A DNA stretch of 64,000 nucleotides from Methanoculleus bourgensis MS2 (GTDB lineage Archaea; Halobacteriota; Methanomicrobia; Methanomicrobiales; Methanoculleaceae). The stretch covers positions 1,054,001 to 1,118,000 of the forward strand of contig NC_018227.2 of assembly GCF_000304355.2 (NCBI RefSeq). The letters are read 5' to 3'. The translations under genes and the position numbers were made by a program. Of this stretch, positions 1 to 64,000 are shown piece after piece. The notes under the pieces were generated by a model. It was not told where the DNA came from and did not search any database. It saw nothing but the letters and a program-made list of their open reading frames with translations. Within the stretch, counting starts at the first letter, position 1, and each line of letters opens with the position of its first letter.

Positions 1-606
1 GTGCTCCCGAAGGGGGGTTTCCTTCTTGACCTCGGGTGCGGGACAGGGCTCTTTGTGGAGCGGTATATCCAGGAAGGCGGCCGGGCGGTCGGCCTCGACA
101 TCAGCCCGGGGATGGTGCGGCACGGGCGGCAGCGCTGCCCGGAGAGCGGGTTCTGCGTCGGGACCGCCGACGTCCTCCCGTTCCGGGATGGGACCTTCGA
201 CGCCCTCGCAAGCCTGCTCGCCTTCAGCTACGTCCCGGATCCCGAGGCGATGCTCGAAGAGTCGTACCGGGTCTTAAAGCCCGGCGGCCGGATCGCGATC
301 TGCACCCTCTCGCGGACGGTCTTTACGAGCATCGTCCCTGTCATCTACCAGGTGGGGGAGAAGGTCGGCCTGAAGAAGGTGGGCGTGGGAGACTTTAACG
401 AGCGCTACTACACAAACGGTGAGATCGCGTGTCTCCTCGAGGATGCCGGGTTCGCTGATATCTCGGTCGGCCGGTGCTCGTTTGCGCACTTAAACCTCGC
501 TGACCCGGTCTTTTCACTTGCCCGGAAGGTGGAACCCTTCATCGAGGAGAAACTGCCGTACCTGGCCTACAACGTCTGCGCGGGTGGGAAGAAACCGGAA
601 GGTTAA
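1..606 (+). CDS. Class I SAM-dependent methyltransferase (5'-partial)
   Basis: The product is a Rossmann-type methyltransferase. The glycine-rich SAM-binding loop DLGCGTG lies at residues 10-16, the acidic end of strand beta-2 (GLDIS) follows near residue 33, and a post-I motif (PFRDGTFDALASLLAFSYVPDP) and the VLKPGGR motif near residue 92 complete the UbiE/Methyltransf_11 pattern. The reading frame is open from base 1, so the GTG there is probably internal and the N terminus lies upstream of the window. The substrate cannot be told from sequence; small-molecule or quinone-like substrates are usual for this fold. It is followed by 230 bp without a gene. Confidence 0.85.
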   Translation: MLPKGGFLLDLGCGTGLFVERYIQEGGRAVGLDISPGMVRHGRQRCPESGFCVGTADVLPFRDGTFDALASLLAFSYVPDPEAMLEESYRVLKPGGRIAICTLSRTVFTSIVPVIYQVGEKVGLKKVGVGDFNERYYTNGEIACLLEDAGFADISVGRCSFAHLNLADPVFSLARKVEPFIEEKLPYLAYNVCAGGKKPEG

Positions 607-836
607 GAGGGGCAGATTTACCCCGGGTCAGGTCCGCAGGAGGCAGGGGTCGCTATCCACTTTGACCGGCGCAGGGTGGGGCCGTAGAGCGGTTATGCCC
701 TGTCCTCGCGGCAGATCGCGCCTCCACTTCTTGACCGGGCGGTCACGGTCGTTAGGTACCGCCCACATGGGGTGGCTTCGTTTTTACGGAGACGATAACA
801 GAACCGTTATATCCTGTCTTTCCGAACAACTCTCTC

Positions 837-1379
837 ATGGAGCCGGTCGATATCGTCCTGACGAAGGATACGTTTGAGGTCCTTGCATCCGAGACCCGGC
901 TCGATATTTTAAAGACCTTGTCCACACGCAGGATGACGGTCACAGAGCTCGCAGACACCCTTGACCTCGCAAAGTCCACGGTCCATCACCACCTGCAGAG
1001 ACTGGCCGACGCCGGTCTTGTCGCTGCCGATGACGACGGGCGCGCCTGGGTGTACTACGCGCTCACGCAGGAGGGGCAGGGCCTCCTGCAGCCGCACGAC
1101 GGCACCCGGATCAGGGTCCTCCTGGCTGCAGGACTGGCAAGCCTCGTCGGAGGGGTCTGTGCCGTCGTGGCCTTCCTGACCGCGCCGGTCCGGGAAGGGC
1201 CGGTATCCCCGCGGCCGGGAGGGGGAGGCCTCCCGGTCCCGGCGGGGCCTCCCGTGGAACTGCTCGTTGCCGGGATCGCGCTCGCGGTGATCGGGGGGAT
1301 CCTGGTGGCGTATGCCTGCATCCGGTGGCGGAACAGGCGTGCGACGGAGGACTTCTGTGCCGGTGAGGAAGTTACGTGA
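837..1379 (+). CDS. ArsR-type winged-helix regulator with two C-terminal membrane segments
   Basis: The N-terminal ~80 residues form a winged helix-turn-helix of the ArsR/HTH_20 type: SETRLDILKTL, then a recognition helix in LAKSTVHHHLQRLADAGLV and a wing ending WVYYALT. Two hydrophobic stretches follow, at about residues 94-114 and 140-162, separated by a Gly/Pro-rich linker. The protein is therefore a DNA-binding domain tethered to the membrane, a layout common in methanogens. The ligand is unknown. A TATA-like ttatatcc stands about 30 bp upstream of the ATG, so a short leader or leaderless mRNA is likely. It appears monocistronic. Confidence 0.75.
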   Translation: MEPVDIVLTKDTFEVLASETRLDILKTLSTRRMTVTELADTLDLAKSTVHHHLQRLADAGLVAADDDGRAWVYYALTQEGQGLLQPHDGTRIRVLLAAGLASLVGGVCAVVAFLTAPVREGPVSPRPGGGGLPVPAGPPVELLVAGIALAVIGGILVAYACIRWRNRRATEDFCAGEEVT

Positions 1380-1514
1380 CCGATATATAGTTTTTGAACC
1401 CGTTCGACCGGGATCGAACGCTTTCGCCGGTATTATCGTCTTTCTGCGAGAGAGAATCCATGTGGATGCCCGGGGGAGACCCGGCCTTTTCCCCGATGCG
1501 ATCCACGGGAGAGA

Positions 1515-2801
1515 ATGATGAAAAGACTATTGATATTCTCCGGAATAAGCATCCTGGCTCTGGCGCTCATTCTTGTAGGACTGACCGCCGCCGGCACCGC
1601 ACCTCAGACCACGACTTCAATCTCCGGTGAACCCGTTGCCGGGGATGCCCATCCCAATACGCTGGACGGCGCCGGCAACGTGGCGGCCGGGAATAACCGG
1701 TTCGCGTTCGACCTCTACCGGCGCCTCGCGACCGACCCGGCGTACGCGGGAGGCAACCTCTTCTTCTCGCCCTACAGCATCTCGTCGGCTCTCGCGATCA
1801 CCTATGAGGGCGCCCGCGGCACGACCGCAGATGAGATTGGGGCGGTGCTGCACCTCCCGGCAAACGATACCCTCCGGCGGGAGGGATTCGCTGCCCTCAA
1901 TGCCGCCCTGAACCGCGGGAGCGGTAACTACACTCTCCGCACCGCAAACGCTCTCTGGGCTGAAGAAACCTACTCGTTCCTCCCTGACTACATCGACGTG
2001 GCCGCTCGCTGGTATGGGGCAAACGTCACAAATCTCGATTTCATCGAGAACCCCGAGGGATCGCGGGAGACGATCAACCGATGGGTGGAGGAGCGGACCG
2101 AAGATCGGATCCGCGACCTCCTGCCGCCCAATTCAATCGATCCGCTGACCCGGCTCGTGATCACGAACGCGATCTACTTCAAAGGCACCTGGGCGAAGCA
2201 GTTCGATGCGAACGAGACGCGGGAGGAGGAGTTCCGGGTCGGACCGAACGAGATGGTGCTCGCTCCGATGATGCACGGGGATGCCGCCTATCCGTATGCA
2301 GAGACCGAGACCCTCCAGGTGCTCGAGATGCCGTACGCGCACGGGAACGGAACGGAACTCGCGATGCTCGTCCTTCTGCCGAAGGAAGACAGCCTGACGG
2401 CTGCGGAGGAGGCCCTGGACGCCGAGAGGCTTGCCGGCCTGCGGGAGTCCCTGATCGCGCAGAACGTCAGGATCTCCTTCCCGAAGTTCACGTTTGATGT
2501 GGGCTACAGCCTCCCCCCGGCTCTTGCGGCGATGGGGATGCCGACGGCGTTTGCCGATGATGCCGCCGACCTTTCGGGGATGGACGGGACGAAGGACCTT
2601 TTCATCACCGGAGTCTTCCATAAGGCGTTCATCGACGTGAACGAGGAGGGCACCGAGGCCGCGGCAGCGACCGGAGTCATAGCCGGGAGAGGTGTCACAC
2701 CCGTCTTCCGGGCCGATCACCCGTTCGTCTTCCTCATCGTCGAGAAGGACTCCGGCGCGATTCTCTTCATGGGGAGGGTCGTCAACCCCGAAAGCCCGTG
2801 A
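1515..2801 (+). CDS. Secreted serpin (protease inhibitor, family I4)
   Basis: A 428-residue serpin. A signal peptide covers about residues 1-27 (MMKRLLIF, then a Leu/Ile/Ala-rich core), followed by a short low-complexity linker. The serpin fold starts near residue 57 (NNRFAFDLYRRL), with the typical FFSPYSISSALAITYEGARG and the VITNAIYFKGTW breach motif. The reactive-centre hinge EEGTEAAAATGV has small residues at P15-P9, which marks an inhibitory serpin. Aligning the C-terminal part (HPFVFLI..FMGRVVNP) places Arg or the next Gly of AGRGV at P1, so a trypsin-like target is plausible; this is inference. Two ATGs are adjacent (1515 and 1518). It probably protects surface proteins from foreign proteases. 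Confidence 0.92.
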   Translation: MMKRLLIFSGISILALALILVGLTAAGTAPQTTTSISGEPVAGDAHPNTLDGAGNVAAGNNRFAFDLYRRLATDPAYAGGNLFFSPYSISSALAITYEGARGTTADEIGAVLHLPANDTLRREGFAALNAALNRGSGNYTLRTANALWAEETYSFLPDYIDVAARWYGANVTNLDFIENPEGSRETINRWVEERTEDRIRDLLPPNSIDPLTRLVITNAIYFKGTWAKQFDANETREEEFRVGPNEMVLAPMMHGDAAYPYAETETLQVLEMPYAHGNGTELAMLVLLPKEDSLTAAEEALDAERLAGLRESLIAQNVRISFPKFTFDVGYSLPPALAAMGMPTAFADDAADLSGMDGTKDLFITGVFHKAFIDVNEEGTEAAAATGVIAGRGVTPVFRADHPFVFLIVEKDSGAILFMGRVVNPESP

Positions 2802-3107
2802 AGGGGGGCTGCTCTCTCCCCCTTCTGTCGGCAACAGATGTCAGGCGGCAGGGTGCCCTTCCATCCGCAGTCTCGATGCCTGCCACAATCACCCACAGGA
2901 TTCCCTGGAGGTGCGGTCAGCCACCCGGGCCTACCTCCAGGGAGAGTCTTTAAGCCGGGATAGCTGACGACAGCATTGTCATGCCCAAATGCACCGTTGA
3001 TGAAACCGAGGAGGTAAAACATGATTCCGTCTGGATGTGGCAACCATGTCACCATCAAACTTATCTCTTGAAAACCCAATATCCCAACTACGCAGGGGTG
3101 TAATGTC
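2802..3107. repeat. Intergenic region with a 10-bp inverted repeat hairpin (2903-2942)
   Basis: No gene is seen between the serpin and hicB. CCCTGGAGGT at 2903-2912 and ACCTCCAGGG at 2933-2942 form a perfect 10-bp inverted repeat with a 20-nt loop. No T-run follows directly, so it may be a structural terminator for the serpin mRNA or an operator; neither can be decided. Confidence 0.5.
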
Positions 3108-3383
3108 ATGCAGGTCACATTTGAAGTAACCTATGCCGATGGATGGTGGAGCGCCAGCGCACATGCACCTGGAAATGCCATCTATACCCAGGGTAAAAGC
3201 ATCGGGGAACTCATCGACAATATCCTGGAAGCAACGTCACTCCATTATACGGAAGAACTCGAAGCGGGAGAGCAGATTACCATTGTAACCAGATACAGAT
3301 CAGAAACCCGCGAACAGGAACGCCACACCCCACCAAATTTCGAATACAAGGTCGATATCATTGCAGCGACGTCCGGTTGTTAG
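3108..3383 (+). CDS. hicB: HicB-like antitoxin
   Basis: A 91-residue protein. The partial RNase-H-like fold of HicB is recognisable: a first strand MQVTFEVTYADGWWSASAHAPGNAIYTQGKSIGELIDNILEATSLHY, where the YTQGKS..ELIDNILEA segment corresponds to the family's TxGxTxEEAxxNxxEA. HicB binds and blocks the mRNA-cleaving toxin HicA and represses its own operon. The order is hicB then hicA, with the hicA remnant overlapping its 3' end. Because hicA is frameshifted, hicB is probably an orphan now. The ATG at 3108 lies in ATGTCATGC, so the first ATG (3103) is out of frame. Confidence 0.7.
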   Translation: MQVTFEVTYADGWWSASAHAPGNAIYTQGKSIGELIDNILEATSLHYTEELEAGEQITIVTRYRSETREQERHTPPNFEYKVDIIAATSGC

Positions 3384-3563
3384 TGGATTCGAGGTGACCA
3401 AAGTCCTTGAAAAACTCGGTTTTCTTTTCTCCGGCAGGCCGGAAGTCATGTCCAACTGCGGAAAGTCGTTGAAGATAAACGACTCCGGGTTACCGTACCC
3501 CTTCACGACGAACTTGCCATAGCTACACTCAACACAATCGTCACCGACGTTCTCGGAATTTGA
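3361..3563 (+). pseudogene. hicA: HicA-like toxin, frameshifted
   Basis: Frame 1 from about 3361 reads PVVSGFEVTKVLEKLGF, the standard N terminus of HicA. The rest, RQAGSHVQLRKV..RVTVPLHDELAIATLNTIV, continues in another frame from 3432 to a TGA at 3561. The two halves join with one base lost near 3430. The catalytic GSH (His) is kept but not in frame with the start. It overlaps the 3' end of hicB, as in an operon. It is a dead or sequencing-shifted toxin gene. Confidence 0.7.
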
Positions 3564-3637
3564 GGGTATGACAAAAGAACAGGTTTACGATCTCTTACGA
3601 TAACCCTCTTCTCGCGATAACAAATACCCCCTCCGAT

Positions 3638-3891
3638 CTAGTGCCGAGTCAACAATCAAACGTCGGGCAGGGGCGACCTCCCGCATGCGACGTTGGTACT
3701 CTCTGTTACCGCACTGCCTCACGCGAAGACGCGAAGGCCGCGAAGGGGCGTTGCAGGGGATAATACCGAACTTCGCGGCCTCCCGCGTGCTTCCGCGTGA
3801 GGTCATCGTCGTTGCATCTCACGCATCAAAATCTTCAGAATAACGTGACACGATGCATTATTGCGACAATTCGTCGTTGACTTGGCACTAG
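3638..3891. mobile_element. Second-family MITE, TIR TGCCRAGTCAAC, bounded by CTAG
   Basis: A ~250-bp non-coding element. It opens with CTAG-TGCCGAGTCAAC (3638-) and closes with GTTGACTTGGCA-CTAG (-3891), giving imperfect terminal inverted repeats of about 12-15 bp. Inside is a GC-rich hairpin built of CGCGAAG words (TCACGCGAAGACGCGAAG .. CTTCCGCGTGA). The ends differ from the main MITE family, but the CTAG boundary and the hairpin core are shared. It is the first of five elements standing end to end. Confidence 0.7.
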
Positions 3892-4062
3892 TGGAGCATT
3901 TCACCTTACTTTGAGAGTGTGTGGGAGTGATCGCCGGTCTCACGCGAAGGCGCGAAGAGCGCGAAGGGGACCATATCGTCCAGCAACCGAACTTCGCGTC
4001 CTTCGCGCACTTCTGCGTGACGCAACAATCACATGGAAATATTAGGTGCAATAGTCCACTAG
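3888..4062. mobile_element. CTAG-MITE copy A (tandem array)
   Basis: Ends TGGAGCATTTCACCTTA and (inverted) TAGGTGCAATAGTCCA flanked by CTAG on both sides. The core hairpin is TCACGCGAAGGCGCGAAG .. CTTCTGCGTGA. It shares CTAG 3888-3891 with the element before and CTAG 4059-4062 with copy B. It is almost identical to copy C, so one was probably copied from the other. Confidence 0.85.
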
Positions 4063-4230
4063 TGGACCATTTCACCTTACTTTGAGAGTGTGTGGGAGTG
4101 ATCGCCACCTCACGCGAAGACGCGAAGAACGCGAAGGGGACTCTGCCGCCCAGCAACCGAACTTCGCGGCTTCGCGCCCTTCGCGTGAGATGGTATTGCA
4201 TGGACAATATTAGATGAAATGATACACTAG
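4059..4230. mobile_element. CTAG-MITE copy B (tandem array)
   Basis: Ends TGGACCATTTCACCTTA and TAGATGAAATGATACA, bounded by CTAG. The core hairpin CTCACGCGAAGACGCGAAG .. CCTTCGCGTGAG is close to the copies at 27181 and 53549. Confidence 0.85.
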
Positions 4231-4401
4231 TGGAGCATTTCACCTTACCTTGAGGGTGTGTGGGAGTGATCGCCGGTCTCACGCGAAGGCGCGAAGAGCG
4301 CGAAGGGGACCATATCGTCCAGCAACCGAACTTCGCGTCCTTCGCGCACTTCTGCGTGACGCAACAATCACATGGAAATATTAGGTGCAATAGTCCACTA
4401 G
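4227..4401. mobile_element. CTAG-MITE copy C (tandem array)
   Basis: Same organisation as copy A with only a few substitutions near the left end (ACCTTGAGGGTG instead of ACTTTGAGAGTG). CTAG joints lie at 4227-4230 and 4398-4401. Confidence 0.85.
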
Positions 4402-4556
4402 TGGACCATTTCACCTTATGTTGCGGGTCCTGATGCAGATCGCCACCGCACGCGGAAGCACGCGTGAGAGCGCGAAGGATCCCAGTTGGGAGGAGATATA
4501 CGGACTTCGAGTGAGGCGGTATCGCATGGACAATATTAGATGCAATGCTCTACTAG
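4398..4556. mobile_element. CTAG-MITE copy D (tandem array, partly decayed)
   Basis: The left end TGGACCATTTCACCTTATG and right end CAATATTAGATGCAATGCTC are kept, followed by CTAG at 4553-4556. The core hairpin has lost much of its symmetry. It ends 17 bp from the stop codon of the convergent AIR-synthase-like gene. Confidence 0.75.
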
Positions 4557-4572
4557 AATACACCCGATTTTC

Positions 4573-5901
4573 TCACGAAGAGCGGAGCCGGGAGAGGATC
4601 CGCTCTTTCTTCGCAAGCGCCGCTTCCGCCGCCCGCTCGACTCCCGCTTTCATCTCCTCAAAATCCCTCTTGTCCCCGTCCACGACCTTCTTCACCGGGG
4701 TGTAGGCCGACTCCCTGAACCGGGGCGAGAAGTCACGGGTCTCGCCGTCGACCACGAGGACCGATTCAGCCGCTCCTTCCTCGACGTAGCCGATCTCTTT
4801 CATGGCGACGCCAGCCGACCCGACGACCCGCCGGATCTCGGGCGCAACCTCAGGCGGCGCGACGACCAGGAGGGCGTCGAGAGAGACGCCGAGGTAGTCG
4901 ATCTCGAGGGCATCGAGCATGGCAAGGACCTTCGGCTGCACGAGCGTGCGGAGTTCGTCCTCCTCGACGACGATCCGGCAGTTCGCGGTCTCTGCCATCT
5001 CGTAGGCATCGCCCCGGAGCCCACCATTCGTGACATCGGTCATGGCGTGGATACCGGGGAGGACGCTGCTTGCGAGGAGCGCCTCACAGGCTTTCAGGAA
5101 GTGGAGGTTGATCGTCTCGTCGACGACTTCCGGGAACCCGGAGTAGATCGCGGCGGTGGCGATCGTCCCGCCGCCGGCGCCTTCGGTCATGAGGAGGACG
5201 TCGCCGGGCTGGATCGCTTTCCGGGCGGTGAGGTGCCGGGCGACGCCGACGGCCCCGACACACCCGGTCATCCGGGAGCCGAGCACCATGTCCCCGCCGA
5301 TGCGCAGCGTAGAGCCCGTGACGAGCGGGACGCCCATGGCCTCACCGACGGCGGTGACGCCCGCCGTGTAGTCGAATATCTTCGCGACGTCGCCGTCGTC
5401 GGCAACGTGGATATCTGAGAGGAGTGCGACGGGTTTTGCGCCCATCACGTAGACATCCCTGAGCGTCGCCCGGGTGACGTGGAACCCGGCGAGGAAGGGG
5501 AAGTCGGAGAGACGGGAGTGCATCCCATCGACGGTGGTGATGATATAGTCCCCTCCGGCACAGACGGCCCCGGCATCGTCCATCTCGTCGACGCCGACCG
5601 TGGCCGACGTCCGGCCGATGATGCGGGCGAGCTGCCGGTGGGCAAAGAAGTCCCCGGCGCCCCGTGAGCCGACCCCGAACTCACCCATGCTCGAGCCTGC
5701 AGGCTCGAAGGTGAAGAGGTCACCGGTAAGCCCGGTCGAGTTCTTCGCCTCGGTAAGGACTGCTCTCGCGAATGCTTCGGCGTATGCCGGGGGTATGCGG
5801 TCGCGCTTGATCGTGAGGATATCCCGGGAAAGAAGGCGCACGATATCGTCGTCGGGGGTGCCGGCGGCGAGGTGCCGGCGGCTGATCTCTTCTACATCCA
5901 T
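4573..5901 (-). CDS. AIR synthase-related protein (HypE/PurM superfamily)
   Basis: A 442-residue member of the PurM/HypE/SelD ATP-binding superfamily. The N-terminal half carries a nucleotide/metal-binding segment [32 protein letters not shown] and the loop [28 protein letters not shown]. The C-terminal half has the [16 protein letters not shown] glycine-rich stretch and the [16 protein letters not shown]-type motif (here [14 protein letters not shown]) seen in HypE. It is longer than HypE (about 330) because of N- and C-terminal additions; the C terminus is a charged helix. It may be one of the archaeal HypE-like proteins of unknown substrate. It is divergent from thiD with 80 bp between, so they may share a promoter region. 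Confidence 0.75.
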
Positions 5902-5981
5902 TGTAAATAGTGGTCGGTGCGGAACCAGATAAAAGGTGTTCTCTGCAAAGGTTCAAGCAGATCCGCGGCAAACGGTAGAGG

Positions 5982-6782
5982 ATGACGGGTGCGCAGATGG
6001 TCTCCGCCTGCTCCATCGCCGGTTCCGACTCGGGGGGAGGGGCGGGCATCCAGGCAGACGTAAAGACGTTTACAGCGCTTGAGGTCTTCGGGCTGACGGT
6101 CATAACCGCGGTCACGGCCCAGAACACCCGTGAGGTGCGGGGGACCTGGATGCTCCCCCCGGAGGCGGTGCGGACCCAGATCGAGACGGTTGCCGACGAG
6201 TTTGCTATTGGGGCGTGGAAGACCGGGATGCTCGGGAACGCCGCAAACGTCCGTGCTGTCGCTGAGGCCCTGCCCGACGGGGCGATGCTCGTGATCGACC
6301 CGGTGATGGTATCGACGTCCGGTCACCGGCTGCTCGATGAGGACGCCATCGCGGATCTTGTGGGACTCCTCATCCCCAGGGCGGGGGTCGTCACCCCAAA
6401 CCTCCCCGAGGCTGAGGTGCTTGCCGGGATGCGGGTCAGAACCCATGACGATATGGCCGAAGCGGGCCGGCGGATCCTCGACCTCGGTGCCGGGGCGGTG
6501 GTGGTGAAGGGGGGCCACCTCACCGGTGATGCGGCGATCGATGTTCTGGTCGACCGCGACGGGACGGCGGAGGTCTCAGGGAGGCGCTACCCCTACTCGG
6601 TGCACGGGTCGGGGTGCTGCTTCTCGGCGGCGCTCGCCGCATACCTTGCCCGGGGAATGGATGCGCGGGGGGCGTTCGCCGCGGCCCGGGAGTTTATCGA
6701 TACTGCCATTGAGCGAGCAGTGGGAGGTCCCGGGACACTCAGGATCGTGAATCCCGGGGGAACGAACGTTCGCTGGCGCTGA
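5982..6782 (+). CDS. thiD: Hydroxymethylpyrimidine/phosphomethylpyrimidine kinase
   Basis: A 266-residue ThiD. It phosphorylates HMP and HMP-P in thiamine synthesis. Visible motifs are the N-terminal [19 protein letters not shown] substrate loop, [10 protein letters not shown], the KTGML of the HMP site, [33 protein letters not shown], and the ribokinase-type anion hole [15 protein letters not shown]. In this last motif Cys stands where the catalytic base is found in the family (GTGCTLSAA), as expected for ThiD. There is no C-terminal ThiN fusion, unlike many archaeal ThiD proteins. The start could also be the ATG at 5997. Confidence 0.92.
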
Positions 6783-6928
6783 AAGGATATTTCATCAGTC
6801 TACCCAAATTCTTGTTATTATTTCTCGTTTTCCGGGGGGTCGTTAGACATTTATCACCCCGCATTTGTCCGACGAAATCAGGGTATGGCGATTGTTATCT
6901 GGTAGAAATTAGAAATACCGTTCCTTCG

Positions 6929-6937
6929 GTTTAAAAG
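6929..6937 (+). promoter_or_regulatory. Probable TATA box of the Lrp-type regulator gene
   Basis: GTTTAAAAG in an AT-rich stretch about 50 bp before the ATG at 6983. The preceding 200 bp after thiD has no ORF. Confidence 0.4.
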
Positions 6938-6982
6938 TAAATGCGGAATTTTAATAACTGACAACCTGTAAGTATTGTACAA

Positions 6983-7414
6983 ATGGATGAGATCGACGAT
7001 GCGATACTTCGGGAACTGCAGAGAGACGGAAGGATGTCTATGGCAGCGCTCGGCTCAATTGTGGGCATTGCACCGTCGACGGTATTCAAACGGATCGAGA
7101 AGCTGAAGAAAGCCGGTATCCTCGAGCGGTTCACGATCGTCATCAACCAGAAGTGTTTTGAGCATACTCTAGTCGCTTTTCTGAACATCAGGGTGGACCC
7201 TGATGAGAAGATGGAGGTCGAGGAGTTCATGCGGGACCTTCCCGGCATCCTCGAGGTCTACGAGGTGCTGGAGCCGGGCGACTTCTTCGCCAAGGTCCGG
7301 GTGCAGAACATCACCGAATTGAAGCGGAGCGTGCTTATGCCTCTCTCCAGCCTTCCGGGTGTGAAGGATATCCAGACGATCATATCGGTGAGGAAGATCA
7401 AGGAACGGAGTTAG
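6983..7414 (+). CDS. Lrp/AsnC-family transcription regulator
   Basis: A 143-residue protein with the classical Lrp layout. The N-terminal helix-turn-helix starts MDEIDDAILRELQRDGRMSMAALGSIVGIAPSTVFKRIEKLKKAGIL, and the C-terminal RAM/ligand domain runs from about residue 62 (VAFLNIRVDPDEKMEVEEFMRDLPGILEVYEVLEPGDFFAKVRVQN). The effector is not known. It is followed after 10 bp by a small membrane protein and then an unknown gene, so the three are probably cotranscribed. Confidence 0.88.
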   Translation: MDEIDDAILRELQRDGRMSMAALGSIVGIAPSTVFKRIEKLKKAGILERFTIVINQKCFEHTLVAFLNIRVDPDEKMEVEEFMRDLPGILEVYEVLEPGDFFAKVRVQNITELKRSVLMPLSSLPGVKDIQTIISVRKIKERS

Positions 7415-7424
7415 GTGGAACTGA

Positions 7425-7703
7425 ATGCAGATTGAGATCATGCAGCAGATGCTTGCGGTCGTGACGCTTCTTATGGGAGCGCTTCTCATCGCCATCATCT
7501 TCAACGCCTACCGGATTGTCAGGCAACAGACGCTGCTCCTCTTCATCTACGGGCTTTTCACACTGATCGTGGGGATCACGTTTGCGGACCTGGTGAGTAT
7601 CTTCACGCCTGATGAGTTTATCATCATCTGGTCGGCAGTCTTCTCCCGTATCGTGGTGATCCTCGGCCTCTGTGTGATGGCCTACGGTGTCCTGAGAGGG
7701 TGA
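7425..7703 (+). CDS. Small three-helix membrane protein
   Basis: 92 residues, almost entirely hydrophobic, with segments at about 8-30, 38-60 and 66-90 (for example LAVVTLLMGALLIAIIFNAYRIV and LLFIYGLFTLIVGITFADLVSIF). No family was recognised. It lies 10 bp after the Lrp gene and 1 bp before the next gene, so it belongs to the same operon and may be involved in sensing or transport. Confidence 0.6.
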   Translation: MQIEIMQQMLAVVTLLMGALLIAIIFNAYRIVRQQTLLLFIYGLFTLIVGITFADLVSIFTPDEFIIIWSAVFSRIVVILGLCVMAYGVLRG

Positions 7704-7704
7704 G

Positions 7705-8154
7705 ATGCGGACCGGTACCTCATTTGCCCGGGACTGGCAGCTGATCAAGGTCGCCCGGTCCCTGCGACGGCACGATGTCGCCGGACCGCTGGTGCGGGAG
7801 CTCCTTGCAGACGCCTCCCCGGCCCTCGTGGAGCAGGTCGCCGCGATCGCTGGAAGGCTCGGGGAGGAGGACGGGACAGCCCTCCTTGCCCGCAGTGAGG
7901 AGCGGTTCGACGCCGCGACCCTGATGGAGGGGCTCCTCCTGATGTGGGGGATTCCCTGCGAGTCAAAAGAGGTCGCCGGGGAGGGCATCACGATCACCCT
8001 CCAGGGTAACGAGGCGGCGACCAGGGAGGCCTTCGTGGACGAGCGGGTGGCTGCACCCTACCTCGCCGGTTACGCCCGGGCGCTCCAGCGGGACGCGGTC
8101 TTCAGGAACGGCCCCGGCGAGAGGATGGCGATCCGGTTCCCGCCCCGGGGATAG
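7705..8154 (+). CDS. Hypothetical soluble protein, third gene of the Lrp operon
   Basis: 149 residues, not recognised. The first half is helical and rich in Ala/Leu/Arg; the second half contains MEGLLLMWGIPCESKEVAGEGITITLQGNEAATREAFVDERVAAPYLAGYARAL, which resembles the small-ligand hydrocarbon-binding type proteins near methanogen regulators but without a clear match. The stop codon TAG (8152-8154) is directly followed by a decayed MITE end. Confidence 0.5.
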   Translation: MRTGTSFARDWQLIKVARSLRRHDVAGPLVRELLADASPALVEQVAAIAGRLGEEDGTALLARSEERFDAATLMEGLLLMWGIPCESKEVAGEGITITLQGNEAATREAFVDERVAAPYLAGYARALQRDAVFRNGPGERMAIRFPPRG

Positions 8155-8245
8155 TGGGCTGTTTCACCTTATTGTGCGGATCGCCACCCCACGCGGGAGA
8201 TCCGCGAAGGGGAAAGCAATCGCGTGGGCTTTGCGTGAGGCAACG
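8152..8245. mobile_element. Decayed CTAG-MITE remnant
   Basis: TAGTGGGCTGTTTCACCTTATTGTGCGGATCGCC matches the left MITE end, and a piece of the hairpin (CACGCGGGAGATCCGCGAAGGGG .. TTTGCGTGAGG) follows. The right terminal repeat is not recognisable. The element begins exactly at the stop codon of the preceding gene. Confidence 0.55.
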
Positions 8246-8338
8246 ATGCCCCTGGCTCCACTTCAGCGCTCTTATGCGAACGTTTATCCGGGAAAAGCCC
8301 GTTCGTTTAGCTGAAGCGTTTCACCACCGGAGGAGCCT

Positions 8339-8866
8339 ATGGGATCAAGATGCATACGAACGTGCCAGAGTTGCGGAATGCCGATGGACTCGGAGGACGA
8401 TTTTGGAACAGAAGCGGACGGTGCACTCTCAGACGACTACTGCACCCACTGCTACCAGAACGGTGCCTTCACCGAGCCTGACATCACCATCGATGGGATG
8501 GCGAAGGTTTGCGGGGCGATCATGTCGCAGTTGTACGCGATTCCCCAAAAGAAGGCGGAGGAGTTCTCAAGGGAGCAACTCTCGTGTCTAAAGAGGTGGG
8601 CCGGGAGGGAGGTCGCGGTCTGCGGGAGCTGCGGGATGCCGCTTCTCCGGGACGAGGACGCGGGGACTGAGGCGGACGGTTCACTGAGCGCTGAGTACTG
8701 CACCTACTGCTACCGGGACGGTGCTTTCACCGAGCCCGATCTTACGGGAGAGCAGGCGGTCATGAAGTATGCGCCAATGATGGCCTCAAACCTCGGGATA
8801 CCTCCGTTGGAGGCGGAGGAGATGGTGCGGCAGTACCTCTCGACGCTGCCGAGGTGGCGGGAGTAA
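8339..8866 (+). CDS. Tandem zinc-ribbon protein
   Basis: 175 residues made of two copies of one ~85-residue domain. Each begins CxSCGMP (CQSCGMPMDSEDDFGTEADG and CGSCGMPLLRDEDAGTEADG), continues with DYCTHCYQNGAFTEPDIT or EYCTYCYRDGAFTEPDLT and ends in a helix (MSQLYAIP.., MASNLGIPP..). The four cysteines per repeat (CxxC..CxxC) match the putative zinc-ribbon family PF12674. An internal duplication and fusion is clear; single-domain members are the usual form. The role is unknown, with a nucleic-acid or protein-binding function possible. Confidence 0.8.
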   Translation: MGSRCIRTCQSCGMPMDSEDDFGTEADGALSDDYCTHCYQNGAFTEPDITIDGMAKVCGAIMSQLYAIPQKKAEEFSREQLSCLKRWAGREVAVCGSCGMPLLRDEDAGTEADGSLSAEYCTYCYRDGAFTEPDLTGEQAVMKYAPMMASNLGIPPLEAEEMVRQYLSTLPRWRE

Positions 8867-8895
8867 TCGGGCCCGGGTCTCTGCGCCCGGTCTGC

Positions 8896-9077
8896 TCACC
8901 GTTGCCGTGCCTCGTTGAGCGAGAGGGATTCTTCTTCCTCGGTCTCTTCCATATACCGTGCAAGTCCGCATCCTTCGAGGAGTTCCTCAATCCTCTCGAA
9001 GGTCTCTATGTCAAAAGAACGACCCCGATCGTTCTGCCATCGTTGATGATGTACTGCCGTTTGATATCGATGCCCAT
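8896..9077 (-). pseudogene. Antitoxin-like gene with a 2-base frameshift
   Basis: On the minus strand an ATG at 9077 starts MGIDIKRQYIINDGRTIGVVL, then the frame stops. The continuation DIETFERIEELLEGCGLARYMEETEEEESLSLNEA lies in another frame to the TGA at 8896. The halves join if two T (AA on the plus strand near 9012) are removed. The C-terminal EESLSLNEA tail is typical of small prevent-host-death-like antitoxins. No toxin gene is next to it. Confidence 0.55.
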
Positions 9078-9106
9078 CACTCCTGATGGTATCCTGGGAG
9101 AGTGGG

Positions 9107-9157
9107 GATGATAACTGTTGAGGGCGGGCCGGTGCGGCAACCTGACCACAATGTGAA
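9107..9157. repeat. Upstream repeat of the RelE pairs (second copy about 10187-10231)
   Basis: GATAACTGTTGAGG .. CCGGT.CGGCAACCTGACCACA occurs here and again at about 10187-10231, each time upstream of a DUF7557/RelE pair. It supports duplication of the whole TA locus including its 5' region. Confidence 0.6.
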
Positions 9158-9164
9158 ATAATTT

Positions 9165-9228
9165 GGTAGTGGACCATTTCACCTAATCTTTGCAGATCCT
9201 GATAGGATGTCACACGAAATTATCCAGT
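9165..9228. mobile_element. Short CTAG-MITE remnant
   Basis: GTAGTGGACCATTTCACCTAATCTTTGCAGATCCTGAT matches a MITE end. The hairpin is gone and only ATTATCCAGTAG is left at the other side. Confidence 0.45.
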
Positions 9229-9248
9229 AGAAGCGAATCAGTAACTTT

Positions 9249-9314
9249 CCTATAGCACTACCCTATAGCACTACCAGAACGATCGCAATGGTAATATCCA
9301 ATAGACTCCTATAG
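9249..9314 (+). promoter_or_regulatory. CCTATAG direct repeats, candidate operator of the first RelE pair
   Basis: CCTATAG occurs at 9249, 9262 (within a 13-bp direct repeat CCTATAGCACTAC) and 9308, the last about 10 bp before the antitoxin ATG. Related CCTATAA/G copies precede the paralogous pair at 10239-10255. Autoregulation by the antitoxin would fit. Confidence 0.4.
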
Positions 9315-9322
9315 AGCATAGT

Positions 9323-9568
9323 ATGTCCCAGACAACGGTATGGGTGTCTCAGGAGACAAAGAAGCGGCTGGTCGGTATGAAGCGCTACCCCCGCGAAACC
9401 TTCGATGACGTGATCAGGCGGCTTATGGACACCGCCGAGGACGACGAACCACTCAGCGACGAGGCAATCAGAGGAATCGAAGAATCCCTTCGCGATATCA
9501 AAGCCGGCCGCCTGTATACCCTGGAGGAGGCACGCGCCGAACTGCAGGCAATATGGCGTACGAAGTGA
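9323..9568 (+). CDS. Antitoxin (DUF7557-like, ribbon-helix-helix-type)
   Basis: 81 residues. The N terminus TTVWVSQETKKRLVGMKRYPRETFDDVIRRLMD looks like a ribbon-helix-helix DNA-binding part. The C-terminal EAIRGIEESLRDIKAGRLYTLEEARAEL is the acidic toxin-binding tail common to RelB-like antitoxins. It overlaps the RelE toxin gene by 16 bp. The close paralogue lies at 10264 (same SEEAIRGIEEALEDIRAGRLY motif). Confidence 0.8.
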   Translation: MSQTTVWVSQETKKRLVGMKRYPRETFDDVIRRLMDTAEDDEPLSDEAIRGIEESLRDIKAGRLYTLEEARAELQAIWRTK

Positions 9569-9825
9569 AACTCACGTCGGCGGTGTTGCGGGACCTCGCC
9601 CGCCTGCCCATGAGTGTCGGATCCCGGATCCTCGATGAGGTTGAGGCTCTCGCCCAGGAGCCGGATCCAATCCGGCACGTCAAGAGACTGAAGGGAGGAA
9701 GCCTGAATCCTTTCTACTCGCTCCGGGTTGGTAGATACCGGGCTATTTTGAACATCTATGACGATGTGCTCCTGATCGTCGTAGTGGAAGTCGGTCATCG
9801 GTCAACGATCTACCGGAAGTACTGA
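9553..9825 (+). CDS. RelE/ParE-family toxin
   Basis: 90 residues. The MAYEVKLTSAVLRDLARLP start, the EVEALAQEPDPIRHVKRLKGG middle and SLRVGRYRAILNIYDDVLLIVVVEVGHRSTIYRKY end are the RelE fold with the conserved R-x-G-x-Y-R core and terminal H-R-S-x-I-Y. RelE proteins cut mRNA on the ribosome. It is translationally coupled to its antitoxin. Confidence 0.85.
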   Translation: MAYEVKLTSAVLRDLARLPMSVGSRILDEVEALAQEPDPIRHVKRLKGGSLNPFYSLRVGRYRAILNIYDDVLLIVVVEVGHRSTIYRKY

Positions 9826-10263
9826 CCTGGAGCGGGCATCTCCCGGGCTCATCGCCTGGATCTCCATCGTCGGTTGGTGAACTACCCCCCGCTTGCGCGA
9901 GCGGGCTTCCCAGGCTTATCATCCCCCTCCCCCCTTGCGGAGGGAGTCCTCCCGCTCATGCCCCGCGAGCCCCGCAAAGATAGAGCCAGACCATCCTGAG
10001 CGCGACCGGGAGGTGGACCGGGGTCGTCCTGCCGGCAGGATATCGACGTGGTGGTCCGGGATTGGTCTGTTCATCCATTTCATAGGTGTTCGGCGGCAGG
10101 ACGGGTATTGCGCAGATCGCACAGACGGCCGCCTCTGGTTCATGGCGATGTCCCATATTCCTGAACGGGGCGATCCACTCATTCCGGGATAACTGTTGAG
10201 GCCAGACCGGTACGGCAACCTGACCACATCCTTCATATCCTATAATGACCTATAGGCATTAAC
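9826..10263. other. Intergenic region with GC-rich hairpins between two RelE pairs
   Basis: No credible gene is seen. It carries ACTACCCCCCGCTTGCGCGAGCGGG (about 9881-9905, an IS200/IS605-like end hairpin, compare 15665 and 35658), a second hairpin CCCCCCTTGCGGAGGG followed by CCGCTCATGCCCC (also found near 16160), and the duplicated TA upstream sequence at 10187-10231. It looks like debris of small transposons between the duplicated TA loci. Confidence 0.5.
10239..10255 (+). promoter_or_regulatory. CCTATAA/CCTATAG repeats, candidate operator of the second RelE pair
   Basis: CCTATAATGACCTATAG ends 8 bp before the ATG at 10264. The same heptamer is repeated before the paralogous pair at 9249-9314. 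Confidence 0.4.
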
Positions 10264-10497
10264 ATGTCAACCACGGTCTGGATTACACCGGCGAACAAAA
10301 GCCGCCTGGAGGCCCTGAAACGACATCCAAAGGAGTCGTACAATGAGGTTATCGGCCGCTTGCTGGATATGGCCGTCGATGACGAGCCCCTCTCGGAAGA
10401 GGCCATCCGTGGTATCGAGGAAGCTCTGGAGGACATCAGGGCCGGCCGGCTCTATTCTGAGGATGAAATCCGGAAGGAGTTCGGTGTGGAGGAATGA
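10264..10497 (+). CDS. Antitoxin (DUF7557-like), paralogue of 9323
   Basis: 77 residues. STTVWITPANKSRLEALKRHPKESYNEVIGRLLDMAVDDEPLSEEAIRGIEEALEDIRAGRLYSEDEIRKEFG aligns over its length with the antitoxin at 9323. It overlaps the toxin gene by 4 bp (ATGA), which shows translational coupling. Confidence 0.82.
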   Translation: MSTTVWITPANKSRLEALKRHPKESYNEVIGRLLDMAVDDEPLSEEAIRGIEEALEDIRAGRLYSEDEIRKEFGVEE

Positions 10498-10754
10498 CCT
10501 ACACGGTCATATACACCGCCCGGGCCCGGCGGGATCTCCGGAAACTCCCGGCTGAGGCGGCACGCCGACTTATCCTGGCCATCGCCGGGATTCGGGAGGA
10601 GCCCTACCAGCATGTCCGGAAGCTGGCCGGGTTCTCGGGGACGCCGGTCTACCGGTTCAGGGTAGGCCGGTACCGGGCCGTGCTCACGATCGAGGATGAG
10701 CAGCTGCTGATCCTCGTGCTGGAGGCGGGAGACCGGAGCAGTATCTACCGGTAG
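10494..10754 (+). CDS. RelE/ParE-family toxin, paralogue of 9553
   Basis: 86 residues: TYTVIYTARARRDLRKLP .. AGIREEPYQHVRKLAGF .. YRFRVGRYRAVLTIEDEQLLILVLEAGDRSSIYR. The RVGRYR core and C-terminal D-R-S-S-I-Y-R agree with RelE. Its stop codon lies at the edge of the truncated MNT gene that follows. Confidence 0.85.
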   Translation: MTYTVIYTARARRDLRKLPAEAARRLILAIAGIREEPYQHVRKLAGFSGTPVYRFRVGRYRAVLTIEDEQLLILVLEAGDRSSIYR

Positions 10755-10978
10755 GGAGGGGAACCGGGAGCCGCACAGTCTCAGCCCGGAGCGAGGCAGG
10801 GCCGGAGAGCGACCTCGACCTCCTGGTGGAGATGGAGCCCGGCAGGAGCCTTCTCGATCACATCGCGCTCATCCAGGACCTGGAGGAGGCTCTCGGGTGC
10901 AAGGTGGACGCGGTGACCGAAAAAGCGCTCAAGGAGCGATACAAAAAATGGGTTCTCGATGAGACGATTGCCTTATGA
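10755..10978 (+). pseudogene. MNT-type nucleotidyltransferase antitoxin, 5'-truncated
   Basis: The frame reads SARSEAGPESDLDLLVEMEPGRSLLDHIALIQDLEEALGCKVDAVTEKALKERYKKWVLDETIAL to a TGA at 10976. This is the C-terminal two thirds of a minimal nucleotidyltransferase (MntA-like), with the DLDLLVE acidic strand. The first strand and most of the GSxARG motif are missing, replaced by sequence directly after the RelE stop codon. The HepT partner follows, also broken. Confidence 0.65.
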
Positions 10979-11307
10979 GGGGGTGAGAACGAGCGGCTCC
11001 TGGATATCCTGGAAGCCATTGAACGGATTGAACATGTGTCGGTCCGGGGCCGTGAGTACTTTTACGATGATGAGATGGCGCAAGGTTCCGGGTGATCTAC
11101 CATCTCCAGATCATCGGGGAAGCGGTGCGGGGTCTCTCTTCGGAATTTGTGGCCGCAAACCCAGAGGTTCCGTGGTCGGATATCATCGGGATGAGGAATA
11201 TCCTCGTCCACCACTATTTTGGAATCGACCGGGATGCGGTCTGGAATGTGATCGAAGATGACCTGCCGGCACTAAAGGAGTACCTTTTGCCGTGGGCTGG
11301 GGAATAG
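10975..11307 (+). pseudogene. HepT-like (HEPN, DUF86) toxin with two frameshifts
   Basis: ATG at 10975 overlaps the MNT stop. Removing one G from the GGGGG at 10979-10983 gives MRGENERLLDILEAIERIEHVSVRGREYFYDDEMAQ. A second shift near 11088 leads into RVIYHLQIIGEAVRGLSSEFVAANPEVPWSDIIGMRNILVHHYFGIDRDAVWNVIEDDLPALKEYL. The catalytic HEPN motif RNxxVHxY is intact in the last part, so the damage is recent or is sequence error. Confidence 0.65.
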
Positions 11308-11506
11308 CGGCACTTCGAAACAGGGGATATCACGTTGCGACCGCCGGGAGTTGTACCGATATCGGCGGTTCTATCTCACCTCTCCACAGATCATGGAGGC
11401 AGTGCCTCCACAATTGATGCAGTTTCTGAGCGCATCGGTTCGGCAGAGACATTCCACAGGATTGGGGATTGACCCCCTGGATACAGGTGAGGGATGACCT
11501 CGCTGG

Positions 11507-11835
11507 TTACCCTGCCTGCAGGATATCGATGATCCGGGTGATGACCGATGTGACGGCCTGGTCGTTGAGACGGCCAGCCTGGTAGAGGACCAGGCTGGTG
11601 CTGGCAGAAAAAAGCCGGTTCGGCCGTACGTTGCTTTGTTTGTGAAGTGATCCCTCTGAAAAATCCATATCGGTGATACTGATAGCGTAGTGATCCCGGA
11701 GCCTCGCGGCCCGTAATCTGGCAGAGGATGATGTTGTCTCCGCCAGGTGCTGCAACGACAAGAGCTGGACGCCGTTTAGTAGTTGAGAGATCCAAGGAGG
11801 GAAACGGTATTATAACGACATCGCCTTCACAAATC
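11507..11835 (-). pseudogene. MazF/PemK-like toxin, frameshifted
   Basis: Minus strand. The first half EGDVVIIPFPSLDLSTTKRRPALVVAAPGGDNIILCQIT is the MazF N terminus. The second half ..YAISITDMDFSEGSLHKQSNVRPNRLFSASTSLVLYQAGRLNDQAVTSVITRIIDILQAG is in another frame, joined near 11715. It is a paralogue of the intact copy at 33595-33935, about 75 % alike at protein level by eye. Confidence 0.7.
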
Positions 11836-11955
11836 GTTCCATGCTTCTTCCTCCTCGGGCCGGAGCCAGTCCCTCCGGAGCACGGCCTCGCTCGCGAGGG
11901 CTGTGTCAGGGAAGGCAAATTGCCGTTGGGATTTGAGGAACCGGGTGAAGTTTGA
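11827..11955 (-). pseudogene. Antitoxin fragment (DUF2281-like) upstream of the broken MazF
   Basis: The minus-strand frame ending at the TGA 11827 reads FLKSQRQFAFPDTALASEAVLRRDWLRPEEEEAWNDL. It matches the C-terminal half of the antitoxin at 33419-33616 (TALASEPALRKDWLRPEEEEAWSDL). The N-terminal half is missing, cut where the TOPRIM gene ends. Confidence 0.6.
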
Positions 11956-11971
11956 GGTCTCTTCGTGTGTC

Positions 11972-12535
11972 TCATGAGTTTGTCAGCAGCGACCGGAGAC
12001 GTTCGACCCAGTCGGTCCCGCCGTCTATGAACTGCCGGATATCCTGTTGCTGTTTAGCTCTATCTCCAATATCCAGGTTTTTCCGCGTCGCGGATCGCAC
12101 TTCCTTTTCCAGGGACTCCGGTATAAAGAACACCTTGTGTTTCATCGGATCCTTGGTTGTGTGGAGGCATTCGTCATGCTGGAGAAGAATATCCTTTCTC
12201 AGGGTATCCAGAGCGGTTCTCCTGAAGAGCCTGAGGGTTCTCCCCTCATCGGAGTCCAGGACAACAAACATGTTCCAGTCGGTCTCCATATCGTATAATT
12301 CGCAAAAGGTGTCTATGCACCTCCTTTTTCCGTCTTCGTCTTTGATTAAGTATCTGAGTCTTGAGTCGCGGTAAAACGTTTTGATGATCCAAAGCTCGCC
12401 ATCCCGTGGAGCGTCCCTGATATCCTCTTTCGTTGCATGTTTCAGTGGATAATCGTTCAGCAGATTTTTGATAAAGAGACAGTCGTGCTGCCCTTCGCAG
12501 AGGACAATCAACTTTCTGGAGGGACCGGGCATCAC
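11972..12535 (-). CDS. TOPRIM-domain protein of a two-gene ATPase/TOPRIM system
   Basis: 187 residues. The first strand and turn KLIVLCEGQHDCLFIKNLL supplies the TOPRIM glutamate. NMFVVLDSDEGRTLRLFRR supplies the DxD metal-binding pair. Together these are the core of nuclease-type TOPRIM domains, as in OLD proteins and in AriB of PARIS. It overlaps the upstream AAA15 ATPase gene by 4 bp (ATGA). The short length and the strict coupling mean that the two polypeptides probably work as one complex. The family could be DUF3226/DUF4435-like; I cannot decide from sequence alone. The likely role is an ATPase-controlled effector nuclease in defence. Confidence 0.7.
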   Translation of the reverse strand: MMPGPSRKLIVLCEGQHDCLFIKNLLNDYPLKHATKEDIRDAPRDGELWIIKTFYRDSRLRYLIKDEDGKRRCIDTFCELYDMETDWNMFVVLDSDEGRTLRLFRRTALDTLRKDILLQHDECLHTTKDPMKHKVFFIPESLEKEVRSATRKNLDIGDRAKQQQDIRQFIDGGTDWVERLRSLLTNS

Positions 12536-13686
12536 ACACCCCTCAGATCGAGTTTCAGTTCGGTTAATATCTTCCTCCCCCGCTCAACAGAGAATTCCTT
12601 TGTTGTGATGGTATCTCCCACCCTCTGCAGCCGGGCTATCCGGACGGCTCCTGCGTCCTCATCAGTTTTGGGGTATTCCAGTATCTCCTGAATCAGGTCA
12701 TAACTGTGGGATGTTATGAAGACCTGGACATTCAGTTTTTTCGAGTACTCGAATAGTGTCCTGACAAAAACCTCCAGGTATTGGGGGTGGAGGTGATTCT
12801 CCGGCTCCTCGATGAGCAGGATCCCGCCCTTCGCCCTGAGGAGGTAGTGAAGGATACTCAGGAGCGAGATAAAGCCGTCGCCGTGCATGCGGTAAGGTAT
12901 CTTCTCGTACTCCTCTATGGAATCCGATTTTCTGCCATATATGACGTAATCCTTTGTTAATCTCTGTAAATTCTCGACCAATGCGTTCTCTTTGATGAAA
13001 TTCTCAATTTTTATCAGTTCCGCCTCATCGGAGGTGAAATCCGGATCGTTGATCTTTCTGGAATGGGACACGTACTGGACATTAGCGCCGGACCCCGTCT
13101 GTGCCGGGGGGAACCTATCAAACGGGATGATCTCATAGAAGCGGTATCTCAGCCTTGTCTTCTCGGTTTTTGAACTCTTTTCGGATATGATCCTGGTATA
13201 ATTGTCCACAAATTCATTGAGATCAAACTGTTTCTCCCTGGGGTACGGGTAAAAGAATACCCCGGCTTTTGAGACCACAGTAATAAAATCGAATATCGAC
13301 AGGTAGTAATTGATGATATCCTGTTTCTTATCTTCCGGGACGTTTTTATAGAATTTATCCAGTTCCTGGCTCAACCTGGTCAGAACGCCGTCCCGCATGT
13401 TGTCGCGGATAGAAGCAATATTCCTGAAGATGTATGTTTGGTCATTGTTTACCTCAAGTACGGCGGCATTTTTTCCACTTTTGATAAGGTGCCCGCTCCC
13501 TCTGCGGAGTGGATGGCTTATCTGAAGGTCGTCTAAATTACCGTTCACGGCAATATCTATCGCTCGCAGGACCGAACTCTTGCCGGTATTGTTTCTCCCC
13601 ACAAAAACATTGATCCGTTCCGGGGAGTATTCCAGTTCCTCAAACGGGCCGAAATCCCGTATCGCCAACCGGGAGAGGTGCCTCAT
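12532..13686 (-). CDS. AAA15/OLD-like ATPase
   Basis: 384 residues of an SMC/ABC-type ATPase of the AAA15 group. Walker A is GRNNTGKSS (residues about 29-37). Walker B is GGILLIEEPENHLHP (about 294-308), followed by the H-loop ITSHSYDLI. A helical insert with many charged residues fills the middle. There is no TOPRIM domain on this chain, unlike full-length OLD proteins; the TOPRIM is encoded by the next, overlapping gene. The pair therefore has the AriA-AriB (PARIS) or split-OLD gene order. Start ATG at 13686. The GC content is visibly lower than in neighbouring genes, which suggests horizontal transfer. Confidence 0.8.
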   Translation of the reverse strand: MRHLSRLAIRDFGPFEELEYSPERINVFVGRNNTGKSSVLRAIDIAVNGNLDDLQISHPLRRGSGHLIKSGKNAAVLEVNNDQTYIFRNIASIRDNMRDGVLTRLSQELDKFYKNVPEDKKQDIINYYLSIFDFITVVSKAGVFFYPYPREKQFDLNEFVDNYTRIISEKSSKTEKTRLRYRFYEIIPFDRFPPAQTGSGANVQYVSHSRKINDPDFTSDEAELIKIENFIKENALVENLQRLTKDYVIYGRKSDSIEEYEKIPYRMHGDGFISLLSILHYLLRAKGGILLIEEPENHLHPQYLEVFVRTLFEYSKKLNVQVFITSHSYDLIQEILEYPKTDEDAGAVRIARLQRVGDTITTKEFSVERGRKILTELKLDLRGV

Positions 13687-14135
13687 GGTCCCACGTCCAG
13701 CTCCGGTATCCCTGTTTACCGTTCATCAATTTTGTCCTTTCGGTTTGCCCTGAATCCGTCTGTGTGCTCTTCTGCCGGGGAGGACGTCCCGCCGCCTCCA
13801 GCCCGGCGACTCTTCATCCCCGCTTTATTGGGGAGCGGTCACCTCCGCTGTCAAACGAGATCGAACGACTGGGGCACAGGGGGGACCATGGAGCATTTCA
13901 CCTTCATCTGCGGGCGCAAGAAGGGATCGTCAGCCGCACGCGTGAGACGATGGGAATAACCAGGTGAAATGGTGCAATCACCCCGCGACCTCCCTGCAAC
14001 CCCAACCCGGGAGCTGCCCGGGGGGTCTCGCCCGGCCGTCCCCCCGCTCCCGGGTGTTGTCCCGGGCCCCGGATTCCCCTCACCTGCCGCACCCCGGGCT
14101 TATATGCCAGGACCGGCCTTACTATCCCGTGCCTT
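13687..14135. other. Intergenic region with MITE remnant
   Basis: No gene is seen. 13889-13975 is a short MITE (separate entry). At 14076-14115 a stretch CACCTGCCGCACCCCGG ahead of CTTATATGCC is repeated in similar form at 16829-16875; both look like promoter remnants with TATA boxes. Confidence 0.4.
13889..13975. mobile_element. Short CTAG-MITE derivative (87 bp)
   Basis: TGGAGCATTTCACCT at the left and AGGTGAAATGGTGCA at the right are inverted repeats of the family. The core is shortened to GGATCGTCAGCCGCACGCG. The flanking CTAG is not preserved. Confidence 0.6.
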
Positions 14136-15626
14136 TCAACCCCGACTCGCTGGGTCGAACTTTATTGCCCGGTCGTACACGATCTCTTCGTAGGACGGCC
14201 CGGTCTTTGTAGCATTCTCCAGGTAGATCCTCCATAGGATGAGGAGCGGTTGATCCAGATCGATACCGTGGCCGCCCGCACCGTAGGGAACCTCAAAGCA
14301 ACGCGGATCGCCATCGCAGTTCCTGGCGATCTTATAGACATACAGGTATTTCGCATCGGGATTGTCCGGGAGGTACTCCTCGGCGGTCCCATTGAAATCC
14401 AGGTCTGTGATCGATCCGACGCCGTTCCATACATCCGCTCCGTATACGGCGAAGCTCGAGTACGTCGCCTTTCCTGTGGCGACATGGTTGACCCCGTAGA
14501 CGATTATGAACTCATCTGTATTGTTACCCAGAATAACTGCCGGATCTCGCAGGAAACCATAGTACTGCGAGGTGTCAAAGAAAGGAGGCGTCGCTGAAGA
14601 GACGGTCTGGTTTGCACTCCATAAATAAGCTGCATCGTTGGTAGGGCCTACGGCATCGATTCCTCTCTGGATGGCGTCGATTCCTGCCGGGAATCCTGCA
14701 CTCGCCGGAAGCTCTCTGGCTTTCAATCCGCTGTACCTGTTGAGGATTGCAATCTTGAGGTCTTCGAGATCGTCCGTCAGGTCAAGCTCGGTCATCCCCG
14801 TTCCGCGGACCCGCAGCTCCGGATAACCATACGGATCGAGCTTCGTGGCATTTCCGGGAGTTACACGGAATATGGTCGCGGGCGTATTGTCGATGTAGTT
14901 GTCGCCGGCCTGCTGGTCCGTGAAGAGTGCCGGGCGGAGGTGTATGGCAAATGTGTCGGAATTATTCTCCAGGCCCAGGTTCAGTATCGATGCGGGAAAC
15001 ACCTGGGTGTTCATCGCGTCGCCTGAATATCCTGCTGACCGGGCAGCGGCGCGGATGCGCTGGTCGATGCCTCTGTCGGCCGTGGCGACTATCACCGTGG
15101 TCTGATTGTACGGATTTCCGGGCGTTCCGTTGGGCGTCCCTTCCGTCCTGATCACCAGGTTATTCAGGGCGTCGGCGATATTGGCAAAGAGCCAGCGGGT
15201 TTCGTTTCCATACGCCCTGCTCATTATTATGTGGTCAAAACAGAAGTACCTGCACTCCGGCGGCGTCCTTCCTACGAAAACAACGGCTTCATCGGGGCGA
15301 AGGTTCCAGAAGGCTGATACGTTTCCGCTCACTCGGGGCGGTCTTTGTACTTGCGAGATCTGTTCGTCTATCGCATAGCCGGGTGCCGGCGGAACAAAAA
15401 ACGCCAGGTATTTCGTGGCGGGGTTGTTGCCATATGCAGAAGGCACCAATCCTGCCTCATGCAATTTGATGAGATCAAGATAGCCCAGCCTGCCTTTCTG
15501 CACGGTGAATCCATCCTCTTCCAGCGCCTGAACAAAAGCCTCCTCGCCGTCCGCTTCTCCGCCCCGTGCAAGGCAGGGCCCCACAAGCATGGCCAATAAC
15601 AACCAGAACACCAGATAACGTTTCAT
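14136..15626 (-). CDS. Secreted protein of unknown function
   Basis: 496 residues. A signal peptide is clear (MKRYLVFWLLLAMLVGPCLARGG; cleavage after about residue 21). The mature part is rich in Asn/Asp/Tyr/Pro with many N-x-S/T sites (NGTPGN, NQTT, NVSAF, NNTDE, NATKTG), which would suit surface N-glycosylation. It contains regular aromatic strands (YLAFFVPPAPGYA, AVVFVGRTPPECRYFCFDHIIMSRAYG, YLYVYKIARNCDGDPRCFEVPYGAGGHG). Cysteines come in pairs that could form disulfides. No known catalytic motif was recognised. It stands alone, with the TnpB remnant upstream. Confidence 0.7.
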   Translation of the reverse strand: MKRYLVFWLLLAMLVGPCLARGGEADGEEAFVQALEEDGFTVQKGRLGYLDLIKLHEAGLVPSAYGNNPATKYLAFFVPPAPGYAIDEQISQVQRPPRVSGNVSAFWNLRPDEAVVFVGRTPPECRYFCFDHIIMSRAYGNETRWLFANIADALNNLVIRTEGTPNGTPGNPYNQTTVIVATADRGIDQRIRAAARSAGYSGDAMNTQVFPASILNLGLENNSDTFAIHLRPALFTDQQAGDNYIDNTPATIFRVTPGNATKLDPYGYPELRVRGTGMTELDLTDDLEDLKIAILNRYSGLKARELPASAGFPAGIDAIQRGIDAVGPTNDAAYLWSANQTVSSATPPFFDTSQYYGFLRDPAVILGNNTDEFIIVYGVNHVATGKATYSSFAVYGADVWNGVGSITDLDFNGTAEEYLPDNPDAKYLYVYKIARNCDGDPRCFEVPYGAGGHGIDLDQPLLILWRIYLENATKTGPSYEEIVYDRAIKFDPASRG

Positions 15627-15664
15627 TCGCCTTCCTCCTTACGATAACGATATTCTCTTGACCG

Positions 15665-15957
15665 TGGACTACCCCCTGCTTACGCAGGGGGTTTCCTGCG
15701 AGTGTCCTGGAATTTCCAGACGAGTTTGTCGCAGATTACCGGCGAACCGCCGGTAGCCCATCCACAGGGCATTCTGTGAGAGGAACCGCACCATGATGCC
15801 GACCGCGCTGTTTTGGCCGCGATCCAGGGTGTTCCCGCACTCACATGCCATACCGCGTTTCCCGAGCGGCATCTCATGAACCGTTCCACAGATACAACAG
15901 GCCCGGACTGTGTTCATCGACTTTTATCACTCTCTTGCCTGCAAGAGCCGCCTTGTG
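15665..15957 (-). pseudogene. tnpB: TnpB (IS200/IS605) C-terminal remnant with end hairpin
   Basis: Minus strand. ALAGKRVIKVDE (frame 1, about 15957-15920) then, after a shift, ACCICGTVHEMPLGKRGMACECGNTLDRGQNSAVGIMVRFLSQNALW. The four-cysteine zinc ribbon CxxC..CxCG and the DRGQNSA (normally DRDxNAA) catalytic Asp region are the C terminus of TnpB. RuvC I and II are missing. The coding end runs into the hairpin CCCCCTGCGTAAGCAGGGGG, the right end of the element. Confidence 0.75.
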
Positions 15958-15975
15958 GGTTAAAAGTCGATGAAC
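15912..15975. repeat. 15-bp perfect inverted repeat at the TnpB breakpoint
   Basis: GTTCATCGACTTTTA at 15912-15926 and TAAAAGTCGATGAAC at 15961-15975 with 34 bp between. The left arm is TnpB coding sequence; the right arm is an inverted duplication of it at the truncation point. Confidence 0.75.
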
Positions 15976-17018
15976 CTTAGGAGGTGTCCTGTGTTCTGAG
16001 TGGGGCGGTTGAGCCCGGAAGTGGCCTGCCCGGACCGGGGCATCTGCTGGTATGAACCTGCTGGCTGTCGCATGGGATATGTGCGGTTCTTCAGCATAAA
16101 GAAGAGCCGTGAGGGGGGGATTCGTGAAACCAAACGTTGGGGCGCCGCTCCCATCCCCCCGCTTACGCGGGGGGTCTTTCCGCTCATGCCCCCTTCACCC
16201 CGCGAAGATAAAAGGCTTTCGCTACGTATCGGCCCGGCTCCTCTATCAGCAATCTATTTAACTGCGGGGTGGAATTAGCGGGGGGGGATCGGGCGGACCC
16301 CGGATTACCGGAACGTTCTTCGTTTCTGCAACAGGCCAGCCTGGTTCCCGGAGCTACCCCGCCCCCTGCATGCCGACACGGGAGCGGGACACCCCTTCAC
16401 CTATCCCTCGCTCCGGCAAACGCGACGTTCTCCCGCCAGGACCTGGTTTTACCCCCTGTGCAGCACCCGCCCGGAGGGGGACGGGGGGGCCCGGCACTTC
16501 ATTCATTCTGCCGCCCGCCATTGAGCACTGCGATCTCGCACGACAGCACCCGGGCACCGGATTTCGCGGCAACGCGAGAGGCTCTGCCGGTATCCACACC
16601 AATGAACGCACGGGAAGCCGCGAAAGGATGTCGAGGGGTTGATCTCCGGGGAGACCGCTTCAAACATGTCGGCGGAGTACCGGAGCCCGGCTCCGGCAGG
16701 GTCCGGCGCTCATGCTCCCGGCGCTCCCGCCCATCACACCTTCGGCCAGCCGTGAATCAGACCTGACGGTGCTCCCGGCAGCCGCGCACGCGGATACGTC
16801 CGGGGCCGATGCGGCCCCGGGTTACCCCCACCTGCCGCACCCCCGGCGCGCCGCCTGGCCCTTAGATATATATGCCGGGAGGTATGGGTCTGTCTTTTCG
16901 GGAAAACGCCGTTCTGGGCCGGGTCATCGTTTCAACAACTCCTTTATGCCATGAAAGGATCTTTCATGCAGGCGCTGATGACGATATTAAATCATTCCGG
17001 AAAATATCGCTACGGCAT
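15976..17018. other. Long non-coding stretch before the pilin gene
   Basis: About 1 kb without a credible gene; ORFs here have no recognisable protein character. Visible items are the hairpin CCCCCCGCTTACGCGGGGGG followed by TCTTTCCGCTCATGCCCC (about 16155-16195, repeated near 9925), a TATA-like TAGATATATATGCC at 16862-16875, and a small palindrome ATGAAAG-gat-CTTTCAT at 16951-16967, possibly an operator of the pilin gene. Confidence 0.4.
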
Positions 17019-17029
17019 CTTTATATATT
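17019..17029 (+). promoter_or_regulatory. TATA box of the pilin gene
   Basis: CTTTATATATT about 75 bp before the ATG at 17100. The leader contains GGAGAGGTGAT, a good Shine-Dalgarno sequence 7-10 bp before the start. Confidence 0.6.
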
Positions 17030-17099
17030 ATGACAAATTACGTAGTCTCGTTACCTGATAGCCCCGTCGGGGTCTTGTGTCAGGAGAGGTGATTGTATA

Positions 17100-17486
17100 A
17101 TGATGTTTAGAGAGAATGAAGACGCAGTATCACCGGTGATCGGGGTCATCCTCATGGTCGCGATCACGGTGATCCTCGCCGCGGTGATTGCGGCGTTTGT
17201 GTTTGGGATGGGTTCGAACGTACAGACGCAGAAGATGGTTCCGGTTACGGCATCCCTTAACAGTTCTCAGCATCTTATCGTAACCGTTCAGGGTGGTGGC
17301 GATGTTGCTACTCTGAAAATGCTCAACATGACGATCAACGGCACGGGTGATATTAATGCTACAAAGGATGTCGGCGTTGGTACCACATTCAACAGTTCGA
17401 GCCCAATTGTGGGCGGGAGCCACGTAATAATTGTTGCGCATTTCATGGATGGTTCGCAACAGGTCGTCTTGGACAAATTCTACTAA
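17100..17486 (+). CDS. Archaeal type IV pilin (Pilin_N/DUF1628)
   Basis: 128 residues. The class III signal peptide is short and charged (MMFRENED), followed by AVSPVIGVILMVAITVILAAVIAAFVFG, the archaeal pilin N-terminal helix (residues 9-36) used for assembly. The rest is a small Ser/Thr/Asn/Val-rich beta domain with NSS, NMT, NGT and NAT sequons, so the pilin is probably glycosylated. It would be processed by an EppA/PibD-type peptidase. The gene is alone with its own promoter; the next gene, also a membrane protein, follows after 127 bp. Confidence 0.9.
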   Translation: MMFRENEDAVSPVIGVILMVAITVILAAVIAAFVFGMGSNVQTQKMVPVTASLNSSQHLIVTVQGGGDVATLKMLNMTINGTGDINATKDVGVGTTFNSSSPIVGGSHVIIVAHFMDGSQQVVLDKFY

Positions 17487-17613
17487 AATACCTTTTTTTA
17501 TTGGCGCCGCCATCCCGGCGCTCGATTAAACTCGATTGCAGATGGAGGGTATTTTAAGATACCTATCATACAGTAAACAATACCGCAACCATCAGGTGAA
17601 ATGGAGATGAAGA

Positions 17614-18177
17614 ATGCCCGCAAAGAATGAATCTTTTCTACTCTACCTCCTCGCGGCCGCCCTTATCCTGCCGGTGAACATCTACCTCATCGGGGAAGAG
17701 GGTCTCGGCGCCGGCCTCCAAACCTCCTTCCTTCGCTACCAGCAGACCCATCTCGGGACGAGCGTCATCACCCTTGCCGATGACCTCGGCTACGTCACGT
17801 CCGGCATCATCGGCGGCCGGTCGGCGCTCTCGGTCCTCATCTGGGCGCTCGGCACAGCTCTCCTTCTCGCTGCTTCCGGGTACCTCATCTACAGCAGGTA
17901 TAACGGAGGCACCACGACCAGAAGACCGCTGGTTCTCCTCACCGCCGGCGGCGCTGTCGCCTACCTTGCCTCCTGCATCGCCCAGTACGGCACCACACTT
18001 CACGGGCCGGCGGGTTTATCCATCCCGGTCGGTGTGCCCCTCATCTTTGCCATCGCGTTCTATATCATGAAGGCGGAGGGCATGGATGACGAACCGGAGT
18101 ATGAGGAAGAGGGTGAAGACGATTGGGAGGAGACGAAAGGGGGAGACAGTGGACAAGGGACGGAAGAGGGGGTGTGA
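17614..18177 (+). CDS. Four-helix membrane protein with acidic tail
   Basis: 187 residues. Hydrophobic segments at about 7-26, 72-95, 108-128 and 137-156, and then a C-terminal tail of about 30 residues that is almost all Asp/Glu/Gly (DDEPEYEEEGEDDWEE). A Shine-Dalgarno GGTG..GGAGATGAAG stands before the ATG. No family was recognised. The acidic cytoplasmic tail may bind cations or a partner. It is possibly linked with the pilin. Confidence 0.55.
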   Translation: MPAKNESFLLYLLAAALILPVNIYLIGEEGLGAGLQTSFLRYQQTHLGTSVITLADDLGYVTSGIIGGRSALSVLIWALGTALLLAASGYLIYSRYNGGTTTRRPLVLLTAGGAVAYLASCIAQYGTTLHGPAGLSIPVGVPLIFAIAFYIMKAEGMDDEPEYEEEGEDDWEETKGGDSGQGTEEGV

Positions 18178-18672
18178 CGTCCCCCCGTTCCAGATTGGAT
18201 CTCCCTTCTATTCACCCTCGCCAGATCATCGCCTCCCCCGCCTCCCTGGAAAAGCGCCCTGTCGTCAGCGTGGTGGATACGGCAGTCATCGATGACCATC
18301 CGCCGGCACGAATGCCACTTTCCGTTCGACGCTGGTGACACCCGGCCCGGCAGCTAACATCCCTCCTCCGGAAAGCGCCGCGACGGCGTATCGACTGACA
18401 GTGCACTTTCACTATGCGCGGTTCTCCCTTATATCCCCCCTCATCGACCTCTTTTGCGTGCGGGAACCTGCTGAAGGTCCGGCGCCTTAACCGGGGCGTC
18501 CCGTCCATTTCAGCACCGATCACCAGGATCCGCCCGCACAGGAGAAAAACATGAGAAAGAACATCCAGGAAGCAAGCGGCCACAGCCCGGACCCGATAGC
18601 AAAGCCTGTCCGGGAGAACCGGGCCGCCGGTGGTAAAGCCAGATTGATGACGTTACACAACGAGGAATCCAA
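18178..18672. other. Intergenic region with a module fragment (18230-18335)
   Basis: No intact gene. 18235-18335 (CCTCCCTGGAAAAG .. ACAGTCATCGATGA-like) is similar to 34335-34430, where it follows a membrane-protein cassette. The last part encodes RRHECHFPFDAG here and HRDELHFQFDAG there, so it is a piece of an unknown gene. A TATA-like CTTATATCCC lies near 18430. Confidence 0.45.
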
Positions 18673-18957
18673 ATGCACAGTACAGACAGGATAGACGGCA
18701 GCCCACGGGATGAAGCGTGCGCCAACATCGATTCACACGGGACTGCCGATAACTCTTCTCGCTCAAGAGCAATAAGAGCAGCTACCGAGGAGCGACGCGC
18801 AGGCGTCGTCCCGCTCTACCTGATACCACAGGTCGCGGCCACGGAGATCAACCGGTGCGGCCGGACATTGCGGGAGATCCACGTTGTTCGGACGAAATGC
18901 CACTATTACATCGTCACCGTCATCCGGACGAAGCAGGAGGCGGCGGGCCATGACTGA
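18673..18957 (+). CDS. Hypothetical protein, first gene of the primase operon
   Basis: 94 residues, mostly polar: MHSTDRIDGSPRDEACANIDSHG .. then a folded-looking C terminus VVPLYLIPQVAATEINRCGRTLREIHVVRTKCHYYIVTVIRT. No family was recognised. It overlaps the next gene by 8 bp, and that gene overlaps the primase gene by 4 bp, so the three form a tight operon. It may be a small accessory factor of replication. Confidence 0.5.
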   Translation: MHSTDRIDGSPRDEACANIDSHGTADNSSRSRAIRAATEERRAGVVPLYLIPQVAATEINRCGRTLREIHVVRTKCHYYIVTVIRTKQEAAGHD

Positions 18958-19291
18958 GCCCGGCACCCTCTCCCACGGCACCAGCGGAGCGCTCCACATC
19001 TCCGTCGACGCCGAGAAGTACCGGATCGAGGCCGAAGACGCGAGGAACCTGCTCTTCTACGGCAGGGTCATCCCGATCTGCGAGGATCGCTCGCGGATGA
19101 CCCCGGGCGGGATCCTGGCAAGCGAGACCGCCATCGAGGGACACGCGGCGGTGAACGCTTCCGGCAAGGCGGTGATGCTCCATACCCGCGTCGGTTCTTA
19201 CATCATCCCGCTCGTCAGTCTCCAGCGGGTTGCCCGCGGGGAGCCCATCTCGGCCCCCCTCTTCCCCCTTATCCCGGGGGTGACGGGATGA
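18950..19291 (+). CDS. Hypothetical protein, second gene of the primase operon
   Basis: 113 residues starting MTEPGTLSHGTSGALHISVDAEKYRIEAEDARNLLFYGRVIPICED. It has a regular beta-strand pattern (KAVMLHTRVGSYIIPLVSLQRVARGE) but no recognised family. ATGA overlaps on both sides show translational coupling with the genes before and after. By position it is probably a partner of the primase-helicase. Confidence 0.6.
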   Translation: MTEPGTLSHGTSGALHISVDAEKYRIEAEDARNLLFYGRVIPICEDRSRMTPGGILASETAIEGHAAVNASGKAVMLHTRVGSYIIPLVSLQRVARGEPISAPLFPLIPGVTG

Positions 19292-22098
19292 GAGACAAAG
19301 TTAGAAACACGGTGGACATGCTCGCCTCCGATGGCGACGTGGTCGAGGTCCGGGCGCTCGCCGACGGCGCCACGCACTCGGGCTACTTCGACGACTACGA
19401 AGCACTCGCCCGGGCCGCAGAAGCCCTCGACGCCGACCCGGCGGTCGCTGGAATCTATGTCACCCTGAATGCGGTGACCCCGGCGCTCCTCGCCCGGCGG
19501 GCGAACCGGATCAAGATGCGCCTTTCCCGGAAGGATGCCACGACCGCCGACGCCGACATCCTCCGCCGGCGCTGGCTCCCGGTCGATATCGACCCGGTCC
19601 GGCCGAGCGGGGTCTCGTCGACCGACGCCGAGCACGCGGCGGCGCTCAATGCCGCAGAAAGGATCGCAGCCTACCTCGCCGAACAGGGCTTTCCCGCACC
19701 CCTCCGGGCGGACTCCGGGAACGGCGCCCACCTCCTCTACCGGATCGACCTCCCGAATGACGATGCGGCGACGGAGGTCGTCAGGGGCGCGCTCGCCACC
19801 CTCGACACCTTCTTCTCGAACGACGTGATCACCGTCGATACCGCAAACCATAACGCTGCCCGGATCTGGAAACTCTACGGGACGCTCTCAAGGAAGGGCG
19901 ACAACACCTCCGAGCGCCCCCACCGGCGGGCGAAGATCCTCTCCGCTCCAGAGGAGATGGAGGTTGTTCCCGCGGAAAGGCTCCGCCACCTCGCGGGAAT
20001 CCTCCCAAAGGAAGAACCAGCCGCTCCACGGAGGAAGACCGGCATCGATCTCGCCTCCTGGCTCCTCGACCACGGGATCGCCGTCCGGAGCACACGGCCC
20101 TACCAGGGCGGCACCCTCTACGTCCTCGATGAGTGCCCGTTCTCGTCAGCCCACAAGGACGGGGCCTTCGCGATCCAGTTCGCAAACGGCGCCGTCTTCG
20201 CCGGCTGTCACCACGCAACCTGCGGCGGGGGCGCCCAGCGCTGGCCGGAACTCCGGGGGATGTACGAGCCGAAGAAACGGAGGCCGGGGGTGAGAAAGCA
20301 GGAGATGGTGTCAGAAACGAGAGAAACGGAGGAGACCTCCAATCCCCCTCCCGCTCCCGACAACTACCGCGAACGTGCCCTTGCGATCCTGCAGCACGGC
20401 GATCCCCTTGCGTTCCTCCTCGACACCTTCAACCGCGAGCATGTCGGCGACCGGACCGTCGCCGAGTGTCTCGTCCTCTCCCTTGCCTCGCAGTCGGTCG
20501 AGAACACGAACGGGCTGCACGTCTCCATCTCCGGCAACTCCGGGAAGGGGAAGAGCCACGCCTGCACCACCATGCTCAAGCAGATCCCGGCAGAGTACCG
20601 CCTCGCCGGGACCGTCTCGAACAAGGCTCTCTACTACAACAACGGCCTTCAGCCCGGCACCGTCTTCCTCTTTGACGACGTTTCGCTCTCCGACGACCTC
20701 CAGGAGGTCCTCAAAGCCGCGACTGCGAACTTCCGGGTGAGCATCCAGCACCAGACAGTGACCGCCGACCGGAAACTTCAGGTCTGTTCAATCCCCGAGC
20801 GGTGCGTCTGGTGGCTCGCGAAGGTCGAAGACGCCGGGGACGACCAGGTGGCAAACCGGATGCTCACGGTCTGGATCGACGACTCCCTCGAACAGGATGA
20901 GCGGGTGCTCCGGCACATGAAGGAGCGGGAGGCCAGAGAAGACGGCGGCGACGGCGATGACCCCGAACTCCCCGTCTGCCGGGCAATTTGGGGAATCCTC
21001 AAAGAGGAGCGCCTCCACGTCTCCATCCCATATGCCCGGAGAGTGCAGTTCTCTACGACCACGAACCGCCGCAATCCGGGCATCCTCTTCGACCTGATCA
21101 AGGCCTCGGCCCTCCTCCACCGCTTCCAGCGGGAGGAGTACGATGGCGGCATCCGGGCAAACCGGGACGATTTCGCCGCAGCCTCCCGAATCTATGCGGC
21201 CATCAACGGCGAGGCCGGCGGGCAGGAGACGAAGATGACGAAGAACGAGGCGGCGGCGCTTGCGACAGTCGCGCAGATGGGCTGGGAGCAGTTCACGATC
21301 AAGATGCTCCAGGAGGCGCTCGGGCTCTCCTACCACCAGACCTACCGCATCCTCCACGGCTACGCGAGCCGGGGGACGACCTACTCCGGCCTCCTGGAGA
21401 AGTGTCCGGCGGTCGGGTTCTCCGACACGATGGTCACCGAGGACCTGGAAGGCTATGCGGTGCGGCGGCGGGAGCACCTCTTCTCCTTCGATCGCAACGT
21501 CTACCAGCACTGGGCTCGGGGGGCGGCAGTGTGGATCGATGAGGGGGGAAGCGGGGACCGGGACGACGGTCCCGGCCCTTGCAACATTGCAGCAGAGTTA
21601 CCGCAGGATTCCAGCACCGGGTGCAACAATCAAACGGCCGGAGAAGGCGCCGGATCTGACAGTACTTGTACAGATAGAGAGATGCGTCTCTCTCTTAGTA
21701 CTAAAGTACAGCAGAATACACACACAGTCCCCGGTATCGGTTCCGGGGTGGGTGAGTGTGCGGGTGTGTGCGATATCCGGAATGCAGGAAATGTCCCTAA
21801 GATACCGTCATCTGGGGGTGCAAACATGAATCGAGCGCCAATACACCCCCATTTGGGTGGCATCGCCTGCTGCGATGCGCTGAAAACAGGTGCGAAGGGA
21901 GGGGGGGTGCCGCAAGAGTCTCTGTCGGGGGTGCTGGATCACCGGGAGTTCTCCCGGGTGAGGGTTGAGATCGGCCGGTGCGACGTCTGCGGGGCGGGGA
22001 AGGCAGTCTATCACTCGCGGGAGGCACTGACGAAGCTGTGTGAGGGGTGCTATGCCCGGTTGGTGCGGGAGTGGAATAAGGAGGGAGGGGTGAGATGA
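19288..22098 (+). CDS. AEP primase-polymerase / zinc finger / P-loop ATPase replication protein
   Basis: 936 residues, a multidomain replication initiator. Residues about 50-220 form an archaeo-eukaryotic primase core: the metal-binding LPVDID (98-102), DSGNGAHLLYRID with the sxH-type His (142-154), and HNAARIWKLYGTLSRKGD (188-205). A zinc-binding segment C-x5-H..GCHHATCGG lies at 283-314. Residues about 370-620 are a P-loop ATPase with Walker A GNSGKGKS (416-423) and Walker B VFLFDD (459-464). A helix-turn-helix (TIKMLQEALGLSYHQTYRILHG) follows, and a C-terminal zinc ribbon CDVCG..CEGCY ends the protein. Such proteins replicate plasmids or viruses. An iteron cluster lies 700 bp downstream. 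Decayed copies of its 3' end occur at 30765 and 35170. Confidence 0.85.
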   Translation: MRDKVRNTVDMLASDGDVVEVRALADGATHSGYFDDYEALARAAEALDADPAVAGIYVTLNAVTPALLARRANRIKMRLSRKDATTADADILRRRWLPVDIDPVRPSGVSSTDAEHAAALNAAERIAAYLAEQGFPAPLRADSGNGAHLLYRIDLPNDDAATEVVRGALATLDTFFSNDVITVDTANHNAARIWKLYGTLSRKGDNTSERPHRRAKILSAPEEMEVVPAERLRHLAGILPKEEPAAPRRKTGIDLASWLLDHGIAVRSTRPYQGGTLYVLDECPFSSAHKDGAFAIQFANGAVFAGCHHATCGGGAQRWPELRGMYEPKKRRPGVRKQEMVSETRETEETSNPPPAPDNYRERALAILQHGDPLAFLLDTFNREHVGDRTVAECLVLSLASQSVENTNGLHVSISGNSGKGKSHACTTMLKQIPAEYRLAGTVSNKALYYNNGLQPGTVFLFDDVSLSDDLQEVLKAATANFRVSIQHQTVTADRKLQVCSIPERCVWWLAKVEDAGDDQVANRMLTVWIDDSLEQDERVLRHMKEREAREDGGDGDDPELPVCRAIWGILKEERLHVSIPYARRVQFSTTTNRRNPGILFDLIKASALLHRFQREEYDGGIRANRDDFAAASRIYAAINGEAGGQETKMTKNEAAALATVAQMGWEQFTIKMLQEALGLSYHQTYRILHGYASRGTTYSGLLEKCPAVGFSDTMVTEDLEGYAVRRREHLFSFDRNVYQHWARGAAVWIDEGGSGDRDDGPGPCNIAAELPQDSSTGCNNQTAGEGAGSDSTCTDREMRLSLSTKVQQNTHTVPGIGSGVGECAGVCDIRNAGNVPKIPSSGGANMNRAPIHPHLGGIACCDALKTGAKGGGVPQESLSGVLDHREFSRVRVEIGRCDVCGAGKAVYHSREALTKLCEGCYARLVREWNKEGGVR

Positions 22099-22335
22099 GA
22101 CCTTCTCCCTGAGATCATTAATTGTGGATGAGCCTCGTGGCATATCACGTCAGCGCGGGATACTTCCCTCCGGTCGTGGCGTCTGCCTGATCTTCTTTTC
22201 CTGTCCGGGATCTCTGATGACCATGACCGGCTCGAACCTCGCCGATCATCGCCTGCTGGAAGTGCTCGTCGCGCCGTGCTCTGCACCGCGCTCCTCGCAC
22301 GGAGGGGTGGCCTTGCGCCATCCCTCAAACGACCC
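22099..22335. other. Short intergenic region after the primase gene
   Basis: No gene is recognised. It leads without a clear boundary into the first membrane-protein cassette. Confidence 0.3.
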
Positions 22336-22530
22336 CCATCGCCGTCCTCGCCCGCCGCGCCTCCCCCCGCCTCCTCGCCTACGCCGTCCCGGTGCTGATG
22401 TTCTGCGGGCTCGCCTGGGAGGTCGTCGTCGACTTCCTGTTCGCCACCAGCTGCTGGGAGGGCTACCACTTCTGGATACCCGTAGTGGAGTACATCTGGT
22501 ACATCCAGTACACGATCTTCCCGCTCTGAT
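22336..22530 (+). pseudogene. Membrane-protein C-terminal cassette #1
   Basis: The frame reads VLARRASPRLLAYAVPVLMFCGLAW .. FATSCWEGYHFWIPVVEYIWYIQYTIFPL then TGA. It is the last ~60 residues of a polytopic membrane protein, the same C terminus as in cassettes #2, #4 and #5. No N-terminal part or start is present. Confidence 0.65.
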
Positions 22531-22796
22531 GAGGAGAGCGGCCCAACGAAGAACGAGACGGCGGCGCCCGCCGCCATCGCCCGGATGGGGCAGGAGACGT
22601 TCACCGCCCGGCAAGTTTCAGGCGGCCCCTCAATGGCTACGTCGACCGGGTGTGGCCTCCCCCCCTCGAATAATGCGAGGGGGGGTGCGGGGAACGACTT
22701 CCCCGCAGGGGAAGGAGTTAGAGCACCGCGAGGCTGCGGCGAATCCGTGGCGTTTCAACCCCCACGAAACACCGATCCTCTCAATCTCAGGTGGCA

Positions 22797-22859
22797 GATG
22801 TCGGACACCTCAAAACGGAAGATGTCCGATATGTCCGATAAATGTCCGATAAATGTCCA
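22797..22859. repeat. Iteron cluster, candidate replication origin
   Basis: Direct repeats of TGTCCGATA: four units at 22822-22858 with 9-11 bp periodicity (GATGTCCGATATGTCCGATA and on), preceded by one inverted copy TCGGACA at 22801. AT-rich ATTATCTATC follows. Decayed versions lie at about 31395-31435 and 35455-35505, each after a copy of the primase 3' end. The arrangement fits an iteron-controlled origin next to its initiator gene. Confidence 0.6.
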
Positions 22860-22884
22860 TTATCTATCAGGTCCTGTCATCGTA

Positions 22885-24273
22885 TCAGGCGTTCCAGGGA
22901 GGCAACCGGGCTAAAACGTACTTTCTGCCCCTCCTCGCACCGACTGCCTCCAACAAGCCACGATGGACGAGATCGAGAAGATCGCGGTATCGGGTCTTCT
23001 CCGATACCCCCGGAGCAATCGATGCATAGTCTACAGCTGTTATAGCGCCGTGCTCCCTGGCAAAGGACATCGCCTGCAGCTGCCGCTCGTTCAGGCCGAT
23101 GGCCCGCAGAGAACTCTCGGTAAACCGCAGGTCTTTTCGCATGCGCACAATGAACCCGAAGGAATCGCTTTGAAATTCAGGTTCCGGGAGTCCGGCCTCT
23201 GCGAGTGCGTCCACAATTCGCCCGATGCCGGAACCATACCGTTCGACAAACCCGGCGAGGTAAAATATCTTTGCTATGAGAGGGTTGCGCAGGAACGAGT
23301 AGTGCTCGGTCTTGAGCATCTCAATCGTGATTCCCTGGGGCAGAGAGCCCGGGTTATGGAACCGTATAGCGTCATCATAGATGCGGATCTGGGTCTGGAT
23401 GTCGGTGTTGAAATAATCCCGGTGGATAAGCGCGTTAAGGAGCGCTTCACGAATTGCCAGTAACGGATAGTCCCAGATCTCCTTGCGCTGAAAGGACTCC
23501 TGCATTGCATCCGCCGAAATCTCATATCGGACATCGATGAAACTTTTCACCCGCTCCTCCGCCCTCATGAATTGCTGGATGAGGTTCCCGGAGAACTCCT
23601 CATCGCCGATGATGATATCTCCCCCCTTGAATCGGCCGACCCGGGTAGTGGTGTTGACAAAGAACCGTTGCGGCTCTCTGCCGAAGAGCATAATGGCGGC
23701 ATTGGTCAATTTGCCATTGACAGTAAGTTCTAAGCGGCGCAGAATCGAGTCCACGGGCTCTTCTTCATCCGCAGTATCAAGCCGGTTCGACCGCTTTGCC
23801 AGACGAACGAACATCCTGACCACCCCGGGATCGATATCGTCGATGGAGTAGTCGCCGGTGACCGTATCCCAGGTAATCCCGGATTTGCTGATGAGAAAGT
23901 GAACAAGCTCCTGTCCCGCAAGGTCGAATGTGTTGCTTCCGCTACGCCGATAATACCGACCGTCGCACGAGACCGGGACAGGGGAAGGCGAGACCGTGAT
24001 GCTGATGATCTCTTTTCCTGCGACCGTTTCAGCGACAACGGAGGGGGTGATACTAAGTTTGTTTCGGATCTTGTTGGGCAGTTCTCGCAAGAGCCGCTTC
24101 ACCTGATGGATGCCGACCGGTCTTCCGGCATCATCGATGCCTAGCTTAAGCACCCCGCCGCTTGTATTTGCAAATGCGCAGAGGGTCTTGAGACATTCGT
24201 CCTTCCAGGACTCCTTGAATTCAACGTTCTGGCTCTCGATCATGGTGGATACGGTTGACTGTTGATAGTACAT
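22885..24273 (-). CDS. Schlafen/AlbA_2-type ATP-binding protein, RecG-like C-terminal domain
   Basis: 462 residues. The N-terminal AlbA_2 (AAA_4/Schlafen) domain shows VEFKESWKDECLKTLCAFANTSGGVLKLGIDDAGRPVGI (about 18-55) and ISITVSPSPVPVSCDGRYYRRSGSNT. The middle and C-terminal HATPase_c_4-like part has YPLLAIREALLNALIHRDYF, RFHNPGSLPQGI, LRNPLIAKIFYLAGFVERYGSGIGRI. A winged helix ends the protein (SLRAIGLNERQLQAMSFAREHGAITAVDYAS). Family members are linked with DNA/RNA binding, transcription control and phage defence. The ATG at 24243 is an alternative start. It is convergent to the primase operon. Confidence 0.85.
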   Translation of the reverse strand: MYYQQSTVSTMIESQNVEFKESWKDECLKTLCAFANTSGGVLKLGIDDAGRPVGIHQVKRLLRELPNKIRNKLSITPSVVAETVAGKEIISITVSPSPVPVSCDGRYYRRSGSNTFDLAGQELVHFLISKSGITWDTVTGDYSIDDIDPGVVRMFVRLAKRSNRLDTADEEEPVDSILRRLELTVNGKLTNAAIMLFGREPQRFFVNTTTRVGRFKGGDIIIGDEEFSGNLIQQFMRAEERVKSFIDVRYEISADAMQESFQRKEIWDYPLLAIREALLNALIHRDYFNTDIQTQIRIYDDAIRFHNPGSLPQGITIEMLKTEHYSFLRNPLIAKIFYLAGFVERYGSGIGRIVDALAEAGLPEPEFQSDSFGFIVRMRKDLRFTESSLRAIGLNERQLQAMSFAREHGAITAVDYASIAPGVSEKTRYRDLLDLVHRGLLEAVGARRGRKYVLARLPPWNA

Positions 24274-24423
24274 CGGCGGTCATTCTCTTATAGACTTCCC
24301 GCCGATCAGGGCGAAGCGATTGGGGTTTCCCGGTGATGATACTGCCTGCTCCCTTCGTGCGCGAGTCTGGACGCTCGATCAAGCAGATTCAGAGGGTATG
24401 TCTCATACTGGGTATGGGAAATG

Positions 24424-24592
24424 TAATCCATACACGCCGCCGGTATGTACATCACGGTTCACAGGGCAGGATCTCCCCTCTCCGTAAAACCCCTGATTGG
24501 CCACTGTATCGCCACATCTCCTCAAATATCGTCTTTCAAGGTATGTAATGGGCATGTAATCGGCCGTGCGGCGCCCCAGGCTGGTCATCATA
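24424..24592. repeat. Repeat R3, copy 1 (copy 2 at 32718-32886)
   Basis: About 165 bp, roughly 85 % identical by eye to 32718-32886. Starts GTAATCC.TACACGCCGCCGG, contains CCCCTGATTGGCCACTGTATCG, ends GGTATGTAA.GGGC.TGTAATC. No coding potential and no transposase. Each copy stands directly before a membrane-protein cassette region. Confidence 0.7.
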
Positions 24593-24639
24593 TCGATGCC
24601 AACAGAGGCCTCCCTTCCTCTATAACCCGCCCTCACGAC

Positions 24640-25405
24640 CTCCTGCGCCCGGGTTGCGGGGTATGCCTCCGCCGCGGGAAAGGCGCCGCAGGGCCTCTTG
24701 AGCACCGTGGCCGGGCACTACACCCCGCCGCCCGGCGACCTCCTCACCGGCCTCTACGGCGCCTTCTTCGAGCCCGCCCGTGCCGGCTCCGCCGCGTTCT
24801 TCCAGGTCTCCCCGCTCTCGTTCTTCGCCCTCCTCCGCCGGGGATCGACCGGGATCAGCGCCCGGGACGCCCGGCTCCTCGCCTTCTTCGCCCTCGCCGC
24901 CGCCCTCGTGGTCCTCGCCTACGCCCGCTCCCTCCCCGGGATGTCGGCAGATCCCGGGTTCGTCCCCGACATGCGCTACCTCTCCCCGGCCTACCTCCCC
25001 CTGCTCGTCATCGGGGTCTATGCCTTAAAACACGCCGGCCTCGACGCCGACGGGGTCGGGGAGGCGCTCCGGACGCTCTGCTGGCTCGCGGTCATCGACC
25101 TCCCGCTCATCTACGTCGTCCTCCAGGTCGTCGCCGGCAACAACCCCGCCGGGCAGGTCGCGTTCATCACAACCCTCACCTCCGTCTTCCTCGCCGGGGC
25201 GGCGGCGCTGTATGCCGCCGTCCTCGCCCGCCACGCCTCCCCCCGCCTCCTCGCCTACGCGGTCCCGGTGCTGATGCTCTTCTCGCTCGCCTGGCTCGCG
25301 GTCGTCGACTTCCGGTTCGCCACGAGCTGCTGGGAGGGCTACCACTTCTGGATACCCGTGGTGGAGTATATCTGGTACATCCAGTACACCATCTTCCCGC
25401 TCTGA
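24640..25405 (+). pseudogene. Membrane-protein C-terminal cassette #2 (longest copy)
   Basis: The open frame from about 24640 to the TGA at 25403 encodes about 250 residues: YASAAGKAPQGLL .. ALVVLAYARSLPGMSADPGF, VPDMRYLSPAYLPLLVIGVYALKHAGL .. and the C terminus FATSCWEGYHFWIPVVEYIWYIQYTIFPL. It has about six membrane helices. The segment DMRYLSPAYLPLL is similar in style to the C-terminal region of GT-C (dolichyl-phosphate-mannose) glycosyltransferases, but the family is not certain. It has no normal start codon (TTG 24698 is the first candidate), and the N-terminal half of such a protein is missing. Confidence 0.6.
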
Positions 25406-25496
25406 CGAGGAGAGCGGCCCGACGAAGAACAGGACGGCAACGGGAGCACCACTTTGCCGGGTACAGGGAGTACCGGGAGCTGGTGCCGGGATGGGA

Positions 25497-25580
25497 AGAC
25501 GCCACCCCGAGGGAAAAGTCCGGATTGTTGAGCCCGGCGTTCAGGTCCAGGAGGCATACCGGAAGAAATCGGAAAGGCAG
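25497..25580 (+). repeat. HEPN-gene 5' fragment, shared by three loci
   Basis: About 70 bp encoding RIVEPGVQVQEAYRKKSE occurs here, at 29272-29342 and in the intact HEPN gene at 32039-32110. In the first two loci homology stops abruptly at AAATCGGAAAG. This marks a recombination junction. Confidence 0.7.
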
Positions 25581-25694
25581 TTGTTCAGGCTGTCCAGTGA
25601 GAGTACCTGCTCTATCAGGGTACTCATTCTGGCACATTTATTCATTATGGCAAATGTGCACGTCAATAAACACCAGAACGATCCACAGAGATGC

Positions 25695-25925
25695 ATGTCT
25701 TCTGCCACACGCGATACCGGCAGCCAGATCAAGCGCATTCCCGTGAAAGAACCCACCCGGAGGGATCTGCACGACCTCAAAGAAGCTGGAGAGAGCTACG
25801 ATGAGCTGCTTAGCCGGATGATCCGGCGCGAGCGTGACTATCGCGACTGGAAGATGATCGTTGAGATCGAGGAGGCCGGCGAGTTCGTAGCCTTCGACCC
25901 GGCCGAGATCCTGCGGGACGATTGA
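25695..25925 (+). CDS. Antitoxin, copy 1 (toxin truncated)
   Basis: 76 residues from ATG 25695 (MSSATRDTGSQIKRIPVKEPTRRDLHDLKEAGESYDELLSRMIRRERDYRDWKMIVEIEEAGEFVAFDPAEILRDD); an in-frame ATG at 25647 is an alternative start. The central KRIPVKEPTRRDLHDLKEAGESYDELLSRMI is a ribbon-helix-helix-like DNA-binding unit of archaeal antitoxins. It differs from copy 2 (29458) at two residues after this start. The following toxin gene is reduced to 22 codons, so this copy is an orphan antitoxin that could still neutralise the toxin of copy 2. Confidence 0.75.
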   Translation: MSSATRDTGSQIKRIPVKEPTRRDLHDLKEAGESYDELLSRMIRRERDYRDWKMIVEIEEAGEFVAFDPAEILRDD

Positions 25926-25946
25926 GGGGCTGGGGAGCAGGAGAGC

Positions 25947-26015
25947 GTGTTCACCATTCTGATCGAGAGGAAAGCACGGGAGTTCGTGAACTACCTTTAT
26001 CTTCCTTCTGGCTAA
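25947..26015 (+). pseudogene. RelE-type toxin, truncated after 13 codons
   Basis: GTG-started frame VFTILIERKAREF is identical to the start of the intact toxin at 29710, then runs into unrelated NYLYLPSG and a stop. The break at 25985 is also where similarity to the 29-kb copy ends. Confidence 0.75.
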
Positions 26016-26031
26016 CAAGATTATCTGATAT

Positions 26032-27688
26032 ATGATCCCGAATGAGGAACCCTCCGTCAAACTCCCCTTCTGCGACCAACACCTGCCCGATGAGGCGATG
26101 GAGGTTGCCGAACCGGACTATCCGGGACAGTATCCATACACCTCCCTTGAGGAGTTCCTGTCACTGCACGAGGGGAGATACCTTGACTTCAAAGAGAAGG
26201 TATCGGAATCGTTCTTTAAACTGCTCTCCGCCTTCTCGAATACCGAGGGCGGGTTCGTCATACTTGGGGTTAACGACAAAACCCGCAGAGTGACAGGCTT
26301 TGACTGCAGGGGAGAGAGACTATCTGAACTCGCAAACCGGATCAGCGACGGCCTTGGCATACACCCGGTCATCGATGAGATACCTGCGGACGGCAGGACG
26401 ATCCTCATCATCACGGTAAGCCCCCAGAAAAAGCCGATCTCCTACCGGGGAGTATACTATACCCGGATCGGCGATACCGTCCGGGAGATCGATCCCGACG
26501 AACTCAGGAGAAAGTTTCTGGAAGATACCAGCTGGGAGGATCTCGTGGGCGGTTGTACCCTCGACGATATCGACGATGGGACAGTACGGGACTTCATGGA
26601 TCTTATCAGGGGCCGTGCTGTGGGTACCGGAATACCCGACATAAAAGACAAAGAATCCATTCTCAGACGTCTTGGCCTGATCACCCCGGACGGAAATATC
26701 ACCCATGCTGCATATATTCTCTTTGGAAAGAATCCTCAAACCCATTTCAAAAATACGGGGCTCAAGATCGCCCGAATAACTGCTGAAACCGTACTCATCA
26801 ACCCGAAAGATCTTTCTGGGAATCTCTTTCATCTCCTGAAACTTGCAGAAGAGTATCTTCTTACGTCGCAAGCGGTCATCTATGACCCGTCCAGCAACGC
26901 AATTGGCGACTCTTTCAGGAGGAAGGAAATTCCCGAGTATCCGAAGGCCGTGCTCCGCGAAGCACTTCTGAATATGCTCATCCACTGGGACTATTTCAAT
27001 AGCAGAACCCCGAGTATCGTACGGATATACGATGATCGCATTCAGTTTCTGAACCCTGCCTGCTTCCCTGCAGATGTTACACTCGAAAAGATCCTCTCGC
27101 AACATTACCCATACCATCGAAACCCGAAGATCGCAGATATCTTTGCAAAAGCGGGATATATGGAAAAGTTTGGTACCGGTCTAGTGGAGCATTTCATCTA
27201 ATATTGTCCATGCAATACCATCTCACGCGAAGGGCGCGAAGCCGCGAAGTTCGGTTGCTGGGCGGCAGAGTCCCCTTCGCGTTCTTCGCGTCTTCGCGCG
27301 AGGTGGCGATCGCTCGCCCCGCATCAGGACCCGCACCATAAGGTGAAACGGTCCACTAGAAAGAATTCGAGCCGAGTTCGACCATGCAGGCTATCCTCCA
27401 CCGGAGTTTGATTACTCGTCCCTTGGATTCAGCCTCGTCCTCCGGAATGATCCGTACACCGGAGAGCGGCTTGATTCACTCGGGCTGAATGAGCGGCAGA
27501 TCGCTGCCGTAAACTACCTGAAGAGACAGGGTTCCATTTCAAACCAAGATTACCAAAAACTCAACAACGCAAAGAAGGCGACCGCAACACGGGATCTTAA
27601 GGCGATGGTTCAACGCGGCATTCTTCGCAAAGAGGGAACAACCGGGCCAGGCGTATGCTACTCGCTGATATACACAAGCGAGAGATGA
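26032..27688 (+). pseudogene. Schlafen/AlbA_2-type protein, interrupted by a MITE
   Basis: The first 384 codons (to 27183) give an AlbA_2 domain (LDFKEKVSESFFKLLSAFSNTEGGFVILGVNDKTRRVTG) and the RecG-like part (YPKAVLREALLNMLIHWDYF .. RNPKIADIFAKAGYMEKFGTGL). At codon CTA the MITE 27181-27359 enters. After removal of 175 bp the frame goes on ..GTGLERIRAEFDHAGYPPP EFDYSSLGFSLVLRND .. winged helix .. CYSLIYTSER and stops at 27688. The intact protein would have about 493 residues. It is a paralogue of the gene at 22885. The truncated ORF ends in element-coded VEHFI. Confidence 0.88.
27181..27359. mobile_element. CTAG-MITE inserted in a Schlafen-type gene, CTAG duplication
   Basis: The element is TGGAGCATTTCATCTAATATT .. 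ATAAGGTGAAACGGTCCA (27185-27355, 171 bp), flanked by CTAG at 27181-27184 and 27356-27359. The core hairpin is CTCACGCGAAGGGCGCGAAG .. CTTCGCGTCTTCGCGCGAG. Deleting 175 bp restores the host reading frame and a continuous family sequence, which proves insertion with a 4-bp target duplication. Confidence 0.95.
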
Positions 27689-27711
27689 GGAGCAAGAGAT
27701 CATAGAAGGAT

Positions 27712-27765
27712 CGCAATAGGATCAATGGGATCATATTGGGATCATAATAGGATCATAACGCCTGT
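27712..27765. repeat. GGGATCAT direct repeats (iteron-like), copy 1
   Basis: GGATCAATGGGATCATATT, GGGATCATAAT, AGGATCATAAC: four units of about 11 bp in a row. The same array with about 220 bp of flanking DNA recurs at 32927-33150. One further GGGATCAT lies just before each membrane-protein fragment. Confidence 0.6.
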
Positions 27766-28474
27766 CCTGAACACATTTAGGCTGTTTTTATGCCTTAGAT
27801 ACGCAAAATACTCTTCTTCTCCATTTTTTAATGGGATCATGGCCTCCACCGAGCACCCGCACGATCACCACCCCGCCGACGACTGCGCCGGCCCCGATAT
27901 GCGCTACCTCTCCCCAGCCTATCTTCCTCTGCTCGTCATCAAGGTCTATGCCCTCAAGCACACGGGCCTCAACGGCGACGGGGTCCGGGAGGCGCTCCGT
28001 GTCCCGCATCCCTCTATCCCGCGCAACCCTCTCATTGCAGAACCGCTCTTCCTGACTCGCTATATCGAGAAAGCCGGCACCGGAACCCTCGATATGATCG
28101 AGCAGTGTGCGCGGGCCGGCCTGCCGCCGCCGGAGTTCCGGCAGAACGGCGGGCAGTTCGTTCAGGTTCTGTGGCGCCCAAAGCGAGACCGGATGATAGG
28201 TGCTCAAACAGGGGACCAAGTGGGGACCAAGTTGGGACTAAGTGAGGACCAAGTCGAAGTGTTGCGCACCTGTGTGTCGGAGACGCCCATGTCTGAGCTT
28301 ATGGACATTGTAGGAAGAACGAACCGCACCAAGTTCAGGAACTCCGTGCTGAAGCCACTGATGCAGGCGGGGTTGATCGAGATGACCATCCCGGACAGAC
28401 CCCGGAGCAGCAACCAGAAGTACCGGGTTACTGAGAGGGGCCGTGCCCTGCTTGCCGGGAGGGATACGCCGTGA
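27725..28474 (+). pseudogene. Chimeric ORF: membrane cassette #3 joined to a Schlafen/RecG-like C terminus
   Basis: The 249-codon frame begins in repeat DNA, then gives PDMRYLSPAYLPLLVIKVYALKHTGLNGDGVREALR (membrane cassette #3, about 27890-27995). It changes at VPHPSIPRNPLIAEPLFLTRYIEKAGTGTLDMIEQCARAGLPPPEF to the C-terminal part of a RecG-like ATP-binding protein. A winged helix with LSEDQVEVLRTC .. RVTERGRALL ends it. The fusion is in frame, but neither half is complete, so a functional product is doubtful. The second half may still be translated as a DNA-binding piece. Confidence 0.65.
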
Positions 28475-28475
28475 C

Positions 28476-28625
28476 CACCCGCACCACCCGGCAACAGGCG
28501 CCGGTGCGCTGTGAGATCCCGGAGGCGATGATGACAGAGGCCGTCGCCAATGCGGTCATCTGTCGCGACTCTACGAGGAACGGCAGTTCCAGGTGATGCT
28601 CTTCTCTGACCGGGATCAGCCCCCC
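28476..28625 (+). pseudogene. Schlafen/RecG-like protein fragment
   Basis: APVRCEIPEAMMTEAVANAVICRDSTRNGS followed, after a shift, by QVMLFSDR. It corresponds to the RYEIPxEVVxEAxxNAVxHRDY helix of RecG-like ATP-binding proteins (compare 30035). It is cut by membrane cassette #4. Confidence 0.6.
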
Positions 28626-28633
28626 GGGACGCA

Positions 28634-29166
28634 TGAATCCTCGTCTTCTTCGCCCTCGCCGCCGCCCTCGTGGTGCTCGCCTACGCCCGCACCCTCCCCG
28701 GGATGTCGACAAGTCCCGGCATCGTCCCGGACATGCGCTACCTCTCCCCGGCTTACCTCCCGATGCCCGTCATGGGGTCTATGCCCTGAAACATGCCGGC
28801 CTTAACGGCGATGGGGTCCGGGAGGCGCTCCGGGCGCTCTTCTGGCTCGCGGTCATCGACCTCCCGCTCATCTTCATCATCCTCCAGACCGTCGCCGGCA
28901 ACAACCCCGCAGGACAGGTCACGTTTCTCATGTACCTCACCTACCTCTTCCTCGCCGGGGCCGCGGTGCTCTATGCCGCCGTGCTCGCCCGCCGTGCCTC
29001 CCCCCGCCTCCTCGCCTACGCGGTCCCGGTCCTGATGCTCTTCTCGCTCGCCTGGCTTGCGGTCGTCGACTTCCGGTTCGCCACGAGCTGCTGGGAGGGC
29101 TACCACTTCTGGATACCGGTGGTGGAGCACGTCTGGTACATCCAGTACACCATCTTCCCGCTCTGA
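28634..29166 (+). pseudogene. Membrane-protein C-terminal cassette #4
   Basis: LVFFALAAALVVLAYARTLPGMSTSPGIVPDMRYLSPAYLP, one frameshift near 28770, then VYALKHAGLNGDGVREALRALFWLAVIDLPLIFII .. and the common C terminus WIPVVEHVWYIQYTIFPL. Together with the following ~550 bp it repeats 24900-25985. Confidence 0.65.
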
Positions 29167-29457
29167 GGGCGGGAGACCGGACCGATGAAGAACAGGACGG
29201 CAACGGGAGCACCGCTTTGCCGGGTACAGAGAGTACCGGGAACTGGTGCCGGGATGGGAGGACGCCACCCCGAGGGAACGATCCGGATTGTTGAGCCCGG
29301 CGTTCAGGTCCAGGAGGCATACCGGAAGAAATCGGAAAGGTGGCTGTTCAGGCTGTCCAGTGAGAGTACCTGCTCTATCAGGGTACTCATTCTGGCACAT
29401 TTATTCATTATGGCAAATGTGCACATCAATAAATACCAGAACGATCCACAGAGATGC

Positions 29458-29688
29458 ATGTCTTCTGCCACACGTGATACCGGCAGCCAGATCAAGCGCA
29501 TTCCCGTGAAAGAACCCACCTGGAGGGATCTGCACGACCTCAAAGAAGCCGGAGAGAGCTACGATGACCTGCTTAGCCGGATGATCCGGCGCGAGCGTGA
29601 CTATCGCGACTGGAAGATGATCGTCGAGATCGAGGAGGCCGGCGAGTTCGTAGCCTTCGACCCGGACGAGATCCTGCGGGACGATTGA
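29458..29688 (+). CDS. Antitoxin, copy 2 (with intact toxin)
   Basis: 76 residues from ATG 29458, same family as the copy at 25695 (two substitutions after this start: TWRDL for TRRDL, and DPDEIL for DPAEIL, plus DD for DE in the middle). The RelE-type toxin starts 22 bp downstream with GTG. Together they form the only complete pair of this type in the window. It would bind DNA as a ribbon-helix-helix dimer and mask the toxin through its acidic C terminus. Confidence 0.8.
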   Translation: MSSATRDTGSQIKRIPVKEPTWRDLHDLKEAGESYDDLLSRMIRRERDYRDWKMIVEIEEAGEFVAFDPDEILRDD

Positions 29689-29709
29689 GGGGCCGGGGAG
29701 CAGGAGAGC

Positions 29710-29991
29710 GTGTTCACCATTCTGATCGAGAGGAAAGCACGGGAGTTCTTAAAGGGGCTCCCCCCAAAAACCCGACGCATCATCGTTGAAAAGATACAGG
29801 ATCTCGCGGATGACCCGTTTCCAGGAGGAAACAAGGAAAAACTTGAGTGTCCCCATCCCCCTGCCGTCTACCGCCTCCATATCAGCAGATCCTTCACCGT
29901 CTTTTACATCATTGAGCACGAGGGGAGCGCCGTCAAGATCGAGAAGATCGTGACGATCGAGAGGGCCCACAAGGAGTATTCACGCCGGTGA
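29710..29991 (+). CDS. RelE-family toxin
   Basis: 93 residues with a GTG start: FTILIERKAREFLKGLPPKTRRIIVEKIQDLADDPFPGGNKEKLE .. VYRLHISRSFTVFYIIEHEGSAVKIEKIVTIERAHKEY. The fold and the R-L-H-I-S-R-S-F-T-V-F-Y strand match archaeal RelE mRNA interferases. Arg and Lys in the central basic patch are kept. It follows the antitoxin at 29458 by 22 bp. Truncated copy at 25947. Confidence 0.85.
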   Translation: MFTILIERKAREFLKGLPPKTRRIIVEKIQDLADDPFPGGNKEKLECPHPPAVYRLHISRSFTVFYIIEHEGSAVKIEKIVTIERAHKEYSRR

Positions 29992-30001
29992 GGTCCGGGC
30001 C

Positions 30002-30230
30002 GTGCCCGCGGCTCCGGATGATGGCGAAGCCGGCCCGCAGGCCCCGGTGCGCTACGAGATCCCAAAAGAGGTGGTGGCAGAGGCGTTCGTCAACGCCGTT
30101 GCCCGCCGTGACTACAGGAGCAACGGCAGCGTCCAGGTGATGCTCCCCCTCAGATCTGCCTCGCGATCAGGAACCCGGGCACGCTCCCGCCGTCGCTGAC
30201 GCTCGAAAAACTCCGGCAGGCCCACTCCTC
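30002..30230 (+). pseudogene. Schlafen/RecG-like protein fragment
   Basis: APVRYEIPKEVVAEAFVNAVARRDYRSNGSVQVML, then after a shift ICLAIRNPGTLPPSLTLEKLRQAHSS. It is the central helix and NPG loop of a RecG-like ATP-binding protein. It is joined directly to membrane cassette #5, as 28476 is joined to #4. Confidence 0.65.
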
Positions 30231-30727
30231 GCCACCGTCCTTGTGGTGCTCGCCTACGCCCGCACCATCCCTGGGATGTCGACAAGCCCCGGCATCGTCC
30301 CCGACATGCGCTACCTCTCCCCGGCCTACCTCCCCCTGCTCGTCATCGGGGTCTATGCCCTGAAACACGCCGGCCTCGACGGCGATGGGGTGGGGGAGGC
30401 GCTCCGGACGCTCTTCTGGCTCGTGGTCATCGCCCTCCCGTTGATATTCATCATTCTTCAGGTCATCGCCGGCAACAACCCCACTGGACAGGTCACGTTC
30501 CTCATGTACCTCACCTACCTCTTCCTCGCCGGGGCCGCGGTGCTCTATGCCGCTGTGCCTCCCCCCACCTCCTCGCCTACGCAGTCCCGGTCCTGATGCT
30601 CTTTTCGCTCGCCTGGCTCGCGGTCGTCGACTTCCGGTTCGCCACGAGCTGCTGGGAGGGCTACCACTTCTGGATACCGGTGGTGGAGCACGTCTGGTAC
30701 ATCCAGTACACCATCTTCCCGCTCTGA
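30231..30727 (+). pseudogene. Membrane-protein C-terminal cassette #5
   Basis: LVVLAYARTIPGMSTSPGIVPDMRYLSPAYLPLLVIGVYALKHAGLDGDGVGEALRTLFWLVVIALPLIFII .., a frameshift near 30557, then LLAYAVPVLMLFSLAWLAVVDFRFATSCWEGYHFWIPVVEHVWYIQYTIFPL. Confidence 0.65.
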
Positions 30728-30764
30728 GGGTGATGGCCCGATGAGGGCGGGGACCGGGACGGCG

Positions 30765-31280
30765 GTTTTGGCCCTGGCGACTCTTACAGCATTGCAGCAG
30801 GTTTTCAGCAGAATTCCAGCACCGGCCGCGAAGATCAAACGGCCCGGAGAGGTGCCGGATCTGCCAGTACTTGTACAGATAGAGAGAAGCATCTCTCTCT
30901 CTCAGTACTAAAGTACAGCAGAACACCCACACAGCCCCCGGTACCGGTTCCGGGGCGGGTGAGTGTGCGGGTGTGTGATATCCGGAATGCAGGAAATGAT
31001 CCCATGATACCGCCGTTGAAGGGCGGAAACTTCAATCAAGCGCCATTTAGTAGTCCTTTGATTGACATCACCTGCTGCAACGTGCTGAAAAGAGGTGCAA
31101 AGCGAGAGCCTGTGCTGCAAGAGTCTCTACCCGGGGTGCTTGACCCCTGGATGTTTGAGTGGGTGAAGACGGAACTCGGCCGGTGCGATCCCTGTGACCA
31201 TGGAAAGGCGGTGTATCGATCAGAGGAGGCGCAGGCGAAGGGTGCTACGCCCAGCCGGTGCGGGAGAGGGGCGTGAGGGA
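30765..31280 (+). pseudogene. Primase gene 3'-end copy 2
   Basis: Nucleotide similarity to 21570-22090 over about 500 bp: TTGCAGCA..TTCCAGCACCGG, then the GTACTTGTACAGATAGAGAGA stretch, the CGGTTCCGGGG.GGGTGAGTGTG stretch, and a frame ending VKTELGRCDPCDHGKAVYRSEEAQAKG. The last zinc-ribbon half (LCEGCYARLVREW) is lost. Confidence 0.7.
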
Positions 31281-31394
31281 GGGGGTGCGATGAACGACTT
31301 CCTCGACGGGGAGGGAGTTTGAGCACCACGAGCCTCGCGGTGAACTCGTGGCGTTGTAGTCCTCCACGAACCAGAGTATCCCCTCAATGCAAGA

Positions 31395-31435
31395 TATCGG
31401 ACACCCCTGGGATAGAGGATGTCCGGGAGGGCGGC
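31395..31435. repeat. Decayed iteron segment, copy 2
   Basis: GATATCGGACACCCC .. AGGATGTCCGGG corresponds to the inverted pair at 22797-22828, but the TGTCCGATA direct repeats are lost. Confidence 0.45.
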
Positions 31436-31476
31436 ATATCGGTACTCCAGAACTTTTTTCATCTATCGGTTCAAAT

Positions 31477-32031
31477 ATGGTCCATATGGAACAGAATGTG
31501 TCCATTCAGATCGTTGCTCGCCTGCTCAGGGGCGACTCTCATCCCCGCAAACTTGCGCAGGATCTGGGCCTCTCACATACCACCGTGTTGCGGAAACTTA
31601 GGGGTCTATTAGATGGAAATATCGTCGACTTCAGGGTGGAGGGGAAGAATAAGACATATTTCCTGAAGAAAACCCTTGAAGCGCGGGTGCACGTTTATGT
31701 GGCGGAATGGTGCGCGCTCGGAAACCTGATAAAAGAGTCCCCGCATCTGCGATCCATCATCAGGACAATTCAGGAGCGAGAGGATGTCCCGCTCGCCGTA
31801 ATCTTCGGCAGCTATGCGAAGGGGACCGCAGATCGAAAGAGCGATATCGATCTCTATATCGAGACGGACGATAGAATAGTGAAACAGGAGCTGGAGCGGT
31901 ACCATTCGAAGCTCAGCGTAAAGATTGGGCTCTGGGATCCGGAGAATCTGCTGATTCAGGAGATCGCAAAGAACCATGTCATCGTGAAGGGAGTCGAGCG
32001 ATTTTATGAGAAAACTGGGTTTTTTGAATAA
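31477..32031 (+). CDS. HTH-nucleotidyltransferase (MNT) antitoxin
   Basis: 184 residues from ATG 31477 (ATG 31486 is also possible). An N-terminal winged helix MEQNVSIQIVARLLRGDSHPRKLAQDLGLSHTTVLRKLRGLLDGNIVDFRVEGKNKTYFLKK is fused to a minimal nucleotidyltransferase with VIFGSYAKGTADRKSDIDLYIETDD, the GSxxxGxxxxxSDIDL catalytic motif. In the MntA-HepT type systems this protein AMPylates the HEPN toxin. It overlaps the HEPN gene by 26 bp. The added DNA-binding domain suggests autoregulation. Confidence 0.85.
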   Translation: MVHMEQNVSIQIVARLLRGDSHPRKLAQDLGLSHTTVLRKLRGLLDGNIVDFRVEGKNKTYFLKKTLEARVHVYVAEWCALGNLIKESPHLRSIIRTIQEREDVPLAVIFGSYAKGTADRKSDIDLYIETDDRIVKQELERYHSKLSVKIGLWDPENLLIQEIAKNHVIVKGVERFYEKTGFFE

Positions 32032-32491
32032 ACTCCACCGCGAGGGAACGATCCGGATTGTTGAGCCCAGCGTTCAGGTCCAGGAGGCATACCGGAAGAA
32101 ATCGGAAAGTTACCTCGCCTCGGCAAAGATCCTGTTCGAGAACGGGCGGCTTGAGGAGACCGTATCGATGGCATACTACAGCATGTACTATATGGTGCTG
32201 CCCCTCCTCTTTGCGACGGGCATAAAATGCGAAAATCACTCTGGCGCAATGATCCTCCTTAAGAGCCTGTATGGGATCGACAACGCCCGGATTGCTGCCG
32301 CCAAACGGGATCGTATCGACAAACAGTACTATGTAGATTTCGCGATCACGGCGGAGGATGTTCGCGACTCCATAGAAGAGGCGGAGGCGTTCTGTGCAGA
32401 TCTGTTCGATTACATGGAGCGGTTGCACCAGGGAGATATCTCACGCCTCAGGGAGGAAGCAACGCGGCTCCTGGAAGGGCCGCCAGGATGA
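32006..32491 (+). CDS. HEPN-domain toxin
   Basis: 161 residues. RKKSESYLASAKILFENGRLEETVSMAYYSMYYMVLPLLFATGIKCENHSGAMILLKSLYG is the HEPN four-helix bundle, with HSGAMILL where the family has its H-containing helix, and ADIRYYVDFAITAEDVRDSIEEAEAFCADLFDYME-like second half. Its first ~20 codons are the stretch duplicated at 25497 and 29272, so its N terminus may be the source of, or recombined with, those copies. It overlaps the MNT antitoxin. Confidence 0.82.
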   Translation: MRKLGFLNKLHREGTIRIVEPSVQVQEAYRKKSESYLASAKILFENGRLEETVSMAYYSMYYMVLPLLFATGIKCENHSGAMILLKSLYGIDNARIAAAKRDRIDKQYYVDFAITAEDVRDSIEEAEAFCADLFDYMERLHQGDISRLREEATRLLEGPPG

Positions 32492-33060
32492 GAGTAACAA
32501 GCTGTTTTCTGCGCCCGGAATGCCCTGGCATAATCCTTACGGTCAGGCTTTTTCTCTTCCCCGTCCCATCATACTCCAGGAGGGTTACAGAAATGACTGG
32601 CGAGAAGGCCCTTGGGGAACCCAATCTTACGGGACCAAGTTTTGATCTGGAAAAAATCATTTTGCGAGAGTATCCCCGAATACGCCAATTTTAGTTGATT
32701 TTTGATATGTAACGGGTATGTAATCCGTACACGCCGCCGGTATGTACATCACGGTTCACAGAGCAGGATCTCCCCTCTTCATAAAACCCCTGATTGGCCA
32801 CTGTATCGTCATATCTCCTCGTATATCGCATTGCCTGGTATGTAACGGGCACGTAATCAGCCGTGTGGCACTCCAGGACAATCATGTTCCCTGGTTGCCC
32901 GGATCGTAGAGTTATATTTATAGGATCAATGGGATCATATTGGGATCATAATAGGATCATAACGCCTGTCCTGAACACATTTAGGCCGTTTTTATGCCTT
33001 AGATACGCAAAATACTCTTCTTCCCCATTTTTTAATGGGATCATGGCCTCCACCGAGCAC
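32492..33060. other. Repeat-filled intergenic region (R3 copy 2, iteron-like array copy 2)
   Basis: No gene is seen. 32718-32886 is repeat R3 (copy 2). 32927-32965 is the second GGGATCAT array. 32966-33060 is nearly identical to 27766-27855 (GCCTGTCCTGAACACATTTAGG and on). Confidence 0.6.
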
Positions 33061-33368
33061 CCGCACGATCACCACCACCCAGCCGACGACCGCGCCGGCC
33101 CCGACATGCGCTACCTCTCCCCGGCCTACCTCCCCATGTTCGTCATGGGGTCTATGCCCTGAAATACGCCGGCCTCGACGGCGACGGGGTGGCGCTCCGG
33201 ACACTCTTCCGGTTCGCGGTCATCGACCTCCCGCTCATCTTCATCATCCTCCAGACCGTCGCCGGGAACAACCCCGCCGGGCAGGTCGCGTTCATCACAA
33301 CCCTCACCTACATCTTCCTCGCCGGGGCGAATCTATGCGCCGGTAAACAACCCCTCTTCAGACAATGA
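33061..33368 (+). pseudogene. Membrane-protein cassette #6 (decayed)
   Basis: GPDMRYLSPAYLPMFVMG then a frameshift, then YAGLDGDGV-ALRTLFRFAVIDLPLIFIILQTVAGNNPAGQVAFITTLTYIFLAGA. It ends inside the protein; the C-terminal WIPVVE..IFPL is absent. Confidence 0.6.
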
Positions 33369-33418
33369 TATGTAGATGAAAGCACCAGAGGATCATATAT
33401 CGCAGAGGTGAGGTTGCC

Positions 33419-33616
33419 ATGACCCGAGTAAAAGAGGAGATCATCAGTGAATTGAACGACCTCCCGCCCCGGACATACGGTGAGGTGCTTGATTTCATCC
33501 GGTACCTCAAGTCCCGGCGTCGGAAGGCTGCCCCGGGCACCGCCCTTGCGAGCGAGCCCGCGCTCCGGAAAGACTGGCTCCGACCCGAGGAGGAAGAGGC
33601 GTGGAGCGATTTGTAA
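33419..33616 (+). CDS. Antitoxin (DUF2281-like) of a MazF-type pair
   Basis: 65 residues: MTRVKEEIISELNDLPPRTYGEVLDFIRYLKSRRRKAAPGTALASEPALRKDWLRPEEEEAWSDL. The LPPRTYGEVLDFIRYLKSR part is the typical N terminus of DUF2281 antitoxins; the C-terminal acidic DWLRPEEEEAWSDL would bind the toxin. A TATA-like GATCATATATCG and GCAGAGGTGAGG lie upstream. It is the intact paralogue of the fragment at 11827-11955. Confidence 0.82.
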   Translation: MTRVKEEIISELNDLPPRTYGEVLDFIRYLKSRRRKAAPGTALASEPALRKDWLRPEEEEAWSDL

Positions 33617-33935
33617 AGGCGATGTTGTCGTTGTACCGTTTCCCTTCTCGGATCTCTCGACGGTGAAGCGGCGCCCGGCTCTTGTTGTCGCGGCACCTGG
33701 TGGGGACGATGTCATCCTCTGCCAGATCACGAGCCAGCAGATCCGGGATCGCTACGCCGTCGGCATCACCGACATGGGGTTTACAGAGGGAACCCTCCGC
33801 AAACCGAGCAACATCCGGCCAAACCGGCTCTTTTCGGCCAGTGTCGACCTGATTCTTTATCGCGCCGGCCATCTCAACGACCAGACCGTCACGTCGGTTA
33901 TCGATGGGATCATCGGGATCCTGCAGGCTGAGTAA
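33595..33935 (+). CDS. MazF/PemK-like toxin with unclear start
   Basis: The frame KGDVVVVPFPFSDLSTVKRRPALVVAAPGGDDVILCQITSQQIRDRYAVGITDMGFTEG .. RPNRLFSASVDLILYRAGHLNDQTVTSVIDGIIGILQAE is a full MazF/PemK (mRNA interferase) sequence. No ATG, GTG or TTG lies in this frame near the antitoxin stop. A GTG-started leader VERFVK lies one frame off; joining it by a -1 shift gives VERFVKGDVV, the usual start of this family. Copy 11507 has the same layout with ATG (MERFVK). Confidence 0.72.
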
Positions 33936-34069
33936 CTTCCTGCCCCAACGTTCTGCCAGGATCCCGCAGTTTTTGCCTTCGCACCCCCTTCACGTTCAGC
34001 CCGCGCCCGGCCCGCCTCTCTAATCCCTTCTTTTCAGACTCATCCATGATACGCTCCCTCCTCGCCACG
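33936..34069. other. Intergenic spacer
   Basis: No gene seen. Confidence 0.3.
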
Positions 34070-34330
34070 ACGAGACCCTTTTTAGCGATCCTGACGTCTT
34101 CGAGCCCGCGTTCGTCCCCTGAAGTACGCCGGCCTGGACAGCGACGGGGTCTGGGAGGCGCTCCGGACACTCTTCCGGCTCGCGGTCATCGACCTCCCGC
34201 TCATCTACGTCGTCCTCCTGGTCGTCGCCGGCCAGAACCCCGCCGGGCAGGTCGCGTTCATCACACCCCTCACCTACGTCTTCCTCGCCGGGGCCGCGGT
34301 GCTCTACATCGCTGTGCTCGCCAACCGTGC
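34070..34330 (+). pseudogene. Membrane-protein cassette #7 (decayed)
   Basis: LKYAGLDSDGVWEALRTLFRLAVIDLPLIYVVLLVVAGQNPAGQVAFITPLTYVFLAGAAVLYIAVLANRAS. Only the middle part remains. It continues into the fragment also seen at 18235 (HRDELHFQFDAGRYRGWVAELAVRLEE). Confidence 0.6.
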
Positions 34331-35169
34331 CTCCCTCGCTTCCTGGAGAAGTGCCCTGCCATCAGTGCAGTGGACACGACAGTCATCGACGACTCCACCG
34401 GGACGAACTCCACTTCCAGTTCGACGCCGGGCGCTACCGGGGGTGGGTAGCAGAACTCGCGGTTCGGCTAGAGGAGGACTCCCCACCACCTTCTGGCGGG
34501 AGTTGCAACATGCGTAACCCTTGCTGCAAAGGGGAGCGCAAACATAGTTGCAAAGAGATCGAGGGTGAGAGTTCTCAAGGAATGGAGAGTATTTGATGAA
34601 CAAAGAGATTTTCCCTGAGATCGTTCACAGCGATCAGAGGCCGTTTGCAGCAAATTCCGGATCACACAGTCCATCCGATCAGGTTCCACTGGAAGAGCCC
34701 AGGGATCGCGTGCATGGCTCGGTTGTGCCGTGTGTTTCCGGACTTGCTGCAAGTCAACTACCCCCCGCTAACGCAGGGGGCTTGCAGCGAGGATCTCATG
34801 GAGACCACGACGATGCAATTTGATTCGCACGAAGGTTGCTTTAGCCAGCCTTATTCGTGCAGGCCGGTTGACGCGGCCCCTACCGATTATCCGCGGAACC
34901 ACGGAATCATCGGCTACTTGCTCCCCACCCGGCAGCGCACATCATACGCAAGTAGTAGTGTGGTTGAAACCTCCTCTTCAGGAGTCAGCGTCAGTGCGCT
35001 AGTACACAGTGGATCGACTCGAGGACACAAAAACATTATGGAGGAGGCAATTCCTCCCCCCGCTTGCGCAGGGGGTCTCCTTGCCCGAAGAGATGAAAAG
35101 ATCGAAAATGATGATTTAACGATGTGTCGTAAAAATCTCGGTGTATCAGAGTTTTCGACTGCCAAAAGT
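34331..35169. other. Decayed module region with IS200/IS605-like hairpins
   Basis: 34331-34480 holds the fragment shared with 18235. Hairpins ACTACCCCCCGCTAACGCAGGGGGCTTGC (34755-34785) and TCCCCCCGCTTGCGCAGGGGG (35049-35070) resemble the TnpB element end at 15665. No tnpB or tnpA coding sequence was found between them. Other ORFs here look random. Confidence 0.5.
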
Positions 35170-35505
35170 GTTTGCGCTCCTATTTGCGCACCCCTTTGGA
35201 GCACAGCCGCAAATGCTGCAAACAGTCTCCGGCTGCTCTCCGGTGTGCTTGACCCGGGGACGGTTGCCCGGGTGAAGACCGAGAGCCCGGCCGGGTGCGA
35301 TCCCTGCGATCATGGGGAAGGCAGTGTATCGATCACAGGAGGCACAGGCGAAGGGTTCTACACTCAACCGGTGCGGGAGAGGGGCACGAGGGAGGGGTGC
35401 GATGAATCCGCGGCGTTGCAACCCCCATGAAACACCGATCCTCTCAATCCCAGGTGGCGGATATCGGGCACCCAAAACGGAAGATGTCCGATATGTCCAA
35501 TAAAT
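35170..35505 (+). pseudogene. Primase gene 3'-end copy 3 and decayed iterons
   Basis: The stretch GGTGTGCTTGACCCGGGGAC .. GGGTGAAGACCGA .. CCGGGTGCGATCCCTGCGATC repeats the primase end (VRVEIGRCDVCG region) and copy 2. From 35425 CCGATCCTCTCAATC.CAGGTGGC .. AAAACGGAAGATGTCCGATATGTCC matches 22775-22840, with two TGTCCGATA-like units left. Confidence 0.6.
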
Positions 35506-35657
35506 GCGGCGGAAGGAACTGGTTTTCGAGATTAACTTGACATCGATGCTCAAGATCTGGTTCTAACGAACCATCGCACTGCGAACCCCGGGTTTCTCGA
35601 ACTCCTGCCTTTCAGGCAGTCGTCCTTCGGGCACTTCTGCGTGAGCCGATGAGGTAT

Positions 35658-35690
35658 GGGTGAACTACCCCCGCTTACGTAGGGGGCTTC
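35658..35690. repeat. IS200/IS605-like end hairpin (solo)
   Basis: GAACTACCCCCGCTTACGTAGGGGGCTTCCTGCGAGTG is very similar to the TnpB element end at 15665-15700. No transposase gene accompanies it. Confidence 0.55.
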
Positions 35691-35829
35691 CTGCGAGTGC
35701 CGCCTTCCACCTCGCTGAGATAATTCTGCAGGTGATTCGATCTCAAGGGGCGGGATTCAACAAAGCCCAAAACCCATTCAAACGGAGCGGTTCGATATCT
35801 TTATTGTGCCATCGGCGGAATAATCATAT

Positions 35830-36207
35830 ATGGTTGGTCCCCGGACTGTTCAGGAGCACAAAAGACGACTCGAAAGCGAGTTGCAGGTGTTTGTTGACCA
35901 TTGGAGCCGGGATCCGTCGATCAAGAAGATCATCCTCTTCGGCTCGGTTGCCCGGGGAGACGTCCATCGCAGCAGCGATCTCGATCTCATCATCATTCAG
36001 GAGACGGATAAGAAATTCCTGTCCCGTCTGGAACCGTTTTACCGTGATGCCCGTATCGCCATGGATATCCTGGTATATACCCCGGAAGAGTTCGCTGCCA
36101 TGATGGAGGGTGTCTTCCTTAAGAATGCATTGCGGGATGGTGTTGTGATCTATGAGGCAGGAACCGGGAAAAGAAGGAAGCAGATGGCTGAAACAAGCGG
36201 AGCGTGA
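35830..36207 (+). CDS. MNT-domain antitoxin
   Basis: 125 residues: MVGPRTVQEHKRRLESELQVFVDHWSRDPSIKKIILFGSVARGDVHRSSDLDLIIIQETDKKFLSRL. GSVARGDVHRSSDLDLI is the nucleotidyltransferase motif with both Asp. DARIAMDILVYTPEEFAAMMEG gives the third acidic strand. It overlaps the HEPN gene by 56 bp. The expected role is AMPylation of the HEPN partner. Confidence 0.88.
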   Translation: MVGPRTVQEHKRRLESELQVFVDHWSRDPSIKKIILFGSVARGDVHRSSDLDLIIIQETDKKFLSRLEPFYRDARIAMDILVYTPEEFAAMMEGVFLKNALRDGVVIYEAGTGKRRKQMAETSGA

Positions 36208-36556
36208 CTTTGATGATGCGCAGTATGCCTTTGCAGGCGAGAGATATAGCCTGGTCTGCTTTCTAGCCCAGCAGGCGGCAGAGAAAGCTATCAAGGCGTT
36301 TCTCTACCTCTCCGGAGAGGAGAGAGTACTTGGTCATTCCGTTGCAGACCTTCTGAACCGGGCCTCTTCACTCAACAGTGTTTTTGATGTCGTCTGGCGG
36401 GCAAGGACTCTTGATCTCTATTATATCCCGACCCGCTATCCAAACGGGATCCCTGGAGGCCTGCCGTATGAGGCGTTCGACCGAGAGGATGGGGAGAAGG
36501 CTCTGACGCTCGCTGCCTCTGTTATCAACCTCGTCAAAGAACAATTCACGGATTAG
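36152..36556 (+). CDS. HEPN-domain toxin
   Basis: 134 residues: WLKQAERDFDDAQYAFAGERYSLVCFLAQQAAEKAIKAFLYLSGEERVLGHSVADLLNRA and LDLYYIPTRYPNGIPGGLPYEAFDREDGEKALTLAASVINLV. This is the PF05168 HEPN type, with FLAQQAAEKAIKA and YIPTRYPN as hallmarks. It is of another subfamily than the HEPN at 32006 and is closer to that at 45882. ATG 36152 lies inside the MNT gene. Confidence 0.88.
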   Translation: MRQEPGKEGSRWLKQAERDFDDAQYAFAGERYSLVCFLAQQAAEKAIKAFLYLSGEERVLGHSVADLLNRASSLNSVFDVVWRARTLDLYYIPTRYPNGIPGGLPYEAFDREDGEKALTLAASVINLVKEQFTD

Positions 36557-36979
36557 TCGGTCAGGCGTAGCCGCAGACCTATGCACGTGTGTGTAGCCCA
36601 CACCGGTTGTCCGCACTTGCCTGGAAGCTGCTATCGAGATAGAGGATCTGTACTCTGACTTTTTGCAATTTTGTCCATCGGATACAGCAGTTACCGCGCC
36701 TGGTTGGCACAGGCCACGGTCTGGCTGGATAACGACCCGGCGAGTGACAGCAATGACAGCAGTTTGCAGCAGTTGCTGCAAACAATAAAACGACTGGAAC
36801 AAGGAGGAATGCGCGAAAAACACCTCCGGATCTCGATAATTATCGATCTATGTACCTATGTACAGCAGGATCAGAGAACGGAGAGCGCGGGCGACGAACA
36901 TTCCGGTGACGGCGAGGGTGCCTCTGTTTCCCGGACTGCTGCAAACAAAACGGTGAAATGTGCGTTTTATGGGTAAAAC
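36557..36979. other. Intergenic region, no gene recognised
   Basis: A 101-codon frame (36671-36976) contains SLQQLLQTIKRLEQGGMREKHLRIS but no family pattern. CAGCAGTTTGCAGCAGTTGCTGCAAAC at 36760-36785 is a local imperfect palindrome. It is probably decayed DNA. Confidence 0.3.
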
Positions 36980-37111
36980 ATGAATCTGGTGTCGCATCAG
37001 GCCGCACTCCTTGCTGCAACAATGATCGAGTCCGGCATCGAGACGATCATCACGGAGGATGGGCATCTCCGGCGCATCCCCGGGATCACGGTCGCGAACC
37101 CCTACCGGTAG
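36980..37111 (+). pseudogene. PIN-domain (VapC) C-terminal fragment
   Basis: MNLVSHQAALLAATMIESGIETIITEDGHLRRIPGITVANPYR is the last third of a PIN-domain toxin, with the IITEDGHLRRIPGI segment holding the C-terminal catalytic Asp. The first two thirds with the other acidic residues are missing. Confidence 0.7.
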
Positions 37112-37360
37112 ACGAGACGCGGAAGGCCGCTCGACACGTTAAAGCGTCTTACCAAGCACTATCCACGACTCGTCATCGACAAACCTCCCGACGACGACCC
37201 GCGTCGCCGCCACCACAACGACCCTCGGCTCCTCCGGCATCTCCACCCCGAAGACCATCACTCCCGCAATCCCCGCAAAGGCGACCACGACTGCCAACCA
37301 TGAGGAGGGCGCTCACCACCTCCAGAATACTTTTATTTGAACAGACGGTTACTACCACTC
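37112..37360. other. Intergenic region with a possible minus-strand membrane fragment
   Basis: On the minus strand (about 37310-37150) the frame LAVVVAFAGIAGVMVFGVEMPEEPRVVVVAATRVVVGRFVDDESW looks like a signal anchor and the start of an exported protein, but it is not continued. 37303-37326 (ATGAGGAGGGCGCTCACCACCTCC) is repeated at 37614-37637. Confidence 0.3.
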
Positions 37361-37579
37361 ATGACTCCGGCTGTCACCATCGATGAACTCTATCTTGAAA
37401 TCAAAAAGATACAGGAGACTATGGTCCGGCGGGAAGATCTTGACGCCCTTCTTGATACCGTTGAGATTCTCAGCAATCCCGAAACTATGGCGGCGATACA
37501 GAAAAGCGAAGAAGACATCGCAGCCGGGCGCTACCGGAAGATATCTTCAATAGACGACCTGCTCGGCGAGCTGTCCTGA
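37361..37579 (+). CDS. Orphan antitoxin (RelB/Phd-like)
   Basis: 72 residues from ATG 37361: TPAVTIDELYLEIKKIQETMVRREDLDALLDTVEILSNPETMAAIQKSEEDIAAGRYRKISSIDDLLGEL. LSNPETMAAIQKSEEDIAAGRYRKISSIDDLL is the standard C-terminal half of RelB-type antitoxins. A toxin start overlaps its stop (TGATGGAATGGACGATT, MEWTI), but the frame ends after 12 codons, so the RelE partner is gone. Confidence 0.78.
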   Translation: MTPAVTIDELYLEIKKIQETMVRREDLDALLDTVEILSNPETMAAIQKSEEDIAAGRYRKISSIDDLLGELS

Positions 37580-37878
37580 TGGAATGGACGATTCCAGGGG
37601 TCGATACGCCACTATGAGACGGACGCTCACCACCTCCGAGCCCCCGCCGTCGGTATCCCCACACACTCATATTGAACCGGCCAGCAGGGAGACCCCCGTG
37701 CGGATAGAACCCCCGGACGGCGCGGGAAGATCCCCCGGCCCCGATCCCCGCCTGACCCGGATAACCATCCTCTATTTGTACCTACCGTTCCACAACGAGC
37801 CCCCTGTGCCCTGCTGAACGCACAAATCATAAGATATATCGTTGCTCTGACAAAACCTCCCCGCATTGATATCATCAG

Positions 37879-38316
37879 GTGGTACTATTGTCAAACTTCT
37901 GTCCGGAGTGTGGAAACAAACTCATCAGCTCAAACGCTGAGATCTGCCCGGGGTGCGGGGTCAGGCTCAGGGGGAGCACCGAGAAGAGCCCCGGCCTTGC
38001 AGCACTCTGCGGCCTCCTCTTCACCGGCATGGGGCAGGTATACAACGGGGATGTCAGCCGGGGTTTTCTCATCCTCGGCGGAGCGGTTATCGGCGGTGCG
38101 TTCTTCATCATCCCCGGCCTGGCCGTGGCGATCTATGGCATCTACGATGCGTATACAACAGCAAAACGGATGAACGCAGGGGAGATCCCGTACCGGGAGA
38201 CAAGTGCCCTCCATATGGGCCTGTTCCTGATAGCCTGGGTCTTCGGCGTCGTCGCGTTCCTCATCCTGACCGTGCTCGTGACCGCAGTCCTGGCTGCAGT
38301 GTTGTACTCCCTCTGA
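37879..38316 (+). CDS. Zinc-ribbon plus TM2-like membrane protein
   Basis: 145 residues (GTG start; TTG 37888 is possible). The N-terminal zinc ribbon is FCPECGNKLISSNAEICPGCGVRL. Then come hydrophobic segments: LAALCGLLFTGMGQVYNGDVSRGFLILGGAVIGGAFFII (the GxGQxYxGD..RG signature of TM2 domains), GLAVAIYGIYDAYTTAKRMN, and a C-terminal pair from about residue 108. It is an integral membrane protein of unknown role; TM2 proteins are often linked with surface or stress functions. Confidence 0.8.
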   Translation: MVLLSNFCPECGNKLISSNAEICPGCGVRLRGSTEKSPGLAALCGLLFTGMGQVYNGDVSRGFLILGGAVIGGAFFIIPGLAVAIYGIYDAYTTAKRMNAGEIPYRETSALHMGLFLIAWVFGVVAFLILTVLVTAVLAAVLYSL

Positions 38317-38403
38317 TGGCCGGAGCAACATCCTAACCGCCACCCCCTTTTCCGGCGGCCCGCAGCGTCAGGTTCATATCCTCCCGGGGTAATACAGCCC
38401 GCC

Positions 38404-38643
38404 ATGTCAGACGAGACGACTACGATCGAGATCCTCAAATCCGACCGGGACCTGCTGGACGAACTCCGCCGCTACCCGGACGAGCCCTACCTGGCTATCA
38501 TCCGCCGGCTCCTGGAAGAGATCGAGGATCCCGAAACCCTGAGCCCGGAGGTGATCGCCGGTATCCAGGCATCACTCGACGAGATCCGGCGGGGCGGGTT
38601 CGTGACGCACGAGGCGCTGAAACGGGACCTGGGGATAGAGTGA
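38404..38643 (+). CDS. Solitary antitoxin-like protein (DUF7557-like)
   Basis: 79 residues: TTTIEILKSDRDLLDELRRYPDEPYLAIIRRLLEEIEDPETLSPEVIAGIQASLDEIRRGGFVTHEALKRDLG. It shares the layout of the antitoxins at 9323 and 10264 (ribbon-helix-helix then GIxxSLxxIxxG). No toxin gene follows; the next gene is on the other strand. Confidence 0.65.
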   Translation: MSDETTTIEILKSDRDLLDELRRYPDEPYLAIIRRLLEEIEDPETLSPEVIAGIQASLDEIRRGGFVTHEALKRDLGIE

Positions 38644-38656
38644 ACCAGGGGCCGCT

Positions 38657-38965
38657 TCAGGGCTCATTCCCGGCTAGCCAGTCCTCGTAGCGGTCGGCGT
38701 GCTCCATCATCCAGTGCGCCATCGCAACCCACCGTTGCGGCGACATCCGGAGGTCGATGACAACCCGCCGCTGGATGCCTGTCGCCGCCATATGCCCGTC
38801 AGGGTCTGTCGTGAGCTCCGGGACATCGTAGAAGAAGGCCAGGTGCCCCCTCTCCGGGTTCAGGTCGCCAAAGACACCGTCGACGTATGCGACCTTGAAG
38901 TCGGGTTCCCTGACCGTTTCAACCGAAGGCTTTGGCCCCTCTTCCTCAACCGTCATCCGCTTCAA
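38657..38965 (-). CDS. Hypothetical protein, DUF3467-like pattern
   Basis: 102 residues. The middle VREPDFKVAYVDGVFGDLNPERGHLAFFYDVPELTTDPDGHMAATGIQRRVVIDLRMSPQRWVAMAHWMMEHADRYEDWLAG resembles the DUF3467 outline (VYxNxxxV..DFxLxF..rIxMSPxxaKxLxxxLxxxixxYE), but the match is by eye only. It overlaps the upstream regulator gene by 4 bp, so both are one operon. Confidence 0.6.
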   Translation of the reverse strand: MKRMTVEEEGPKPSVETVREPDFKVAYVDGVFGDLNPERGHLAFFYDVPELTTDPDGHMAATGIQRRVVIDLRMSPQRWVAMAHWMMEHADRYEDWLAGNEP

Positions 38966-39468
38966 CCTCCCCCGGATTCTGCGTACCGCCCCGGGTTCGC
39001 CTGGCTGCCCCGGAGGAGCGATCTCGGGCTTGCTCCCGTATATGAAACCCCCTTCTCCCGCTCATGCTCCCCGGCAAATCGGAAGGCAACCTCGCGCCTG
39101 CAGTACTCAAAGACCGCGTCCCTCATACAATGGGTCCCCTCCCGATCGTCGATGACAGCATACGCGAGGAACGTCAGCGCGTCAAGCCGCTTCGATCCGG
39201 GATTCACCCGGTACACCGGCCTCTGAGGGTCCATGTACTCTTTTGTCATGATGTTTTGGTCAACTAGTTTATCGAGCGCATCCCTGACGCTGACGTTCGA
39301 TTTCCCGGTCATCTTTGCGAGATACCTCGGTCTGAACTCCCGCTCCGGGTCCGCTACGATCTCCCGGACCACATGGGTTATGACCGTTTCACCAAAGAGG
39401 CCCCCATAGGGAACCCCGATGTATTCCTCAACCGAGGAGGGCAATTCTGGCAAGTTATCCTCTTCCAT
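38962..39468 (-). CDS. Winged-helix regulatory protein
   Basis: 168 residues. HVVREIVADPEREFRPRYLAKMTGKSNVSVRDALDKLVDQNIMTKEYMDPQRPVYRVNPGSKRLDALTFLAYAVIDDREGTHCM is a winged helix with the recognition helix KSNVSVRDALDKLVDQNI. The N terminus is acidic and the C terminus is basic. It is probably a DNA-binding regulator of its own two-gene operon (with 38657). Confidence 0.65.
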   Translation of the reverse strand: MEEDNLPELPSSVEEYIGVPYGGLFGETVITHVVREIVADPEREFRPRYLAKMTGKSNVSVRDALDKLVDQNIMTKEYMDPQRPVYRVNPGSKRLDALTFLAYAVIDDREGTHCMRDAVFEYCRREVAFRFAGEHEREKGVSYTGASPRSLLRGSQANPGRYAESGGG

Positions 39469-39525
39469 CCTACTCCTCCACCTTCCGCAGCTATGCAGAT
39501 ATACTTATTGTTACTATAAATATAT

Positions 39526-39860
39526 TTACATGCCCTTCCTATGCCGGTGGTGAGGGATCTCGACGCCATAGTATATCGCCCAGGCATCGGCCCAGTTCCA
39601 GTCGTGCAGCTTAACCAGTTTTTTGGAGGGTGTTCTGTTTGTTCTGTAGATGGCAATCCTTCCGGGACCATACTCCTTGACAAGCCCGAAAAGATCGATA
39701 CCGGTCTTTGCACACCTGCAGTAGCACTCCCCTTCCTCGTAGTCACAGTAGGCCGTCGCGCTTCTTTAACCAGGCAAGAAAGCGTGCGAGGTCGTAGCCG
39801 ACAACCGGTGGGGGTGGATCTCCTCTCTCAAGCGCCACAGGTAACAATTCTTTCAGGGCC
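39526..39860 (-). pseudogene. Frameshifted protein gene of unknown family
   Basis: Minus strand. Frame A reads LERGDPPPPVVGYDLARFLAWLKKRDG. Frame B continues AYCDYEEGECYCRCAKTGIDLFGLVKEYGPGRIAIYRTNRTPSKKLVKLHDWNWADAWAIYYGVEIPHHRHRKGM to the TAA at 39526. The shift lies near 39757. The cluster of three Cys suggests metal binding. The rest of the region up to 40313 has no recognisable gene. Confidence 0.5.
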
Positions 39861-40313
39861 GGATAACCCTTCTCTTTTCTCTCCCCGGGCCGCACGCCCC
39901 CGAGAGATCTCCGAACCGCCACATAGCGGATGTGTGCCCCCTCCGGACCAGTCCGGGCCTCTTCCGCCTCCCCCCTCCTCGATGAGAGCGAGGAGGCGAT
40001 CGAGATCCGGAGTTACTGTTAACCACCGTAACGGGGAGGAACGTTACGGTAGATGAGTTACTGTATCATTTTTCAGTGATACGGTATGATACAGTAGATG
40101 TCATCCCGGGATTGCGGGCCAATATCCGAACCGGGCCTGAACCTGCCTCCTCCGGGGCACCTGGTGATGCAGCAAGGTTTACAGGAGACGATTTACTGTT
40201 TCACCCCGCACAGTAAGCTCCATAAAACCCATCCCGGCACAACCCCCGTGCTCAAACAGCAACCTTATATCCCCGCAGGCAGCAGGCAGCACAACCCCCG
40301 GGAGTGTAATGAC
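39861..40313. other. Intergenic region before the DUF2769 gene
   Basis: No gene is seen. It holds GTTACTGT..ACGGTAG and ATGATACAGTAG repeats (GTTACTGTTAACCACCGTAACGGGGAGGAACGTTACGGTAG at 40012-40052, then two GTATCAT/ATGATAC words) that may be operators, and a TATA-like CCTTATATCC at 40263. Confidence 0.4.
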
Positions 40314-40631
40314 GTGGATACATTCGAGCGACTGGTGCAGACAATGATGCAGATGCCCCTTGCCGAGCGCATCAACACCCTCCGTGCCGAGCGGGCGAAG
40401 TGCATCTGCATGGACTGCCCGACCTTCACCGAATGCGCAAAAAACCTGGACCAGGGCTTCTTCTGTTTCACCGGCATGAGCATCATCTGCATCAGCCACG
40501 AGGTCAGGTGCCTCTGCCCCACATGCCCGGTCCCGCCGGAGACCGGGCTTCTGCATACAGTGTTCTACTGCACGCGGGGCGACGAGAAGGCCCGGAGGTA
40601 CGACCAGTTCCTGGCCGGGGAGATGCGATGA
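40314..40631 (+). CDS. DUF2769 cysteine-rich protein
   Basis: 105 residues from the GTG at 40314 (GGGAGTG ribosome site 10 bp upstream). A longer frame to 40098 exists but has no protein character. DTFERLVQTMMQMPLAERINTLRAERAKCICMDCPTFTECAKNLDQGFFCFTGMSIICISHEVRCLCPTCPV shows eight or more Cys in CxCxxCPT..C..CF..C and CxCPTCPV patterns, as in DUF2769. Methanogens often place such proteins next to flavoproteins. It overlaps the flavoprotein gene by ATGA. Confidence 0.82.
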   Translation: MDTFERLVQTMMQMPLAERINTLRAERAKCICMDCPTFTECAKNLDQGFFCFTGMSIICISHEVRCLCPTCPVPPETGLLHTVFYCTRGDEKARRYDQFLAGEMR

Positions 40632-41593
40632 AGGTCCTGGTCGTCATGGGAAGCCCCCGGAAGGGCAACACCTACCGGGCGGCGAAGAGGATCGAGAACA
40701 CGATGCGCTCCCTCGGCGACGTTGAGTTCGAGTACCTCATGCTCGGCGACGTCGGGCTTGCACCCTGCCGGGGATGCGCACTCTGCCTGGAGTGGGGCGA
40801 GGAGCGCTGCCCCATCCTGGACAACGCCCCTGCCGTCGAGGAGAAGATGCACAACGCAGACGGGGTGATCTTTGCGACCCCGGTCTACGGTCTCGCCGTC
40901 ACCGGTCTCATGAAGACCTTCATCGACCGGTTCTCCTATATCTTCCACCGCCCCCGCTTCTTCGATAAACGAGCCCTCCTCCTCACCACCACCGGCTTAG
41001 TGGGCGAGAAAGACGTTCTTCGCTACCTCGACACCGTCGCCGGCATATGGGGGTTTGATGTCGTCTCCCGTGTCGGTATCGTCACAAACCCCGTCACCAT
41101 ACCAGAGCGGCAGGCCCGCAGGAACGACCGGAGACTTGACGAAGCGGCCCGGTCATTCTTCCAGGCGCTGGTTGAGGGAAGAGAGCGGCGGCCGGGGCTT
41201 GGGAGCGTCATCATCTTCCACGGTCAGCGGGCATGGTTTATCGAACTGGCAGACCACGCCCCTGCCTACTGGAAAGAATCAGGCTGGCTCGACCCCCGCG
41301 CCCGCTACTGGAGCATTTCATCTAATATTTCACCTGGCATCCCATCAACTCACGCGAAGAGCGCGAAGACGCGAAGTCCGTATACCTCCCCCAACCGGAA
41401 CCCTTCGCGATCTTCGCGGCTTCGCGTGAGGTGGCGGTCTGCATCAAGACCTGCAAGATAAGGTGAAATGGTCCACTACTACACGAGCGTTCCGGTCAAC
41501 CCGCTCTACGACGCCCTGGGAAGAATTGTTGAGTGGTACAGCAGGCAAAAGATCAGAAGAGACCTTGCCGGGGCCCGACGACCGCCGGCATGA
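40628..41593 (+). pseudogene. NADPH-dependent FMN reductase/iron-sulfur flavoprotein gene, interrupted by a MITE
   Basis: MKVLVVMGSPRKGNTYRAAKRIE is the FMN phosphate loop of the flavodoxin-like fold. PCRGCALCLEWGEERCPI carries a compact Cys motif, as in iron-sulfur flavoproteins (Isf). ADGVIFATPVYGLAVTGLMKTFIDRFSYIFHRPRFFDKRALL is the flavin-side loop. At RAR-Y the MITE (41305-41479) enters. Removing 171 bp gives ..DPRARYYTSVPVNPLYDALGRIVEWYSRQKIRRDLAG to the TGA at 41591. As it stands the protein ends early inside the element (TAA 41459), losing about 38 C-terminal residues. The flavin domain is intact, so some activity may remain. Confidence 0.88.
41305..41479. mobile_element. CTAG-MITE inserted in the flavoprotein gene, CTAC duplication
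   Basis: TGGAGCATTTCATCTAATATT .. GATAAGGTGAAATGGTCCA (41309-41475, 167 bp), flanked by CTAC on both sides (41305-41308 and 41476-41479). Core hairpin CTCACGCGAAGAGCGCGAAG .. TCGCGGCTTCGCGTGAG. The repaired coding sequence is continuous, so the target duplication is 4 bp and need not be CTAG. Confidence 0.93.
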
Positions 41594-41605
41594 ACCGCCC
41601 CACAC

Positions 41606-43351
41606 CTACCCGGTCGCAGGAACCCTCGAGAAGACCTCGAGGTTCCTGCTCCCCACCTTCCCGTCCCGCAGGAAGTAGTACTCAAGCAGTCTGTCCTTGT
41701 TCTCAGTATACGAGAACCAGTAGTTGAGCCGGCGGGTCTCCTTCTCGTAGCCCTCCAGGCTCGGGTAGGTATCAGAGTCCTGGGTGATCACGAGATCGAA
41801 GTCGCCTGCGTAGATCGTCGGCTCACCCACCTTCTTACTGTAATAACTCAGTTTTGAGGCCCCCTCGCCCCGGTAGTACCAGGGCAGCGGCCAGTAGGAC
41901 TCGCTCGCGACAGCCACACGGTCCGCGGCATCGATCTTCGCAAAGACGTCCCGCAGGTCCTCAGAGTTCTGCACCTGCACGATAGGCTCGTTGATGTCAG
42001 CCGGGGTGAACGCCACGTGGAACGTCATCGCGACCAGGAAGATGCTCGCTAGAACAGCGATGACTGCCTTCCTCGTGGTCATCGCGTAGACCGCGACGAA
42101 GACCATCGGCAGGAGCTGGTGAAGGATCAGCCACGGCACCTTCTCGCCGATGTAGGCGTAGGCAGCAAGCGAAAGAAGCATCCAGAATATAGCAAACCTG
42201 GCAAACTCCTCCTGCCGGTTGACCGGTCCTGCCTCCCCGCCGCGGCCGAAGAGCCCGCGGAGCCGGTCCCGCAAGCCCCGGGTCTCGGGCGCAGGCGGTA
42301 TCTCTGCTACGGGTGGCGCCTCCTCTACTGCCGGGATCTCTTCTACAACCGGAACCGCCTCCACAGGCGGGACTTCCTCCACCGTCGCGGTCTCCACGTC
42401 CGCCTGAGTCCCCTCCACAGGAGCCTCCGCAGTCGCTCCCTCCCTGCGGCGTCTCCACAACCCCTTGACGGCGCCCGGGACGTCGAAGAACTGCAGGACC
42501 CCGACGACGGCGAGGGCCAGGATCGGGATCTCGTAGAGGATGAAGAGCAGAATATAGTAGTACGGGGGCCCCCCGAGCCGCTGCATCTGGTGCATGGAGG
42601 TCCAGTGCTCAATAGCCCGGAGCCACCCGTCCAGGAGCACCTCAGGGTGCGCGCCAAACGACGAGTAGAAGACCGCCATGATCCCGACCAGCACAAGACC
42701 CCCGAGCACGACGTCCCTGACCCAGCGGGCCGGCAGCCGCACCTTCCGCGTCCAGACCAGGTAGAGGAAGAACGCCCCGAAGATCAAAAGGACGATCGGC
42801 ATATTCTCCTTTGCCGACATCCCGAAACCCGCCGCCGCCCCGGCAAGCAGCGCATACCGCATCTGCCCCCGCTCAATGTAGTAAAGGAGGGCGACAAGCA
42901 GCGCCATCGTAAAGAAGGCGATGTAGATATCGTTCCTCAGGAACCGCGAGAAGTAGACCATATTCGGCGAGACCGCAAGGAAGAGCGCTGCTATCAGGGC
43001 TTGCTTCTTGTCCAGGTAGCCGAGTTTGTAGACCGGATAGACCAGCGCGACGAGCAGGGTGCCGAAGAGCGCCGGAAGAAGCCTGCCCACAAGATCGGAG
43101 TCCCCGAGGAGCGAGAAGATCCCGGCCGTCGTATAGTAGAGGAACGGCCCATGGTACATGGGGTCGTAGATATAGGTCCCCTCGGTCAGGAGTTTGTACG
43201 AGAACCACGCGTGGATAGCCTCGTCGTGGTGAAATAACTTCAGGTCAAGAAAGTAAAAACGGAGGGCAATTGTGACCAGAAGTATGAGGAGAAAAAGCCC
43301 CTCAAACGAGAGTCGTTCACGGACCCATCTCGTGAACACGGCGGCATTCAC
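41606..43351 (-). CDS. agl23: Agl23-like membrane protein (TIGR03663, GT-C/PMT-type)
   Basis: 581 residues. Many membrane helices; the first loop LKLFHHDEAIHAWFSYKLLTEGTYIYDPMYHGPFLYYTTAG has the acidic DE of GT-C glycosyltransferases and the TIGR03663 pattern. RNDIYIAFFTMALLVALLYYIERGQ is the next conserved part. A Glu/Pro/Val-rich low-complexity linker (about residues 315-365) separates the helices from a C-terminal membrane and soluble part with ESYWPLPWYYRGEG. The family is linked with flippase activity in archaeal N-glycosylation. Its stop is 12 bp from the interrupted flavoprotein gene. It is unrelated in sequence to the cassettes at 22-34 kb as far as I can see. Confidence 0.85.
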   Translation of the reverse strand: MNAAVFTRWVRERLSFEGLFLLILLVTIALRFYFLDLKLFHHDEAIHAWFSYKLLTEGTYIYDPMYHGPFLYYTTAGIFSLLGDSDLVGRLLPALFGTLLVALVYPVYKLGYLDKKQALIAALFLAVSPNMVYFSRFLRNDIYIAFFTMALLVALLYYIERGQMRYALLAGAAAGFGMSAKENMPIVLLIFGAFFLYLVWTRKVRLPARWVRDVVLGGLVLVGIMAVFYSSFGAHPEVLLDGWLRAIEHWTSMHQMQRLGGPPYYYILLFILYEIPILALAVVGVLQFFDVPGAVKGLWRRRREGATAEAPVEGTQADVETATVEEVPPVEAVPVVEEIPAVEEAPPVAEIPPAPETRGLRDRLRGLFGRGGEAGPVNRQEEFARFAIFWMLLSLAAYAYIGEKVPWLILHQLLPMVFVAVYAMTTRKAVIAVLASIFLVAMTFHVAFTPADINEPIVQVQNSEDLRDVFAKIDAADRVAVASESYWPLPWYYRGEGASKLSYYSKKVGEPTIYAGDFDLVITQDSDTYPSLEGYEKETRRLNYWFSYTENKDRLLEYYFLRDGKVGSRNLEVFSRVPATG

Positions 43352-43363
43352 GCCGCTCTCACC

Positions 43364-43672
43364 TCAGCTCTCCAGCACAATCTCAATACCGATGCCTTTT
43401 GGAACCTGAATCCGCATCAGCTGGCGCAGCGCACGCTCATCAGCATCGATATCGATGAGCCTCTTGTGCACCCGCATCTGCCAGCGATCCCAGGTTGCGG
43501 TACCTTCGCCGTCAGGGCTCTTCCTGGTGGGCACCACGAGTTTCTTCGTGGGCAGCGGGATCGGACCTGCCAGATTCACGCCGGTTCGCTCTGCTATCTC
43601 TTTGATCCTGTCACAGACCATCTCGATTTTCTCGAAGTCAGTCCCTGAAAGACGTATTCTGGCTTTCTGCAT
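43364..43672 (-). CDS. rpsJ: 30S ribosomal protein S10
   Basis: 102 residues from ATG 43672: [102 protein letters not shown]. This is full-length archaeal S10 (uS10), with LPTKK and the long loop to the [10 protein letters not shown] helix. It follows tuf by 26 bp in the standard archaeal tuf-rpsJ order, so both share the tuf promoter. Confidence 0.97.
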
Positions 43673-43698
43673 ATCTGCCACCAAAAAATATAGGTACC

Positions 43699-44976
43699 TT
43701 ATCTCATCTGCTTCGGCGTTATGTTGATGCACATACCTGCCGCGATGGTGGAACCCATATCACGGACAGCAAACCGTCCGAGCTGAGGGATCTCCTTGAC
43801 GTTCTCGATGACCAGGGGCCGGGTAGGCTTGATCTTGACGATCGCGGCATCGCCGGTCTTGAGGAACGTGGGGTTCTCCTCCTTGACCTGACCGGTGCGG
43901 GGGTCGAGTTTCTTCTGGAGCTCGATGAAGGTGCACGCGATCTGGGCGGTGTGGCAGTGGAAGACCGGGGTGTAGCCGACGGTCAGGGCACTGGGGTGGT
44001 GGAGCACGACGATCTGCGCGACGAACTCGTCTGCAACGGTCGGCGGTGTGTCAACAGGACCGCAGACATCGCCACGGCGGATGTCGCCCTTGCCGATACC
44101 ACGCACGTTGAACCCGACGTTGTCACCGGGGACTGCCTGGGGGATCTCCTCGTGGTGCATCTCGATGGTCTTGACCTCACCAATCTTGTTGGAAGGCATG
44201 AAACTGACCTTCATTCCCTTCTTCATCACACCGGTCTCGATACGGCCGACAGGCACGGTCCCGATACCGGAGATGGAGTAGACGTCCTGGATGGGGAGAC
44301 GGAGAGGAAGCTCTGTCGGTTTCTCGGGTTCTACGAGCGCGTTGAGCGCCTCAAGCACCGTCGGGCCCTTATACCAGGGAGTGTTCTCGCTGAGCTTGCC
44401 GATGTTGTCACCGACAAACGAGCTCATCGGGATGAATTTGGTGTTCTCGGGCTTGTAGCCGACCATCTTGATCAGCTGAGAGAGCTGGTCCTTGACCTCG
44501 TTGTAGCGCTTCTCGTCGTACTTGACGACATCCATCTTGTTGATGCCGATGATCAGCTGGTTGATCCCGAGCGTACGGGAGAGGAAGACGTGCTCCTTGG
44601 TCTGCTCCATCACGCCGTCAGGCGCGGCGACGACCAGCAGCGCGGCGTCTGCCTGGGATGCGCCCGTGATCATGTTCTTGACGAAGTCGCGGTGGCCAGG
44701 GCAGTCCACGACAGTGAAGTAGTACTTGTCGGTATCGAACCGCTTGTGGGCGATATCGATGGTGATACCACGCTCACGCTCTTCCTTGAGGCTGTCCATT
44801 ACCCAGGCGAACTCGAACGAGCCCTTACCCTTGGTCTCTGCCTCCTTCCTGTACGACTCAATGATGTGGGGCGGTACGGCTCCCGTCTCAAAGAGTAACC
44901 GGCCGACGGTGGTAGACTTCCCGTGGTCGATATGTCCGATAACTGCTAAATTCATGTGGGGCTTGTCAACTGCCAT
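43699..44976 (-). CDS. tuf: Translation elongation factor 1-alpha
   Basis: 425 residues from ATG 44976. G1 [17 protein letters not shown]3 [13 protein letters not shown]4 NKMD, and the effector region [16 protein letters not shown] (G2) are all intact. Domains 2 and 3 follow ([37 protein letters not shown]). It brings aminoacyl-tRNA to the ribosome. Typical archaeal length. The start is set by GGAGGAAACTATC upstream (ribosome site GGAGG) and the [10 protein letters not shown] terminus. Confidence 0.98.
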
Positions 44977-45059
44977 AGATAGTTTCCTCCACTCAATCAA
45001 ATAGGCCTGTCAGCTCGAACAGCCTGCTTATGCGAGTATCCTATACATAGGACGTTCTC

Positions 45060-45067
45060 TATATAAA
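45060..45067 (-). promoter_or_regulatory. TATA box of tuf-rpsJ
   Basis: TTTATATA on the minus strand, about 85 bp before the tuf start, in an otherwise AT-rich 50-bp spacer. The distance fits a transcript with a leader of about 60 nt. Confidence 0.65.
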
Positions 45068-45158
45068 GCATTTCTATCAGCGCCAAAGGCTCGCATTCTC
45101 TCAAAACCCCGGGGAATCGACAGAATCATAATCTTTGGAAATCTACGTTCTTCGTACC

Positions 45159-45461
45159 ATGAAAACGCTTGAGTTTCACCGCGATGACGCGAAGGATAAG
45201 GTGACGGTTACGTGCGCAGAACGTGAGGTCTCGGTCCACTCCCACTGTGGTTACTGCCGGCACTGTGCGGGTGTCAGGGTGGGGAAGCGGACGATCCCGA
45301 CACCGCAGCGCCAGGCTCTCTCCGGCACAAGGGGGGGCGCGGGCGTGGATGAGAGCCTGCTCAACGCAGCCATCATGTTCAACACTCTTGTCCGGGACGG
45401 CACCGCGATCGAGTGCGAGGATGACGCCGGTGAGGGGTTCCGCTCGATGTACGGTTACTGA
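45159..45461 (+). CDS. Small CxxCxxC protein, hypothetical
   Basis: 100 residues from ATG 45159 (MKTLEFHRDDAKDKVTVTCAEREVSVHSHCGYCRHCAGVRVGKRTI). The HSHCGYCRHCAG cluster could bind a metal or a [Fe-S] cluster. RGGAGVDESLLNAAIMFNTLVRDGTAIECEDDAG follows. No family was recognised. It is transcribed away from tuf, so the two share the intergenic region. Confidence 0.65.
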   Translation: MKTLEFHRDDAKDKVTVTCAEREVSVHSHCGYCRHCAGVRVGKRTIPTPQRQALSGTRGGAGVDESLLNAAIMFNTLVRDGTAIECEDDAGEGFRSMYGY

Positions 45462-45505
45462 TGCCGGCGGCAACCCGGTGCGGGATGAACAATCAGCCCG
45501 CTCCC

Positions 45506-45729
45506 CTCACTCCTCTGCCGCCTGCTCCTTCGGCCCGAACTCCTTCTGGATCTCTTCCCTGAACTTCTCGTACCTGATCTCGTCCATCTGGTCGGCAAGG
45601 AAAACCGGCCGCTCCAGGCGGTCCGGTAGACCCAGTAGACGACCTCCTCCTCGGTCTCAACAGAGATGAGTTCGCGCCCCGCGCAGGGGTTTCGCGCCGC
45701 GCCGCCCGCCGACCGTGATCTGGTAGCGG
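45506..45729 (-). pseudogene. Duplicated 3' end of the sulfite-reductase-like gene
   Basis: Minus strand; about 220 bp nearly identical to 46907-47140. It encodes ..EEEVVYWVYR.. and LADQMDEIRYEKFREEIQKEFGPKEQAAEE with some indels. A 20-bp piece is deleted relative to the intact gene, and a frameshift sits at GGGGTTTCGCGCC. It is cut off at CTGGTAG by the MITE that follows. Confidence 0.8.
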
Positions 45730-45878
45730 GTCATTTCATCTTACCTTGAGGGTGCGTTGGAGTGATCGTCGGTTTCACGCAGAAGTGCGCGAAGGGTTCC
45801 GGTTAGGAGGAGCGACGCAGGCATCAAGGTTTCGCGTGAGAGGCGGAGTGCATGGGCAATAGTAGATGAAATGGTGCT
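45728..45878. mobile_element. CTAG-MITE copy, diverged
   Basis: CGGGTCATTTCATCTTACCTTGAGGG .. CAATAGTAGATGAAATGGTGC are the ends; the hairpin is shortened to TTTCACGCAGAAGTGCGCGAAG .. TTTCGCGTGAG. It lies exactly at the break of the sulfite-reductase duplicate, at CTGGTAG-(TGG) in the intact gene. Confidence 0.7.
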
Positions 45879-45881
45879 GTC

Positions 45882-46295
45882 CTATCTGGTTATATCCCCT
45901 GGGTTACCGATCTCGCTTTCGCACCATGTTACAACACCCTCAGCGATAGCAACTGCCCGCTGGTATTCCTCCTCTTTGACTGGTGAAAGGAAATGCGGAT
46001 ACCGGGTCGTAATGGCGAACCGTGTGAGTTTTGCGGCTTCTTTCACGTGGTCCGGCACCCAAACCCCGTTTCCCATGATGATGGTAACAAGTGCGGCAAG
46101 ATCGTGGACATACGGATACTCGATATGATGAAGGATACAGACTGCCTTGAGCGCTTTTTCTGCTGCCTGCTGGGCGTTAAAGCAGAGATCTTCCAGGTAC
46201 ACGGACGAATCGGCACGGCTCCTGGCAATCGCAAGGTTTGAATGTGCCCGGTTCAACCATTCCCGCGGATCTTCAGGTGGAAACCTCGCCGGCAT
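45882..46295 (-). CDS. HEPN-domain toxin
   Basis: 137 residues from ATG 46295: MPARFPPEDPREWLNRAHSNLAIARSRADSSVYLEDLCFNAQQAAEKALKAVCILHHIEYPYVHDLAALVTIIM and LTRFAITTRYPHFLSPVKEEEYQRAVAIAEGVV. FNAQQAAEKALKA and TRYPH are hallmarks of PF05168 HEPN. It overlaps the MNT gene by 23 bp, as in the other pairs. Ends next to a diverged MITE. Confidence 0.88.
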   Translation of the reverse strand: MPARFPPEDPREWLNRAHSNLAIARSRADSSVYLEDLCFNAQQAAEKALKAVCILHHIEYPYVHDLAALVTIIMGNGVWVPDHVKEAAKLTRFAITTRYPHFLSPVKEEEYQRAVAIAEGVVTWCESEIGNPGDITR

Positions 46296-46614
46296 GGTAA
46301 ACCTCGCGGCCCTGCTGGAGTGCAGGATATACGATAAAATAAGGGGAGTTCCGGAACCGCTCCACATCCAGGGAAGAAATAACAATAATATCGACGGCCT
46401 GACCGATACCGATCAGGTTCATATAGATCTCTTCTGTGAGACTCCCGGCATCGAATTCACCACTCTTTATCACGAGCAGATCGATATCGCTTGCCGGCCC
46501 CATCTCGCCCCGCGCACCGGATCCGAAAAGAACTATCTTTTCCGGGTTTGCACAGGCAACAATCCGGCGGATAATCTCCTCCAGCACTTCCGGGTCTACC
46601 GTCCCTTCATCCAT
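46273..46614 (-). CDS. MNT-domain antitoxin
   Basis: 113 residues from ATG 46614 (a longer frame upstream has no protein character): MDEGTVDPEVLEEIIRRIVACANPEKIVLFGSGARGEMGPASDIDLLVIKSGEFDAG. FGSGARGEMGPASDIDLLV is the nucleotidyltransferase motif, QAVDIIVI the third acidic strand. It is translationally coupled to the HEPN gene. Confidence 0.88.
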   Translation of the reverse strand: MDEGTVDPEVLEEIIRRIVACANPEKIVLFGSGARGEMGPASDIDLLVIKSGEFDAGSLTEEIYMNLIGIGQAVDIIVISSLDVERFRNSPYFIVYPALQQGREVYHAGEVST

Positions 46615-46902
46615 TATTTCTTCACCAGCATAGACCGGTTTTGTATTCAGATTACCGTACCTCCGGCTCGCGGCCCATGTATCTCGCTCATGCCGCGGAA
46701 CGCGGCGCCCTTCGCACACGACCCAGCATGCCGGATCCGGCATGATTGTATATGCGGGGTAGCGTATCAAATATTCTTTGATCAACCTGGGCCCCGTCAA
46801 GGGTTCGCGCTCTTCCGCGTGAAGCCGGATCATCCTGCCAAAGACTCATGCGAAGAGTGATCGATGGATATCAGCATCCTATCTGGTCCCAACCTGCTCC
46901 CC
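46615..46902. promoter_or_regulatory. Region with an 18-bp perfect palindrome (46727-46744)
   Basis: CATGCCGGATCCGGCATG is a perfect palindrome about 113 bp upstream of the MNT start. A TATA-like CGCATATACAAT (minus strand) is adjacent to it. It may be an operator of the MNT-HEPN operon. No gene is seen here. Confidence 0.5.
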
Positions 46903-47784
46903 TCACTCCTCCGCCGCCTGCTCCTTCGGCCCGAACTCCTTCCGGATATCTTCCCTGAACTTCTCATACCCGATCTCGTCCATCTGGTCGGCGAGGAACC
47001 GGCCACTCCAGGCGGTCCGGTAGACCCAGTAGACGACACGGTCGATGACCTCGACGACCTCCTCCTCGGTCTCGACGGTGACGAGTTCGCGCCCCACGCA
47101 GGGGTTTGCGCCGCGCCGCCCGCCGACCGTGATCTGGTAGTGGTCGTACTCTGATTTCAGGAGGTGGTAGGGGCAGGAGTGGATGCAGACCCCGCACTGG
47201 ACACATTTGCTCTCGTCGAGGACGGAGATGCCGTTCTTCAGCGTTATGGCGCGCTCCTTACAGTACTCCACGCAGGTGCCGCACCCCGTGCAGAGCCCCG
47301 GGATGCGCAGCGGCCGGATCCGGCCGATGATACCGATGTCGTTTAAGAGCGGGCTGTTGCACATGTAAGTGCAGCCTGATATGGCGATCCTGAGCCGTAT
47401 CGGGAGTTCTTTTCCGAAGACCCGCGCATCAACCTTCCGGGCAAGGTCGATCGTCTCGCAGTTGGCGTACTTGCACCGCTCCGTGCCCGGGCAGGCCATG
47501 ATATTGACCACCTCGTTCTGCTCCGCCCCGAGGGGTGTCCCGTTCTTCTCAAGGGCTTTTGCGATTCTTTTGAGGTTAGCGGGGTTCACGTGCGGGATCT
47601 CTGCTGTCTGGCGCATGGTGAGGTGGAGGGTGCCATCCCCGTACTTCTCACTGATCTTTGCCAGTTGCTTGACCTGGGCCGCGGAGAGAACCCCTCCCGG
47701 GACCCGCAACCGTATCGTCGCATAGTCTGCGTTCCGCTCGGTGATGACCCCTCCCCGGGTGTAGAGGCCATAGTTGTTCATCAT
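46903..47784 (-). CDS. Small sulfite/nitrite reductase-like protein with 2 x [4Fe-4S] ferredoxin domain
   Basis: 293 residues from ATG 47784 (second ATG 47781). YGLYTRGGVITERNADYATIRLRVPGGVLSAAQVKQLAKISEKYGDGTLHLTMRQTAEIPHV is the NIR_SIR half domain. ACPGTERCKYANCET and ISGCTYMCNSP give the C-x5-C and C-x3-C siroheme-[4Fe-4S] ligands. CTGCGTCVEYC and CVQCGVCIHSCPY are two [4Fe-4S] ferredoxin motifs. This is the small dissimilatory sulfite-reductase-like type frequent in methanogens; the substrate is not known. A partial copy of its 3' end is at 45506. Confidence 0.85.
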   Translation of the reverse strand: MMNNYGLYTRGGVITERNADYATIRLRVPGGVLSAAQVKQLAKISEKYGDGTLHLTMRQTAEIPHVNPANLKRIAKALEKNGTPLGAEQNEVVNIMACPGTERCKYANCETIDLARKVDARVFGKELPIRLRIAISGCTYMCNSPLLNDIGIIGRIRPLRIPGLCTGCGTCVEYCKERAITLKNGISVLDESKCVQCGVCIHSCPYHLLKSEYDHYQITVGGRRGANPCVGRELVTVETEEEVVEVIDRVVYWVYRTAWSGRFLADQMDEIGYEKFREDIRKEFGPKEQAAEE

Positions 47785-47821
47785 CCTACAATAGTAGCGA
47801 CCGCCGGGATAAAAAAGGTGG

Positions 47822-48532
47822 TTACAGGAGGGCGAGCAGGAGGAGGACGCCAGCCCGGGTGATCTCGTTTGCGGCGCCGACGACGTCGCCGTTGATGCCG
47901 CCGAAGAGATGCCGGGCAAGAAGCATCATCACGGCGGCGATACCGGCCGCGGCGACGAGCGCGAGCGCGATACTCATCCGGGGCAGCGGCAGCAGGAAGA
48001 GGGGCAGCGCGAGCAGGGTGGCCGGGACAAGGAACCAGGGCCGTGCAAACCCGTGGAGGTAGGAGTGGATCCCCTCCCGGAACGGCACCCCGAGCGTGGT
48101 CAGGTAGGACATGGCGACCTTTGCGCAGACCTCGGCTGTGAGGATGGCTGCCGGGAGGTTTGCGGCGTCCAGGAGCCCGGCGAACGCGATGAGCGTGACG
48201 ACGACCCCCGCCGCGACGGCACCGGCCCCCGTGGTCCGGTCGGTCATGGCAGCGATCCGCTTCTCCCGGCTCCCGTGGGCCATGAGCCCGTCCCCGAGGT
48301 CCAGGAGGCCGTCGAAGTGGTTGCACCCCGAGAGGACGAGCACCGTCGCGAGGGCGACAGCCGCCCCCACCGCAGGGGATCCGATCCAGTAAACGATGCC
48401 TGCCGCTATCCCGCCGATCACGTACCCGGCGAGCGGGTAGAGGTACGAGCGGCGGGCGAACTGCTCGAACTCAACCGGTCTCCCGAGGGGGAGCGATGTG
48501 CAGAACTGCAGGAGGGCGAGGACCGATCTCAC
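47822..48532 (-). CDS. cobS: Adenosylcobinamide-GDP ribazoletransferase (cobalamin synthase)
   Basis: 236 residues. It joins adenosylcobinamide-GDP with alpha-ribazole(-5'-P) in the last steps of cobalamin synthesis at the membrane. Motifs: LPLG near the N terminus, GCNHFDGLLDLGDGLMAHGSREKRIAAMTDRTTGAGAV with the acidic DGxxDxxDG signature, and many hydrophobic helices. FGGINGDVVGAANEITR is the second conserved loop. It overlaps cobZ by 4 bp; cobT is divergent, so all three late cobalamin genes are together. Confidence 0.95.
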   Translation of the reverse strand: MRSVLALLQFCTSLPLGRPVEFEQFARRSYLYPLAGYVIGGIAAGIVYWIGSPAVGAAVALATVLVLSGCNHFDGLLDLGDGLMAHGSREKRIAAMTDRTTGAGAVAAGVVVTLIAFAGLLDAANLPAAILTAEVCAKVAMSYLTTLGVPFREGIHSYLHGFARPWFLVPATLLALPLFLLPLPRMSIALALVAAAGIAAVMMLLARHLFGGINGDVVGAANEITRAGVLLLLALL

Positions 48533-49011
48533 ATCGACTCACTGTAGAGGCGTGACGTGCAGCCCGCGATCAGCCCGGCGACGGCATCGTCGAGGAACGG
48601 CCCGAGTTTGCCCAGGAGCCCGGGTTTCTTCTGGTCGTAGCGGGTGAACTCAAACCGCGCGTAGGTCCCCCCGATCACCTCGGCGATGGCCATCCCGATG
48701 ATCTCGTCGGAGAGGAGGAAGACCGGGTCTTCGGCGATCTCGGAGTTCTTCCTCTGCCAGTAGAGCTCGTCCTCGAGCAGGATGGCGCCGAGGAGGAGCG
48801 ACGAAACGTTCGGGTCCTCGAAGGCTTTGCTGATCTTTGCATCCAGTCGAACTACAGCCTCTTCCGCCCCGATCCCGTGGGGGACGTAGAGTTCCATCGC
48901 CGAGGCGATGATATCCTTCCTCGCGATACCTTTCTCTTCCAGCCTGTGCTCGATCTCGAACATTACAGAGACGTTGAGCCCGGCGGGTATTTTGGTGTTT
49001 GGATTGTGCAC
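48529..49011 (-). CDS. cobZ: alpha-Ribazole-5'-phosphate phosphatase CobZ (PgpA-like)
   Basis: 160 residues. KDIIASAMELYVPHGIGAEEAVVRLDAKISKAFEDPNVSSLLLGAILLEDELYWQ and LLGKLGPFLDDAVAGLIAGC are typical of archaeal CobZ, the non-orthologous replacement of CobC found in methanogens. The PgpA-type fold with a C-terminal FLDDAVAG acidic pair supports a phosphatase. The gene is coupled to cobS (ATGA overlap), which fixes the pathway. It might be called phosphatidylglycerophosphatase A by automatic methods. Confidence 0.88.
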   Translation of the reverse strand: MHNPNTKIPAGLNVSVMFEIEHRLEEKGIARKDIIASAMELYVPHGIGAEEAVVRLDAKISKAFEDPNVSSLLLGAILLEDELYWQRKNSEIAEDPVFLLSDEIIGMAIAEVIGGTYARFEFTRYDQKKPGLLGKLGPFLDDAVAGLIAGCTSRLYSESM

Positions 49012-49178
49012 CGGCCCCTGCGACCCGGAGGGTGCAGGCGGTGACGTAAATCCCTCAGCCCCACCTGTCCCGTCACGGGCTTTTGCGTGCGGCCGGCGAT
49101 CCGCCCCACACCTGCAGATGGAAGAATCGCGCCCCTAACCGCAACCTCTTCTATTCCGGGGAGCCAATTGTATACCTG

Positions 49179-50195
49179 ATGTCAAACCCCTTTCTCTCAG
49201 AAGACCCCGGGATCAGGCCGCGCCGCCCGATGATGGCGCTCGTCCTCGCAAACACCATGCTCTCCACCGTCCCCGGCATATCGGGCGCCGGGCCGACCCC
49301 CGAAAAGACCCTGCTCACGCCGATCCTGGACGCGGAACTGGTCACGACCGGCGCGATCACGAGCATGCCGGTCCGGCCGAACACCCCCACCGGGTGCCCG
49401 ACGCCGGCGACGATCACCAGGTCCATGATAGAACTGACCGGTCTTGCCCCCGTCCTCATCAACGCCGGGCTTGCTCATACCCCCACCGTCCCCTGCCTGG
49501 ACGTCTACGGGAGCCCCGGCGGCGACCCCCGGAAGGTGGACGCGGTGCCGCATGCGGCCCACCTCTTTGAGCGCGGCGAGATGGTCGGCCGGCTTCTCTC
49601 GCAGTACAGCGACTTTTTAATGCTCGGGGAGTGCGTTCCCGGGGGAACGACCACCGCTCTCTGCGTGCTGCGGGCGCTCGGCTACGAAGCCTCGGTCAGC
49701 AGCGCCTTTGCCAGGAACCCGCTGGACTTAAAAGACGCCGTCTGCAGGGAAGTGCTCGCCCGGATCGATGAGACCGGCGCAAAAGGGCCCCTTGATATCC
49801 TCCGGGCCGCGGGCGACCCCATGATGCCGGTGGCGGCAGGGATCGCGAGCACCTACTCAGGCGACATCATCTTTGCCGGCGGGACCCAGATGCTCGCCGT
49901 GGCGGCCACCTTAAAGGCGCTCGGGAAACGCGTGCCGCATCAGGCAACCACGGTCTATGTCAGGGACGACCCCACAGCCGGGTTCCCCGGGTCGGTCGCC
50001 GACGTCGGCACCACCGCATACTACGTCGACCCGAACTTCGCCGGGATCGGCCACGTCGGGCTCGCCCGCTACTGCATCGGGGAGGTCAAGGAAGGGATGG
50101 GCGCCGGCGGGGCCCTGACACTCGCCTATCTCATGGGCCACGAACCCGAAGAGATCACCCGGAAAGTCTTTGATTTCGTCAGGAAGTATGCTTGA
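49179..50195 (+). CDS. cobT: Archaeal CobT-like nicotinate-nucleotide-DMB phosphoribosyltransferase (TIGR00303)
   Basis: 338 residues from ATG 49179. MMALVLANTMLSTVPGISGAGPTPEKTLLTPILDAELV, NAGLAHTPTVPCLDVYGSPGGDPR, LGECVPGGTTTALCVLRALGY and GDPMMPVAAGIASTYSG .. GIGHVGLARYCIGEVKEGMGAGGAL fit TIGR00303. It would activate the lower base of cobalamin. It is divergent from cobZ-cobS (about 170 bp), probably with a bidirectional promoter region. The following guaAA gene starts 37 bp downstream. Confidence 0.9.
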   Translation: MSNPFLSEDPGIRPRRPMMALVLANTMLSTVPGISGAGPTPEKTLLTPILDAELVTTGAITSMPVRPNTPTGCPTPATITRSMIELTGLAPVLINAGLAHTPTVPCLDVYGSPGGDPRKVDAVPHAAHLFERGEMVGRLLSQYSDFLMLGECVPGGTTTALCVLRALGYEASVSSAFARNPLDLKDAVCREVLARIDETGAKGPLDILRAAGDPMMPVAAGIASTYSGDIIFAGGTQMLAVAATLKALGKRVPHQATTVYVRDDPTAGFPGSVADVGTTAYYVDPNFAGIGHVGLARYCIGEVKEGMGAGGALTLAYLMGHEPEEITRKVFDFVRKYA

Positions 50196-50232
50196 GGGAA
50201 GGACTATACCTTTTTACATCCACATATAAGCA

Positions 50233-50787
50233 ATGCTTCCTTTATATGTGGTCAACAATCACGGGCAGTTTAACCACCTGATCCAGAGGATGCTCCGTGA
50301 TATGGATATTCCGACCACAATGATCGCAAACGATACGCCGCCGGCTGATCTCGCCCGGGGTTGCCGGGGAATCATCCTCGGCGGCGGCCCGACCCTGGAC
50401 CGCACCGGGGTTGCCGCCGACTATTTGGACCTCGGCCTCCCGGTCCTCGGCATCTGTCTTGGGCTGCACATCATAGCGATGGCCCGGGGAGGCGCAGTCC
50501 GCCGGGGCGCAAGCGGTGGGTTTGGTGCGGTCGAGGTCGATATCCTCGACCATAACGATATCCTGCAGGGCTACCCTGACCGGATCCCGGTCTGGGCGTC
50601 GCATGCCGACGAGGTCTCGGTGGTGCCGGAAGGGTTTATCCGGCTTGCAGAGTCGGCCATCTGTGGTGTGGAGGCGATAGCGTCTCCCGGTGAGCGCCTC
50701 TACGGCGTCCAGTGGCACCCGGAGGTCAGCCATACCGTCAACGGACGGCTTCTTTTCGAGAATTTTGACCGGATATGCTCGGAGTAG
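50233..50787 (+). CDS. guaAA: GMP synthase glutamine amidotransferase subunit
   Basis: 184 residues, class I glutamine amidotransferase only. PVLGICLGLHIIA holds the nucleophilic Cys. YGVQWHPEVSHTVNG gives the catalytic His-Glu pair. LPLYVVNNHGQFNHLIQRML and GIILGGGPTLDRTG are typical for archaeal GuaAA. The synthetase subunit is not in the window, as usual for archaea with a split GMP synthase. It overlaps the next gene by 13 bp. Confidence 0.95.
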   Translation: MLPLYVVNNHGQFNHLIQRMLRDMDIPTTMIANDTPPADLARGCRGIILGGGPTLDRTGVAADYLDLGLPVLGICLGLHIIAMARGGAVRRGASGGFGAVEVDILDHNDILQGYPDRIPVWASHADEVSVVPEGFIRLAESAICGVEAIASPGERLYGVQWHPEVSHTVNGRLLFENFDRICSE

Positions 50788-51317
50788 ACGACGTTCGGGA
50801 CCAGGTAGGGTCCATCGGGTTTGGGTGCCGGGGATGCGGCGCCTGCTGCCGGCGGGTCGCGGAGGACTCAAACCTTGTTATCGTGAGCCCGGCCGAGGTG
50901 CGGGCGATCATGGCGGCGACCGGGATGGCCTGGGATGAGGTCGCCGAGCCCTACCCCGATTTCATCGATGCGGGGAACGGCGGTGAATACACCCTTGCCT
51001 GGTGTATCAGGCGGACCGCTGATGCCTGCATCTTTCTCCGGGACGGGCGGTGCTCTATCTACGCCCACCGTCCCTGGATCTGCCGGACCTATCCGTTTAT
51101 GCTTGTGGACGACGACCTGCTGGTCTCAGAATGCCCGGGTCTTGGCACTCCTCTCTCCCCCGGCGCCGCGCACGATGTGGCGCTGGGCCTCTGCAGGAGG
51201 CAGGTTGCCGAGGCGGCCGAGGAGGCCGGCGTCCGGGCGGTCTACCGGAAGGCGCGGGTGCCGCCGGGAGGGCGTGTCGTGATCGATAGCGAGGGTGTGA
51301 AGGTGCTGCATGACTGA
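50775..51317 (+). CDS. YkgJ-family cysteine-cluster protein
   Basis: 180 residues. FGCRGCGACCRRVAEDSNLVIVSPAEV, CIFLRDGRCSIYAHRPWICRTYPF and GLCRR show the C-x2-C-x3-CC .. C-x5-C .. RPxxCRxxPF pattern of the CxxCxxCC (YkgJ/DUF) family, thought to bind zinc or [Fe-S]. Function unknown. It overlaps guaAA (13 bp) and the TraB gene (8 bp), which means a common transcript. Confidence 0.85.
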   Translation: MLGVDDVRDQVGSIGFGCRGCGACCRRVAEDSNLVIVSPAEVRAIMAATGMAWDEVAEPYPDFIDAGNGGEYTLAWCIRRTADACIFLRDGRCSIYAHRPWICRTYPFMLVDDDLLVSECPGLGTPLSPGAAHDVALGLCRRQVAEAAEEAGVRAVYRKARVPPGGRVVIDSEGVKVLHD

Positions 51318-52506
51318 GATCCGTCTTGTCGGGACGGCGCATGTCTCACAGAAGAGTGTTGAGGACGTCCGGTCCGCCATCGAGGAGTTCCAGCCCGATA
51401 TCGTCGGCGTCGAACTCGACCGGGGCCGGTTTATATCGCTCACGCAGGAGACCCCCGATCCCACGGTCACCGAGATCCTGAAAGGCGGGAACTTCGGCCG
51501 ACTCCTCGTCCAGTGGGTGCTCGCCTTCATCCAGCAGCGGATCGGCGCCGAGACCGGCGTGAAACCCGGTGCTGAGATGCTGGCCGCCATCGAGGAGGCT
51601 GAGGCGCACCAGAGGCCCGTAGCGCTCATCGACCGGGATATCAGGATAACGCTCTCGCGGTTCTGGGGGAAGATGCGGATCTGGGAGAAGATCAAACTCA
51701 TCGGCGCCCTCATCTACTCGCTTGTGGGCGTCGAGGGGCAGGAGATCGACGTGGACGAGTTCACGAACCAGGACGTGGTGAGCGCGGCGATGGAGGAGTT
51801 CCGGAAGTTCTCCCCGCGGGGTGCCCAGGCCCTGATCGATGAACGGGACGCCTACCTCGCCCACCAGCTCCTGATGCTCGGGAGCCGCTACGAGCGGGTG
51901 CTCGCGGTCGTCGGCGCCGGGCATATCCAGGGGGTGCAGCGCTACCTTGACGCGCCGGAGACGCTGCCGCCGCTCCAGTCCCTGACCGCCGATGTGAAGG
52001 GGCTCCCGTGGGCAAAGATCATCGGGGCGGGCGTCACCCTCCTCTTCGCCCTCCTGATCGCCGCCATAGGCTTCTCGGGGGTGGGGCTTGATGTCCTGCT
52101 CGCCGCCCTCGTCTACTGGGTCCTGATCAACGGCATCTTAAGCGCCGTCTTCACGCTGCTCGCCGGCGGACATCCCTTCTCGGCCGCTACGGCGTTTGGC
52201 GTCTCCTGGCTGACATCACTCAACCCGGCGCTTGCGGCGGGATGGTTTGCGGCCATCGTCGAGGCGAAGATCAGGAAACCCACGACGGGAGAACTCCAGC
52301 AGATCCTCAAGGCCGAGACCTTCTCGGAGATGCGGCGGATCCCGCTCTTCCGGGTGGTGCTGGTCGCGGCTCTTGCAAACGTCGGGAGCACGCTCGGGAC
52401 GTTCGCCTACTTCATATTCATCTTCCCGGTCCTCGGGATCGACCCGGCCGTGGTCGTCAGCGACGGCTTTGCGAACATGCTGCAGATGCTGCAGGGCCTC
52501 CTCTGA
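51310..52506 (+). CDS. TraB/PrgY-family membrane protein
   Basis: 398 residues. The N-terminal TraB domain starts IRLVGTAHVSQKSVEDVRSAIEEFQPDIVGVELDRGRF, with AHVS and VELD as conserved motifs. VALIDRDIRITLSRFW and VLAVVGAGHIQGVQRYL close the domain (GHxxG). The C-terminal ~150 residues hold about five membrane helices (TLLFALLIAAIGFSG .., VYWVLINGILSAVFTLL, VVLVAALANVGSTLGTFAYFIFIFPVLG). TraB proteins are putative metal-dependent peptidases or hydrolases; the substrate is unknown. Overlaps the preceding gene. Confidence 0.88.
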   Translation: MTEIRLVGTAHVSQKSVEDVRSAIEEFQPDIVGVELDRGRFISLTQETPDPTVTEILKGGNFGRLLVQWVLAFIQQRIGAETGVKPGAEMLAAIEEAEAHQRPVALIDRDIRITLSRFWGKMRIWEKIKLIGALIYSLVGVEGQEIDVDEFTNQDVVSAAMEEFRKFSPRGAQALIDERDAYLAHQLLMLGSRYERVLAVVGAGHIQGVQRYLDAPETLPPLQSLTADVKGLPWAKIIGAGVTLLFALLIAAIGFSGVGLDVLLAALVYWVLINGILSAVFTLLAGGHPFSAATAFGVSWLTSLNPALAAGWFAAIVEAKIRKPTTGELQQILKAETFSEMRRIPLFRVVLVAALANVGSTLGTFAYFIFIFPVLGIDPAVVVSDGFANMLQMLQGLL

Positions 52507-52569
52507 GGCTTCCCCCCGGTTTTTCCGTTTCCCCAAGGTATTTAGGCCTGGAGTGCCCACCATCGTTGC

Positions 52570-53100
52570 ATGAGTCCGATTGGTGGAACGGTTAATCTCG
52601 GTGTCACCGTGATCAGGAGCAGGCGCAGCGTGCGGAAGTACAAGGACGATCCCGTCGAGGAGAAGGCCATCAAGGATGCCCTCGACTGTGCGCGGCTTGC
52701 CCCGACCGCCAGGAACGAGCAGCCCTGGCTCTTTGGGACCATCCAGAACCGCGAGACGCTGCAGGCGATCGCAGACCTTGTCGAGAACGCCAGGTTCATC
52801 GCTGATGCGCCCATCTGCTTTGCCATCTTTGGGAAGAAGGATGCGAAGTACTACCTCGAGGACTGCTGTGCGGCGACGACCCAGCTCATCCTCGCGCTCC
52901 AGGCGTGGGGGGTTGGGTCCTGCTGGGTTGCGGGGGAGAAGAAGGACTACATCGAGGATGTTAGAATTCTCCTCAACGTCCCGGAGGAGTACACGCTCGT
53001 CTCGCTCGTGCCCGCGGGATACCCTGAGGAGATCAATATCGCGAAGAAGAAGGTCCTTGATGAGGTCACGTTCTTCGAGCGCTACGAGGAAGAAGAGTAA
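52570..53100 (+). CDS. Nitroreductase-family flavoprotein
   Basis: 176 residues. VIRSRRSVRKYKDDPVEEKAIKDALDCARLAPTARNEQPWLF is the FMN-binding N terminus (RRSxRxY, APxxxNxQPW). CAATTQLILALQAWGVGSCWVAG and VSLVPAGYPEE complete the family pattern. It forms FMN dimers and reduces unknown substrates with NAD(P)H or F420-type donors. A TATA-like AAGGTATTTAGG lies 30 bp before the start. Confidence 0.9.
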   Translation: MSPIGGTVNLGVTVIRSRRSVRKYKDDPVEEKAIKDALDCARLAPTARNEQPWLFGTIQNRETLQAIADLVENARFIADAPICFAIFGKKDAKYYLEDCCAATTQLILALQAWGVGSCWVAGEKKDYIEDVRILLNVPEEYTLVSLVPAGYPEEINIAKKKVLDEVTFFERYEEEE

Positions 53101-53548
53101 ACTCTATTTTTTAGCGGTTCCGGCGCCCAGGCCGGACCAGTGAATACCAGTGTATCGGCTGCAGGGCGAGGCCATCGCCCCCGCTGCCGGATCATGCGGG
53201 AGGGAGGGGTGGCAATCACACAGTCTTCGCGCGAGAGCGCGTGCGGCAACAATCGCATGGACAATATTGGATGAATTAGTCCGGCAGTGGAGCATTTCAC
53301 CTAAAATTTCCATGAAGGCCTCCCCGGGTCCGGCTTGTGCGGAGGGGCGATGTCCACCACGGTCCACTGCCCGGGGCATAGGTCGCTTTCCTGCATACAG
53401 CCTCTTGCTCTGCCCCATGAACACTTCCGGGTGTTTCCGCGAGAGGCTGGTGATCCACACCAGAACCCGCAAAATACGGCGAAATAGTCCGGTAGAGCCT
53501 CTCCCCTGCGACAGGATGCCCCGGGAAGAAAAAAAGAATCCTGACCGA
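53101..53548. mobile_element. Decayed CTAG-MITE remnants
   Basis: No gene is seen. 53205-53290 holds CACACAGTCTTCGCGCGAGAGCGCG .. CATGGACAATATTGGATGAATTAGTCCGGCA, a right half of a MITE. 53288-53495 begins AGTGGAGCATTTCACCTAAAATTTCC and ends AATACGGCGAAATAGTCCGGTAG, a second, diverged copy with unrelated middle DNA. The joint again has abutting inverted ends (AGTCCGGCAGTGGAGCATTTC). Confidence 0.55.
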
Positions 53549-53727
53549 CTAGTGGACCGTTTCACCTTATGTTGCGGGTCCTGATGCGGGGCGAGCGATC
53601 GCCACCTCACGCGAAGACGCGAAGAACGCGAAGGGGACTATGCCGCCCAGCAACCGAACTTCGCGGCTTCGCGCCCTTCGCGTGAGATGGTATTGCATGG
53701 ACAATATTAGATGAAATGATACACTAG
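53549..53727. mobile_element. CTAG-MITE inserted in the fae-hps terminator hairpin
   Basis: TGGACCGTTTCACCTTATGTT .. CAATATTAGATGAAATGATACA with CTAG at 53549-53552 and 53724-53727. Without the insert the minus strand reads GACCGACTTCTAGTCGGTC then AGGATTCTTTTTTT, a hairpin with a T-run; the element sits at CTAG in its loop. The core is nearly identical to copy B (4059). Confidence 0.9.
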
Positions 53728-54905
53728 AAGTCGGTCATAATCCTGAACTGGTCAATCTCTTCGGTGTTCAGTTCCAGGAGGAACTCTTCTGCCGCGTTCT
53801 TGATGTTCTTGCTTCCGGTGATCGCGCGGCCGACGACAAGGATATCGGCGCCTGCGTGGAGCGCGTCCTTCACGACGGGCAGCCTGACGCCGCCTGCCGT
53901 CGCGACCAGCAGCCGCTCGCCGCCCGCCTTCTTGATCGCCGGGATATCTCCCCAGGCGTAATCGGTATCCTCTACATCGATGCCCCGGTGGAGTTCAACG
54001 ACGTCCGGCTTCACCGCAAGCTGCTCGACGACAGCGGCCGGGTCTTCGACGTTGAGCATATCAACCACCGTGTAGATGCCGGTCTTCCGGGTATCGGTGA
54101 TAGCCTTCTCGATGGTGGAGATGGGCGCAAGACCGGAGACCACCACGGCGTCGGCGCCGGCGTCGGCGGTCATCCGGGCCTCAAGGTTCCCGGTGTCGAG
54201 CGTCTTTAGGTCGGCGACGATGAAGGCGTTCGGGCGGATCTCACGGATCTCGGATATGATCGAGAGGCCGAATTTCTTGATCAGGGGCGTCCCGGCCTCG
54301 ATGATCAGGTGGTCGTTCTGGGGCAGCTCTTCAAGAACCCTGCGCATGTGGTTCCTGTCGACGAGGTCCATCGCAACCTGCAGGTACGGCGGGTTCCAGA
54401 GCCGCTGCACCTTGAACCCCATGACCGCATGGGCGGCCCGGTCTTTCTCGTGCATGAGCGTATCGATGTCCGGGAACCGGTCAAGAGCCCGGCGGAGAGC
54501 GAGTTTCATCGCCCCGTAGTTGAACCGGTAGATCTTGTTGTAGTCCTCGGCGGTGGGGTGGACAAAGACGCTTGCCATGATCACAGTGTCTTCGATATCA
54601 ATCCCCTCAAAGACGCCCTCCTCGACCGAGTCGGCGACGGCTTTGGCCACCGCTGCCTGGACCGGCCCGAAGATCTGGTTTACCTGGTACTCCTTCTTCA
54701 GGGTGACCTTCGGGATGACGAGCGTCGAGGGCTTCGTCGGCAGGTTCGGCCTGATGACCGCGAGCAGGGGCGTGTGACCCTTCGAGAGCTGCGAGAGCGA
54801 GTTTGCAAACGCCTGCCCTACCGCTCCCTCTTTGTTTCCCAATATCAGATCTATGTGCGCAAGTTCTGCGCCGTCTCCAACCAATGCTTCACCGATGAGA
54901 TACAT
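53724..54905 (-). CDS. faeB-hpsB: Bifunctional formaldehyde-activating enzyme / 3-hexulose-6-phosphate synthase
   Basis: 393 residues. The Fae part (about 1-165) is MYLIGEALVGDGAELAHIDLILGNKEGAVGQAFANSLSQLSKGHTPLLAVIRPNLPTKPSTLVIPKV and VIMASVFVHPTAEDYNKIYRFNYGAMKLA; it condenses formaldehyde with tetrahydromethanopterin. The HPS part follows (LQVAMDLVDRNHMRRVLEEL, IIEAGTPLIKKFG, VADLKTLDTG, DAVVVSGLAP, VATAGGVRLP, ADILVVGRAITG), an OMP-decarboxylase-like barrel for ribulose-phosphate supply. The stop codon TAG is part of the CTAG bordering the MITE. Confidence 0.97.
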   Translation of the reverse strand: MYLIGEALVGDGAELAHIDLILGNKEGAVGQAFANSLSQLSKGHTPLLAVIRPNLPTKPSTLVIPKVTLKKEYQVNQIFGPVQAAVAKAVADSVEEGVFEGIDIEDTVIMASVFVHPTAEDYNKIYRFNYGAMKLALRRALDRFPDIDTLMHEKDRAAHAVMGFKVQRLWNPPYLQVAMDLVDRNHMRRVLEELPQNDHLIIEAGTPLIKKFGLSIISEIREIRPNAFIVADLKTLDTGNLEARMTADAGADAVVVSGLAPISTIEKAITDTRKTGIYTVVDMLNVEDPAAVVEQLAVKPDVVELHRGIDVEDTDYAWGDIPAIKKAGGERLLVATAGGVRLPVVKDALHAGADILVVGRAITGSKNIKNAAEEFLLELNTEEIDQFRIMTDF

Positions 54906-55090
54906 ATGAATGCCCTCAGATACTGCACAAATATAGGTCAGACATCTATTAAAGATCTCCCGGATCGCCCCGTAATGGCGCTCGCGGCAGAGGTTTTTTG
55001 AGGAGAACAGGAAATCCCGGGGTCCGGTGCCGCAAGTTCTTCCGGCAGGGCGGGTCCCCGGACGGAGAAAGGTATTTTCGGTCCCGGAGT

Positions 55091-55681
55091 ATGGTCACGC
55101 TCACCATGTCAGAACTCTTTGTTCTCCAGACGCCGCTTGCCGAACTCATCCTCAGGGCAGCCGTGATCTATTTCTTTCTCCTGATCGTCATGCGGGTCAT
55201 CGGCAGGCACGAGTTCGGGCAGCTGACCCCGTTCGACCTCATCCTCCTGCTCATCATATCTGAGAGCATCTCAGAGGCGCTCAACGCAGGCGACAGTTCA
55301 CTCCTCGCAGGATTGGTCAGCGCATCGACGCTCCTCGGCCTGAACGTCCTCCTCTCCGTCGCGCAGTACAGGAGCCCGCAGATCCGCAGGATCATCTCCC
55401 CGGGTGCGCTCATGATTATCCAGGACGGCAGGATCATCGAGGAGAGCCTCCGGAGGGAACTGATGACCCGCGACGACCTCATCGAGCGGCTCCGCGCAAA
55501 GGGCATCGACGGGGTTGACGAGGTGCGGGTGGCCTACATCGAGAGCGACGGCGATATATCCGCGCTCCCCTGCCGGGAGAGCGATCTGCGCCGGATCAGG
55601 CAGGCGGCGGCTGCCGAAGAAGAGATGAAGAACACCGTATACCCAGGTAGAAACAGAGAATGTGGGGTCGGTGAGATTTGA
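55091..55681 (+). CDS. DUF421 (YetF/YcaP-like) membrane protein
   Basis: 196 residues from ATG 55091 (ATG 55106 is also possible). FVLQTPLAELILRAAVIYFFLLIVMRVIGRHEFGQLTPFDLILLLIISESISEALNAGDSSLLAGLVSASTLLGLNVLLSVAQYRS gives three membrane helices with the RxxGRxxxxQLTPFDLxxLLxxS motif. PGALMIIQDGRIIEESLRRELMTRDDLIERLRAKGIDGVDEVRVAYIESDGDIS is the soluble DUF421 domain. The role is unknown. The 3' end overlaps the opposite-strand tRNA-Trp by 19 bp. Confidence 0.85.
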   Translation: MVTLTMSELFVLQTPLAELILRAAVIYFFLLIVMRVIGRHEFGQLTPFDLILLLIISESISEALNAGDSSLLAGLVSASTLLGLNVLLSVAQYRSPQIRRIISPGALMIIQDGRIIEESLRRELMTRDDLIERLRAKGIDGVDEVRVAYIESDGDISALPCRESDLRRIRQAAAAEEEMKNTVYPGRNRECGVGEI

Positions 55682-55815
55682 ACTCACGATCGACGGGTCT
55701 CTCCGACATGCATCAGTGCTCCAACGGGTCATCATCCATCAATCAGGAGACCCATTGTTCATCACGTGCAAAGACCGCTGGAGCCCGTCGCCATTCCGGG
55801 CTTGGCCACGACCCC
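55663..55815 (-). tRNA. tRNA-Trp (CCA) with a 79-nt intron that is a box C/D guide RNA
   Basis: Exon 1 (55815-55778): acceptor GGGGTCG, D arm GCCA..TGGC, anticodon stem ACGGG, loop CTCCAG with anticodon CCA. Exon 2 (55698-55663): ACCCGT, T arm GTGAG TTCAAAT CTCAC, acceptor CGACCCC, discriminator A. The intron 55699-55777 lies after position 37. It holds box C GTGATGA, D' CTGA, C' GATGATGA and D CTGA. The guide before D (TTGGAGCA) pairs with GCTCCA, so that the fifth base addresses C34. The guide before D' (GGGTCTC) pairs with GAGACCC and addresses C39. This agrees with the known methylation of positions 34 and 39 in archaeal pre-tRNA-Trp. CCA is not encoded. Confidence 0.93.
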
Positions 55816-55871
55816 CGCTCTCTATACAGTTGACGCCATGTGACATAAGGATTGTGCTGGAAGAAACCAGT

Positions 55872-55882
55872 AATCATATATC
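55872..55882 (+). promoter_or_regulatory. TATA-like element before the acyl-CoA synthetase gene
   Basis: AATCATATATC about 25-35 bp before the ATG at 55907, in a run of AT-rich DNA with a second TATA-like TTTATATAG adjoining the start. A leaderless or short-leader transcript is likely. Confidence 0.45.
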
Positions 55883-55906
55883 GGTAATATATCCCATTTA
55901 TATAGA

Positions 55907-57607
55907 ATGGTAGAGGGCAGTTACGCGTGTGGGAGCTCGCAAAAACCCCTGATCGGCATCACCATCGGCGAGATGCTGAACCGAATAGCAGCAGCGCATC
56001 CGGACAGCGATGCGCTTATCTCCATCCACCAGGGTATCAGGTGGACGTATGCAGAGTTTCTTCGCGAGGTCAACACCCTGGCGCGCGCTCTCATGGCGAT
56101 CGACGTGGAGCGCGGGGACCGGGTCGCGATATGGGCGCTGAACTACGCGGAGTGGATACTGGTCCAGTTCGCCACCGCCAAGATCGGCGCCATCATGGTG
56201 AACATCAACCCGGCGTACCGGACGTATGAGTTTGAGTACGCTCTCAAGCAGTCCGAAGTCCAGACGCTCATCCTCCAGGGGCGGTTCAAGACGTCGGACT
56301 ACGTCGGGATGTTCTACGAGTCCTGCCCTGAGGCGTTCGAGGCAAAACCAGGCCGGATCAACTGCGACAAGTTCCCGTTCTTGAAGAACGTCGTCTTCCT
56401 CGGCGACATCCCCTACAACGGCATGTACACCTGGGACGACCTTCTCGCAAAGGCCGCGCTCATCAGCCCAGACGAGCTCCGGGAACGGGAGGAGTCGCTC
56501 GACTTTGACGACGCGGTCAATATCCAGTACACGAGCGGGACCACCGGGTTCCCGAAAGGAGTCGTCCTGACCCACCACAACATCTTAAACAACGGCGCAA
56601 TCATCGGCGACGGGATGAAGTTCACCCATAAGGACCGGCTCTGCATCCCGGTGCCGTTCTACCATTGTTTCGGGATGGTCCTCTCGAACATGGCCTGCGT
56701 CACCCACGGCGCCGCGATGATCCTGCCCTCGCCGGTCTTCAACGCCGAAGCGGTCCTGCGCGCCGTGCAGGACGAGCGGTGCACGGCGCTCCACGGCGTG
56801 CCCACCATGTTCATCGCTGAACTCTGTCACCCGGATTTCTCGAAGTACCGGCTTGATACCCTCCGCACCGGAATCATGGCCGGGTCGCCCTGCCCGACCG
56901 AGGTGATGCGGGAGGTCAACCGGGAGATGCATATGTCTGATATCGTGATCGTCTACGGGCAGACGGAGACCTCTCCCGGCGTAACCATGACGACAATCGA
57001 CGATCCGCTGGAGCTGCGTGTCTCCACCGTCGGGAGGCCGTTCCCCCACACCGAGATCAAGATCGTCGACCCGAACACGAAGCGGATCGTCCCCCGCGGT
57101 GAGACCGGCGAGATCTGCGCCCGCGGCTACTGCGTGATGCGGTGCTACTACAACAACCCGAACGCCACCCGGGCGACGATCGACGAGAACGGCTGGAACC
57201 ATACCGGTGACCTCGGGGTGATGGACGAGGAGGATTACGTCAAGATCGTCGGGCGCCTGAAGGATATGGTGATCCGCGGCGGTGAGAACATCTACCCGCG
57301 CGAGATCGAGGAGTTCCTCCACAACCACCCAAAGATTGCCGACGCCTACGTGATCGGCGTGCCCGACAAGAAGTACGGCGAGGAGCTGATGGCCTGGATC
57401 AAGACCGAGAATGGAGCAGAACTGACCGAAGCGGCGGTGAAGGAGTTCTGCCGCGGCCGGATTGCGCATTTCAAGATCCCGCGGTACGTGAAGTTCGTCG
57501 ATGAGTTCCCGATGACGGTCTCAGGTAAGATCATGAAGTTCAAGATGCGCGAGATGGCCATCGAGGAGCTCGGCCTCGAGACCGAGTCAAAGATCGAGAC
57601 CGCGTAA
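55907..57607 (+). CDS. AMP-dependent acyl-CoA synthetase
   Basis: 566 residues. The P-loop [19 protein letters not shown], the A5 motif [16 protein letters not shown], the A7 motif [39 protein letters not shown] and the C-terminal lysine region [14 protein letters not shown] mark an ANL-superfamily ligase. Best resemblance is to medium/long-chain fatty acyl-CoA synthetases (FadD-like, fatty-acyl or branched acids) and not acetyl-CoA synthetase. It activates a carboxylic acid with ATP and CoA. Monocistronic. Confidence 0.92.
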
Positions 57608-57692
57608 CTTTTTTTTGGTCCGGGAAGCGTGGGTCTGCGCTACGACCGGTCCCGGTGGTGAGGATCGGTATGGTGGCATTTTGATAAATTCA

Positions 57693-57700
57693 TTTTTATA
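57693..57700 (+). promoter_or_regulatory. TATA box of the propeller/chagasin gene
   Basis: TTTTTATA at 57693-57700, 31 bp before the ATG at 57732, after an AT-rich upstream TTTGATAAATTCA. The ribosome site GGGGAAGAAG follows closely. Confidence 0.45.
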
Positions 57701-57731
57701 GTCCAACTCTTATTCTCACCGGGGAAGAAGA

Positions 57732-59027
57732 ATGAAACACGTGTTCCTTCTTGTATGCATCCTCATCCTCACGCTCACGGTGGGCGTGAGCGGGGCGCCG
57801 GTGCAGGTGACGACCGACCGGAGTGACCAGATTGCCCCCGCCATCGACGGCGACCGGATCGTATGGGTCGACGGGCGGGACGGCGGCGCTGATATCTACC
57901 TCTACGATATTGTGGGGGCTACGGAGACCCGGATCACCAACGGAACCGCCGTCGCGCTCTGGCCTGATATCTCAGGGAACCGTATCGTCTGGCAGGATAA
58001 CCGGTCGGGGGCCCCGGATATCTGGCTCTATGATACGGCGACCGGGAATGAGACCCGGATCACGGACGCCCCCGGCGGCCAGGTCGTGCCGGCGATCGAC
58101 GGCGATACGGTCGTCTGGCTTGACAACCGGGCCGGCCCTGCTGGTGGCATCTACGCCATGAACCTGACGACCCGGACGGCGGTGCGGGTCTCCTCCGGCC
58201 CGGTGCAGGGGAATCCCCTGATCGTCTCTCCCGATGTCTCAGGCGGAACGATCGTCTGGGCGGACGGGAGCGGCGGGAACTACACCGTCTTTGCCGTCCG
58301 GGATGCTGCAGAGCCGGTAGCGCTCGCGAACGACAGCGCATTGCAGGGCTTCCCGGCGGTCGCGAGCGACCGGGTCGTCTGGTCTGAGATCCGGAACGGG
58401 TCGGCATCGCTCGTCGTCCACAACCTCACCACCGGCGAGGAGGAGCGGGTTTGGGGCAGGCCGCCGGGAATGGCTGTCTACCCTGACATCGCGGGGGACC
58501 TGGTCGTCTGGCAGAATGCTACGGGCCAGGATACCGATGACATCTACCTGCTCGACCTTGCCGCAGAAAAGACCCTGCAGGTCACCGACGATGACGCACT
58601 CCAGCTCCTCCCGCGGGTATCCGGCAGCCGGGTCGTCTGGATGGATAACCGGTCGGGAGACTGGGATATCTACCTCCTCACCGCCGGGAACGCAACTCAG
58701 TATACCTTCGGCATGGAGCAGAACGGCCAGAACGTCACCGTCCCGGTGAAGAGCGAGGTTGTCGTCAACCTTGCCGAGAACCCGACCACCGGCTACTCCT
58801 GGAACGCCACGGTATCGCCGGGGCTCACCATCACTAAAGACCGCTACCTGCAGAACGCGACCGCAGAGGGGATGCTCGGTGCCGGCGGGACCCACACCTG
58901 GACGCTCGTGCCTGAAGCGTCCGGGGTGTTTACGTTCTCGGCTGTCTACCGGCGGCCCTGGGAGAACCTGACCGGGACTGAGGAGCGGTTTGATCTCACT
59001 ATAACGGCCGTGAACGAAACGGTGTAG
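57732..59027 (+). CDS. Secreted beta-propeller protein with C-terminal chagasin (I42) domain
   Basis: 431 residues. Signal peptide residues 1-21 (MKHVFLLVCILILTLTVGVSG). Residues about 25-320 are repeats of the type DGDRIVWVDGR.GGADIYLYDIVG..ETRITNG, seven or so TolB-like blades with the recurring IVWxDNRSGxxDIxLYDxxTG. Residues about 330-431 match chagasin: NPTTGYSWNAT (L2 loop), GAGGTHTWTL (L4) and RRPWEN (L6), the three loops that enter the cleft of papain-type cysteine proteases. Such propeller-I42 fusions are seen in methanogens. With the serpin at 1515 the window has two secreted protease inhibitors. Confidence 0.88.
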   Translation: MKHVFLLVCILILTLTVGVSGAPVQVTTDRSDQIAPAIDGDRIVWVDGRDGGADIYLYDIVGATETRITNGTAVALWPDISGNRIVWQDNRSGAPDIWLYDTATGNETRITDAPGGQVVPAIDGDTVVWLDNRAGPAGGIYAMNLTTRTAVRVSSGPVQGNPLIVSPDVSGGTIVWADGSGGNYTVFAVRDAAEPVALANDSALQGFPAVASDRVVWSEIRNGSASLVVHNLTTGEEERVWGRPPGMAVYPDIAGDLVVWQNATGQDTDDIYLLDLAAEKTLQVTDDDALQLLPRVSGSRVVWMDNRSGDWDIYLLTAGNATQYTFGMEQNGQNVTVPVKSEVVVNLAENPTTGYSWNATVSPGLTITKDRYLQNATAEGMLGAGGTHTWTLVPEASGVFTFSAVYRRPWENLTGTEERFDLTITAVNETV

Positions 59028-59043
59028 GAGAAAAATAGGGAGT

Positions 59044-60348
59044 TCAGGCTTCGCGAGCCCGCCCGACCAGCGCCTGCGCCGCCGCGGCGGCCTCCCTGAC
59101 GATCTCCTCCTCGCCCGGCACCGTCCGCTCGTGCATCAGGACCCTGCCCTGGCAGAGGACGGTCATGACCGCGCCGCCGTTGCAGGCGTAGACGGTGTTT
59201 GAGTCGGTGTTGTGGAGTGGGATGTTGCAGGCCGCCCTGGCGTCGAGGAGGACGATATCGGCAGGCGCGCCCGCAGTCAGGGTCCCGGGACCGGTGCCGA
59301 GGGCCCGGGCGCCCGCGCTCGTCGCCATCGCGACCGCCTCGCCTGCGGGGAGCAGGGTCTGGGAGTTCCAGGCGAACTTCTGCAGGAGGGCGGCGAACTT
59401 CATCTCCTCCAGAAGGTCGAGGCTGTTGTTCGAGGCGCACCCGTCGGTCCCGAGGCAGACGTTCGCCCCGGAGGCTTTCAGCCAGTGGTAGGGCATGGCC
59501 CGGTTGACGGCGAGTTTCATGTTGCTTGCCGGGTTGTGGGAGGCGGAGACGCCCCGTTCGCCGAGGAGCCGGCACTCGGCCTCGTCGAGCCAGCAGCAGT
59601 GCGCCGCGACCGTCCGGGGGGTGAGGCACCCGCACTCGTCGAGGTGGACCGCGGGGCGTTTTCCGAACTCCGCGACGCAGTCGGTGACCTCTTTCTCGGT
59701 CTCGGAGAGATGGACGTGGACGGCGATCCCCTGCTCCTCCGCGAACTCGGCGCACCAGGAGAGGCCCTCGGGGGAGACCGTGTAGACCGAGTGAGGGCCG
59801 ACGGCTGCCTGGATGCGGGGGTTTTTCCGCGCTTTCACGTGGGCGACGAGGGCTTCGGTCGCCTTGATCTCGGCCGCCCGCTTCTCCTCCATCCCGAGGT
59901 CGATGAACCCGTAGGCGAGGGTCGCCCGGAGGCCCATCTCGTCGACGGCGTCCGCCGCCCGCTCCATGAAGAAGTACATGTCGTTGAACGCGACCGTGCC
60001 GCTTTTGATCATCTCAAGGCACGCTAGTTTCGTTCCCCAATAGACGTCGTCGCCGGAGAGATGGGCCTCAAGCGGCCATATCTTCTCGGAAAGCCACTCT
60101 GCGAGCGGCATGTCGTCGGCATACCCCCGGAGCAGGGTCATCGCGGCGTGGGTGTGGGTGTTGACCAGGCCCGGGATGGCGACCCGGTCCGAGCCGTCGA
60201 TGATGATGTCGGCATCGATGGTTTTCCTGGCGTCCTTCCCTATGCCTGCGATCATGCCCTCCTCATCGATCGCGATATCCACGGTCGATCCATTGACGGT
60301 GACCCCGGCGATCAGCATCGATCCCCGGGCAGTAAAGATGTCGTTCAT
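59044..60348 (-). CDS. dadD: 5'-Deoxyadenosine/S-adenosylhomocysteine deaminase
   Basis: 434 residues, amidohydrolase superfamily. HTHAAMTLLRGYADDMPLAEWLSEKIWPLEA (metal-binding HxH plus substrate helix), HVHLSETEKEV, HCCWLDEAE, SHNPASNMKLA and LGTDGCASNNSLDLLEEM (catalytic Asp) are all in place as in MtaD/DadD. In methanogens the enzyme deaminates 5'-deoxyadenosine, SAH and MTA. It is coupled by a 4-bp overlap to the nucleoside phosphorylase gene upstream, so the pair forms a salvage route for SAM by-products. A second possible start is ATG 60318. Confidence 0.92.
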   Translation of the reverse strand: MNDIFTARGSMLIAGVTVNGSTVDIAIDEEGMIAGIGKDARKTIDADIIIDGSDRVAIPGLVNTHTHAAMTLLRGYADDMPLAEWLSEKIWPLEAHLSGDDVYWGTKLACLEMIKSGTVAFNDMYFFMERAADAVDEMGLRATLAYGFIDLGMEEKRAAEIKATEALVAHVKARKNPRIQAAVGPHSVYTVSPEGLSWCAEFAEEQGIAVHVHLSETEKEVTDCVAEFGKRPAVHLDECGCLTPRTVAAHCCWLDEAECRLLGERGVSASHNPASNMKLAVNRAMPYHWLKASGANVCLGTDGCASNNSLDLLEEMKFAALLQKFAWNSQTLLPAGEAVAMATSAGARALGTGPGTLTAGAPADIVLLDARAACNIPLHNTDSNTVYACNGGAVMTVLCQGRVLMHERTVPGEEEIVREAAAAAQALVGRAREA

Positions 60349-61025
60349 GCCAGTCGCTCCACAATCGTTGTCAGTATCTTCTCAGTCCTCCGGCAGTTTG
60401 CCCGGGAGGTCTCAAGGATATGTTCGTAGGTCAGGGTCTCCTCCCCGAGACCGTTTGCGTAGTTGTCCACGGTGCATATGGCGGCAAACCGCATCCCGAG
60501 TTCCCGGGCGAGCGTCGCCTCGCTTGCAACCGTCATGCCGACGACGTCGGCGGCCCGCGCAAGTGCCTTGACCTCGGCGACCGTCTCGATCCGCGGCCCC
60601 CTGGTCTGGGCGTAGACCCCGCCCATCCGGGCCTCAGGCACCAGTTCCCCGAGGGTGCGGACCAGGTCTGCGTCCAGTTCGGGCCTGATGTGGTCGATGG
60701 TGCATTCGTGGACTGACGGGATGTCGGTGACGCTGAGGTAGTCGTTTGGGATGACGATCGAGCCCGGCGGGATCTCGGGCTTCAGGGAGCCGGCCGAGCC
60801 GAACGCGACGACTGTATCCACCCCGAGTATGGCGAGCGCGGCGAGGCATGCCCTGTAGTTGATGCGGTGCGGGGGGAGGTTGTGCTGGTGGCGCAGGAGG
60901 AGCGCGAAGGCTCCCGTGTGGACCTCAGCCTTCCCGAACGGCGTCGCGACGGTCGTCTTTGCGAGCGGCGGCAGGTCGGCGAAGAGGAGGCTTGTGCCCC
61001 CGATGATCCCGAGCACTAGCCGCAC
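60345..61025 (-). CDS. MTA/S-methylthioinosine phosphorylase family protein
   Basis: 226 residues. LGIIGGTSLLFADLPPL, LLLRHQHNLPPHRINYRACLAALAILGVDTVVAFGSAGSLKPEIPPGSIVIPNDYLSVTDI, YAQTRGPRIETVAEVKAL and VVGMTVASEATLARELGMRFAAICTVDNYANGL are typical of PNP/MTAP. The VGMTVASEA motif and the overlap with dadD suggest that the substrate is a deaminated nucleoside (methylthioinosine or 5'-deoxyinosine), not MTA itself; this is inference. It releases hypoxanthine and a 5-modified ribose-1-phosphate. Confidence 0.88.
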   Translation of the reverse strand: MRLVLGIIGGTSLLFADLPPLAKTTVATPFGKAEVHTGAFALLLRHQHNLPPHRINYRACLAALAILGVDTVVAFGSAGSLKPEIPPGSIVIPNDYLSVTDIPSVHECTIDHIRPELDADLVRTLGELVPEARMGGVYAQTRGPRIETVAEVKALARAADVVGMTVASEATLARELGMRFAAICTVDNYANGLGEETLTYEHILETSRANCRRTEKILTTIVERLA

Positions 61026-61171
61026 CCCGCCCGGCGGTGCAGAGAATTCAATATAGCAGCATACGTTCGTCCGTGTGACATCCTGCTACAAGGTAGACGT
61101 CCAGCCAGAAAATCCCATCTGTTAGGCCGGTCCCATAGAGATATACCTCTCCGGCGACAACCGGAACGGTC

Positions 61172-62299
61172 ATGGGCAGGTTTCAGATCGTCGGCGAGGA
61201 CGCTATCCGGAGCGGGAAGTGCACTGATATCTACTTCGAGCGGGTTGCGGGCGTCCTTGAGGCTGATGATGTCAATCCTCACGTCACGATGGAGGTGACG
61301 GCTGCGGCGCTCCCGGACCCCTGGGGGGTCTTCTGCGGCCTTGATGATGTCATACGACTGCTTGAGGGGCTCCCGGTGGATGTGGATGCGATGCCGGAGG
61401 GCTCGGTCTTCTCCAGAAACGAGCCGGTCCTCAGGATTTCGGGGCGCTACCGGGATTTTGCGGTCTACGAGACCGCCATCCTCGGGTTCCTCTGTCACGC
61501 TTCAGGGGTGGCGTCGGCTGCGGCGCATATCCGGCTCGCCGCCCGGGACCGCCCGGTCTTCTCCTTCGGGTCGCGCCGCCAGCACCCGGCGATCGCCGCG
61601 ATGATCGAGCGGGCGGCCTGGATCGGTGGGGTGGATGCTGCGAGCAACACCTGTGCGCCTGAGGGGATCCCGCTCGCCGGCACGATGCCGCACGCGTTTG
61701 TGATGTGCTACCCACAGCCGGAGGATGCCTGGCGGGCGTTTGCGCGGGAGGCTGGCCCGGAGGTGCCGCGGATCATGCTCTGCGACACCCTCTCGGACGA
61801 GAAGGTGGAGGCGGTCAGGGCGGCGGAGTGCGGGGCGACGGCGGTCCGGCTGGACACGCCGCGGTCCCGGCGGGGGGATATGCGGGCGATCATCGAGGAG
61901 GTGCGCTGGGAACTCGATGTCCACGGCTATTCGGACGTGAAGATCTTCCTCTCGGGCGGGCTTTCGCGCGAGGATGTCGTCGCCTACCGCGACGTCGCCG
62001 ACGCCTTCGGCATCGGGGGCGCGATCGCAAACGCGCCGGTGATCGACTTCTCGCTGGACATCGTCGAGATCGAAGGGCGGCCGTATGCGAAGCGAGGGAA
62101 GCGGAGCGGCGTAAAGCAGGTCTATGCAACGGCCGGGGGCGGGCGCGTCACGCTCCCCCTCACCGCCCCGGCGCCTGAAGGTGCGACGGCGCTCCTCTCG
62201 CCCCATGTCAGGCAGGGCGCCATTGTGGCGCGCCCGAACATGGATGATGCGCGGGAGCGGGTGTTATCGCGGCTTTCGGGCCTTGCTCGCGAGGGATAG
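61172..62299 (+). CDS. Nicotinate phosphoribosyltransferase
   Basis: 375 residues. GRFQIVGEDAIRSGKCTDIYFERVAGVLE (N-terminal QPRTase-like), EPVLRISGRYRDFAVYETAILGFLCHASGVASAAAHIRLAA, FSFGSRRQHPAIAAMIERAAWIGGVDAASN and AVRLDTPRSRRGDMRAIIEEVRWELD .. IFLSGGLSREDVVAYRDVADAFGIGGAIANA fit archaeal NAPRTases (PncB-like, with the GSRRQHP and SGGL loops). It makes NaMN for NAD salvage. It is divergent from the salvage operon. A TATA-like GAGATATACC lies 30 bp upstream. Confidence 0.88.
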   Translation: MGRFQIVGEDAIRSGKCTDIYFERVAGVLEADDVNPHVTMEVTAAALPDPWGVFCGLDDVIRLLEGLPVDVDAMPEGSVFSRNEPVLRISGRYRDFAVYETAILGFLCHASGVASAAAHIRLAARDRPVFSFGSRRQHPAIAAMIERAAWIGGVDAASNTCAPEGIPLAGTMPHAFVMCYPQPEDAWRAFAREAGPEVPRIMLCDTLSDEKVEAVRAAECGATAVRLDTPRSRRGDMRAIIEEVRWELDVHGYSDVKIFLSGGLSREDVVAYRDVADAFGIGGAIANAPVIDFSLDIVEIEGRPYAKRGKRSGVKQVYATAGGGRVTLPLTAPAPEGATALLSPHVRQGAIVARPNMDDARERVLSRLSGLAREG

Positions 62300-62329
62300 G
62301 GGAGCGGCCGGCAGCAATCCTTTTTATGG

Positions 62330-62338
62330 GATCACGAT
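62330..62338 (+). promoter_or_regulatory. TATA box of tRNA-Ala
   Basis: CTTTTTATG about 20-28 bp before the tRNA 5' end, the normal archaeal spacing. Confidence 0.6.
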
Positions 62339-62357
62339 CAACAGTATAGGGTAACAG

Positions 62358-62429
62358 GGGCCGATAGATCAGGGGGAGATCGCTTCCTTGGCATGGAAGA
62401 GGCCGCGGGTTCAAATCCCGCTCGGTCCA
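62358..62429 (+). tRNA. tRNA-Ala (GGC)
   Basis: Acceptor GGGCCGA pairs with TCGGTCC (one G-T pair). The D arm is GATC AGGGGGA GATC. The anticodon stem CTTCC/GGAAG encloses TTGGCAT with anticodon GGC. The T arm is GCGGG TTCAAAT CCCGC. The discriminator is A and CCA is not encoded. No intron. The 300 bp that follow (62430-62747) have no gene; a tRNA 3' end followed by TA genes and a transposase is a common integration site, but no duplicated tRNA end is visible in the window. Confidence 0.95.
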
Positions 62430-62747
62430 TCGTTTTTCTGAAAGTGTCGTTGCAGGCTTGAGTTCTGGAGACTGCGCCTTCTGACAACACGTTGATTCGA
62501 CTGATGTTTCCCACACGGTTTACGGGAACCAGAGCTCGTTCATAAGGGGGCATCGGAAGCAGCCTTCCGGTGTTGATTGTTATGAAACCGAATGCGAGTC
62601 TCTCTGGGGGACGGAGCCAGAGGTTGGATCGGAGCGCAAGAAACATGAGCACCCTCTTACAATATTTCGTACAGGACAAGCAGCATGACAGCCACCCCGG
62701 GGTTCCTGGCGGTTTCGATCGTCGTGAGATAACATGGCAGGGAAAGA
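62430..62747. other. Intergenic region after tRNA-Ala
   Basis: No credible gene. A T-run (CGTTTTTCTG) directly after the tRNA at 62431 may act as its terminator. No repeat of the tRNA 3' end is seen. Confidence 0.4.
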
Positions 62748-62933
62748 ATGAAAGTAAAAGACTGCATAACGATGATCGAAGCGGATGGATGGTATCTGGT
62801 GGCGACCCGGGGCAGCCACCGGCAGTATAAGCATCCGTCAAAACCGGGCCGGATCACCATCGCCGGGCACCCGGCAGATGTTCTTGCTCCGGGAACACTA
62901 AACAGCGTTCTCAAACAAGCTGGACTAACATGA
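62748..62933 (+). CDS. hicA: HicA toxin
   Basis: 61 residues: MKVKDCITMIEADGWYLVATRGSHRQYKHPSKPGRITIAGHPADVLAPGTLNSVLKQAGL. The double-stranded-RNA-binding-like fold with the catalytic His in GSHRQYKHP is intact, and the C-terminal LAPGTLNSVLKQAGL is typical. HicA cuts mRNA. Shine-Dalgarno GGGAAAG is placed upstream. The stop overlaps the ATG at 62930 of hicB. Confidence 0.93.
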   Translation: MKVKDCITMIEADGWYLVATRGSHRQYKHPSKPGRITIAGHPADVLAPGTLNSVLKQAGLT

Positions 62934-63169
62934 GGAGAAAAATGATGTATCGATTCCTTGTCATCGTCGAGCAGACCGACGGCAACTACTCGGCATACTC
63001 CCCGGACCTTCCGGGGTGCGTGGCGACCGGAGCGACCCGTGAGGAAGCAGAGGAGCGGATGCACGAGGCAATCGAGCTCCACATCGAGGGACTCAGGGAG
63101 GATGGACTCCCAATTCCACCGTCACGATCTTCAGTAGGAGTTACGCAGATCGCTCGCAAAAAAAACTAG
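62930..63169 (+). CDS. hicB: HicB antitoxin, 3' end replaced by an insertion sequence
   Basis: 79 residues (internal ATGs at 62942 and 62945 are possible starts): YRFLVIVEQTDGNYSAYSPDLPGCVATGATREEAEERMHEAIELHIEGLREDGLPIPPSRSS, the full HicB RNase-H-like core with SPDLPGCVATG. After PPSRSS the family usually ends within 5-10 residues in a hydrophobic VEYVEVAA-type strand. Here VGVTQIARKKN follows, from DNA (GTAGGAGTTACGCAGATCGC) that looks like an IS end. The stop TAG is shared with the CTAG at the end of the transposase gene. It is probably still active. Confidence 0.85.
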   Translation: MRRKMMYRFLVIVEQTDGNYSAYSPDLPGCVATGATREEAEERMHEAIELHIEGLREDGLPIPPSRSSVGVTQIARKKN

Positions 63170-64000
63170 AGCGCATACCTTGGGTGCCGAACATACTCCG
63201 TAATGGCGGATCTGATAATCTCCCACTTCGCCTGGTAGATGGTCACATCCTGCTGTTGCTGCACCGCCTCTAATCGAATATATGCGCGCAGTGAGCAGTT
63301 GATATGGTTGCGTTGTCCTGCCTCCTTGCGGATTTTGCAGTCCTCCACGCAACAGAGTTCTTTCAGTGCTCGATGATAGTTCTCGATTGACCAGGCAATT
63401 GCTTGCAGGTTCCTTCTGTCGGTCGCATCCATAGTGAGGCAATTCGTCGCCCAGTACCGGTCTTTCCCCGCTTTATTGACTGAATGGAACAGTTTGATGA
63501 ATCCATATCTCTTCATATGGACCACCATCCCATCGTCCGGGATGGTCAGAGTGGCAACTGGTCGGTTTTCCGTATCATCCAGATTCACCATCCGGTTCTT
63601 TTTGACCCGGGAAAACCAACACCATCCTCGTCTATCGATGAATTTCAGATTCGCTGTACTGGCATACCAACTGTCAAACAACACGAAATATGGGCAGAAT
63701 CCTCGATCTGTTGCCGTCTGCAGCATGGCGCGGAAATGGTCATTCTTGGTGAGATGATCGCCGTCTTTGTCGTAAATGCGGTAATCGATGGGGAACGTAC
63801 TTACTCCATCGGTCCAGACCAGAGTGATCAGACCGATCCCTTTGATGACCTTATGCTGGTTGCCGCTCCACTGGAAATACGTCAAGGCGATCTTCTCGGA
63901 ATAGACTTTGTCGATGACGGTATCGTCCAGAATGAACCAGCCATGGCGTTTCTCGACGAAGGGTTCAACCTCAGCCCACAACGTCTCCGGGGGTAAGGAC
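63166..64000 (-). CDS. IS701-like DDE transposase (5'-partial at window edge)
   Basis: At least 278 residues, open to the window end (the visible frame goes on upstream as SLPPETLWAEVEPF). GWFILDDTVIDKVYS carries the first catalytic Asp region. FVLFDSWYASTANLKFIDRRGWCWFSRVKKNRMV carries the second Asp. IENYHRALKELCCVEDCKIRKEAGQRNHINCSLRAYI holds the Glu region. The sequence is of the IS701/IS4-like superfamily. Only the 3' end is in the window; the other terminal repeat and any target duplication lie outside. Confidence 0.82.
   Translation of the reverse strand, partial: SLPPETLWAEVEPFVEKRHGWFILDDTVIDKVYSEKIALTYFQWSGNQHKVIKGIGLITLVWTDGVSTFPIDYRIYDKDGDHLTKNDHFRAMLQTATDRGFCPYFVLFDSWYASTANLKFIDRRGWCWFSRVKKNRMVNLDDTENRPVATLTIPDDGMVVHMKRYGFIKLFHSVNKAGKDRYWATNCLTMDATDRRNLQAIAWSIENYHRALKELCCVEDCKIRKEAGQRNHINCSLRAYIRLEAVQQQQDVTIYQAKWEIIRSAITEYVRHPRYAL

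Follow-up and report, generated by a model that had tools for sequence, protein, structure and literature searches.

The window analyzed here is the whole 64,000-nucleotide stretch at positions 1054001-1118000 of the 2,789,774-bp single-contig genome of Methanoculleus bourgensis MS2; the congeners referred to below are recorded as Methanoculleus. Its central feature is a compact operon coding for two small proteins and a large multidomain primase, organized as follows:

18404-18672, plus strand: conserved left edge of the operon with its promoter/leader, including a TATA-like CTTATATC near 18430
18673-18957, plus strand: ORF A (94 aa), a conserved accessory protein without a known family, found upstream of the primase in relatives
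18951-19291, plus strand: ORF B (113 aa, ATG start at 18951), a conserved accessory protein overlapping ORF A and the primase start
19288-22098, plus strand: 936-aa initiator protein (AEP primase, zinc finger, AAA+ ATPase, HTH, zinc ribbon)
20134-20223, plus strand: zinc finger C283-H289-C307-C312, near-invariant in an alignment of 67 relatives
20365-21207, plus strand: AAA+ ATPase domain with Walker A G416-K422 (invariant motifs; fold match to MCM AAA+)
21322-21360, plus strand: HTH recognition helix GLSYHQTYRILHG
21973-22056, plus strand: C-terminal zinc ribbon CDVC...CEGC (C898, C901, C918, and C921 invariant)

The stops and starts of ORF A, ORF B, and the primase gene overlap along the operon, which bears out the three coupled genes that an earlier note on this DNA had described from the letters alone. 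For ORF B, the frame can also be read from a TTG at 18884, which gives 135 aa. On the left side, DNA similarity to a paralogue in the same genome and to the copies in G027, G030, and G036 starts at 18404-18408. In Methanoculleus, almost every primase copy has ORFs A and B in front of it; over 80 loci, ORF A was present in 38, spread over several genera, and ORF B in 39. No match was identified for ORF A in Pfam, PHROG, and NCBIfam or for ORF B in Pfam, and the two are, as had been remarked, unrecognized proteins: conserved partners without a known family. An Rfam search of positions 16000-40000 returned no match.

The domain make-up proposed for the 936-aa protein was confirmed by motif conservation and an AlphaFold model. 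The AEP residues D100/D102, H148, and D184 are invariant in all of the 66-67 relatives covering them, as are the Walker A and B residues where rows of the 67-relative alignment cover them. The model, obtained from a diverse alignment, has a mean pLDDT of 88 and supports the AAA+ and HTH folds; near-identical sequences gave a poor model (pLDDT 47). The best solved-structure matches (Foldseek) are MCM helicases, for example 4r7z_A with a target TM of 0.62, and the viral structure matches include the fusellovirus protein A460. With the single primase sequence as a query, Pfam and NCBIfam returned no confident family; a LigD Prim-Pol Pfam match was found in two relatives, and Prim-Pol PF09250 had no match in the M. 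bourgensis MS2 genome. The protein is under purifying selection: dN/dS against the relatives L031 and L035 is 0.15-0.22 in the AEP domain and 0.11-0.17 in the ATPase and HTH domains.

The primase gene is multicopy: four copies in this genome are full-length, and matches were obtained in 31 of 40 genomes of the family. A total of 264 relatives was found in Methanomicrobiales, the best 80 of them in Methanoculleus, Methanofollis, Methanogenium, Methanolinea, and Methanoregula. In some copies, an Orc1/Cdc6-like gene and genes for proteins of 168 aa and 83 aa lie upstream. The gene is dispersed, several congeners have no copy at all, and the loci vary between genomes, in line with a plasmid-like integrated element, as proposed earlier, and not with a housekeeping gene. 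That the host has instead domesticated the operon and retains it for a chromosomal function is highly improbable: the intact open frames, the purifying selection, and the lack of a nearby integrase would fit, but the copy number is high and variable, several congeners have no copy, and the intact relatives carry an integrase and an attachment site.

This integrase is a Xer-like tyrosine recombinase located beside a tRNA-Leu fragment, and both integrase and integration site are present in the relatives L235, L037, L038, L039, L204, L239, and L240. In close relatives, a 3' half of tRNA-Leu precedes the integrase start within about 54-113 bp, and an intact tRNA-Leu lies at the far side, ~10.6 kb on in L039 and ~16.4 kb on in the M. 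bourgensis genome itself. The latter genome has a XerInt element at genome positions 1256288-1272771. In the window copy, no integrase and no tRNA-Leu fragment or attachment site was found, and no capsid or packaging gene was seen among the neighbors scanned. The earlier remark that no integrase and no capsid gene was seen applies to the window copy, for capsid genes among the neighbors scanned; relatives do have an integrase. A capsid identity was considered for the 168-aa companion protein and dropped, as this protein has no match in phage, plasmid, viral, or IMG/VR collections.

Similarity breaks off sharply both at 18404 and at the primase stop, which had also suggested a transposon with TCAC/GTGA ends. 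This reading was rejected: no target duplication was seen, the intact relatives use an integrase at tRNA-Leu, and in some copies a small membrane protein follows the primase stop as a fourth gene. Circular relatives, which the earlier note proposed to look for, did not turn up in any circular form: most of the primase protein is not covered by any plasmid or phage record, terminal repeats were not found in contigs, and the IMG/VR matches have only the AEP domain in common (at most 47% identity). The region 18404-22098 is an intact but stranded (orphan) module for replication, from a plasmid-like and presumably mobile integrative element found in Methanomicrobiales. The surroundings of the operon are a graveyard of broken primase copies:

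18240-18332, plus strand: remnant of the HTH region of another primase copy, immediately to the left of the intact unit
30747-31388, plus strand: broken primase-tail copy with a palindromic core (30865 onwards)
35093-35506, plus strand: broken primase-tail copy followed by an iteron block (35484) like the one described next

To the right of the operon, a block of short repeats lies among other features:

22337-22536, plus strand: 3' part of a membrane-protein gene that is multicopy in the chromosome; it marks the junction on the right
22546-22614, plus strand: older primase remnant adjacent to the iterons, also found in L129 without an intact primase adjoining
22797-22859, no strand assigned: three exact and one degenerate TGTCCGATA plus one inverted-type unit
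22885-24273, minus strand: Schlafen/AlbA_2 and RecG-C-like regulator (PF04326, 4.5e-18; PF13749, 3.3e-23), its 3' end abutting the iterons

Exact copies of TGTCCGATA lie at 22823, 22832, and 22843, the degenerate fourth reads TGTCCATTA, and the inverted-type unit TGTCGGACA is found near 22800. The four direct repeats and one inverted unit previously counted are therefore real as repeats, including the inverted-type unit, and slightly generous in number, since only three direct copies are exact. With at most one mismatch, ATGTCCGATA occurs ten times in the window against 3.3 expected (0/100 shuffles), and any 9-mer occurring three times within 60 bp was obtained in 7 of 2000 shuffles of the repeat region.

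These repeats could represent the origin, the primase binding TGTCCGATA iterons 700 bp past its stop, by analogy with the downstream stem-loop of pRN1, whose origin sits 3' of its prim-pol gene (PMC4234260). Ten such blocks exist in seven Methanoculleus genomes, often near a primase 3' end: the block closely follows it in L044 (by 8 bp), L038, and L039, and it follows C-terminal primase fragments in G005. We nevertheless regard this as an unlikely location. The repeats are missing from most full-length primase copies in 20 loci, the block adjoins an AlbA-type gene (convergent) at 5 of the 10 sites, and the repeats inside the primase gene, described below, are far more widespread. Moreover, the segment 22337-22917 is 95-97% identical in G018 and G017, two genomes in which no intact primase adjoins it. 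As it is conserved there and carries the older remnant, the segment is present independently of the window operon, which speaks against the earlier assignment of the repeats as the iterons of this operon. The downstream TGTCCGATA repeats probably derive from the remnant of an older element rather than belonging to the window copy; in some elements, the block may serve as an accessory site.

A better candidate is found within the primase gene itself, in the stretch coding for the linker between the HTH and the zinc ribbon:

21535-21915, plus strand: coding linker, candidate origin, with TGCAA/TTGCA at 21579, 21580, 21587, 21622, and 21819
21663-21722, no strand assigned: AT-rich palindromic core GTACTTGTACAGATAGAGAGATGCGTCTCTCTCTTAGTACTAAAGTACAGCA, with the lowest GC of the gene (0.38) and a DNA fold z of -4.0

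The linker was chosen after its odd conservation had been seen: between the window copy and L031, its dS is 0.31, compared to 0.53-0.82 in the other domains, with a dN/dS of 0.73. In 20 linkers, TGCAA/TTGCA occurs at 120 sites against 17.0 expected (0/200 shuffles), and over the 20 genes its density is 13.3/kb in the linker versus 0.38/kb in the remaining gene. Because of the post hoc choice, scans of the whole gene for repetitiveness and GC content are a fairer measure than this count. In these scans, 54 of 70 genes have their most repetitive 360-bp window in the linker, where ~20% would be expected, and 69 of 70 have their lowest-GC 60-bp window there (median 0.37 vs. 0.62 gene-wide). The low GC could partly result from relaxed coding constraint in a fast-evolving linker.

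The linker repeats are subfamily-specific, with TGCAAC, GCTGTCA, and GCTGCCA among them, and are found on both strands and in several frames. In 56 of the 70 genes, the top 7-mer occupies at least three frame/strand classes, which speaks for repeats of the DNA rather than of the peptide. An excess of motif counts over shuffles was found in 51/70 genes, and at least five copies of one 7-mer were also present in 26 of 210 control segments; single genes are therefore weaker evidence than the whole set. The window copy has few linker repeats (only five TGCAA/TTGCA sites), and its clade is among the 16 of 70 genes with the most repetitive window outside the linker. What argues for an origin within the gene in this copy is the palindromic core together with the GC minimum and the pattern across the clade.

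Across 15 copies, some intact and many broken, the palindromic core shows ~94% conservation, in comparison with ~55% for the upstream flanks. It was identified at 30 sites in 13 genomes, while a control with the reversed pattern gave none, and it is kept in non-coding remnants. Among the copies of the core that stand alone, a breakpoint recurs near 21579, a recurrence that may go back to few events.

Autoregulation through sites in or near a protein's own gene is common. The repeats inside the gene could accordingly be operators or an mRNA structure by which the protein represses its own operon, and the core folds well as a single strand. This explanation, which would not involve an origin, seems unlikely: the sites are located toward the 3' end of the operon's last core gene, with the promoter far off, and they coincide with the GC minimum in all but one of the 70 genes. 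In addition, the motifs are present on both strands, unlike those of an RNA element, and the core persists where the gene is gone.

The repeat motif of the linker varies by subfamily and goes with the pentad of the HTH recognition helix, also among relatives at matched overall identity. For pairs at 75-85% identity, the motif similarity is 0.43 with the same pentad versus 0.08 with different pentads; at 60-75% identity, the values are 0.26 and 0.07 (pairs sharing a pentad are confined to identities above 60%; n = 11 and 36). None of 2000 permutations reached this association, the shuffled labels not preserving the tree and relatedness being only partly controlled.

Taken from sequence patterns, a replication origin inside the primase gene, within the HTH-zinc ribbon linker, is thus the fairly probable arrangement, with the initiator acting on its own gene. 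The HTH would bind the iterons in the stretch encoding the disordered linker, the AAA+ ring would open the AT-rich palindromic core, and the AEP domain would make the first primer, with ORFs A and B putatively assisting or regulating. DNA binding, origin activity, and priming in vivo are predicted properties. The integrase-bearing relatives would insert via their Xer-like recombinase at the 3' end of tRNA-Leu genes, and the window copy has lost integrase and attachment site. With the origin inside the initiator gene, initiator and start site would always be inherited together.

A similar arrangement is found in phage lambda, where ori-lambda lies within gene O (PMC5043065). In both cases, iterons are placed inside the initiator gene, and the embedded stretch is a DNA site as well as protein code (putatively so here). 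The repeat array typical of lambda O is present in the family and weak in the window copy; the AT-rich region beside the repeats is found in 69/70 genes, in the window copy at 21663 with a GC of 0.38. The family differs from ori-lambda by its archaeal AEP-AAA+ initiator and by iterons that vary by subfamily together with the HTH helix. With the pRN1 family (ORF904; PMC4234260), the operon shares a small protein encoded upstream of a prim-pol/ATPase/DNA-binding multidomain protein. The pRN1 origin, on the contrary, is a stem-loop downstream of the gene, whereas the candidate here is inside it, and the pRN1-type pairing of Prim-Pol PF09250 with an SF3 helicase is absent: PF09250 gave no match and the ATPase has an MCM-like AAA+ fold.

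By its domain content, the window element is of the kind described in 2014 as arCOG07809 prim-pol elements, the small integrated elements of the Mpal_2033 type in methanogens (Makarova et al. 2014, PMC4158269). Like the present family, these are small elements of methanogens in which a single protein unites primase, ATPase/helicase, HTH, and zinc finger, some having an integrase and integration sites; they lack capsid genes, and none was seen here among the neighbors scanned. The integrase and integration site are reported there for several members, not all, and the window copy has neither. The passages on these elements describe no origin, whereas in the present family iterons specific to each subfamily lie within the initiator gene together with an AT-rich core. 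Compared to the same description, defined partners (ORFs A and B) and close integrases beside tRNA-Leu fragments are added.

If the proposed arrangement is true, these elements would form an order-wide archaeal replicon family with origin and initiator on one piece of DNA, a counterpart of ori-lambda in archaea that came about with another enzyme. The binding specificity could be read from the HTH helix and the repeats of one gene, origins and compatibility groups would be predictable from sequence, and the module could possibly serve as a vector backbone for methanogens. Roughly 23 of the 30 core sites stand without an intact initiator. A paper treating ectopic lambda origins (PMC4488673) prompted the idea of decoys, and it is conceivable, if quite improbable, that these sites are kept as solo origins, either as decoys titrating an incoming initiator or as satellites replicating in trans; they may also be plain debris. 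A search for iterons elsewhere in the larger form of the element gave many chance pairs, and its best inverted repeat, of 44 nt in L033, was again located in the primase linker.

Short variable hairpins, arranged in arrays with near-constant linkers between them (GAGTTCGAG, GAGCAACGAC), are visible at window positions 22690-22760 and at many Methanoculleus loci. In several loci, e.g., L036, L039 and L046, the arrays are located 3' of the primase stop, and in L036, the primase gene is interrupted by one array unit. The sequence GGAGTTCGAG occurs 35 times in the M. bourgensis MS2 genome, vs. 13 times for the reversed pattern. The hairpin-linker units possibly form a small mobile palindrome family.

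At one locus (L048, from 12167), the operon has a fourth gene, which overlaps the primase stop (ATGA) and codes for a small protein predicted to lie in the membrane; other copies are followed by remnants of this gene. In the window, a 433-aa membrane-protein gene is present as repeated pieces:

22337-22536, gene piece
24445-25746, gene piece
28608-29748, gene piece
30227-30727, gene piece
33096-33328, gene piece
34117-34344, gene piece

The 3' 190 bp of this gene are ~90% conserved between species, and the pieces give the appearance of an array that gene conversion has shaped.

The same genome contains a separate element (L235, L241), near the end of which an intact tRNA-Leu(TAG) is found:

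1256288-1272771 (genome positions), intact Xer-like integrase adjoining a tRNA-Leu fragment; ORF A; truncated ORF B; c3, c4 and Orc1 genes

No primase match was found in its searched part (L235).

In Methanogenium marinum (L183), a long repeat array (432-4646) stands immediately 5' of a primase operon; judging from the repeated peptide pattern in its translated ORFs, it reads like a CRISPR array.
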